Virus record (IMG/VR): IMGVR_UViG_3300037584_004022
Location: 1-29,465 of that record
Direction: 5' to 3' (one strand)
Length of the DNA: 29,465 nucleotides
Source of the DNA: a virus
Position 1 is the stretch's first letter. Each line of letters starts with the position of its first letter. Below the pieces are notes generated by a model. That model saw only the letters and a program-made list of their open reading frames with translations. It was not told where the DNA came from and searched no databases. The position numbers and the translations under genes were made by a program. Positions 1 to 29,465 of this stretch are shown one piece after another.

Positions 1-120
1 GTAAGACTTTACATCATCAATACTGTGTACAGTTTGACACTGTGTACATTCTGCCAATCTTTGTGACAGAATAAATGCATGTTCATTGCCACATGAACAG
101 TTGATTCCTATTGTTTCCAT
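1..120 (-). CDS. Partial zinc-ribbon-like protein (N-terminal 40 codons)
   Basis: An open frame starts with ATG at 120-118 on the minus strand and runs off the left edge of the window without a stop, so only the first 40 residues are visible. They contain a CxC pair (Cys8, Cys10) and a CxxC pair (Cys25, Cys28) about 15 residues apart, plus His14. This spacing is what a small zinc ribbon would show. The function cannot be named from 40 residues; phage zinc ribbons occur in DNA-binding, replication and recombination proteins. It is transcribed away from the structural genes, so it probably belongs to a separate, possibly earlier, gene block to the left. No good promoter was found upstream. Confidence 0.6.
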   Translation of the reverse strand, partial: METIGINCSCGNEHAFILSQRLAECTQCQTVHSIDDVKSY

Positions 121-477
121 AGTAATTGTTTTAGTTAATATATTGTTATCTATTATTAAGTTGAAAAAATTAGTCAGCTAAATATATATAGTGAATAAAT
201 ATTTTATGAAATAATGTTTGTAATACTTGACAATGTAAAATAAATTGTATAACTTCGCACACTCATTAGTAGTTAATTGATGTAATCAGCTAAATATAAT
301 TAGAAGTATACTTTGTATTTAATATAAATGATAAAAAAACAATAACTGATTGATTATCAATAACTTAAGTAGTTTACTAGCTATAATATAGTAATTATTA
401 GTGTAATATTAGGGGTTTTAGACTACATCTTATTGTCGCATATATACGCAATATTTAGTATTTATTGTCAATAATAT
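121..477. other. AT-rich intergenic stretch, no gene seen
   Basis: These 357 bases lie between the start of the zinc-ribbon gene and the terminator of the small membrane protein gene, both on the minus strand. I see no open frame of useful length, no tRNA cloverleaf and no CRISPR-like repeats. Visible structure is limited to a 13-base direct repeat (TCAGCTAAATATA at 174-186 and 286-298) and small AT-rich palindromes, for example TATTGTCAATA at 463-473. The promoter of the left gene must lie here or the gene would be unexpressed, because the neighbouring gene ends in a terminator. No TAnnTTTG match was found on the minus strand. Confidence 0.5.
174..298. repeat. 13-bp direct repeat pair in the intergenic region
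   Basis: TCAGCTAAATATA occurs at 174-186 and again at 286-298, 112 bases apart. The surrounding sequence is over 75 percent A+T, so chance is possible, but the TCAGC core is unusual in this background. It could be an operator or replication-related site, or nothing. Confidence 0.3.
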
Positions 478-502
478 AAAAAAAAGGAGACTATTTGTCT
501 CC
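478..502 (-). terminator. Rho-independent terminator overlapping the stop codon of the 491-655 gene
   Basis: On the minus strand the transcript has the arms GGAGAC and GTCTCC (502-497 and 491-486) around a five-base loop, followed at once by eight T (485-478). This is a canonical intrinsic terminator. The TAG stop codon at 493-491 lies in the loop and the first base of the second arm, so gene end and terminator are fused. Confidence 0.8.
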
Positions 503-655
503 CTTCTTAGATTTAGGCATAGCATTCTGTATAGATTCTGCAGTTTCTGGGCTATACTTTTTAATTAATACCCATACAAATACAATTAATGCAACATATA
601 GGAATAGTTTTGCAAATGCTAGTAGTACAGTTAGTACAATGAATAGTGTGTCCAT
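491..655 (-). CDS. Small single-pass membrane protein (54 aa)
   Basis: ATG at 655-653 and stop TAG at 493-491 give 54 residues. Residues 4 to about 31 are almost entirely hydrophobic (LFIVLTVLLAFAKLFLYVAL, then IVFVWVLI) and form one long membrane helix. A hydrophilic tail with a Lys-rich end follows. No catalytic motif is present. The gene is oriented away from the structural operon. A short phage membrane protein could act in lysis (holin or spanin-like), superinfection exclusion or host membrane modification. Nothing in the sequence decides between these, and the single helix is only weakly compatible with a pinholin. The dedicated terminator directly at the stop codon supports its being a real gene. 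Confidence 0.65.
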   Translation of the reverse strand: MDTLFIVLTVLLAFAKLFLYVALIVFVWVLIKKYSPETAESIQNAMPKSKKGDK

Positions 656-784
656 AAGTAAATAGATTTAGTTAATAAATATACAGCGATAAAAAAGTTG
701 TAAAAATAATAGAGAAATAAAAAAAAGGGTACGGTAGTAAAAAGATTGGAAAGTAAAGGGGGAGTATAGCATATAACCTCACTC

Positions 785-818
785 TTTCAAAAATATAAAA
801 AATTTTTTTTTATCTTTG
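785..818 (+). promoter_or_regulatory. Probable Bacteroidota-type promoter for the structural gene block
   Basis: TATCTTTG at 811-818 matches the Bacteroidota -7 consensus TAnnTTTG exactly. The -33 box would be TTTC at 785-788, 22 bases upstream, one base away from the consensus TTTG. The start codon of the first structural gene follows at 849, leaving a short leader. The location at the head of a long co-directional gene run supports it. Confidence 0.5.
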
Positions 819-848
819 TAACTAATATTAATCTACAATAATTTTACC

Positions 849-2171
849 ATGACTGATGAACAAAATATGGCAGATCTTTTTGCAAACCTCAACGCGATAT
901 CTGCTAACTCTGTATTAAGAGATAGACAAGTAAGGGGAGGTGGCGGAGGTAGTATGCCTATACAAGGCAATCAAGATCCAAATCCGCTAATAGCATTAAA
1001 TCCATATTTAGGTAAAAATGTAACAAGCTTTAACATGGGGGGAATGATGAATCAGAAAAAGATGTTAGCTCCATATATTAGTTCACAAATGATGACACCA
1101 CTAGGAAGATATAACAAAGGGGGAATGATGGAAGAAATGGATCCAAAAGGATTAAAATCTTTACCTAATTCTAATATTATCAACCCGTATACAGGTGTAC
1201 CTGAGTATGGATTTGGAGGATTTATCTCATCATTAGCAAGTTCAGTAGGTAATTTACTTGGAGGAGTAGGAGATGTTGTTGACGATGTTGTTACTCCGAT
1301 AACAGCACCTTTATTTGATGCAGCAGGAAATATAGTAGACCCAGTAGCACAAGCAGCAGGTGATATTGGTACAACAGCTATAGAAACAGCATCAGATGTT
1401 GCTGGTGATTTAGGTGGTTTAGGGGCAAATATTGTTCAAGAAGGGTTAAGTACAGTTAGTGATGTAGCTACTGATGTGGGGCAAAACATAATAGAACCAA
1501 TAGCAAGACCAGTGCTTGACGCAGCTGGTAATGTAATAGAACCTGTAGTACAAGGAGCGGCAAATGTTATACAGCCATTAGCTGGAGGATTTCTAGAGTT
1601 AGTAGATCAAGCTATACAAGGAGGTTTATCAGGAGTAAAAGGTTTTGGATTTGGCGTAATGGATGCTATAGGTGGTCTTGTAAACAATTTATTAGGTGGT
1701 GGTAGTGGAGGATCATCAGACATAGGTTTACGGCCGGGACCAGAACAAAAAAGAAAAGCAAATATAAAAAGAGGCTTTGGTTCTGCACCTACTTTTGGTC
1801 CAAATCCTAATATGAGAAATTTAGGATCCTTACAACAAAGAAATAAAAAACAAGATGCGCAAGCAATGGGTGATTTTGTATCACCAAAAGATAATCCGTT
1901 CATTACTCCTAATGTAGAAGAAGAATTAGATTATGCTGCACAAGGTATGAAAATGCCTAACTATAACATGGGGGGAAACATGGGAGGTTTTTACTCGCAA
2001 AAAGCAAACGAAGCCATAGCGGTAAACCAATTGAGCGGTCTAGTTTCAAATTTAGCTAAGCAAAGTGCAATGGGTCAAAGCCGTGGGTCAAGTAAAAAAA
2101 TGAATCAAGGCGGGTCTATGAAAAACAAACAAATGAAAAAACGTAATTTCACTAATGGTGGGCGTTTCTAA
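849..2171 (+). CDS. Gly/Ala/Val-rich probable virion protein with internal repeats and GG motifs
   Basis: A protein of 440 residues that I do not recognise as a named family. Residues 120-285 are a long stretch of Gly, Ala, Val, Ile and Asp with an amphipathic or membrane-active character. Within it a roughly 25-residue unit occurs twice: residues 147-171 (core TAPLFDAAGNIVDPV) and 214-238 (core ARPVLDAAGNVIEPV). The N- and C-terminal parts are Met/Asn/Lys-rich and carry a recurring motif, aromatic or Met plus two residues plus Gly-Gly, at about 62-65, 88-92, 372-376, 418-422 and 434-438; the last ends the protein (TNGGRF). Its stop overlaps the next start (TAATG), so it is translationally coupled to the lysozyme-like gene. 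A role as a packaged or membrane-interacting virion protein is inference from composition and context. Confidence 0.75.
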   Translation: MTDEQNMADLFANLNAISANSVLRDRQVRGGGGGSMPIQGNQDPNPLIALNPYLGKNVTSFNMGGMMNQKKMLAPYISSQMMTPLGRYNKGGMMEEMDPKGLKSLPNSNIINPYTGVPEYGFGGFISSLASSVGNLLGGVGDVVDDVVTPITAPLFDAAGNIVDPVAQAAGDIGTTAIETASDVAGDLGGLGANIVQEGLSTVSDVATDVGQNIIEPIARPVLDAAGNVIEPVVQGAANVIQPLAGGFLELVDQAIQGGLSGVKGFGFGVMDAIGGLVNNLLGGGSGGSSDIGLRPGPEQKRKANIKRGFGSAPTFGPNPNMRNLGSLQQRNKKQDAQAMGDFVSPKDNPFITPNVEEELDYAAQGMKMPNYNMGGNMGGFYSQKANEAIAVNQLSGLVSNLAKQSAMGQSRGSSKKMNQGGSMKNKQMKKRNFTNGGRF

Positions 2172-5017
2172 TGGAAAACGAAATAACGCTTGAAGAACTA
2201 CTCCAGATAATTATAAGAGATAAAGGAGGTACTCCGCAAGATTATTACGATCTTATGGATTACATTGCTTATCATGAAACAGGACCTGTAGCGCCAGGAC
2301 TGCCTGACCAAAGAATGAAACCTGATGCCAAGCAATGGAGAAAGGAAGACGGAAAATGGGTTCAAAATGCAACAGGTAAGGGGCTCTTTATGTTTGAGTC
2401 ACATGAAAATGCTGGCGGGAATATGGCCTCTAATTATCTGGCTCAAATATTAGAAGCAGAAGGAATAGATAAGCCGCAATGGCTAACTGATATATGGGCT
2501 GGTAAAAAAAGCGTAGATGCAAGCAAGCTAACAGCAGATCAACAAAAAATGCTTTTCTTAGCGTATCATAGAAACCACCCAAGATCAAATTTTAGCGAGC
2601 TATGGGACGGAAAAAAAGACAGGGCAACTTGGTGGGCAGATTATCACTGGAGTGGCTCTGAAGAAAAGTATGAAAGTGAACTTGCAAAGTTTAACTTAAG
2701 TCAAGAATCGCGCGATGCCGCTATCGCGGCAGAAAAGGAGCGTCAGGAAAAAGAACTAAAAGAGAATATGGCTCCTCATATATCAGACTCTAACGATTCT
2801 AACTTAGTGCCTAATAAAGAACAAGTAGAATCTCCTTTCAACTTCTTTAAACAACTTATGGATCAGATAAAGATGATGCAATCTGGTTTTGATGCAGGGA
2901 AAAAAGCAGGTGAGGTTACTAAGGATTTTGATAACGGCGGTGAATTTGAAGGAGAGATGTTGCCTGAAATAAACGTAGAAGCCTTATCAACACAATCTTA
3001 TAATCAGTTAAGCGATGCGGAAAAACAAGTCTATGATATATTTACAAATCCTTACACAGGAGAGTTTGGAATGTATTCTCCTTTTAAGTTAAGTGACGAA
3101 ACTACTGGTACAATACATTGGAGAGACGCCTTAAGTATGGTAAAGGGATCAAGGGTTGGAAATATATATAACACCCCTAATTCTATTTTTCAAGCTATAT
3201 ATGGTGGTGACGTCAGTGGCAAGGGTGATTTTAGACCACACGCAATAACAAACCCGTTTGAAGAGTTAACACGAGGAGGTTTAATAAGTAATTATTTAAG
3301 CGGTGGAAACATCTATGTACCCCCTATATCTGCTTTTGGCCCATATCCTACTGGGGTGGGAGCAGAAAATTATTTTGAAGACGTATTTGGAAAAACAAAG
3401 AGTGAGGGCGGATTTTTATATCCTGAGAAATTAAGAAAAAGTGGCGAGGTTGTCTATCCTAGCGGTGAGGAATACTACAGATCAGCTGTAGATGAAACTT
3501 ATAAAGAGCAGCAAGAAGAATATATGAACAATTTAATTGCGGAACTAGCGCATGTAAACCCAGAAGTGAGTACAGGCGTGCTAGACTCTTTAATTACCAT
3601 ACCTTCAAGAATTTTTAGAGGCATTAGAGATTTAGAATTTCCAGATGCTACAAACTATACAGATCCATATGATTTAGAATATAAAACGCATTATAGCCCA
3701 GATAGCGCTGAGCGAGGACTATTAGATTTATACTTAAATGAACCTTTTTCGGGGGTTTCAGAGTACGGTACATACAAACATACACCAGCTTCAGGTAATC
3801 TTTTTAATATGAACGCTATGGATGCGCTTGAGTATGCATCACCTATGTCTCCCTTTTTACCAAGCAATATTTTAATGAAGATTTTTAATTTCAATGAAGG
3901 TGGAGAATTTGGTTCGGATGTTATGGCAAATGTAATGCTACCAGAGTATACTGTATATGGAAACACAATGCCTCAAGGTCCTTATTCTCTTGAATATTTA
4001 GAATCTTTAGGTTTTCCACAACAAACAAGTTCACCATTGCCAACTTTTGATAGAAGTTATCAATTAAACGATCCATTTTTTAATCAAAGTGTTAGCTCTA
4101 CATATGTTAGTCCTAATGCATACACAGGAGATATACCAGCTTCTTATATTCCATCAGGACAACGTTTTTTTGAGCAAGGAAAGCCAGAACCGAGTTTTTT
4201 AGACAAGACTATTAATTTAATAGGACACCCTTTTGAAGCTTTTAAAAGGTCTATTCACGGTCAACCATTTTTTACAGGTACATTGGGAACAGGACAGTCC
4301 ATAGGAACTTTGGGTAACGTTTCTTCTGGATCAGCTTTTGATAATATACTTTTATCAAATTACGCTTCTAATTTGTACAGCGCAGCACAGAATCAGGACT
4401 ACGGCACTTTAGCAGCAGAAGCGACTTTAGGGTTGTTGCCTGGATTAAGAGGCAAAGGAGGTAGTTTGTATAGAGTTGTAGACGCTCCTACTGAAACTTT
4501 AGCTAGAAAATACGCTACAACTATACCTACAACTGGCACAGTAGGAAGAAGAACGGGCCTGCTAGGAGATATACAAGAAAACACACAATTTGACCATATA
4601 AGCGCAACAACAGATCCTAATTGGATATTAGGCGGGGGAGCCAACATAAATTTAATAGACAGATACGGGGGAGCAAATCCATTTATTGCAAAACTAAAAG
4701 GTGGGACTGAATTTGAAAGACAGCTTGCTAATATGAGTCTAGGGCCAGTGCAAAATGTAGGAGGAAGATTGCAATTTCAAAATATGCCAACCAGTAGATT
4801 TTTAGAAGGAATAATGCCAGGAACAGGAACGCAAATGTTTTTAAAAGGACCATTAGGGCAAGACATAAGAACACTTATTGGTCCAAAAGGGTATCAAGTA
4901 GCAGAAGTAGAAAATATATTACCTTTTGAAGAATTTTTAAGACAATACAATATGGACCCGTCCACGTTTTTTAAAAATTTTGATGAAGGAGGTAGATTAA
5001 ATCCATATACAATATGA
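2171..5017 (+). CDS. Large multidomain virion-associated protein: lysozyme-like N-terminus, possible ADP-ribosyltransferase-like C-terminus
   Basis: A protein of 948 residues. Residues 20-170 look like a lysozyme/transglycosylase-type domain of virion proteins: YHETG (34-38, Glu36 a candidate catalytic acid), GKGLFMFE (69-76), an AGG-containing helix, LTADQQKMLFL (120-130) and a Trp-rich HW motif near 159-160. Two similar modules begin at FDNGGEF (253-259) and FNEGGEF (574-580), each followed by MLPE (263-266, 589-592). The protein ends with FDEGGRL (937-943). Residues 764-935 carry three short elements in the order expected of Arg-Ser-Glu ADP-ribosyltransferases: LYRVV (Arg768), HISATTDP (809-816) and an ExE followed by ILP (912-918). 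It overlaps both neighbours (TAATG, ATGA). Cell-wall penetration by the first domain is fairly likely; the transferase assignment is tentative. Confidence 0.75.
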   Translation: MENEITLEELLQIIIRDKGGTPQDYYDLMDYIAYHETGPVAPGLPDQRMKPDAKQWRKEDGKWVQNATGKGLFMFESHENAGGNMASNYLAQILEAEGIDKPQWLTDIWAGKKSVDASKLTADQQKMLFLAYHRNHPRSNFSELWDGKKDRATWWADYHWSGSEEKYESELAKFNLSQESRDAAIAAEKERQEKELKENMAPHISDSNDSNLVPNKEQVESPFNFFKQLMDQIKMMQSGFDAGKKAGEVTKDFDNGGEFEGEMLPEINVEALSTQSYNQLSDAEKQVYDIFTNPYTGEFGMYSPFKLSDETTGTIHWRDALSMVKGSRVGNIYNTPNSIFQAIYGGDVSGKGDFRPHAITNPFEELTRGGLISNYLSGGNIYVPPISAFGPYPTGVGAENYFEDVFGKTKSEGGFLYPEKLRKSGEVVYPSGEEYYRSAVDETYKEQQEEYMNNLIAELAHVNPEVSTGVLDSLITIPSRIFRGIRDLEFPDATNYTDPYDLEYKTHYSPDSAERGLLDLYLNEPFSGVSEYGTYKHTPASGNLFNMNAMDALEYASPMSPFLPSNILMKIFNFNEGGEFGSDVMANVMLPEYTVYGNTMPQGPYSLEYLESLGFPQQTSSPLPTFDRSYQLNDPFFNQSVSSTYVSPNAYTGDIPASYIPSGQRFFEQGKPEPSFLDKTINLIGHPFEAFKRSIHGQPFFTGTLGTGQSIGTLGNVSSGSAFDNILLSNYASNLYSAAQNQDYGTLAAEATLGLLPGLRGKGGSLYRVVDAPTETLARKYATTIPTTGTVGRRTGLLGDIQENTQFDHISATTDPNWILGGGANINLIDRYGGANPFIAKLKGGTEFERQLANMSLGPVQNVGGRLQFQNMPTSRFLEGIMPGTGTQMFLKGPLGQDIRTLIGPKGYQVAEVENILPFEEFLRQYNMDPSTFFKNFDEGGRLNPYTI
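4460..4976 (+). other. Candidate R-S-E ADP-ribosyltransferase-like domain (residues 764-935 of the 948-aa protein)
   Basis: The domain is proposed from three motifs in the right order and at plausible spacing. These are a strand with Arg (LYRVV, 766-770), an S-x-T-T element (HISATTDP, 809-816) and an E-x-E followed by ILP (AEVENILP, 911-918). Known phage precedents are packaged, injected transferases such as T4 Alt. The motifs are short and I have no structural or database support, so this may be coincidence. Confidence 0.35.
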
Positions 5018-5283
5018 ATGAATTAGACGAAAACATAGGAAAAATTTACGTTGAAGGAGATTATTATTTTTTAGAAAAAATTTATGCTAGTTTAGCAGAT
5101 CTTATAAATGAAGAGCCGCTTGTAAAAAAAAGAGCAAAAACTCACGATTTTAGATTGATTAGCTCTAAGTGGTTTATGGAATTAAATCCTTTTTATCATA
5201 TAGAAACTATATTAAACAAATCAAAAAATAAACCTGAAAAGAATAGGTATAGATTAAAGATTAAATTAAAATATAAGAAGTAA
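5014..5283 (+). CDS. Hypothetical basic protein (89 aa)
   Basis: Its start overlaps the stop of the preceding gene by four bases (ATGA) and its stop overlaps the next start (TAATG), so it is a coupled member of the operon. The N-terminal half is mildly acidic (ENIGKIYVEGDYYF) and the last 30 residues are rich in Lys, Arg and Asn. There is no signal peptide, membrane segment, Cys cluster or catalytic motif. I do not recognise it. Position among presumed virion cargo genes and the basic tail are compatible with nucleic-acid contact, but that is inference. Confidence 0.65.
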   Translation: MNELDENIGKIYVEGDYYFLEKIYASLADLINEEPLVKKRAKTHDFRLISSKWFMELNPFYHIETILNKSKNKPEKNRYRLKIKLKYKK

Positions 5284-5816
5284 TGTATTTATTAAAATTA
5301 AATAAGAAAGGAGACGTGTTTAAAGATGATGATGGCGTTACAGCTGTGCCAGAATTTTTAACTCTAATAAGAAAAGAAAAGTTTGGGCCTACAGCTTTAA
5401 AATGGGTAGCATTAGTTTACGATTACGAAAGCCCATACAGACACTATAGTGAAGGAGAAAGAGTAAAAGCGGTATCAAAAGACTTATATGATTCGTATAC
5501 CTGGAAAGGAATGAATGACGCAACTTTAAAAGCTGCAGCAGATAAGTATAACGAGTTACAATTTGACCCATTAGACGAACAATTAATAGCTTTTAATAAT
5601 AAAATTAATCAGTTTACTAACCTTATAGATAAAATGCATTTAGATGAAGATAATGCAGAGATGTTACAAAAACTTATGATAGGTGTAGAAAAAATATTAA
5701 AAACAAGACAATCACTACTGGACGCAATAGATAGAAGAGGCGAAAGACAGAAGATAGTTGGTAACAAAGGACTATCTTTCTTAGAAAGAAGAAAAGAAAT
5801 TAAAGAAATGAATTAA
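5283..5816 (+). CDS. Conserved phage protein of unknown function (177 aa), helical
   Basis: The N-terminal part contains WVALVYDYESPYRHYSEGER (about residues 41-60), a pattern I associate from memory with a conserved protein near packaging genes of Bacteroidota phages. The remainder is predominantly charged and helical: residues 95-175 look like a coiled coil or helical bundle with Leu/Ile spacing (DKMHLDEDNAEMLQKLMIG, VEKILKTRQSLLDAIDRR). There are no membrane segments. A small terminase subunit or a structural adaptor are options because no small terminase is otherwise evident upstream of the large subunit. Neither is proven. The gene is coupled to its upstream neighbour by TAATG. Confidence 0.7.
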   Translation: MYLLKLNKKGDVFKDDDGVTAVPEFLTLIRKEKFGPTALKWVALVYDYESPYRHYSEGERVKAVSKDLYDSYTWKGMNDATLKAAADKYNELQFDPLDEQLIAFNNKINQFTNLIDKMHLDEDNAEMLQKLMIGVEKILKTRQSLLDAIDRRGERQKIVGNKGLSFLERRKEIKEMN

Positions 5817-5828
5817 AAAATTAGAATT

Positions 5829-6014
5829 ATGCCAAAAGATGCGTGTTATCACAAAGTAGTATCCAGGTATGGCCCAAAGACTTCAGCATACAGAAGCGGG
5901 GCTATGGCTAAATGTAGAAAAGTTGGTGCGGCCAACTGGGGAAATAAAAGTAAAAAGAAAGGTGCTTCTGGAATGAAGTATAATTGTGGAGGTAGATATA
6001 AACAACACGATTAA
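5829..6014 (+). CDS. Small Cys-containing basic protein with C-terminal YKQHD tag (61 aa)
   Basis: The body contains MPKDACYHKVVSRY, SAYRSGAMAKCRKVGAANWG and a Lys-rich stretch. I recall similar short proteins from many marine phages and large algal viruses, where their role is unknown. Two Cys flank the basic core (Cys6, Cys29) and a third lies in YNCGG near the end. The protein ends GGRYKQHD, the first of four consecutive genes with the same type of tail. The very high Lys/Arg content suggests DNA or capsid-interior binding, by inference. Its leader is A-rich, and the following ATG (6016) comes one base after its stop. Confidence 0.75.
   Translation: MPKDACYHKVVSRYGPKTSAYRSGAMAKCRKVGAANWGNKSKKKGASGMKYNCGGRYKQHD
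5997..6014 (+). repeat. Gene-junction repeat copy 1 (encodes YKQHD-stop)
   Basis: TATAAACAACACGATTAA, first of four 18-base copies of consensus TATARACAAYWNGAYTAA placed at the 3' ends of four consecutive small genes. It differs from copy 2 at one base. Confidence 0.7.
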
Positions 6015-6015
6015 T

Positions 6016-6273
6016 ATGGCTGTACGTAAAACAAAAAAAGGTTTAGCCCTAAAAAGATGGTTTAAAGAAGATTGGAGAACTCCATCAGGTGAAAAGGACT
6101 ATAGTAAAGGTGAAAACACCTTTAGGCCTACTAAAAAAATAACAAAAGATACACCAAAAACTTGGTCACAATTATCAGCTGGTGAAAAACGTGCAGCTGC
6201 AAGAGAAAAAAACAAAAAAGGACGTGTTAGCAGGTATAAGAAAGGAGGTAAATATTATAAACAACATGATTAA
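6016..6273 (+). CDS. Small Lys-rich protein with C-terminal YKQHD tag (85 aa)
   Basis: I place the start at ATG 6016 (MAVRKTKKG), one base after the preceding stop. The longer in-frame ATG at 5986 would overlap the previous gene by 29 bases and add residues that look like read-through of its tail. The body has KKGLALKRWFKEDW (residues 7-20), a TFRPTKKITKDTPKTW segment and an SAGEKRAAAREKNKKGR helix. I recall this layout from small proteins of marine phages and algal viruses, function unknown. It ends in YKKGGKYYKQHD, combining the Gly-Gly motif and the shared tail. It is strongly basic, so a role in contact with packaged DNA is plausible but not shown. Confidence 0.75.
   Translation: MAVRKTKKGLALKRWFKEDWRTPSGEKDYSKGENTFRPTKKITKDTPKTWSQLSAGEKRAAAREKNKKGRVSRYKKGGKYYKQHD
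6256..6273 (+). repeat. Gene-junction repeat copy 2 (encodes YKQHD-stop)
   Basis: TATAAACAACATGATTAA, one base different from copy 1. The preceding GGAGGTA is also shared with copy 1, so similarity extends upstream through the Gly-Gly codons. Confidence 0.7.
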
Positions 6274-6289
6274 CTAAAAAATTAAAAAA

Positions 6290-6754
6290 ATGATGAAAAA
6301 AAAGAAAATGTACAAAAAAGGTGGTAAGGCAAAACCATTTAAGGTGCACATGATGTACGATCCAAAAACTGGAAAAGGGTACAAGGCTAACACTGTGGCA
6401 GATCACAATAGAATGGATAAAATGGGATATACACACGATAAGCCAAAAGCTGCATACGGAATGAAAATGAAAAAAATGGCTATGGGTGGTAAAAACTTGA
6501 AACCAGTAGATAAAAAGAATAATCCAGGATTAGCAAAACTTCCCACTGACGTTAGAAACAACATGGGCTATATGATGATGGGTGGTAAAGTTAAAGTTAA
6601 AAAAGCTCCAGGAGGAATGAAAATGGGCATGAAAAACAAAATGATGAACTATGCTGGTGGCGGTAAAATGTTAAACGGCATGTCTATGCAAAAAGCTAAT
6701 AAAGGAATGAAGATGAAGTATGGAATGGGTGGATCTTATAGACAATTAGACTAA
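6290..6754 (+). CDS. Lys/Met/Gly-rich protein with five GG motifs and C-terminal YRQLD tag (154 aa)
   Basis: The N-terminal third holds a compact domain (KPFKVHMMYDPKTGKGYKAN, then ADHNRMDKMGYTHDKP) that I recall from small marine-phage proteins without a known role. The rest is low complexity, dominated by Lys, Met, Gly and Asn. Gly-Gly motifs occur as YKKGGK (near residue 8), MAMGGK, MMMGGK, YAGGGK and YGMGGS, the last leading into the tail YRQLD. The start follows an A-rich leader (ATTAAAAAA before ATG). ATG 6293 is an equally possible start one codon later. Its stop overlaps the next start (TAATG). Very high positive charge suggests DNA or anionic-surface binding, by inference. Confidence 0.75.
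   Translation: MMKKKKMYKKGGKAKPFKVHMMYDPKTGKGYKANTVADHNRMDKMGYTHDKPKAAYGMKMKKMAMGGKNLKPVDKKNNPGLAKLPTDVRNNMGYMMMGGKVKVKKAPGGMKMGMKNKMMNYAGGGKMLNGMSMQKANKGMKMKYGMGGSYRQLD
6737..6754 (+). repeat. Gene-junction repeat copy 3 (encodes YRQLD-stop)
   Basis: TATAGACAATTAGACTAA, followed directly by TGGC of the next gene. With four flanking bases on the 3' side it matches copy 4 at all but one position. Confidence 0.7.
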
Positions 6755-7092
6755 TGGCGACACCTGCATGGCAAAGAAAAGAAGGTAAAAGCCCGTCTGG
6801 CGGTTTAAACAAAAAAGGGGTAGCGTCTTACAGAAAAGCAAACCCAGGAAGTAAATTAAAAACCGCAGTAACGACTAAACCTTCTAAATTAAAAAAGGGT
6901 TCTAAAGCTGCAAAGCGTAGAAAGTCTTTTTGCGCAAGAATGAAAGGAATGAAAAAGAGATTAACCTCAGCAAAAACAGCTAGAGATCCTAATTCAAGAA
7001 TTAATAAGTCTTTGCGTAAATGGAATTGTGGTAGTGGTTGTAAAATGCCAGCCAGACCAGTTTCTAGATCCTTTTATAGACAATTAGATTAA
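6754..7092 (+). CDS. Small basic protein, DUF6321-like, with C-terminal YRQLD tag (112 aa)
   Basis: The N-terminus TPAWQRKEGKSPSGGLNKKG (residues 3-22) is typical of short phage proteins that I associate with DUF6321. The second half, RRKSFCARMKGMKKRLTSAK followed by DPNSRINKSLRKWNC, is a second conserved block seen in many phages. Both assignments are from memory. Cys residues occur in FCARM and WNCGSGC. The protein ends SFYRQLD, the fourth copy of the shared tail, although the preceding Gly-Gly motif is replaced by CGSGC some residues upstream. It is strongly basic. The gene is coupled to both neighbours through TAATG junctions. Confidence 0.8.
   Translation: MATPAWQRKEGKSPSGGLNKKGVASYRKANPGSKLKTAVTTKPSKLKKGSKAAKRRKSFCARMKGMKKRLTSAKTARDPNSRINKSLRKWNCGSGCKMPARPVSRSFYRQLD
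7075..7092 (+). repeat. Gene-junction repeat copy 4 (encodes YRQLD-stop)
   Basis: TATAGACAATTAGATTAA, followed by TGGC, as in copy 3 with a single base change. This is the last copy; the next gene (7092-7310) lacks the tail. Confidence 0.7.
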
Positions 7093-7310
7093 TGGCCAAG
7101 GAACCAAAGTACGATTTACAGTATTTATACAGCTCTTATAAAAAAAAATTTGAGAGTTTAGATATAGATAAGGCTAATCAGTACAATGACCTTGCCATTA
7201 AACTACATGGATCTGATTTACGTGAAATGTATAATGCTAAATTAGAAGCAAAAGAACAAAGGTCTGGACCGTTTGGTTTAGGCAGAAACAAAAGAGTAAA
7301 GTATGGGTAA
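7092..7310 (+). CDS. Hypothetical protein immediately upstream of terminase (72 aa)
   Basis: A short charged, probably helical protein with a YLYSSYKKKFESLDIDKANQ segment and a basic end (GRNKRVKYG). It lacks the YRQLD tail of the four preceding genes. The start shares TAATG with the preceding stop, and its end overlaps the terminase start by eight bases, so it is tightly coupled to terminase translation. That position would suit a small terminase subunit, but 72 residues without a recognisable DNA-binding motif is short for one. No function can be assigned. Confidence 0.65.
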   Translation: MAKEPKYDLQYLYSSYKKKFESLDIDKANQYNDLAIKLHGSDLREMYNAKLEAKEQRSGPFGLGRNKRVKYG

Positions 7311-9120
7311 AATAAAGTTTGATCCGCAAAAATACCGACCAGTACCTAATAATGGGCATCCAGATCTGAATCCAGATTCGGTTGCTTATCAAGAGTATTG
7401 GGCAAGAGAGACGGAAAGGTGTATTGATGGTTTTAAACCAAAGGGTATGAACAAAATATCGGGCAAGTATTACTTTTATCTTAATTATTATAAGATATTA
7501 GGTAATGATGGTACCTCTGGTAACCGAAAAACACTAATACACCCTTGGTATAGAGCTATGGATCACGAATACTTTGATACCATAGAGACTTGTAAGGCTG
7601 AAGGTAAAGGAATGATTGTAATAAAAGCCAGAGACAAGGGTTTTTCTTATATGAATTCAGGCGCTGTAGCACACGAGTACACATTCTTTCCTTTTAACGA
7701 TGTTGGTGTAGCAGCAGGGCTACAGGCCACGGCAGATGCGTTCTTTGACAAAACAAAAAAGGGCTTGAATGGTATTCATCCAAATTTCAAACACTCTGTG
7801 CTAAAAGACACGGATGGTATTATGCGTTCTGGCTATAAACAAAAGAACAAAGATGGAAAATGGGAGATTGGAGGATATCAATCAACTATCATATGCAGAA
7901 CCATGGACAATCCAGAGGTATTTAAAGGGGAAAGGGTTTCACTTATGGTGTTTGAAGAGGCTGGAGAGTTTAAAAAGCTTAAAAATGCTTACATGTCGTC
8001 AAAAGCGTGTTTCATGGACGGTGATTTGCAGTTTGGAGTACCTATTGTTGGTGGGACAGGTGGTGATATATCAAAAGCTAGTAAAGATTTTATGGATATG
8101 TATTACAGTTCTGACGCATACAACTTAATACCAGTATTTATACCTGCATCTAAAGCTTACTACGGTTTCTTTGATATACAAACAGGCAAAGAAGATGAAA
8201 ATGGCGCAAAAGAAAAGTTAATAGCTGACAGAGAAGACATACAGAGTTCAGGAGATAATGAAGCTTACAATTTACATATACAAAACTACCCGTTAACAAT
8301 AGAAGAGGCGTTTTTAAATACACACTCTGCACGATTTGATATATCTCTACTTAACGCACAAAGATCTAGAATATTGTCAAGTAAAGATTACAGAAGTCAA
8401 ATACAAAGTGGATATTTAGATTGGGAGTTAGGAATAGACGAACCAGTTGTAAAATGGAGGCCACATCCTAATGGTCCTTATAAAATATTGTCACATCCAG
8501 AGCCTGAATATAGCAATTTAGACATAGGAGGTATAGATTCTTATGATCAAGATCAAGCTGGAGCGTCAGATTCTTTGGGAAGTGCAATAATTTATCGTAG
8601 ATTTGCAAATACTGACATGTCAAGCGATTACGTGGTTGCAGAGTACACCGATAGACCTGATAAAAAAGAAGATTTTTGGGATGGGTGTTTAAAACTTGCT
8701 GTGTATTATAACGCAAAAATGTTGGTAGAATATACAAAAATAGGTATTTTAGATTACTTTAAACGTATGAATGCTTTAAAATATTTGAAAGAAAAACCAG
8801 AAAGCGCGCATAATCCTGGTACAAAAACTAGAAACAGATATGGCGTGCATATGAACAAGCAAGTAAAATCACTATTAGAGGATTTGATAGACGATTATTT
8901 GAGGGAAAGCGTGGAAGATATCTGGTTTATAGATTTAATTGATGAATTAGCAAATTATGGATTGCAAAATACTGACCGAGCTATGGCTTTTGGTCTTTGT
9001 TTAATTCACAACATAGATAATTATAGAATGCAGGCGAGAGAGAAAAAAGAAGAAATAGTAGACATAGGATTGAAATATTACAAAATGGGGTACAATGGTT
9101 TACCGCAACAAATAAATTAA
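7303..9120 (+). CDS. terL: Large terminase subunit (ATPase and nuclease)
   Basis: A protein of 605 residues, the usual size of the DNA-packaging motor subunit. The ATPase domain shows a degenerate Walker A in VIKARDKGFSYMNSG (107-120), a Walker B VSLMVFEEAGE (212-222) and a coupling motif GGTGG (250-254). The C-terminal RNase H-like nuclease has IGGIDSYDQDQAG (408-420) with acidic metal ligands, LVEYTKIG (474-481) and the third acidic site in NTDRAMAFG (556-564). The protein would dock on the portal encoded next, pump DNA into the prohead and cut concatemers. The KARDKGFS form of Walker A is common in terminases of Bacteroidota phages, to my knowledge. The start overlaps the previous gene by eight bases. 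Confidence 0.93.
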   Translation: MGKIKFDPQKYRPVPNNGHPDLNPDSVAYQEYWARETERCIDGFKPKGMNKISGKYYFYLNYYKILGNDGTSGNRKTLIHPWYRAMDHEYFDTIETCKAEGKGMIVIKARDKGFSYMNSGAVAHEYTFFPFNDVGVAAGLQATADAFFDKTKKGLNGIHPNFKHSVLKDTDGIMRSGYKQKNKDGKWEIGGYQSTIICRTMDNPEVFKGERVSLMVFEEAGEFKKLKNAYMSSKACFMDGDLQFGVPIVGGTGGDISKASKDFMDMYYSSDAYNLIPVFIPASKAYYGFFDIQTGKEDENGAKEKLIADREDIQSSGDNEAYNLHIQNYPLTIEEAFLNTHSARFDISLLNAQRSRILSSKDYRSQIQSGYLDWELGIDEPVVKWRPHPNGPYKILSHPEPEYSNLDIGGIDSYDQDQAGASDSLGSAIIYRRFANTDMSSDYVVAEYTDRPDKKEDFWDGCLKLAVYYNAKMLVEYTKIGILDYFKRMNALKYLKEKPESAHNPGTKTRNRYGVHMNKQVKSLLEDLIDDYLRESVEDIWFIDLIDELANYGLQNTDRAMAFGLCLIHNIDNYRMQAREKKEEIVDIGLKYYKMGYNGLPQQIN

Positions 9121-9124
9121 GAAA

Positions 9125-11425
9125 ATGGAAAAAACGTACAAGTCAATGCCATCAATGGTGGTTGCAGAAAAAGACAAGACTCAGGATTGGTGTAGGTCTG
9201 TTTTGTTAGCTGTAACACAATACATGGGACACGAAAGTGGTGAATATCACTCTAACAGAACGAAAGATATAAGAAATTATCAAATATACAACGGGCAGTT
9301 GTCGCAAGGAGATTATACCTACATAACTGAGCAGTATGGATTAACATATCCAGCTAGACTTGTAAATTATCCCATAATAGCACCAAAGATTGATTTGTTA
9401 ATTGGTGAAGAATTGAGAAGACCTATGGATATTAAGGTTACTACAGTAAATAAAAGTGCAGTGTTAAGAAAGCATGATCACAAAGTAGGGTTAATTATGC
9501 GTGACCTATTAAAGGACATACACAGCGAGATGCAAGAAAAATTAAACATAGATGTTCTAATGGAAGGCCAGGGAATGCCTGTACCAGAAGATATAGAAAC
9601 ATATATGAAATATAACTACCGAGAAATGGTAGAAGAAACAGCACAAGATGGTTTAGAATATGTAACAAATAGATACAATCTAAAAGACGTTATGAAAGAA
9701 GGTTTTAGAGACCTTTTAGTTACTGGTAAAGAGTTTTATAGGGTATCAATTCAAAATGGAGATCCTTATGTAAGAAGAATAGATCCTAGAAACATAGTTT
9801 ATGATGATTCTTTTCATTCTGACTATTTAGATGACGCAGGATGGGTCGGTGAAGAAAGATACTTATCTGTAAACGAAATAAATGATGAATTTAAAGACAG
9901 TTTAACAACAGAAGATTTAATAGAGTTAGATAAAATGCGTAATTTGTATGTTGGAGGAGACATGGACAATTATAACAGTAGCTTTGAATGGATAGATGCA
10001 GCGCACGGAAGAGATAATCGTATTAGAGTGGTAACTTGTGAATGGAAGTCTCTTAGAGCTCTAAAATATAAAATATCAGAGAATAAATATAACCCAGAAA
10101 GACCTTTTAGAAAAGCTGTGCCTGATACTTACAGAAGAAGAAAAGGGGACAAGATAGAAACGAAATGGGTAGATGATATTTGGGAGGCTACCATGATAGG
10201 TGGTAAAATATTAGTAAATGCTAGGCGTAGAGACAATCAAGTTAGAAGTGTGGACGATCCAGGTAAAACTCCGCTATCATATGTTGGGTGTATATACGGA
10301 AACACAACAGGTAAATCTACATCTATGGTAGACTTATTAGATAATATACAAATGCTTTACAATATAGTGGTATACCAAATAGAACTAGCAATGGCAAGAT
10401 CAGGTGGAAAGGCTGTTGTCTATGACGTGTCGCAATTACCTACAAATGTTGGTATGGATATGCAGCAAGTTCTTTATCACTTAAAAACAGATGGTATAAT
10501 ACCTATAAATTCTAAAGATGAAGGTAATCAGCTGCAATCATTCAATCAATTTCAACAAGTAGACTTTACCCTGTCGCAATCAGTGCAGCAACTTATAAAT
10601 TTAAAAGTTATGCTAGAAGATATGGCTGGTCAAATATCTGGAGTTACAAGACAAAGAGAGGGAGCTGTAGGTCAGTATGAATATGTTGGTAACGTGCAGA
10701 GAAGTGTGGTGCAGTCTGCAACAATAACTGAAAGTTGGTTTTATTCACACTCTGAATGTAAACAAAGAGTAATGGAAAGAGTTTGCAATCTTATGAAAGT
10801 GTGTTGGGCTAAAGGAAAAAAGGCTGGAATGATATTGGGTGATGGTGCATACAAGTTTTTGAATGTAATGCCAGATATTGCCTTACAAGACTATGGTGTT
10901 TATGTTGGTGATAGCGGTAAAGATGACTCTATGAAGCAAGTAGTGCAGCAATTAGCTCAATCTGCTTTACAAGCAGGTACTATAGACATGTTAGGCGTAG
11001 TAAAAGTTTTAAAAGCTGATACAATGACTGAAGCGGAAAAAGTTTTAGAACAAGCTATGACGGAAATGCAAAAACAACAACAACAAGCTATGGAGCAACA
11101 AATGCAAGCTCAACAAGCTGCTGCAGAAGCTAAAAAACAAGACTTTGAAGCTGAAGCGCAACTTAAACAAATGGACAACGAGGCTAAATTACAAGTTGCA
11201 CAAATTAGCGCAGAGTCAAGAATGAAGGTTGCAGAAATACAGGCTGATGTTGATAGAGACATACATGACACCAAGTCGCAAAACGAAATACGTAAAAAAG
11301 CGGCTGATATTTATGTAGAAAGACAAAATAAAAAAGAAGATCAACAAAGAGAAGATGATATAAAAAAGGCAGAGACAGTTGATACAACTGTAGATGACTT
11401 AAGAAGAGCTCAACAAAAGTTATAA
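9125..11425 (+). CDS. Portal protein
   Basis: A protein of 766 residues located four bases after the terminase gene. The N-terminal third has the portal-type segment APKIDLLIGEELRRPMDIKV (about 87-106). The central part carries a long helix region around MLYNIVVYQIELAMARSGGK (about 407) and LEDMAGQISGVTRQREGAVG (about 496), typical of portals of podoviruses and Bacteroidota phages. From about residue 635 to 760 it is a Gln/Ala/Glu/Lys-rich coiled coil with a run of CAA codons (EMQKQQQQAMEQQM), which fits the barrel-type C-terminal helix of large portals. Twelve copies would form the ring at the packaging vertex through which DNA enters and leaves. The nature of the C-terminal coil is inferred. 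Confidence 0.9.
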   Translation: MEKTYKSMPSMVVAEKDKTQDWCRSVLLAVTQYMGHESGEYHSNRTKDIRNYQIYNGQLSQGDYTYITEQYGLTYPARLVNYPIIAPKIDLLIGEELRRPMDIKVTTVNKSAVLRKHDHKVGLIMRDLLKDIHSEMQEKLNIDVLMEGQGMPVPEDIETYMKYNYREMVEETAQDGLEYVTNRYNLKDVMKEGFRDLLVTGKEFYRVSIQNGDPYVRRIDPRNIVYDDSFHSDYLDDAGWVGEERYLSVNEINDEFKDSLTTEDLIELDKMRNLYVGGDMDNYNSSFEWIDAAHGRDNRIRVVTCEWKSLRALKYKISENKYNPERPFRKAVPDTYRRRKGDKIETKWVDDIWEATMIGGKILVNARRRDNQVRSVDDPGKTPLSYVGCIYGNTTGKSTSMVDLLDNIQMLYNIVVYQIELAMARSGGKAVVYDVSQLPTNVGMDMQQVLYHLKTDGIIPINSKDEGNQLQSFNQFQQVDFTLSQSVQQLINLKVMLEDMAGQISGVTRQREGAVGQYEYVGNVQRSVVQSATITESWFYSHSECKQRVMERVCNLMKVCWAKGKKAGMILGDGAYKFLNVMPDIALQDYGVYVGDSGKDDSMKQVVQQLAQSALQAGTIDMLGVVKVLKADTMTEAEKVLEQAMTEMQKQQQQAMEQQMQAQQAAAEAKKQDFEAEAQLKQMDNEAKLQVAQISAESRMKVAEIQADVDRDIHDTKSQNEIRKKAADIYVERQNKKEDQQREDDIKKAETVDTTVDDLRRAQQKL

Positions 11426-11436
11426 TAATTATTTTG

Positions 11437-11444
11437 TATATTTG
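11437..11444 (+). promoter_or_regulatory. Possible promoter -7 element upstream of the scaffold gene
   Basis: TATATTTG matches TAnnTTTG exactly and overlaps the palindrome ATTTGCAAAT (11440-11449). There is no TTTG or TTG at the expected distance upstream. If active, transcription would begin near GGGAG at 11451, exactly where the shared leader repeat starts. Confidence 0.35.
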
Positions 11445-11450
11445 CAAATT

Positions 11451-11479
11451 GGGAGTATTAACTAAATTAAAATAAAATG
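11451..11479 (+). repeat. Shared 29-nt 5' leader, copy 1 (scaffold gene)
   Basis: The 29 bases ending in the ATG of the scaffold gene match the 29 bases ending in the ATG at 15304 at 25 positions, without gaps. The conserved core is GGGAGTAnTAACTAAA, followed by an A-rich stretch. The leader probably controls translation or marks transcript 5' ends. Confidence 0.6.
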
Positions 11480-12490
11480 TCAGAAGAATCAAAATTAGTA
11501 GATGAGGTTGTAGAGTCAACCCCTACAGAAACAACAGAAAGTAAGGATGGTTTTAACCCTTTAGCTTTTGCTGGGGATGAAATTTATAATCCTAAAGATG
11601 AAATAAAAACAGAAGAAACGCAAGAAACAAAAGAGCCAAAAACTGAAACAGCAGAAGAAACGGTGGAAGAAGATGGTTTTTCGTGGGATAAAGTAGAGCT
11701 AGATAGCGAGGAAGATGCAACGCAAGAAGAAGAGTATGATTGGGAAGGAACTACAGCAGAAAAAGTTGAAGAAAAACCAGCTCAAGATGATTTAGATTGG
11801 AACAGATTTGGTAAAGAGCTTGGTATAGAGTCAGCTTCAAAAGATGATATAATAAATGCTATAAACGCTTTACAACAAAAAGCCCAACAACCACAAGCTC
11901 CAGTTACCAATCAAGTAAGTGAATTAAAATCATATTTAAATTATACAGATAGAGATTTGGTGGCTGAAGAATTAAAAGCAGACGGTATAGAGGATTCAGA
12001 AATAGAAGAGTCGTTAGATAAACTAGAAGACTCTGGTATGATGAAGATGAAAGCAAAAAGCATTAGAAGGGTAATCAATAATGCTATTGATCAGCAAACT
12101 GCCGTAGCGCAACAGCAGGCGAAGCAAACAACTGAGCAAAGAAAACAAGCAGCAGAACATGCAAAAAAAGAATTAAGAAATCAAATAAAAAACATGAACG
12201 AATTCATGGGCGGGAAAGTGACAAAAAAACAGAAAGAAGAAGTATATAGATATGCTACCGGTGATCTAATGAAAGACATTTACGCAAATCATGCCAATGT
12301 TGCTGATGTTGCAATGTTTATGTTATATCGCAAGCAAATTGAAAAAATTCTTCGTTCTCAAGGTTTAGAAGACGGCAAAGCCGCTATTATGAATAGTATA
12401 GTCTCACCGAACCTTAACACTGGAAAAAGCAAATCTAACTTTACAGTAAAGTCTAGTAAGTTTGATCCAAAAGCGTTCATGAGCGAGTAA
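11477..12490 (+). CDS. Scaffold-like protein preceding the major capsid protein
   Basis: A protein of 337 residues between portal and major capsid genes, the classic scaffold position. Residues 1-105 are strongly acidic and low complexity (Glu, Thr, Asp, Lys). Residues 107-155 contain DWNRFGKELGIESASKDDII and a Gln-rich linker. Residues 160-260 are charged coiled-coil-like helices (AVAQQQAKQTTEQRKQAAEH). The C-terminus is short and basic (NFTVKSSKFDPKAF), as expected where scaffolds bind capsid subunits. No enzymatic motif is visible, so no scaffold-fused protease is evident. Assignment rests on composition and gene order. Its leader is repeated in front of the 15304 gene. Confidence 0.75.
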   Translation: MSEESKLVDEVVESTPTETTESKDGFNPLAFAGDEIYNPKDEIKTEETQETKEPKTETAEETVEEDGFSWDKVELDSEEDATQEEEYDWEGTTAEKVEEKPAQDDLDWNRFGKELGIESASKDDIINAINALQQKAQQPQAPVTNQVSELKSYLNYTDRDLVAEELKADGIEDSEIEESLDKLEDSGMMKMKAKSIRRVINNAIDQQTAVAQQQAKQTTEQRKQAAEHAKKELRNQIKNMNEFMGGKVTKKQKEEVYRYATGDLMKDIYANHANVADVAMFMLYRKQIEKILRSQGLEDGKAAIMNSIVSPNLNTGKSKSNFTVKSSKFDPKAFMSE

Positions 12491-12529
12491 GCTGAAAAAG
12501 AAAAGACAAAGTCTGCTTATAGTTGAAAG

Positions 12530-12560
12530 TTAATTGAACAATAAAAAAATGTTTAATTAA
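12530..12560 (+). promoter_or_regulatory. AT-rich hairpin just upstream of the major capsid start
   Basis: TTAATTGAACA (12530-12540) and TGTTTAATTAA (12550-12560) form an 11-pair stem with one G-U pair around a nine-base A-rich loop. It ends 14 bases before the ATG at 12575 and leaves the A-rich leader unpaired. It lacks a U tract, so mRNA stabilisation, processing or start exposure is more likely than termination. Confidence 0.4.
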
Positions 12561-12574
12561 TAAAATTTAAAAAA

Positions 12575-14113
12575 ATGGCAAAATTATTTTCTGGAACTTA
12601 TGGTTCTGGTACAACGGCAGAGAATGCTTTGAATACAGCCCTAATGCAATACCCAGAGATTGCAAGAACGCTAATTCAACAGTATCCTCGTTATGCAGCG
12701 ACTTACCTTTTAGAAAGAACAGGTCGTTTTGCAACAGAGAAAGTCTTAGGTGACAACTCTTTTGAATGGAAGGTTATGGGAAGATATAACCGTCCAAGTT
12801 TTAACGTTGGGTTTTTCTCAACTAACGGAACTTCATTTACAGCTTCTGGATCTGTTACTGCAACAGGCGGAACAATAGATGATGCAGATGCTAATGGTGA
12901 TAAGTTCTTCTTAATTATAGAAGGTGATACTGGATCTAATAATAGAACTGGTGACTTCTTAAATAAATTTGATATGGTTAGATTTCAGTCAGGAGCTACA
13001 GCAGTAGTTATAGCTGATCCAGTAGCAAACACTTCTTCAAGTGGAGCTTCAACAGATCATATCGTACAATTTGAAATGATAGACGCAACAGCTCAAGCTT
13101 TATTACCTAGTGATATTGCTGACGAAGCTATAGTAGCATCTATCGGTTCTGCATTCCCTAATGGATCAGATGGTGCTGATGTAGGTGAAAATCACATGTA
13201 TCCTGAAACTCACACTAACTGGTTAACTACAATGCGTAAAAAATGTTCTGTTACAGGTAAAGACCTTACTGATGTAACTTGGATTGAAAATAATGGTTCA
13301 AGATTATGGTACTTTACAAGAGAGCAAATGATGATGGATGAGTTTATGTACCAACAAGAATTACAAAGATGGTACGGAAGAAAGTCAGTAACTAACACTT
13401 CTATCAGAAGACCTAACGCTTATGAAACTGGTCTTTTAGGTACTTCAGGTACGCAAGCTACTTCTGTAATCACAGGTGATGGTTTATTGGCACAGATTGA
13501 TTCTGCTAACCAAGCAACATACTCTTACGGATCTTTAACTGAAGACATTATTACTGAGTTCATCGCAAAAATTTCATTAAATACACAATCTGCTGAAGGA
13601 AACGAGTTTGTTGTATTTACTGGAACTGAAGGTAGATTAGCATTCCACAGAGCTATGAAAGATTTAATCGTTGCGCCTGCGGGCTCGCTTACGGGAGGAT
13701 CTATGAAAGGTGTAAGTGGTGATGTAGATTTAGGTGCAAACTTTGTATCTTACAGCGCATTAGGTAATAAGATAACTATTGCTCACTGTCCTGTATTTGA
13801 TGATCCAAACTTACACTCGGCAGCTGGAGGAACTAATTCATTTGGTGACAACAGACTAAGAGAATCTGCTAAGATGGTATTCATGGACTTCGGAAGATCA
13901 ACTGGTGTGTCTAACGTTGAGTTAATCACAAAAGGTGCTGAAGGAGTTAACAGAAGTATGATCAAGAAGTATGTAGCTGGAATGGTAAATCCTTATGACC
14001 AAAAAGCAATATTGGCTGCTAACGCTGATGACAAATTTGAGGCACACGTGCTTTCAGAAACTGGAATCGTAGTTAGAAACCCATTGTCTTGTGGTATCTT
14101 AAGTGCATCGTAA
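12575..14113 (+). CDS. Major capsid protein (HK97-fold expected)
   Basis: A protein of 512 residues directly after the scaffold gene. The N-terminal region (YPEIARTLIQQYPRYAATYL at about 26-45, then SFEWKVMGRYNRP at about 62-74) resembles the N-arm and early E-loop region of major capsid proteins of crAss-like and other Bacteroidota phages. Later it alternates Gly/Ser/Thr-rich loops with helices, for example TREQMMMDEFMYQQELQRWY near residue 250. Codons are noticeably better adapted than in the neighbours (more GTA/GCT/CTTAC-type mixed usage), as expected for the most abundant protein. The start is preceded by AAAATTTAAAAAA, an A-rich leader typical of highly translated Bacteroidota genes. 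The HK97 fold is inferred from family resemblance and position. Confidence 0.85.
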   Translation: MAKLFSGTYGSGTTAENALNTALMQYPEIARTLIQQYPRYAATYLLERTGRFATEKVLGDNSFEWKVMGRYNRPSFNVGFFSTNGTSFTASGSVTATGGTIDDADANGDKFFLIIEGDTGSNNRTGDFLNKFDMVRFQSGATAVVIADPVANTSSSGASTDHIVQFEMIDATAQALLPSDIADEAIVASIGSAFPNGSDGADVGENHMYPETHTNWLTTMRKKCSVTGKDLTDVTWIENNGSRLWYFTREQMMMDEFMYQQELQRWYGRKSVTNTSIRRPNAYETGLLGTSGTQATSVITGDGLLAQIDSANQATYSYGSLTEDIITEFIAKISLNTQSAEGNEFVVFTGTEGRLAFHRAMKDLIVAPAGSLTGGSMKGVSGDVDLGANFVSYSALGNKITIAHCPVFDDPNLHSAAGGTNSFGDNRLRESAKMVFMDFGRSTGVSNVELITKGAEGVNRSMIKKYVAGMVNPYDQKAILAANADDKFEAHVLSETGIVVRNPLSCGILSAS

Positions 14114-14121
14114 TTATTAAC

Positions 14122-14142
14122 CTTTAAAAATTAGAAAATATG
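14122..14142 (+). repeat. Shared A-rich 5' leader, copy 1 (14140 gene)
   Basis: The bases from CTTTAAAAATTAG to the ATG are nearly identical to 14506-14526, which precede the 14524 gene. The major capsid leader (AAAATTTAAAAAA) is similar. Together they mark a leader type used by the capsid-region genes. Confidence 0.5.
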
Positions 14143-14442
14143 GCAAATAGATGTTTTTTTTACGCTGCTGATTCAGCTGCAGACTCAATTGCACTAGACA
14201 CTGATAAAGTTATGTCAATTAGAACAACAGATTCAACTACTGTAGTAATTGACTATACAGATTCAGGTGGTGCTGCTAAAGCAATTACTTTAGGTACGAC
14301 AGAAGCAAAAACAGCTTCAGTTGTACAAAATATTGGAAGGCTAGTTTTAGCTGGACGAGGAATTGTTACTTTAGCTGACGATGTTAATTCTATATATGGT
14401 ATTGACGGAATTGAAGAAGTAGACTCAATCACGCACGCGTAA
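14140..14442 (+). CDS. Small head protein, probable capsid-associated (100 aa)
   Basis: A Thr/Ala/Asp/Val-rich protein with alternating beta-type segments (KVMSIRTTDSTTVVIDYTD, then AITLGTTEA) and a C-terminal IYGIDGIEEVDSITHA. There is no signal peptide, Cys pattern or enzymatic motif; the single Cys is in the N-terminal NRCFFY. Its place directly after the major capsid gene, its capsid-like leader and its beta-rich composition suggest a decoration or minor head protein. I do not recognise the family. A strong hairpin lies between it and the next gene. Confidence 0.7.
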   Translation: MANRCFFYAADSAADSIALDTDKVMSIRTTDSTTVVIDYTDSGGAAKAITLGTTEAKTASVVQNIGRLVLAGRGIVTLADDVNSIYGIDGIEEVDSITHA

Positions 14443-14457
14443 TAATAATTAATTAAC

Positions 14458-14495
14458 GGAGGTCTGTAGAAGATAGTGCCTTTATACAGACCTCC
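14458..14495 (+). terminator. Perfect 11-bp hairpin between two head genes (terminator or mRNA-stability element)
   Basis: GGAGGTCTGTA (14458-14468) and TACAGACCTCC (14485-14495) are perfect inverted complements around a 16-base loop. The sequence after the stem is TATTTATAAAC, a poor U tract, so termination would be partial at best. A transcript-end protector or attenuator between capsid-region genes is equally possible. Confidence 0.5.
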
Positions 14496-14505
14496 TATTT
14501 ATAAA

Positions 14506-14526
14506 CTTTAAAAATTTAGAAAAATG
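14506..14526 (+). repeat. Shared A-rich 5' leader, copy 2 (14524 gene)
   Basis: CTTTAAAAATTTAG followed by A-rich sequence and the ATG. It matches 14122-14142 apart from a single inserted T and one base near the ATG. Confidence 0.5.
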
Positions 14527-15021
14527 GCAATAAAATTTGATTTTAACAAACTAAGAACTGCAATTAGCGGCTTCTTAACTGGTACGGACCTTTCGGGGGG
14601 TACTTTAACTGCTGGAGAACAGGCGGTTCATGTACCAAAAATACGTACTGCGAAAATAGTAGAACCTTTAACTGGTGATAAAACATTAACTACTGAAGAT
14701 AGTGGTAAAGTTTTTATAATATCTCAAGCTGCAGCAGATGATATTACAATACCTGCTGTAACAGAATCTGGTTGGCACGCTAAGTTTATCTTAGGTACAG
14801 CTGGTTCAAACGATGTAGATATCATTGGAGGTACTGCTGATAAGATGGTAGGGCTAGAAATGGCTGACACGAATACAGCAATCGCTGCTGATTCAGACAA
14901 AGTTACTTTCGTTGCATCCAATGCAGGAGTAGGTGACTTCGTTGAAGTTGTTAGTGATGGTTCAAATTATTATGTTGTACACGCTTCTGTAGCTGACGCT
15001 GGAGCTGGACACAGTGGATAA
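14524..15021 (+). CDS. Beta-rich head decoration or head-fibre-like protein (165 aa)
   Basis: After an N-terminal helix (FDFNKLRTAISGFLTGTD) the protein is Gly/Ala/Thr/Val-rich. Its TLTTEDSGKVFIISQAAA and ITIPAVTESGWHAKFIL segments resemble a beta-sandwich unit that I have seen in many phage structural proteins. The C-terminus VEVVSDGSNYYVVHAS is also of that type. A capsid decoration or head-fibre role is inferred from this and from position two genes after the major capsid gene. It is flanked by hairpins on both sides (14458-14495 and 15038-15057), which suggests that its mRNA level is controlled separately. Confidence 0.7.
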   Translation: MAIKFDFNKLRTAISGFLTGTDLSGGTLTAGEQAVHVPKIRTAKIVEPLTGDKTLTTEDSGKVFIISQAAADDITIPAVTESGWHAKFILGTAGSNDVDIIGGTADKMVGLEMADTNTAIAADSDKVTFVASNAGVGDFVEVVSDGSNYYVVHASVADAGAGHSG

Positions 15022-15037
15022 TAACAATTAGAGTTTC

Positions 15038-15057
15038 GGGGGAGCTTCGGTTCCCCC
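15038..15057 (+). terminator. Hairpin with cUUCGg tetraloop after the 14524 gene
   Basis: GGGGGAGC (15038-15045) and GTTCCCCC (15050-15057) pair over eight positions (one G-U) around TTCG, forming the extra-stable C(UUCG)G loop. It starts 17 bases after the stop codon. No U tract follows (AAAATTC), so it may be a factor-assisted terminator or a 3'-end stabiliser. Confidence 0.5.
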
Positions 15058-15065
15058 AAAATTCT

Positions 15066-15073
15066 TATATTTG
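15066..15073 (+). promoter_or_regulatory. Possible promoter -7 element overlapping the 15078 start
   Basis: TATATTTG is an exact TAnnTTTG match located four bases before the ATG at 15078. No -33 box is visible, and transcription would begin at or after the start codon, so this is either a leaderless arrangement or a chance match in AT-rich DNA. Confidence 0.2.
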
Positions 15074-15077
15074 TAAA

Positions 15078-15275
15078 ATGAGAACAAGACTAGTATACAG
15101 AAACGGGAAAGTAATAGAGCAAAAAGAAAACGAAATAGAAACACCTAAAGGAAAACAAGTATTTTCAATAGGAAATAGATCTGGTTTCAAATGGGTAAAA
15201 CAATCTTCTAATAAAACATGGATTGAAAACGGAAATGTAATTAGAGAAAAAAAGGGAAAAAAAGTAAATAATTAA
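15078..15275 (+). CDS. Hypothetical small basic protein (65 aa)
   Basis: A 65-residue protein rich in Lys, Asn and Arg with short beta-type segments (RTRLVYRNGKVIEQKENE, SGFKWVKQSSNKTWIENG) and a Lys-rich end. There are no Cys, membrane segment or catalytic motif. It sits between the beta-rich head gene and the 15304 gene, within the head module. I do not recognise it. The start is taken at ATG 15078, just downstream of the cUUCGg hairpin. Confidence 0.6.
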   Translation: MRTRLVYRNGKVIEQKENEIETPKGKQVFSIGNRSGFKWVKQSSNKTWIENGNVIREKKGKKVNN

Positions 15276-15277
15276 CA

Positions 15278-15306
15278 GGGAGTAATAACTAAAAAAAAAC
15301 AAAATG
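15278..15306 (+). repeat. Shared 29-nt 5' leader, copy 2 (15304 gene)
   Basis: It matches 11451-11479 at 25 of 29 positions ungapped, including GGGAGTA, TAACTAAA and the A-rich run up to the ATG. Unlike copy 1, no TAnnTTTG element lies immediately upstream. Confidence 0.6.
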
Positions 15307-16080
15307 AAAAAACACATTGTACATATTAAAGCAAGAAAAGCTGGAAAATTCAATTATTGTAAATTTGGAAACTACAAAGACAAAAAAGGAAGAATAATAG
15401 AACTAGTAGACATTAACGATCAAAAAACAGAAGGATATGAAATGTTTCAACCGTTAGTCTCTTTAGATATAACTGAAAAACAAGACAGAAGGGTATATGA
15501 GTTTTTAAAAAATCATCCTTTGATAAATAAATTTATAGTTGACGATATTAGAGCAAACGAAGAAAAAAATGCAGAAGGCGCGTTAAAAAGTGCAGAAGCT
15601 ATAACAAAAGCAACAAGCTTATCTTTAGCTGCATTGAATGATTTAGCGGTTCTTATGGGATTAGATCCAGATATAGACGAAACTATGCTTAGAGCTAAAA
15701 TAATTCAGTTTGCTAACACAACACCTGAAAAATTTTTAGGATTGACAGAAGATATAGATCAAGAGTATAGAGTATTCTTGAAAAAAGCTGAAAACAAGAA
15801 AGTTTTAACAAGAGTAAACGGTGTTTGGAAGCACGGATCTTTAAATATAGGTTTGTCAGACGAGCAAGCGATTGTTTGGTTGAAAGATAACGCAGACGTA
15901 TATGCTTTATTAAGAAGGCAATTGAGAACAGGAAAGCCTGCTGCAGAAGAAAAAGAAGACCCAATTGTTGTGGAAACTGAAAACAGAGAATCACAAACAT
16001 TTTCAACGAAGTTAATAAATGAAATGGAAAGCACGACAAAAAAATCGGGAAGTTGGTTTAATACAAAAAAAGACAACTAA
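15304..16080 (+). CDS. Uncharacterised head-module protein (258 aa)
   Basis: The N-terminal 60 residues are beta-like and basic (HIVHIKARKAGKFNYCKF). They are followed by a helical part with EFLKNHPLINKF (about 76-87), a charged helix (DDIRANEEKNAEGALKSAEA) and a Leu/Ile-rich helical domain up to about 200. The C-terminal 45 residues are Glu/Lys/Thr-rich and probably disordered. The KNHP type of motif is seen in several Bacteroidota phage structural gene products, from memory, but no function is known to me. Possible roles are a head-tail joining or internal protein. The start is supported by the 29-base leader shared with the scaffold gene. Confidence 0.7.
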   Translation: MKKHIVHIKARKAGKFNYCKFGNYKDKKGRIIELVDINDQKTEGYEMFQPLVSLDITEKQDRRVYEFLKNHPLINKFIVDDIRANEEKNAEGALKSAEAITKATSLSLAALNDLAVLMGLDPDIDETMLRAKIIQFANTTPEKFLGLTEDIDQEYRVFLKKAENKKVLTRVNGVWKHGSLNIGLSDEQAIVWLKDNADVYALLRRQLRTGKPAAEEKEDPIVVETENRESQTFSTKLINEMESTTKKSGSWFNTKKDN

Positions 16081-16083
16081 TAG

Positions 16084-16923
16084 ATGACACTAGATGAAGC
16101 CTATGACTATATTGATATGCTTTTAGATAAAGCAGATCAACCTTACTTTACAATAGAGGAAAAAAATAGGTTTTTAAATTTAGCAATATCAGATTTTATA
16201 TCTGCGCATTATTCAAGGTTAGGGGCAGATGAAGACTCAAGAAGAGCGTTGTCGGGATGTTTTGATTTTTTAGAGTTTAGATTAACAACTGGTGAAATTC
16301 TTAATCAAAACAACTTGCATGCAGGAAGCTACCCCGCGTTGTCAGCAAAATACGATGAAGATCATCATAACTTAAAAGGCGCTGAAGAGCAAGAGCAAAC
16401 AGGATATTTTCTGTATGGCAATCACTATGTTTTACCAAAAAGACATTTGTATTTATTAAATTGCAAAGTGGGTATATACAATGTGGATCAGGTTATAAAT
16501 AAAAGTGATGGTGCGCCTTTTTCAGGGGTGGATGCTACTAAAGTAATTATAAAACGCGATGTGCCTGTAGATTTAATTTCATCAGAAAAACTATATGATA
16601 ATGACACAAGTGGCGACCCCTTTAACAGCAATAATAACAAGAAAGCAGATTTAGGAAAAACTAGCATAAAGGCGACATACATGGAAGGAAGATTAATTTT
16701 CCGAGAGCCAAGTCCAGGTAGTATATTTGAAGTAGTTATGAATGTAATAACTTTGCCGACTATAGAGCAAGCATTTACTTCTGAAACATGGGGAAATACA
16801 TCAATACCAGGAGGCGATTCGGTTAGAACATTTTCAGAACATTATCAAAAGCAAATAATAGAAATTGCGGTAAGCAAAATGACAAAAGTAGATGTCGGTC
16901 TTATGACTGGCCCTTCGCAATAA
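16084..16923 (+). CDS. Head-tail connector (adaptor/ring)-like protein (279 aa)
   Basis: The N-terminal helical segment TLDEAYDYIDMLLDKADQPY with FTIEEKNRFLNLAISDFISA is typical of short helical-bundle head-completion and adaptor proteins that bind below the portal (P22 gp4-like and crAss ring proteins). The middle, GYFLYGNHYVLPKRHLYLLN, is beta-rich, and the C-terminus returns to helices (YQKQIIEIAVSKMTKVDVG), as in this class. Assignment is by pattern and gene position, three genes before the giant tail protein. A strong terminator follows 32 bases after the stop, so this gene ends the head transcription unit. Confidence 0.6.
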   Translation: MTLDEAYDYIDMLLDKADQPYFTIEEKNRFLNLAISDFISAHYSRLGADEDSRRALSGCFDFLEFRLTTGEILNQNNLHAGSYPALSAKYDEDHHNLKGAEEQEQTGYFLYGNHYVLPKRHLYLLNCKVGIYNVDQVINKSDGAPFSGVDATKVIIKRDVPVDLISSEKLYDNDTSGDPFNSNNNKKADLGKTSIKATYMEGRLIFREPSPGSIFEVVMNVITLPTIEQAFTSETWGNTSIPGGDSVRTFSEHYQKQIIEIAVSKMTKVDVGLMTGPSQ

Positions 16924-16955
16924 TACAAGAGAGTTCTTTTGCTCCCTGCTTCAAG

Positions 16956-16993
16956 AATAGGTTGCGACTAGAAATAGTCAATGCCTATTTTTG
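16956..16993 (+). terminator. Intrinsic terminator after the head module
   Basis: AATAGG, TT and GACTA (16956-16970, with a GC interruption) pair with TAGTC, AA and CCTATT (16975-16989, with a TG interruption) around a GAAA tetraloop, giving 13 pairs with a 2x2 internal loop. The stem is followed by TTTG, and TTT continues the second arm, forming a five-T tract (16988-16992). Confidence 0.7.
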
Positions 16994-17021
16994 TTTAATA
17001 CACAAAAATTAACTAATTTTG
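16990..17021 (+). promoter_or_regulatory. Bacteroidota-type promoter driving the tail module
   Basis: TTTG at 16990-16993 and TAATTTTG at 17014-17021 match both halves of the Bacteroidota sigma-A consensus (TTTG and TAnnTTTG) with a 20-base spacer. The -33 box coincides with the T tract of the preceding terminator. Transcription would start near 17028, giving a leader of about 16 bases before ATG 17044. Confidence 0.7.
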
Positions 17022-17043
17022 TAATTGTCTTAAATTGTGCCCT

Positions 17044-18150
17044 ATGATTACACTAAATGAATTAGCATATAATATAAAAAATATAGCATACGGAGGTGAA
17101 TCTTCAGATGAAAGTTCTATTAGTACAAATCAAATAAAATTTTGGATACATTATCATAGAGCAAAACTTATAGCGGACAACATAAATAAAGGAATATTAG
17201 ATCGTTCTGAAATATATCAAGATATTCATTTAAACAATTATAACACAACCTCTTCACGTATAAAAAATTATATAGAAAGTTATAATTTATTTTTACAAGG
17301 TAAAGCAAGTCAACCAGCTTTATTAGAAGATGTTCCTGCGGATGCAGAAGGAAAGTTATATGTTGATTTTATTCCAACCTCACCTATAAGTAGAGGTATT
17401 GATAGTTTTGATTGGTCGGCTCAAATGACAAGAGACATGCATGGTCAAGATTTTTACTCAGATGGACATACAAGAGGAAACTTTAGAAACAGAGGTTATA
17501 AATCATTTACTATACCTGAAATTTTATTATTAGATCATAAAAAAGGTTTTGGAAAAGTACGATATACAAGAACAATATATAGAGAAGATCTCTCTAACAC
17601 GCCCAATATGAATGAATTTCATATAGGACAAAGCTTTCAAGCAAAAGAAATGATGTATAGGTCGCAAGACGATGTTATACACTCTGGGCATAATAGATTT
17701 ACTAATTTAAGAAATGAACCTTTTTATCAAATAGATAATAAAAGTATAAATAGTTCGGTAAATGAAGATGGGGGTCAAACTATAATATTAAAAAATTTAA
17801 GAGTAACCCCAAATTATCATGACAATTATAGCCAATTTCAAAGATGGTTTTTTGCATACAAAGCTTTTGCGCAAATGATATTTCAAAATCCAACAGAAGT
17901 TCCAGAAAAAGCAGGCTATGATCCAAGAAATTTTAGTACTTATAACAATTATCAAAGACCTAATAAGCCTAATTTATGGGACGACAGTAAAGATTCCTAC
18001 CCTATGCCAATGGATTTAGTGGGAGATTTAATACAAAGAGTAATACAATCAGAAGTTCAACCATCGTTAAAAACAATGCCAGATATAGTCGGTGATAATT
18101 TTGACGATACAACAAAAATGAAAATAAGTGGGGCACAAGTACAAAGATAA
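17044..18150 (+). CDS. Ring/adaptor-like tail protein (368 aa)
   Basis: The start is placed at ATG 17044 (MITLNELAYNIKNIAYGG). An upstream TTG at 17035 is in frame but would begin with Cys-Pro and lies too close to the predicted transcription start. The first 60 residues, including TNQIKFWIHYHRAKLIADNI, match a helical N-terminal pattern common in structural proteins of Bacteroidota phages and the ring proteins of crAss-like phages. Beta-rich segments follow (SFTIPEILLLDHKKGFGKVR, KVRYTRTIYRED), with a helical C-terminal part (PMDLVGDLIQRVIQSEVQPS) that also resembles that group. The likely role is one of the stacked rings between portal and tail muzzle. It is the first gene after the strong promoter. 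Confidence 0.65.
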   Translation: MITLNELAYNIKNIAYGGESSDESSISTNQIKFWIHYHRAKLIADNINKGILDRSEIYQDIHLNNYNTTSSRIKNYIESYNLFLQGKASQPALLEDVPADAEGKLYVDFIPTSPISRGIDSFDWSAQMTRDMHGQDFYSDGHTRGNFRNRGYKSFTIPEILLLDHKKGFGKVRYTRTIYREDLSNTPNMNEFHIGQSFQAKEMMYRSQDDVIHSGHNRFTNLRNEPFYQIDNKSINSSVNEDGGQTIILKNLRVTPNYHDNYSQFQRWFFAYKAFAQMIFQNPTEVPEKAGYDPRNFSTYNNYQRPNKPNLWDDSKDSYPMPMDLVGDLIQRVIQSEVQPSLKTMPDIVGDNFDDTTKMKISGAQVQR

Positions 18151-18520
18151 ATATATATCCTTAAAAGATATATACAATAAGATAAAGTTAAGTTTTAGTG
18201 AAAAAATAAATTATAAACTATACTACAAAATTATTGTAAAATATTTAGAAATACTTTTAAGAGATGCAGTACAAAGAAATCGTAAAGTTGCTTTACCAAA
18301 TAAAATGGGTTACGTTAGTTTGGAACAAAAAATACAAACAAGAGCCTTTCATTATAGAGTAGACAACGAGGCTACAAAACAAAAAGGAGAAACTGTTTTT
18401 TATAAAGTGCCTATTTTGGAAGACTATTATAAAAAATTAGTTTGGTCAAGACCTCGTAAATATAGATATTGTAAATTAATGGCTTTAAGTCATTCAAAAA
18501 AAATAATAAATAATAATTAA
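18128..18520 (+). CDS. Small basic protein in the tail module, possible DNA-binding or ring-associated (130 aa)
   Basis: The frame opens with GTG at 18128, overlapping the preceding gene by 23 bases. No ATG precedes the conserved part. The protein is very basic (pI clearly above 9 by composition) and has an N-terminal helical half, YNKIKLSFSEKINYKLYYKI, followed by LLRDAVQRNRKVALPNKMGY (about 54-73). The V-x-LP-x-x-x-G-x-V pattern recalls a family common near ring genes of Bacteroidota phages and, more loosely, the flank of HU/IHF-type arms. Yutin and colleagues described IHF-like genes in crAss-like phages, but this sequence is too divergent for me to call it so. Function is unknown. Confidence 0.6.
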   Translation: MGHKYKDKYISLKDIYNKIKLSFSEKINYKLYYKIIVKYLEILLRDAVQRNRKVALPNKMGYVSLEQKIQTRAFHYRVDNEATKQKGETVFYKVPILEDYYKKLVWSRPRKYRYCKLMALSHSKKIINNN

Positions 18521-18522
18521 TT

Positions 18523-18984
18523 ATGGGAACAGAGTTAACAGCACAAACACTAACCGTTACAATAACGGAAGCTTTAGCTGTAGATCACGCAAATGGAACT
18601 ACAAATGATATAGATTTTGCACAAACATACACGCACACGTATGGGAGTATTGCAAATGTTTCAAAAAGAATTATTAAATTAGCGAACACTAATTTAACAG
18701 AAGTTGCTACATTTGGATCAGATACGCAAAATGGAGCGTTCGTAAGAGCGGATGTAAGATACATTAGAGTAACTAACTTGGATGATTCTGGCGCGCTACA
18801 AGTTGGTTTAGATGACGAGGATTCAGATGCTGCTTATACTTCAGTAGCCGCAGATAGTAGTATAATATTTACGGGCACAACAGTAGAAGGTGGTAACGGA
18901 GGAAGCACTTTGGATAACGCAACAGCGCTTAAAGTTAAAGGGGCGGCAAATCAACAGTTAGAAGTAATGATAGCATCAGTATAA
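18523..18984 (+). CDS. Beta-rich virion protein of the tail module (153 aa)
   Basis: A Thr/Ala/Val/Asp-rich protein whose N-terminus reads LTAQTLTVTITEALAVDHAN and whose middle has VRADVRYIRVTNLDDSGALQ. I associate this arrangement with a common short structural protein of marine phages that folds as a beta-sandwich. No enzymatic motif is seen. It lies between two ring-like genes, suggesting a tail or connector accessory, for example a decoration of the neck. The family name is not known to me. Confidence 0.65.
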   Translation: MGTELTAQTLTVTITEALAVDHANGTTNDIDFAQTYTHTYGSIANVSKRIIKLANTNLTEVATFGSDTQNGAFVRADVRYIRVTNLDDSGALQVGLDDEDSDAAYTSVAADSSIIFTGTTVEGGNGGSTLDNATALKVKGAANQQLEVMIASV

Positions 18985-18988
18985 GATT

Positions 18989-20140
18989 ATGCATATAAAT
19001 ATAGATAGAATATTTACAACGGTTTCCAGAAATTTAGGTTTAAAAGAATGGTCTAAACATTTAGATAGTTGGATAGAGTGGACATACGAAGCCGAAAGGT
19101 TGATAGGTAGTATTGATACTTTTGTAACAAGGGAAGCAACATATACGACAGAAGGAGCAAAAGCTACAGGAAAGATTACATTTACAGCTAATTCAAATCC
19201 TATAGATGGTGACTCTATAGAGCTAAACGGAACTGTTTTATATTTTAGAAAAACTAGTGGAACTGCTGCTTCAGGCGGTGTTACTGCTTTAAACAGCAAT
19301 GAAATACGATTATATCCCAGTCCCCTTAATAATTTAGGCAATACTTTTTTACAAGTAGGGGGAGTAAAAAGAGCTCTAATTTCTGATCAAAGCTCTATGG
19401 GCGTAGCGGCTGGCGCTAAAGTTTATTATCCAGAGACAGTAGGTCTTGCTACTTATGAATTAGCAACATCTTCTGGGGCTACTTTGGATGTGAACACAAC
19501 GGAGGAGTGTGTAATAAATATTACCGCAAAAGAGATAGGGCAACAAGGTAATGATTTCACCATATCTTGTGACGCGGGCAACAGAATAAAAACAGATGGC
19601 TTCAATTTGACTGGAGGTAAAGGAATATATAACAATCAACAGTTAAGATTGCCAAACAATCTTGTAAAGTTGTTAGCAGTGAGAGTAGGAGAGGACGATT
19701 CACAATTTAAAAATGCAGAAATATTAAAAATATCTTCAGTTCATAGAAGCAGAGTAGGAAAAATAGAAAATAGTTCAGAACAAAAAGCGCTTAGGTATTA
19801 TGTGGATGGTAACAGATTAAATATTGCTCACGATGATTTAGATGAAATAACTATTGTTTATTTAGCTTACCCAACTGACATGAGAGGATGGCCTATGGTA
19901 AAAGAGGGTCACGAAACAGCGGTTGCTCAATATATAATGTGGCAAATGAAATTAATAGAATTTTACAATGGTCAACTTCCGCAATATATAACAAAAGAAT
20001 TAGAAAGAAGATGGTACCAGTTATGCGCAAAAGCCAGAGGGGATGACGCAATGCCAACTCCAGAAGAATTAAAACAAATAGGTAAGCTATGGAATACGTT
20101 AGTACCTCTTAAGAGTAATAATGGTTTAATAGACTTGTAG
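18989..20140 (+). CDS. Ring/tail-adaptor-like protein with an inserted beta domain (383 aa)
   Basis: Residues 1-50 (INIDRIFTTVSRNLGLKEWS, then WIEWTYEAERLIGS) and 213-383 (LPNNLVKLLAVRVG, then YYVDGNRLNIAH, VYLAYPTDMRGWP, AVAQYIMWQMK) together form a protein type typical of crAss-like and Bacteroidota podovirus ring or adaptor proteins. Between them, residues 52-212 are a separate module: ATGKITFTANSNPIDGDSIE, LNGTVLYFR and CVINITAKEIGQQGNDFTIS ending in GFNLTGG. Repeats of that kind are familiar from phage fibre and decoration proteins (DGD...I..NG and AGN...LTGG blocks). I infer that a surface beta domain has been inserted into a neck or tail ring protein. The gene ends one base before the giant tail gene. 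Confidence 0.65.
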   Translation: MHINIDRIFTTVSRNLGLKEWSKHLDSWIEWTYEAERLIGSIDTFVTREATYTTEGAKATGKITFTANSNPIDGDSIELNGTVLYFRKTSGTAASGGVTALNSNEIRLYPSPLNNLGNTFLQVGGVKRALISDQSSMGVAAGAKVYYPETVGLATYELATSSGATLDVNTTEECVINITAKEIGQQGNDFTISCDAGNRIKTDGFNLTGGKGIYNNQQLRLPNNLVKLLAVRVGEDDSQFKNAEILKISSVHRSRVGKIENSSEQKALRYYVDGNRLNIAHDDLDEITIVYLAYPTDMRGWPMVKEGHETAVAQYIMWQMKLIEFYNGQLPQYITKELERRWYQLCAKARGDDAMPTPEELKQIGKLWNTLVPLKSNNGLIDL

Positions 20141-20141
20141 A

Positions 20142-23100
20142 ATGGCAAAAAAAAGACAGCAAAATCCAGCCCAAACTGGACAATCAACTCCAGAGGGTTT
20201 TACGCAAGGAATGGTAAGCGACCTTGATCCAAGGTTTCAGCTTAAGGGCAGTTATGCGGATGCAAAAAACATTAGGCTTACTAATTCAGAAGGAGACACG
20301 TTTACTGTAGAAAATATAGAAGGTAATAGCTTGTTTGTAGACTTATCTACCTTTCACATAGACACTCCTTCAGATCAATATCAAATGCCAAACAACGAAT
20401 CGTACCCAACATTTTTTGATAGAGGTCCCAGTGGAACTGTTGAAAACAATTATCCTTTAGGAAATAGAGCTTCTATTGTAGGAAACATTTCTTTTCAAAA
20501 TAAAATTATATTAGTAGTTGTAGCTAGATTTGATTGGGTAAGATTACCAGACGGCACAAGAGTAACAAGCAACCCTAATTTATCTGACGACACTCAAGCG
20601 AATTGGTCAAATGATAATACGGAAATAGACAGAACTATATTTTTACAAGTAGATTTTGATTCTAATTTTAATGTAAGCAAAGTTACAGACTTAAGAGTAT
20701 GTTATAAATTCAGCGATGATAACTACCCAGACTTAAACATGGATTTAGATCGCCCAATAAGAATAGAATATATAATTGAAAACGAAAATATACAAAGAAT
20801 ATATTGGACTGATAATAAAAACCCATTAAGAACTTTAAATTTACAACAGAAAGGGTTAGACGAATTAAGCATTTCGTCTTTAGATATAACTCCTATAGTA
20901 AAACCTTCACAGCCTGTTTTAGACTTGACGCTGCATGGCAACTTACCAGTAGGCGTGTATCAATACTCTTTTAAATATATAGGAGAAGACGGAGGAGAGT
21001 CTACCTTTTCTCCATTAAGTAATATGTATCATGTGTCTGACCAATCTTTTTCAAATACAAGCACATTTGGTGGAGGACCAAAAGGTAATTTAGGATCGCA
21101 AGGTTTTCAGATTAAAATTAACGGTATTGATGATAATTTTCAATATATAGAATTGTATTCTTTATTTTACGACACATTAAATCAACCGCCTAGAGTCGCG
21201 GTAGTTGCTAGACAACAAGTATTTGGAACTTCAGCTACATTTCAACATACCAATTGGAATAATGAGGTAGAAAATGGATTAGAAGAAATATTAATAGAGT
21301 CTAATACTTTTGATGTGTGTAAAGATATAGCTATTAAAGATAATATTTTATTTGCTGCAAACCTAAGACAAAAAAGAAATTACGTTTCAGAAAAAGAATG
21401 GAATGTAAAAGTTTTAAGGTGGAGAATACATCCAGGCGGAGCTGGTGTTGGAGGTGTGCCTAAATTAGATGCAATGTTAACCTGTAGTGACACGCAGGTA
21501 AAACATTATACAACTTCAGGAACATATCCTAATCATACCGCGGTTGAAATTACAAATGGACTTTCTGAAAGTACTGTTACAAAAGATTACAATGACGATC
21601 GTGTGGGTCATGGACAATTATTAGGCGCCCCATCAACAATGTACAACTCAACAGCTTATAACGATCATGACAAATTTAGTTATTTAGGAATGTTAAATGT
21701 TCCAATGTGGACAACTTATTTATCAAATCAAAGACTTGAAACTGGTGGGGGAATCTCTGCTGTTCATGACTATTTTACATATAGATTTTTGTCAGATAGA
21801 ATGACGCTAGGTGCAGAGAGTTTTGAATATGCGTCAAATTTATTAGGAGGGTGTCGTGTCACTTTTGCTTTACAGGAAAAAGTAGCAGATCAAGCTGGAA
21901 ACGCGCATAGTACACCTTTTATATCTGCTGCAAACGAAGGCGATCAAATAACAACAAATTATTCGGTAAATCAAGCTACTGAAGAAGGAGCGGTATTTAA
22001 AACCTCTATGTCTTTAGGCGGGTCGCAAGATCCATATGCAGCAGGAGACAAAAGAGGATATCAAAGAAGTGATATATATAGGTTTGGAGTACAGACATAC
22101 GATTTAAATGGTTCTCCAGGAAATGTTCTATGGATAGGAGATATAGAAACCCCGAATCAACATGATCTTGTAAGAATGGTTGATATAGAAAATGACAATA
22201 GTGCAAATGGCCAATCTTATAACCCTTATAGACCAACGATATTAGGTTCTTATAACAATAACCCTGCAGTAGTTTATCATGGTGGCGCGACTCCAGGGGC
22301 CAGTTTAGTTTCTGGTAAATGCATGAAATCACACCCGATAGTAAAAGATTACAGGCTTTCACACATATATGGTCACGCTATAGCCCCGCCAGATTTGGAA
22401 TGGTTTACCAATAGAGATACAGGAGGTATAACAAACACAGACGCATATATAAATAGCGTAGGTGATAATTTAGCTTTAAGCCGTGTGCCGGGTCCTGGAG
22501 GAACTCAAAGTGCATTTAAATACCCTTCTACCCAGGCCAATGCAAGAAACAAAGCCTTGCCAGTGTTTTCTGGAGGAAATAATACATATTCAGGTTATAA
22601 TTTGCCTGGGCACACAGACACGCATTATTTATATGATTTAGCAGTAGTATTTGAATTTATCATACCCAATAATGTTATTAAAAAAATATCTGGATTTAGA
22701 GTTGTTAGAGCAGAAAGAAAAGAAGACGATAGAAGAATTGTACAACAGGGATTACTAAATCAAACAGCTCAATACGGAAGCGCAGAGCACGGAATGAAGT
22801 ATGGTTATGACGATTCTCGTTTTTGCAGAAAAGATAACGAAGCATTTGATGACGATCCAGTATTTGCAAACGAATGGAATGATCAAGCTACAGGCACTCT
22901 AACACCAACATTGCCAGAGCAACCAGAATATAACGTCTACTTAAATGGATATTTAGGTCTTGCAGAGAATTCACATATGGCCTTTTATGACGATTCTGTT
23001 TCAGATGGAAAGGCTACTACGGGGGGAAATACAGAAGGAAATGTTTTTTTCTGGCCAGAAAGAGAAGATACAAAAAAATATGGAGCGGGTACCGCGCAAA

Positions 23101-26100
23101 AAGTAAGAGGTGCGCTTATGGACCAAGGAGCCTACAGTGGGCAAGTAGCTTATGAAGGTAATGGAGGGCCAAATGTATACGGAAGACATTTTAGACATTC
23201 AGGATATTTTGGTAGTTTTGATAAATCGCATATAGTTAAAAATTCCGAAACAGAAGATCATGCTAAAGAAAACCACAATCACATAAGCGCAGATATCTTT
23301 ACATTAGACGCACCAGACAGTGCTTTTGGAATTAGGCCTTACTCGTACAGAGATGGAGATATGCTAAGAATAGATTGTGTCTTAAAATTATCTGATGAGG
23401 TAAGGTATGATAATCAGTCCTCATATTCATGGGGATCAAATTACGCACATCATTGGTGGTCTCACGGAAGAGGAATTTCTAAAAAAGGCCAAGACTTAAC
23501 AGGAAACGATCTTGTTCCTACAAGATATTCATCTAATGGTCAAGTTGAATTGTGGAAGCCAGAAAATACAAATTCTTCTCTTTTTGAGGCAATGAGTTTT
23601 GCTGGAGGAAAAGAAATAGATAAAGACTACAGGGTTTTAGTAGGTAAATATTATTGTTACGAGCCATATTTTGGTATTGGTATGGAGATAACTGGTGGTG
23701 ATTTTGCGGGATCAGGTCATGAAGGTGGTGGTAATTATAAACCAGATCGTCAATATGGGTGGCAACTGCCTATTTCTGCAGCTAAAGAACTTTCAGACGG
23801 GGAAATAGTACCTAGTGGGTTTTTCAAAAAATCAGATAAAATAGAAAAGGGAAGAGTAAATGGATTTTCTAATAATACATTAGGTTTTTGTACGCTAGCC
23901 AGAACAGTCGGTTCAGGTGCTAATGATTTAACTTCATTAGAAAGACACCATTATTATGTGTTTGGATCTGTTTCACCAAACTTACCTTTTATAGGTCATG
24001 ATGGAAACGGTAATCAAACACAAAAATCAGACGTAAAAGAAGAAGATTATACGTATGACACTGTTTCAACAGTGCAAATGGGATTAAGAACCATTCTTGT
24101 AGAAATAAACACAAAAATAAATGAAGTAAGAAAATATGGCCCAGGACCTTCAGACACATTTTTTGATGTTAGATATAACGGAGTACATAGATATAACTCA
24201 TGGTTTGCGCCTATAAATTTAGGGGCTTTATACGAAACGTCTGCTTGGAAAGCACAACAACTTACACCTCCTAGCGGTGCCGCAGGGGGAGGAACATTAG
24301 CAGATTCTTCAACTTATAGTAATACCTATCAAATACCTTTACTTCAAGGATTTTTAACTGAATATGGAGAGGTTGGAACACAAATAAATGGAGATATTTC
24401 ACATGACGGAGGTCATACAAATGATTTTTCTAATAGAAATAAAAGTCTTATACCATATAAACATTTATGCTCTATAGTTAGGTATACTACACCTTATGGT
24501 GGTTACACAAAAGGAGCAATAGAAAAAACACGCTGGATTCCATGCGGTAATTTTCACAGGGTGTCGGCAGATGACCCTGCCTTTAATAATCCTGATATAC
24601 CTCAAGGACACGCATGTAAGGTTTTTGGAGGAGATACTTTTGTAACTCTATACTCACATCAAAAAACTTCTAGTCCTTACATGAAAAAATCTGCTTCAAG
24701 GTTTCAACTGTTCCCTGTTGAGTCTTTTGTAAATACAGATATGAGAAGCGGATTAACACTTGCAGCAGGAGATACTGTAGTTGGTAAAAACATGAACGAA
24801 CCACCATTTAGTAATGATTGGTTGTACAATAGTGTATATTCACAAACTAACAATATAAAATCTGGTTTAGCTGTAGACGAAGAAGAATTTGACAACAGTT
24901 TAAATTTACCTTATGAAATAGCGTATTCTAAAACAAAAATATTAGGACAAAGAACAGACGCGTTTAGACAATTTCCTATAAATCAATTTCATGACATGGA
25001 AGGATTGTATGGCGAAATAAACAGAATAGTAAATTACAAAAACGAAATATATGTTTTACAGGATAATGCTTTTGCTAAGCTTCTTGTGAATCCTTTGTCA
25101 ATGTTGAGCGATGATCAAGGAACATCGTTATTTACGGGGACAGGAGAGACGGTAGAAAATCATATATACATATCTACTAAATTTGGAACACGTCATAGAT
25201 TCAGTGTAACACAAAGTGAAAAATCTTTATATTTTGTAGACACTAACTTTGCAAGATTATTTAAATATGATACAGAAAAACTAATATCATTAGGTGACGC
25301 GTTAGGACAAAGAAGTTATTTAAAGTATATAATTCATGATTGGAAACAGCTTACACATTCTACATGTCAATCATCACATCCAGGTCAAACGCACGACACT
25401 TTATATGGAAGATTAAATTCAGTAGAAAAGCCAGACTTAGATAGAAATTACCTTTCAGACAACCCATTAAATTTTTTAGGAATAACTTCTATATTTGATT
25501 ATAACACAAAAGAATTAATGGTGACGTTTCACAACTCAAGCTTTGGTGATAAAAACAATAAAAGACAAGATTTTGCAAGACCGACAGACAACCATATAAT
25601 GTCAAGACCAAAAGATGGTGTGCCTGTAGGTGTGTCAGAAACTTTAGTATATAGTGAAGCAATAAATGCATTTACTTCAAAATACAGTGTTGCTCCTCCA
25701 CAATGGATAGCAGGTGGTTCAGGCACTTTTATATTGTGCCCTGAAAACGAAATTAACGTAACTTCAATAGCTAGCTTTAGTTTAAGTACAGGTCTTTCTA
25801 ATAGTGGTTCAAATTTCCCGTACAATGAACATGGGTCAAACAGTTATAGGTTTAAAAACGAAAGATGCAATCCTTTAAAACTTTGGATGTGGGGTGTGCA
25901 TAAACAAGAAAAGAAAAATCACTTTTTTGGAAAAAAAGGAGATGTTTTTGAAAGAGTGTCTAGAACTTCAACTATAGATGCAAGTCAGGGCGCACAAAAC
26001 GCTTACATACCTTTAGCAGGATCATCAGGAGATATTCCAGACGAAAGCTATATTGTAAAGGTTATAAACTCTGAAGCTAGTAGCAGTAAAATATTTGATA

Positions 26101-26927
26101 ATGCAAAGGTGGTTATGACACCAAAATACACAAATTATAGCTACATAGATTACACAACTGATTTGTCACATGACACAGTAGATGTTAGTATGACTGCGGA
26201 TCAGTACGGTATAGAGCACCACAGAAAGTTGGATGAGCCTGAGCAACTTGTAATAAACAATAGGTGGGACTTTGAAGAAGGTATGGATGGATGGTATTAT
26301 CAACCAAACGGAAATCCTGACTTTGAGCCAGTACCATTAACTGTTAATGGGGACTCAACAGTTACATTTGATATAGTAGAAAATGCTGATATTAGTTCAC
26401 CAAGAAAAGCTCCTCATTTTAGGTTTATCGGAAAGTACAATAATATAATAAGAGTAAAGTTACAAAGAACTGCAGGATCAAATATATCGTGGGATGGTAG
26501 TTTATATTGGGAAGGCTTTAAAACATTAGAATACGAAAAAGGCAACTATAATTTTGTACAGGTAAATGCAGGTAGAAGAGGTATTACGGCAGATCCAGGA
26601 TCAACTATAGAAAGTGATTATGTAATATTGGAATGGGATATGTCTGCTGTAGGCGATAATACTGCAAAGTGGAACGACTGTACTATAGAAAGAATTTTGA
26701 TTAGATTGCATGGAACTACTGGTACAGGTACGTACGATGTGGATTGGATTGAAATAGGAGGTTTAAAAGCACATAAATATTCAGACGGAACACTAAAAGT
26801 ACCCCTAAGAACAGAGAAAAGCATAAGAAGAACAAGAGGAACATACGCGAAAATTAAATATCGTGTAAAAACTACAGAAAAATTTAATATCTTTGCAATA
26901 CTTGCAAAGTATAGAAAAACTTATTAG
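20142..26927 (+). CDS. Giant muzzle/tail-stabilisation-like protein (2261 aa) with C-terminal carbohydrate-binding-like domain
   Basis: The N-terminus, GFTQGMVSDLDPRFQLKGSY (19-38) followed by ADAKNIRLTNSEGDTFTVEN, is characteristic of tail stabilisation or muzzle proteins of crAss-like and Cellulophaga podoviruses, to my recollection. It is followed by long beta-rich repeats consistent with propeller-like domains, for example INRIVNYKNEIYVLQDNAFA near residue 1625 and SLYFVDTNFARLFKYDTEKL near 1695. At 2261 residues it is longer than the roughly 1300-1500 I recall for gut crAss muzzles. Residues about 2035-2205 look like an inserted jelly-roll carbohydrate-binding module, and the protein ends with a basic strand region (KSIRRTRGTYAKIKYRV). 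It probably closes the tail tip and touches the host surface. The host-binding role is inference. Confidence 0.75.
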   Translation: MAKKRQQNPAQTGQSTPEGFTQGMVSDLDPRFQLKGSYADAKNIRLTNSEGDTFTVENIEGNSLFVDLSTFHIDTPSDQYQMPNNESYPTFFDRGPSGTVENNYPLGNRASIVGNISFQNKIILVVVARFDWVRLPDGTRVTSNPNLSDDTQANWSNDNTEIDRTIFLQVDFDSNFNVSKVTDLRVCYKFSDDNYPDLNMDLDRPIRIEYIIENENIQRIYWTDNKNPLRTLNLQQKGLDELSISSLDITPIVKPSQPVLDLTLHGNLPVGVYQYSFKYIGEDGGESTFSPLSNMYHVSDQSFSNTSTFGGGPKGNLGSQGFQIKINGIDDNFQYIELYSLFYDTLNQPPRVAVVARQQVFGTSATFQHTNWNNEVENGLEEILIESNTFDVCKDIAIKDNILFAANLRQKRNYVSEKEWNVKVLRWRIHPGGAGVGGVPKLDAMLTCSDTQVKHYTTSGTYPNHTAVEITNGLSESTVTKDYNDDRVGHGQLLGAPSTMYNSTAYNDHDKFSYLGMLNVPMWTTYLSNQRLETGGGISAVHDYFTYRFLSDRMTLGAESFEYASNLLGGCRVTFALQEKVADQAGNAHSTPFISAANEGDQITTNYSVNQATEEGAVFKTSMSLGGSQDPYAAGDKRGYQRSDIYRFGVQTYDLNGSPGNVLWIGDIETPNQHDLVRMVDIENDNSANGQSYNPYRPTILGSYNNNPAVVYHGGATPGASLVSGKCMKSHPIVKDYRLSHIYGHAIAPPDLEWFTNRDTGGITNTDAYINSVGDNLALSRVPGPGGTQSAFKYPSTQANARNKALPVFSGGNNTYSGYNLPGHTDTHYLYDLAVVFEFIIPNNVIKKISGFRVVRAERKEDDRRIVQQGLLNQTAQYGSAEHGMKYGYDDSRFCRKDNEAFDDDPVFANEWNDQATGTLTPTLPEQPEYNVYLNGYLGLAENSHMAFYDDSVSDGKATTGGNTEGNVFFWPEREDTKKYGAGTAQKVRGALMDQGAYSGQVAYEGNGGPNVYGRHFRHSGYFGSFDKSHIVKNSETEDHAKENHNHISADIFTLDAPDSAFGIRPYSYRDGDMLRIDCVLKLSDEVRYDNQSSYSWGSNYAHHWWSHGRGISKKGQDLTGNDLVPTRYSSNGQVELWKPENTNSSLFEAMSFAGGKEIDKDYRVLVGKYYCYEPYFGIGMEITGGDFAGSGHEGGGNYKPDRQYGWQLPISAAKELSDGEIVPSGFFKKSDKIEKGRVNGFSNNTLGFCTLARTVGSGANDLTSLERHHYYVFGSVSPNLPFIGHDGNGNQTQKSDVKEEDYTYDTVSTVQMGLRTILVEINTKINEVRKYGPGPSDTFFDVRYNGVHRYNSWFAPINLGALYETSAWKAQQLTPPSGAAGGGTLADSSTYSNTYQIPLLQGFLTEYGEVGTQINGDISHDGGHTNDFSNRNKSLIPYKHLCSIVRYTTPYGGYTKGAIEKTRWIPCGNFHRVSADDPAFNNPDIPQGHACKVFGGDTFVTLYSHQKTSSPYMKKSASRFQLFPVESFVNTDMRSGLTLAAGDTVVGKNMNEPPFSNDWLYNSVYSQTNNIKSGLAVDEEEFDNSLNLPYEIAYSKTKILGQRTDAFRQFPINQFHDMEGLYGEINRIVNYKNEIYVLQDNAFAKLLVNPLSMLSDDQGTSLFTGTGETVENHIYISTKFGTRHRFSVTQSEKSLYFVDTNFARLFKYDTEKLISLGDALGQRSYLKYIIHDWKQLTHSTCQSSHPGQTHDTLYGRLNSVEKPDLDRNYLSDNPLNFLGITSIFDYNTKELMVTFHNSSFGDKNNKRQDFARPTDNHIMSRPKDGVPVGVSETLVYSEAINAFTSKYSVAPPQWIAGGSGTFILCPENEINVTSIASFSLSTGLSNSGSNFPYNEHGSNSYRFKNERCNPLKLWMWGVHKQEKKNHFFGKKGDVFERVSRTSTIDASQGAQNAYIPLAGSSGDIPDESYIVKVINSEASSSKIFDNAKVVMTPKYTNYSYIDYTTDLSHDTVDVSMTADQYGIEHHRKLDEPEQLVINNRWDFEEGMDGWYYQPNGNPDFEPVPLTVNGDSTVTFDIVENADISSPRKAPHFRFIGKYNNIIRVKLQRTAGSNISWDGSLYWEGFKTLEYEKGNYNFVQVNAGRRGITADPGSTIESDYVILEWDMSAVGDNTAKWNDCTIERILIRLHGTTGTGTYDVDWIEIGGLKAHKYSDGTLKVPLRTEKSIRRTRGTYAKIKYRVKTTEKFNIFAILAKYRKTY
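26247..26762 (+). other. Carbohydrate-binding-module-like domain within the giant tail protein
   Basis: Residues about 2035-2205 start with RWDFEEGMDGWYY and end with GTYDVDWIEIGG. These are typical opening and closing strands of jelly-roll carbohydrate-binding modules (W-x-F-E...DGW at the start, D-x-I/W-x-I-G at the end). The unit is flanked by muzzle-type sequence, so it appears to be inserted. No ligand can be named. Confidence 0.45.
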
Positions 26928-26929
26928 AT

Positions 26930-28114
26930 ATGGCATATTCAGACGTATTAACAGCGACATCAATGTATGGAAATTTATTGGGAAATCAGTATGCAAATGC
27001 TGCCAATAATATTAACATGGCGGACTTAACAACTAGTGTAAATCCTTACTCATCTGGGGCCTACACCTCATCAGCAAGAAATATATATGGTGGTACGGGT
27101 AGAAATAATGTAAGCAAAATGGATTTGCTTAGGAAACAAAGAGAAAATCAATCAACTATAGACAGAGGTCTAATGTCAATAGGAAGAGGGATGCAGTTTC
27201 AAAAATTTGGAACAGGTTTAAATCCAAGTTTACAAAAATTAGGGACAAATATAGCGCAAGCTTCATTAGCTCCAGGAGCAACATTACCAGAAACTTTTGC
27301 AACACAAGCTAAAGGTTTTAATATAGGTCCTGCTGCAATGATATACGGTATGACTAGAGACAACAATCCTTATTCTTACTCAACAACAGAAAGATTAGGA
27401 GGTTTAGCAACAGGAGCTTCACTTATGGGTAACCTATCTAAGTTAATACCTGCAGGAAAATTTTCAGCAGCTACAGGGTCAAGCATTTTAGGAATGAATC
27501 CTCTTATGATGGGGGCAGGTTTAGTATTAGGAGGGCTGTTTAATAGAGGGCAAAAAAAGAAAGCAAGAAAATTAAGAAATAAAGAAAAGGACAGAATAGA
27601 AACTATTCAAAGTGATGTATATGCAGACAGAGAACAAAAAATAAAAGAGGCAAGAGAAGAAATGTTAGCGCAACAATCAAGACAAATGTATGATACGCAA
27701 GCGGACAGATATACAAATCAGTACGGAGGAAACATAATGGCAGAAGATGGTATGAAAATGTCAAAAGATATTGTGGCTGAGTTTACGGGTAACGAATTAG
27801 TAGTAAATGATCAAAACGCTTTAGAAGTAGATTTAGCAAGAGGCGATAACAAATCAGCAGCAAACAGAATAAGAAAAGCTATGAAGGGAGGTAAGATTAC
27901 ACCAGGAAAAGAAACACATAAAGGTAATCCAATCCCTGTAGCTAAAGACGGAACAATATACGCAAAGGGAGGACCTCTTGCTTTTAAAGTAAAAGAGGGT
28001 GCGGGAGTCTATGATCATGCCACAGATCAATTCAAAGACGGTATGGATGATGATACTATTGTAAAGGTAGTAAGGAAGAATATGAGAAAATGGCGAAAAA
28101 ATAATATGGCTTAA
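26930..28114 (+). CDS. Probable internal-virion/tail-associated protein with GG motifs (394 aa)
   Basis: Residues 1-150 are Asn/Ser/Gly-rich. Residues 155-203 are hydrophobic and Gly-rich (GLATGASLMGNLSKL, MNPLMMGAGLVLGGLF) and could insert in a membrane. Residues 205-260 form a charged coiled coil. The C-terminal domain has EFTGNELVVNDQNALEVDLA (284-303), GKITPGKETHKGNPIPV (321-337) and FKVKEGAGVYDHATDQFKDG (352-371), a combination I recall from virion proteins of Bacteroidota podoviruses without a known function. Gly-Gly motifs occur in QYGGN, MKGGK and YAKGGP. Hydrophobic segment plus coiled coil between the muzzle and a hydrolase gene suggests an ejected internal protein that helps cross the envelope. 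This is inference. TAATG couples it to the next gene. Confidence 0.65.
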   Translation: MAYSDVLTATSMYGNLLGNQYANAANNINMADLTTSVNPYSSGAYTSSARNIYGGTGRNNVSKMDLLRKQRENQSTIDRGLMSIGRGMQFQKFGTGLNPSLQKLGTNIAQASLAPGATLPETFATQAKGFNIGPAAMIYGMTRDNNPYSYSTTERLGGLATGASLMGNLSKLIPAGKFSAATGSSILGMNPLMMGAGLVLGGLFNRGQKKKARKLRNKEKDRIETIQSDVYADREQKIKEAREEMLAQQSRQMYDTQADRYTNQYGGNIMAEDGMKMSKDIVAEFTGNELVVNDQNALEVDLARGDNKSAANRIRKAMKGGKITPGKETHKGNPIPVAKDGTIYAKGGPLAFKVKEGAGVYDHATDQFKDGMDDDTIVKVVRKNMRKWRKNNMA

Positions 28115-29465
28115 TGGGAGTAAGAGATTTATCTATGATAGGTATGCAGCTACCTGAAGGTATGTCGCATGCACAATTTAATAATAATCCAGGCAATATA
28201 AAAGCTGCCCATCCAAACGGACAGCTAACTGATTATGCAGAATATTTAAAAAAACAAGGAATACCGTTTGAGGTTGGAACTAAGGCTAAGGATGGTGGAT
28301 ATTTTTTTCATTTTCCAGATGCAAAAACTGGATATGAAGCAGCTCAAAGGTTTTGGACCGAAACAAAAGATTGGATGGTCTGGGGTTACGGAGAAATGAC
28401 TCTTGATCAGGCTTTAAGAAAATACAGTGGAGGGGGTTATGATATTGAAAAGCTACAACAAGGCGCAGAAGGCCGTATAGATGATATAAACGGCAGCACA
28501 AACATAATGGAAATAACAGATGAGCAGTGGGCTAGAATAATGAATGAGCAAACACGCTGGGAAGATGTAAACTATTATAATAAAATTAAAGAAGAAAACA
28601 TAACTGTTGATATAAATGGAAACACATATAACTATGACGGGTATAATCAAGGCGAAGATGTAACTACCGCTACAACTGATGCAGGAAACACTGTTGATCA
28701 AGACATACCAGAATTAGGCAAAACAAAGAAAACAGACAAAACAGAAAATAAAAACAAAAAGCTGGGCACAGTAACACAGGAAATGATAGATTATATGGGT
28801 GGTTCTGGAGCTGATCTTGGTAAAAAATTACAAGATGAAACAGACGATGCTATAGAAGTAAAAAAAGAATACGAAACATTAGAAGAATTTTATGGAGACT
28901 TTGTTGGTCCAGATGGACAGGCAGTTTATTTAGATGAGGAAAATGCACAAAACGCATTAAAGCCAGGTGATGCTGTTAGAATTGGAGGTAAATTGTTTGG
29001 CGTGGTTTCAGGCGGTCTAGTTCTTATACAAGAAAATGGAGATTTTCCAGCAGACAAAGAAAAACAACAAACAATATCATTTAGTGAAATACAAAATGGC
29101 ACCGCAAATCTTGATGACATGGATATTTCATTATATAATAATCTAAATGAGAATCAAGGGGAGCCTGCGACTTATGATTTGTCAGATGATGAAAGAACAA
29201 TATTAGGTGATTATACCATAGACGGATCAGTAGGAGAAGGTGAAGCCGCAGTAAAAGATAAAAACGGAAATGTAGTAGCAAAAATAAAAGGAAATAAACT
29301 TGTAGGAGTAGACGGTAATAGAGAGGTAGTTTTAGGTACTTATGTGGATAACGGAGACGGTACCTATTCTTTTAAAAAAGGACCCTTATACAATGTAGCT
29401 ATGACACAAGCTACAGATGAACAGAAAAAAGTAATAGAGACTTTTCAAAAAACAGCTGAAAATAA
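28114..29465 (+). CDS. Partial large protein with N-terminal peptidoglycan-hydrolase-like domain
   Basis: Starting at ATG 28114, overlapping the previous stop as TAATG, this frame stays open for 450 codons to the window edge, so the C-terminus is missing. Residues 15-115 contain FNNNPGNIKAA (22-32), a GYEAAQRFW segment and MTLDQALRKYSGGGYD, the pattern of phage muramidase-type hydrolases with an NNPGNI motif and a C-terminal S-G-x-G-Y. The rest of the visible part is Asp/Glu/Asn/Gly-rich with beta-type repeats and a Lys-rich linker (KTKKTDKTENKNKK). It likely acts in local cell-wall opening during entry, as part of the tail or of an ejected complex. Lysis activity is less likely, because the gene is in the structural block and is large. 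Confidence 0.65.
   Translation, partial: MGVRDLSMIGMQLPEGMSHAQFNNNPGNIKAAHPNGQLTDYAEYLKKQGIPFEVGTKAKDGGYFFHFPDAKTGYEAAQRFWTETKDWMVWGYGEMTLDQALRKYSGGGYDIEKLQQGAEGRIDDINGSTNIMEITDEQWARIMNEQTRWEDVNYYNKIKEENITVDINGNTYNYDGYNQGEDVTTATTDAGNTVDQDIPELGKTKKTDKTENKNKKLGTVTQEMIDYMGGSGADLGKKLQDETDDAIEVKKEYETLEEFYGDFVGPDGQAVYLDEENAQNALKPGDAVRIGGKLFGVVSGGLVLIQENGDFPADKEKQQTISFSEIQNGTANLDDMDISLYNNLNENQGEPATYDLSDDERTILGDYTIDGSVGEGEAAVKDKNGNVVAKIKGNKLVGVDGNREVVLGTYVDNGDGTYSFKKGPLYNVAMTQATDEQKKVIETFQKTAEN

What the first reader, a model, noticed from the sequence alone, without database searches (positions are those of the whole stretch)
4460..4976. Possible packaged ADP-ribosyltransferase fused behind a lysozyme-like domain
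The C-terminal 185 residues have LYRVV, then HISATTDP about 43 residues later, then AEVENILP about 100 residues after that. This order (Arg, Ser-Thr-Ser-like, Glu-x-Glu followed by ILP) is the signature of the R-S-E class of ADP-ribosyltransferases. T4 Alt is a precedent for a transferase carried in the capsid and injected with DNA. A protein that combines a wall-opening domain and such an effector would be an entry-coupled takeover device.
Basis: partly seen in the sequence, partly recalled or inferred. Interest (0 to 1): 0.62.

Follow-up and report, generated by a model that had tools for sequence, protein, structure and literature searches.

The report
Phage entry lysozyme with swappable effector
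A marine crAss-like phage gene joins a probable cell-wall-cutting domain, used to enter the bacterium, to a strongly conserved tail domain that may be an ADP-ribose-transferring enzyme; relatives carry no tail, a different one or a probable metal protease at the same spot, so it looks like one more injected multi-tool protein of a type already described.

Summary
In detail: gene 2171-5017 (948 aa) has LYRVV at 766, HISATTDP at 809 and AEVENILP at 911, within a separate C-terminal domain (753-948). This is a crAss-like phage, and the gene lies just upstream of terminase and portal. The N-terminal ~180 residues are lysozyme-like: an AF2 model of pLDDT 92 from 49 relatives, with Glu36 invariant at the end of a helix before a beta-hairpin. 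In 27 of 35 close relatives this domain stands alone; in 8 it carries an extension: the window's (3 contigs), an unrelated-looking one (L007), HExxH metallopeptidase-like ones (3) or a short one. The window's C-terminal domain is the most constrained part of the protein (dN/dS 0.08-0.12 against the window). The ADP-ribosyltransferase reading is plausible but not established: arom-R and ExE motifs are present, but the Ser motif is SAT rather than STS, Ser-ExE spacing is 101 (71 in T4 Alt), no profile matches, and fold prediction failed (pLDDT 35). The missing Pfam match is weak counter-evidence: T4 ModA and ModB have none either. Catalytic-residue conservation could not be tested: only two relatives, 95-97% identical, were found. 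Lysozyme+ART+metallopeptidase polyvalent proteins are already described, so this is a new member of a known kind.

The parts
2171..5017 (+). 948-aa polyvalent-type gene: lysozyme-like domain + linker modules + C-terminal effector candidate
   Evidence: ORF; full-length relatives only L001/L002
2171..2710 (+). N-terminal lysozyme/transglycosylase-like domain (residues 1-180)
   Evidence: 49-sequence alignment A4 with invariant E36, Q55, G69, G71, F73, E76, W104, W155, H159; AF2 pLDDT 92.4, pTM 0.86; LysM fused to the same domain in L135
2276..2278 (+). Glu36, putative catalytic acid, end of helix 22-36, before a beta-hairpin (57-64)
   Evidence: invariant in 49 sequences; DSSP of model
2711..2926 (+). 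linker (residues 181-252), region in which the standalone versions of the gene end
   Evidence: L003/L008/L025 and others stop here
2927..3889 (+). middle module 1 (253-573), fastest evolving part (dN/dS about 0.5), starts with FDNGGEF
   Evidence: no family match
3890..4426 (+). middle module 2 (574-752), starts with FNEGGEF; leads into the C-terminal domain
4427..5014 (+). C-terminal domain (753-948): candidate ADP-ribosyltransferase-like effector
   Evidence: dN/dS 0.08-0.12 in window pairs, lowest of the gene; motif order; AF2 uninformative
4472..4474 (+). Arg768 of LYR (arom-R motif candidate)
   Evidence: sequence; invariant in 3 near-identical homologues
4601..4609 (+). Ser811-Ala-Thr813 (STS-motif candidate, off consensus S-[TS]-[STQ])
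   Evidence: sequence; consensus from PMC6829252
4904..4912 (+). Glu912-x-Glu914 followed by NILP ([QE]-x-E motif candidate)
   Evidence: sequence; compare T4 Alt NEMEVILPRG
4979..5014 (+). C-terminal tail FDEGGRLNPYTI, shared with the otherwise different L007 protein (RFDEGGVKNPYIA)
849..2171 (+). upstream gene (440 aa), amphipathic repeats, weak tape-measure/tail matches, GG motifs and C-terminal FTNGGRF; probable entry/cargo partner
   Evidence: phrog_1204 E 6.5e-6
7303..9120 (+). terminase large subunit (context)
   Evidence: phrog_6681 E 2e-94
9125..11425 (+). portal protein (context)
   Evidence: phrog_6547 E 6e-118, PF16510
12575..14113 (+). crassvirus-type major capsid protein (context; identifies the phage)
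   Evidence: PF23898 E 9e-38

Best explanation
The gene encodes a virion-associated polyvalent-type protein of a crAss-like phage. Its N-terminal lysozyme-like domain cuts peptidoglycan while the genome is being delivered, and its C-terminal domain is an enzymatic effector carried into the cell on the same chain. In the window lineage that effector is most likely an ART-superfamily domain of R-S-E type (R768, S811/T813, E914 as catalytic Glu with E912 before it) that modifies a host macromolecule from NAD+ at the start of infection, as T4 Alt does. Shown here: the domain boundaries, the lysozyme-like model with its invariant Glu, the swapping of what follows it between relatives, and the strong selection on the C-terminal domain. 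Inferred: packaging and ejection, NAD+ chemistry, and target. My separate estimates: lysozyme-like fold 0.9; independent functional effector 0.85; carried in the virion 0.65; ART-superfamily fold 0.5.
For: Crass-type capsid, portal, terminase and ring protein in the window. Gene between a TMP-like amphipathic protein and terminase/portal; the lysozyme gene also lies beside a GG-motif-rich protein of the same kind in a distant phage-like contig, L179. N-domain: 49 relatives, invariant E36 and GxGLF motif, pLDDT 92. Best though insignificant PDB match is lambda lysozyme, with SLT transglycosylases in the viral list. A relative carries LysM. Same-position alternatives: none in 27 of 35; window type 3, L007 type 1, HExxH type 3, short type 1. 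HExxH plus a conserved downstream DPxEQQ in four metallopeptidase-like versions. C-domain dN/dS 0.08 (window-L001) and 0.12 (window-L002), lowest of all segments in those pairs. LYR / ISATT / ExE-x-ILP in ART order, resembling T4 Alt LYR...FVSTS...EMEVILP. The literature describes head-packaged ARTs, and polyvalent proteins with lysozyme, ART and metallopeptidase domains (PMC5512222, PMC9503650).
Against: No family or PDB sequence match for the C-domain. AF2 model at pLDDT 35, so no fold support. The Ser motif is S-A-T, outside S-[TS]-[STQ]. S-to-ExE spacing is 101, against 71 in T4 Alt and 34 in XopAI; R-to-ExE is 144, against 91-98 in T4 Alt/ModA/ModB. ILP is followed by FEEFLRQ rather than the P-x-G turn of Alt/ModA/ModB. 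Only 95-97% identical homologues, so catalytic-residue conservation is untested. No direct evidence of packaging. Foldseek gives no significant PDB match for the N-domain.
Confidence: 0.5

Rival explanations
1. The architecture is as described (lysozyme-like carrier plus injected C-terminal effector), but the C-terminal domain is a different enzyme or toxin fold, for example a nuclease, protease or other alpha/beta domain, and the R/S/E order is coincidence.
For: Relatives put other effectors at the same place, including HExxH domains. Medium motif in about 1% of unrelated ORFs. Off-consensus SAT and long spacing. No profile or fold support.
Against: LYR, S-x-T and ExE-x-ILP all occur in the right order, and the strict form is not reached in 20,000 shuffles. 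[quoted passage not shown]
Confidence: 0.3
2. The whole extension (253-948) is structural: an anchoring, scaffolding or ejection-channel region of the virion that keeps the lysozyme in place, with no catalytic activity of its own.
For: Repeated F[DN]xGG motifs shared with the neighbouring TMP-like gene. Tail FDEGGxxNPY shared between window and L007 despite different modules. Middle module 1 evolves fast.
Against: Most relatives do without any extension. Alternative extensions contain an HExxH...E protease-like signature. The C-domain is far more constrained than the middle modules.
Confidence: 0.15
3. The protein is a late endolysin-like lysis enzyme or lytic accessory, not an entry protein.
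For: Lysozyme-like domain with LysM in one relative.
Against: Gene position beside the TMP-like gene, terminase and portal. Fusion to large, variable, non-wall domains is typical of entry polyvalent proteins (PMC5512222).
Confidence: 0.05

Closest known systems
Polyvalent proteins of phages (Iyer et al. 2017, PMC5512222)
   Same: Large multidomain late-gene protein; lysozyme domain combined with other effector domains; ART and zincin-like metallopeptidase are typical partners; encoded next to virion genes.
   Different: Here in crAss-like phages; a ~220-aa lysozyme-like gene is usually alone and only sometimes extended, with mutually exclusive C-termini; the window protein itself has no HExxH peptidase and no Pfam-recognisable domain.
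T4 Alt (head-packaged ART, R-S-E class)
   Same: LYR, then Ser motif, then ExE-x-ILP order; presumed virion carriage.
   Different: Alt has STS, spacing 25/71 (window 43/101) and a PRG turn after ILP; it matches PF03496 at 6e-36 while the window domain matches nothing; Alt shows no lysozyme domain in its Pfam scan.
N4-like virion RNA polymerase polyproteins carrying ART, lysozyme and metallopeptidase domains (PMC5512222)
   Same: Entry-time delivery of combined domains in podoviruses.
   Different: No RNA polymerase module recognised in this gene.
PhicrAss001 cargo proteins gp45/gp46 (PMC10172136)
   Same: Crassvirus ejected cargo; a TMP/channel-like partner is expected next to the effector.
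   Different: The terms lysozyme and peptidoglycan do not occur in that paper; homology to gp45/gp46 was not tested.
MEP301 gp41 (Methylophilales phage, hypothetical protein)
   Same: Same N-terminal domain (30% identity), between terminase and head-tail connector genes.
   Different: Standalone 190 aa, no extension.

Membership tests
R-S-E class ADP-ribosyltransferase | arom-R motif [YFL]-R-x in strand 1 | tested here: met
   L-Y767-R768-V; definition from PMC6829252; strand position not verified
R-S-E class ADP-ribosyltransferase | STS motif S-[TS]-[STQ] | tested here: not met
   S811-A812-T813; Ala at position 2 is outside the consensus. This lowers the membership claim.
R-S-E class ADP-ribosyltransferase | [QE]-x-E in the ARTT loop | tested here: met
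   E912-V-E914, followed by NILP; loop position not verified
R-S-E class ADP-ribosyltransferase | Split beta-sheet NAD-binding fold | tested here: inconclusive
   AF2 from 3 near-identical sequences: pLDDT 35.5, pTM 0.28
R-S-E class ADP-ribosyltransferase | Arg and Glu invariant among diverged homologues | tested here: inconclusive
   Only 95-97% identical homologues found. L007's last module cannot be aligned with confidence.
R-S-E class ADP-ribosyltransferase | Profile match to a known ART family | tested here: not met
   No Pfam/PHROGs/NCBIfam hit to E 10. Control: Alt hits PF03496, but the real ARTs ModA and ModB do not, so the test is insensitive.
R-S-E class ADP-ribosyltransferase | NAD+-dependent transferase activity | not testable with these tools
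   biochemical assay needed
Lysozyme / lytic transglycosylase superfamily (N-domain) | Catalytic Glu at the end of a helix followed by a beta-hairpin | tested here: met
   E36 invariant in 49 sequences, helix 22-36, strands 57-59 and 62-64
Lysozyme / lytic transglycosylase superfamily (N-domain) | Significant structural or profile match to a known member | tested here: inconclusive
   Best PDB match is lambda lysozyme 1am7 at E 1.5, prob 0.14; SLT proteins weak in BFVD; no profile match
Polyvalent proteins (Iyer et al. 2017) | Several functionally distinct domains on one chain, one of them a lysozyme, in late virion gene context | tested here: met
   Lysozyme-like domain plus separately swapped, constrained C-domain; terminase and portal downstream
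Polyvalent proteins (Iyer et al. 2017) | Protein is packaged and injected | not testable with these tools
   needs virion proteomics

The most novel reading that the evidence does not exclude
A lysozyme-like carrier in crAss-like phages acts as an interchangeable delivery head: lineages swap the C-terminal effector (ART-like, zincin-like, or none), and the recurrent F[DN]xGG motif marks the module joints as a shared processing or packaging signal.
Probability: 0.3. Interest if true: 0.6.

Novelty: new member of a known kind. Interest (0 to 1): 0.4.

Why it matters
It extends the polyvalent-protein theme to uncultured crAss-like phages and gives a compact natural series (standalone lysozyme, lysozyme plus protease-like, lysozyme plus ART-like) for asking what the effector adds to infection. 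If the C-domain is an ART, NAD+-dependent host modification at entry would be predicted for this group; keyword searches of the held library found no paper describing that for crAss-like phages, which is weak evidence of absence.

Tried and rejected
Searches for relatives of the C-domain (viral contigs, phages, plasmids, genome contigs, 21 whole relative contigs, all ORFs in fetched loci) found only L001 and L002. AF2 on those three sequences failed. L007's C-terminal module (VYRAVD...) looked homologous by eye, but hhalign aligns only the last 14 residues and MAFFT gives an unconvincing 27%, so it was not used as evidence. The L007 match to gut crAss phages cr110_1/cr11_1 was rejected: it hits a conserved protein of the replication region next to SSB. 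A separate LYRGT...LFTTTKP...FEKGLPKRFL ORF in L143/L144 resembles the ART order but has no database match and no hhalign link. PDB sequence matches of the C-domain are ankyrin-type noise. The tail-motif scan found mainly the neighbouring TMP-like gene of related phages, not new effectors.

Full report
Observation. The reported motifs are real and at the stated positions in the 948-aa frame 2171-5017. The order hYR, hSxT, ExE-x-hLP is unusual: 0.13% of composition shuffles reach a medium pattern and none of 20,000 reach a strict one, but about 1% of unrelated ORFs in related contigs reach the medium pattern. It is a fair lead and no more.

What phage. The window carries a crassvirus capsid protein (PF23898, 9e-38), P22-type/crass portal, terminase and CrAss ring protein 2. 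The closest contigs are all IMG/VR metagenome viruses, 260 terminase relatives in all. The window is therefore a fragment of a crAss-like phage; calling the group marine rests on my recollection of several of the metagenome ids and on the seawater MEP301 relative, not on a tool result.

N-terminal domain. Residues 1-180 belong to a family of at least 49 non-redundant sequences, usually a standalone 158-244 aa gene. E36 in the HE[ST] motif is invariant, with GxGLF[MQ][FY]E about 33 residues on. AF2 gives pLDDT 92.4 with the Glu at the end of helix 22-36 before a hairpin, which is the lysozyme-superfamily layout (established knowledge). Foldseek finds no significant solved structure; the top hit is lambda lysozyme at prob 0.14, and viral SLT proteins follow below two unnamed phage proteins. 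One relative carries a LysM domain. I take it as a divergent lysozyme or transglycosylase.

C-terminal side. Of 35 close relatives with a complete gene, 27 end at about residue 218-244 and 8 are extended: window/L001/L002; L007 with a different 520-aa extension; L101/L106 and L102 with an HExxH domain (DHE[TV]xHLLSP with a conserved downstream DPxEQQxR; two more partial members L032 and L044); and L114 with 135 extra residues. The extension point is thus a hotspot for alternative modules. In the window lineage the last 196 residues are the most constrained: dN/dS 0.08 and 0.12 against the window, versus 0.23-0.28 for the lysozyme-like domain and about 0.5 for middle module 1. In the L001-L002 pair the value is 0.35, on very few changes (dS 0.03), so that pair is not informative. 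This supports a functional domain.

Is it an ART? For: arom-R and ExE motifs, and similarity of layout to T4 Alt (LYR478, FVSTS503, E574MEVILP). Against: SAT instead of STS, longer spacing, no PxG turn after ILP, no profile match, failed fold prediction. Controls show that T4 ModA and ModB also lack a Pfam match, so that absence carries little weight. I put the ART fold at 0.5.

Mechanism. Entry-coupled delivery is inferred from position (TMP-like gene upstream; terminase and portal downstream), from the crassvirus cargo model (PMC10172136) and from published polyvalent proteins (PMC5512222, PMC9503650). The lysozyme-like part would open the wall; the C-domain would act on host macromolecules early. 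None of these steps is shown directly.

Comparison and novelty. Lysozyme, ART and zincin combinations in injected phage proteins are published, so this is a new member of a known kind. What is less expected is the clean series of standalone, protease-like and ART-like versions at one locus in crAss-like phages.

Noticed in passing
window 849-2171, 2171-5017, 5986-6273, 6290-6754: A [FYM]xxGG motif is enriched in these four nearby genes (5, 3, 1 and 4 copies against shuffle means of 0.30, 0.29, 0.01 and 0.39) and absent from terminase, portal and capsid. In the 948-aa gene it sits at the module joints and near the C-terminus.
   Followed up: partly
window 5829-7092 (four consecutive small genes): Four small proteins end in a similar tag: RYKQHD, YYKQHD, SYRQLD, FYRQLD; the same endings recur in L001, L003, L008 and L009. 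Possible shared packaging or cleavage tag.
   Followed up: no
L101:1834-3501, L102:1915-3903, L032, L044: HExxH (DHE[TVL]xHLLSP) plus conserved DPxEQQxR: metallopeptidase-like extension on the same lysozyme-like carrier, no Pfam match.
   Followed up: partly
L143:3143-3775 and L144:2622-3254: A separate ORF close to the lysozyme-like gene with LYRGT...SLFTTTKP...FEKGLPKRFL, in an ART-like order, without any database match.
   Followed up: partly
window 2960-2986 and 3935-3961 (approximate): MLPEINVEA and MLPEYTVYG follow the GG motifs at the starts of the two middle modules; repeated module-start sequence of unknown meaning.
   Followed up: no
window 20142-26927: 2261-aa protein downstream of the ring/tail genes, not examined; size would fit a crassvirus virion RNA polymerase subunit or large tail protein.
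   Followed up: no
L179 (contig CAKZOW010000026.1): A MAG contig labelled 'uncultured archaeon' carries this lysozyme-like gene next to a large GG-motif-rich protein and a 1330-aa phage-like protein: probably a phage contig binned with an archaeal MAG.
   Followed up: partly

Follow-up and report, generated by a model that had tools for sequence, protein, structure and literature searches.

A carbohydrate-binding-module-like domain inserted in the muzzle protein of an uncultured crassvirus and its kinship with siphophage tail-tip domains

Crassviruses are abundant, and the muzzle protein of the uncultured crassvirus analysed here carries near its end a separate domain (positions 26247 to 26762), which interrupts a loop of the C-terminal domain. 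From its sequence and predicted fold this domain is related to domains in the tail-tip proteins of siphophages and resembles carbohydrate-binding modules (CBMs). We think it probable, with some reserve, that this CBM-type insert, a homologue of siphophage tail-tip domains placed on the barrel end of the muzzle, binds polysaccharide of the host surface and aids adsorption. Adhesion modules of this kind are known, but we found no earlier report of one on this scaffold. Being an expressible domain of approximately 170 residues, it gives a handle on what uncultured crassviruses bind, and it would be a case of the same adhesion module serving tail machines that are unrelated, the crassvirus muzzle and the tail tips of siphophages.

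The window, by which we mean the whole stretch of DNA analysed, is the 29,465-base virus record IMGVR_UViG_3300037584_004022, which is only a fragment of a phage genome; all features described here lie on its plus strand. An open frame at 20142 to 26927 encodes a protein of 2261 aa, which we identify by its sequence matches as the crassvirus muzzle. It matched the Pfam family PF25731 (crAss_MUZ) over residues 20 to 1857 with 438.6 bits (E 8.5e-131), above the cut-off of 27 bits, as well as PHROG 28748 (phrog_28748, E 3e-59) and gp44 of crAss001 in PDB entry 7qok (E 2.4e-29). Upstream of the muzzle gene lie the genes for the portal, the major capsid protein and two tail ring proteins, ring protein 2 (17035 to 18150; PF25702, E 2e-9) and ring protein 1 (18989 to 20140; PF24228, E 4e-18). 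With 371 and 383 aa, respectively, the two ring proteins exceed their Pfam models of 210 and 272 positions and, being longer, may hold inserts too. Muzzle residues 122 to 186 (20505 to 20699) gave many weak PDB matches, none better than E 0.01, to alpha chains of T-cell receptors, which may reflect a mere beta-rich resemblance.

The inserted CBM-like jelly-roll domain is in frame with the muzzle open reading frame and comprises 172 residues (2036 to 2207), running from LVINNRWDFEEGMDGWYY to YDVDWIEIGG. It is preceded by the first part of the MUZ_C domain, probably the ring-joining domain (26040 to 26189, residues 1967 to 2016), identified by its match to PF25729, and followed by the remainder of the same C-terminal domain (26778 to 26924, residues 2213 to 2261), which is 62-93% identical to that of 13 module-bearing relatives. 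Relatives without the insert end in the same C-terminal sequence, so that the resumption of a muzzle-type ending, part of the original prediction made from the letters of this DNA, holds. The prediction had also picked out motifs at both edges, and these proved to be conserved wherever the module is present (16 sequences). In the N-edge motif RWDFEEGMDGWYY (26262 to 26300) R9 and F12 are invariant and W10 and W19 nearly so, and in the C-edge motif YDVDWIEIGG (26733 to 26762) D169, E172 and I173 are conserved; over the whole module I6, N7 and E172 are likewise invariant, and D169 is nearly so.

The insert splits PF25729, because the match to this family is unbroken in relatives without it, where it covers positions 15 to 81 (locus L021 in our numbering), 9 to 82 (L022) and 5 to 83 (L025), and is cut off in relatives that carry it, stopping at position 66 in the window and in L005 and at position 76 in L018. 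In the window the match, split by the insert, covers positions 11 to 66 of 83 with 16.1 bits (E 0.016), below the cut-off of 27 bits; the insert-free relatives reached 30.6 bits (L022, above the cut-off), 21.8 bits (L021) and 22.1 bits (L025).

Using the C-terminal half of the muzzle ahead of the insert as a protein query, we obtained 24 loci, two of which (L012 and L016) end before the site. The module was present in 15 of the 22 loci reaching it, including L024 and, in part, L015, and was cleanly absent in seven (L021, L022, L023, L025, L026, L027 and L028). A second search with an alignment of the propeller core gave 26 contigs and added the contig of L002, which has the module, and L078, which does not. 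Over both muzzle-core searches, which reach close relatives only (26 contigs), 16 of the 24 contigs extending to the site have the module and eight lack it. This count was taken without the module as a query, and near-copies occur among the contigs (L009/L010, L014/L019, L022/L023 and L025-L028); L037 was found by the module query alone. The prediction of a separate module near the end of the muzzle is thus borne out by its absence in eight of 24 contigs and by the split of PF25729.

The two conserved flanking motifs are 247 residues apart in the window and 344 in L018, compared with 70 to 81 in the four of nine named crassviruses that have both; the other five lack one or both motif strings. 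In crAss001, gp44 belongs to the same protein family as the window muzzle, C-terminal domain included, and has no insert, with 70 residues between the motifs. Length variation due to insertions has been reported for the crass and IG2 regions of muzzles and, as far as the available text of that report goes, not for the C-terminal domain (PMC10172136). In this uncultured crassvirus the most variable inserted part of the muzzle lies in the C-terminal domain, not in the crass domain.

AlphaFold2, run on the window module with 16 homologues in the input, gave a model consisting mostly of strands, with a pLDDT of 84.0 and a pTM of 0.82. As modelled, the module is a beta-sandwich (jelly-roll) of the carbohydrate-binding-module type, in agreement with the original prediction, and the structure prediction and fold search that had been proposed as a check revealed no continuity with the muzzle fold. 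The top Foldseek match in the PDB was 8gtc_M, the baseplate megatron of roseophage R4C (E 3.4e-5). At E <= 0.001 there were 26 matches, of which 25 were CBMs, glycan-active enzymes or the R4C megatron and one was Wntless. With VIA, residues 479 to 631 of 8gtc_M again came first (Z 14.2, rmsd 3.1, 149 aligned of 178 residues), followed by a CBM22-bearing xylanase (12.2), CBM15 (11.7), the HFTV1 turret (11.7) and CBM27 (11.1), and 180 of 992 chains had Z >= 8. Members of CBM families 22, 15, 27, 28, 29, 30 and 11 share the beta-sandwich with the module at Z 9.5-12.2 over 128 to 156 residues; the module differs from solved CBMs in having no Pfam family match and in its identity below 20% in the listed rows. 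Among the closest folds are CBMs directed at plant or algal glycans, and also laminarinases. The VIA list also includes proteins that, as far as named, bind no sugar; a complex I assembly factor at Z 11.2 and a virus turret at Z 11.7 are among them, as are laminin IV-like domains, so the fold is no proof of sugar binding. In a library of predicted viral structures, the first four matches included a protein labelled 'Tip attachment protein J central straight fiber' as well as a fibre protein of Pseudoalteromonas H101. In a separate model of the L018 C-terminus, the module and the part nested in it had a pLDDT of approximately 70 to 88 save for short dips, and the ring-joining region one of approximately 30; 8gtc_M was once more the first match (Z 14.8).

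The relationship to R4C was visible before any structure was used, the sole PDB match of the module sequence profile at E <= 10 being residues 587 to 628 of the R4C megatron (E 0.14). An hhalign comparison of the module profile with the R4C domain yielded a probability of 95.8 and, for a single comparison, an E-value of 7.7e-9; in a local rerun it scored 55.9, as against scores of at most 25.1 for 200 shuffles, 18.7 for 81 other window segments and 14.5 for 14 other megatron segments. By tblastn the R4C domain retrieved 38 phage records, namely 34 from Klebsiella, three from Pseudoalteromonas and R4C itself. The module of L008 retrieved two records that are also among these 38, the tip attachment protein of Klebsiella HJK1 (E 0.4) and a record of Pseudoalteromonas XG4 (E 0.8). 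Five tail-tip domains were picked from 40 tblastn rows and compared with the module by hhalign, with 40 shuffles each. All five exceeded the shuffles (maxima 17.5 to 23.7), with scores of 86.9 for HJK1, 68.8 for Chambers_MM6, 61.2 for XG4, 52.8 for KpLi5 protein J and, as the weakest, 32.3 for H101 (shuffle maximum 23.7). When aligned with the siphophage domains, W.F, GW, SP, an (I/L)R...R strand, W.G and (V/I)DW..(I/V)G are common to most rows, and Klebsiella protein J (HJK1, Chambers_MM6 and KpLi5) and Pseudoalteromonas XG4/H101 show the same line W.F...GW...SP...(I/L)R...R...W.G...W as the module. In HJK1 and Chambers_MM6 the domain follows a stretch of protein J that looks helical by eye. 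Judged by these profile comparisons, the module has homologues in the central tail-tip proteins of siphophages (the R4C megatron and Klebsiella protein J) and in tail-tip proteins of Pseudoalteromonas phages. Homology above controls, a fold shared over the whole domain and insertion in a tail protein were all found.

The R4C domain (PDB 8gtc, Dinoroseobacter phage vB_DshS-R4C) is, like the module, an insert in a tail protein, the megatron at the tail tip, according to the available text on that phage, in which residues 482 to 629, the span matched by VIA, were called a carbohydrate-binding domain from their likeness to CtCBM11, by topology alone (PMC10276861). The two share their fold and are homologous by profile, with a direct sequence identity of only 15-17%. 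Their scaffolds differ, that of R4C being a siphophage/GTA-type baseplate megatron of a phage with an alphaproteobacterial host and that of the module a crassvirus muzzle. As far as these sources were accessible, CBM-like inserts in phage tail proteins are already known from R4C (PMC10276861), and domain mosaicism of phage tail proteins is well documented (PMC10684548). Our search of mostly non-subscription literature found no report of a CBM-like domain in crassvirus muzzles.

Other searches with the module gave little. Pfam, at E <= 1, showed no CBM family match for 15 module sequences, and Pfam, PHROGs and NCBIfam together produced only weak, scattered matches confined to single members (e.g. 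KA1, 0.002), which we took as chance. The window module had no tblastn match in phages and plasmids. A scan of 84,980 species genomes with the module alignment returned 34 pattern matches, none of them confirmed; given the limited reach of the scan, this is no argument against the occurrence of the domain in cells.

In crAss001, the muzzle is a hexamer at the tail end with its crass domain distal, this crass domain is proposed to contact the cell surface, and the ring-joining domain and propeller resemble those of the T7 nozzle, as described in the accessible parts of the structural report (PMC10172136). The original prediction had placed the module at the tail tip. We rejected the distal tip in favour of a lateral site, because the MUZ_C domain is homologous to the ring-joining (platform) domain of T7, which puts it at the barrel end. 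By this homology the insert most likely belongs to the ring-joining (platform) domain and faces outwards where the muzzle meets the barrel. It would then stand out sideways from the barrel end, and, with the muzzle of crAss001 being hexameric, it would be present in six copies per virion.

That no separate tail-fibre gene is seen in the window had been offered as support for a receptor-recognition role. PHROGs and Pfam indeed identified none among the larger window open reading frames tested, but this absence means little because the window is only a 29-kb fragment. The nearest relative, the 65.9-kb contig of L005 (65,897 bases), encodes an 813-aa protein (51810 to 54251; L089:5811-8252) that matched PHROG tail-fibre families (1e-33 and 1.4e-31), and we therefore abandoned the missing fibre gene as an argument. 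Since this relative has a separate fibre gene, the module would supplement the fibres rather than replace them. The same contig encodes a 248-aa protein (L088:17762-18508) with a weak likeness to ConA-type lectins (4.2e-4, below the cut-off). Both proteins lie far downstream of the muzzle, in a region missing from the window.

Compared with 13 relatives, the window shows 32-45% identity in the module, 66-77% in the propeller, 46-57% in the crass region and 62-93% after the module, so that in most of these comparisons the module diverges faster than any other part measured. Polysaccharide binding is likely because of this fast divergence, the tail-tip homology, the CBM fold and the location on a host-contacting machine. 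What the analysis shows is the insertion, the fold, the homology, a single gain or loss in this lineage and a divergence faster than that of the flanks; glycan binding, the lateral position and a role in adsorption we infer. The ligand would be a polysaccharide of the host surface, be it capsule, exopolysaccharide or LPS sugars, and during adsorption the module would strengthen the hold provided by the tail fibres and help to keep the muzzle against the envelope. Against glycan binding, the conserved residues of the module could be structural, its fold also occurs in proteins that bind no sugar, and no CBM match was found at the family level. The fibre gene of the nearest relative also counts against the preferred reading. 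A purely structural module, which would bind no sugar and would stabilise the joint between muzzle and barrel or dock a fibre or other tail protein, is the most credible alternative, though an unlikely one. By T7 homology the module lies in a domain joining the adaptor or ring, a jelly-roll fibre dock adjoins the platform in T7, the fold is common to proteins without sugar ligands, and the nearest relative has a fibre gene. Against it stand the fast divergence of the module, its absence from eight of 24 related contigs and its homologues in tail-tip adhesion proteins, and in crAss001 it is the R1/R2 collar to which the fibres attach, not the muzzle.

The module might also be a host-range cassette undergoing fast exchange between related phages, which we consider improbable. 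Its low identity (32-45%) and the patchy distribution of the inserts nested in it would fit such exchange, as would an excess of third-position differences between L005 and L006 (61/182 in the module versus 384/1877 elsewhere, P 1e-4), an excess that was noticed after the fact and is nearly equalled in one stretch of the crass domain. In contrast, the window, L005 and L006 cluster together in the trees of the flank (100/100), the crass domain (100/98) and the module (92/97), which points to mainly vertical descent, and the presence of the module requires a single change on the flank tree (16 sequences). The dN/dS values in the module, 0.12 (L005/L006), 0.26 (L014/L019) and 0.12 (L015/L020), speak for purifying selection in the three pairs that differ there; L009 and L010 are identical in this part. 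Of the comparison of relatives that had been suggested with the prediction, presence and absence therefore came out clearly (16 and eight of 24), and exchange of the module between relatives is weakly suggested only.

Marginally less probable again is that the module binds free or environmental polysaccharide, such as mucus or particle sugars, keeping the phage near its hosts without recognising them. The plant- and algal-glycan CBMs and laminarinases among the closest folds, and the apparent existence of separate host-recognising fibres, are compatible with it, but the homologues of the module reside in tail-tip proteins that contact the host. That the insert belongs to a continuous muzzle fold, with no separate domain, is highly improbable and was rejected, since relatives have a clean empty site and the module folds alone with a pLDDT of 84.

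In several relatives further inserts are nested inside the module. In L007, L014, L018, L019, L020, L024 and L015 (cut short), a second insert of approximately 94 to 104 residues carries the line GKYFF...HGRR...W.VGD; on the tree it calls for three or more changes, and it recurs in L047 (PF25729 at 7.8e-4) and L094, two muzzle-like proteins that are more distantly related. A different nested insert of approximately 160 residues is found in L011 (L011:7128-7613), and its line NLIVNGSF...GW...IDNI looks by eye like that of CBM4/9-type modules. The nested inserts, that of L011 included, had no Pfam match and no phage match. A profile search of the PDB returned only an annexin VI row at 0.005, which had no passing stretch, and four weaker ones, taken as chance. 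We tentatively suggest that in these uncultured crassvirus muzzles the ring-joining domain is a preferred site at which adhesion modules are inserted and stacked, having received the CBM-like module once, with the type of approximately 100 residues inside it in several lineages and that of approximately 160 residues in one. If this is true, the muzzle would bear an evolvable lateral adhesion collar apart from the fibres, built from a module found across different tail types and phyla of hosts.

Two of these loci have features of their own. L094, an open frame of 2305 residues with its match at residue 1667, is muzzle-like, belongs to another lineage and has more than one repeat of the nested type; near its C-terminus lies a further stretch that looks CBM-like by eye, NLVPNMTLANGW. 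In L015 a stop follows position 7007, inside the nested module and approximately 75 bases from the contig end, after which the sequence reads like L020; this is either an error at the contig end or a real stop.
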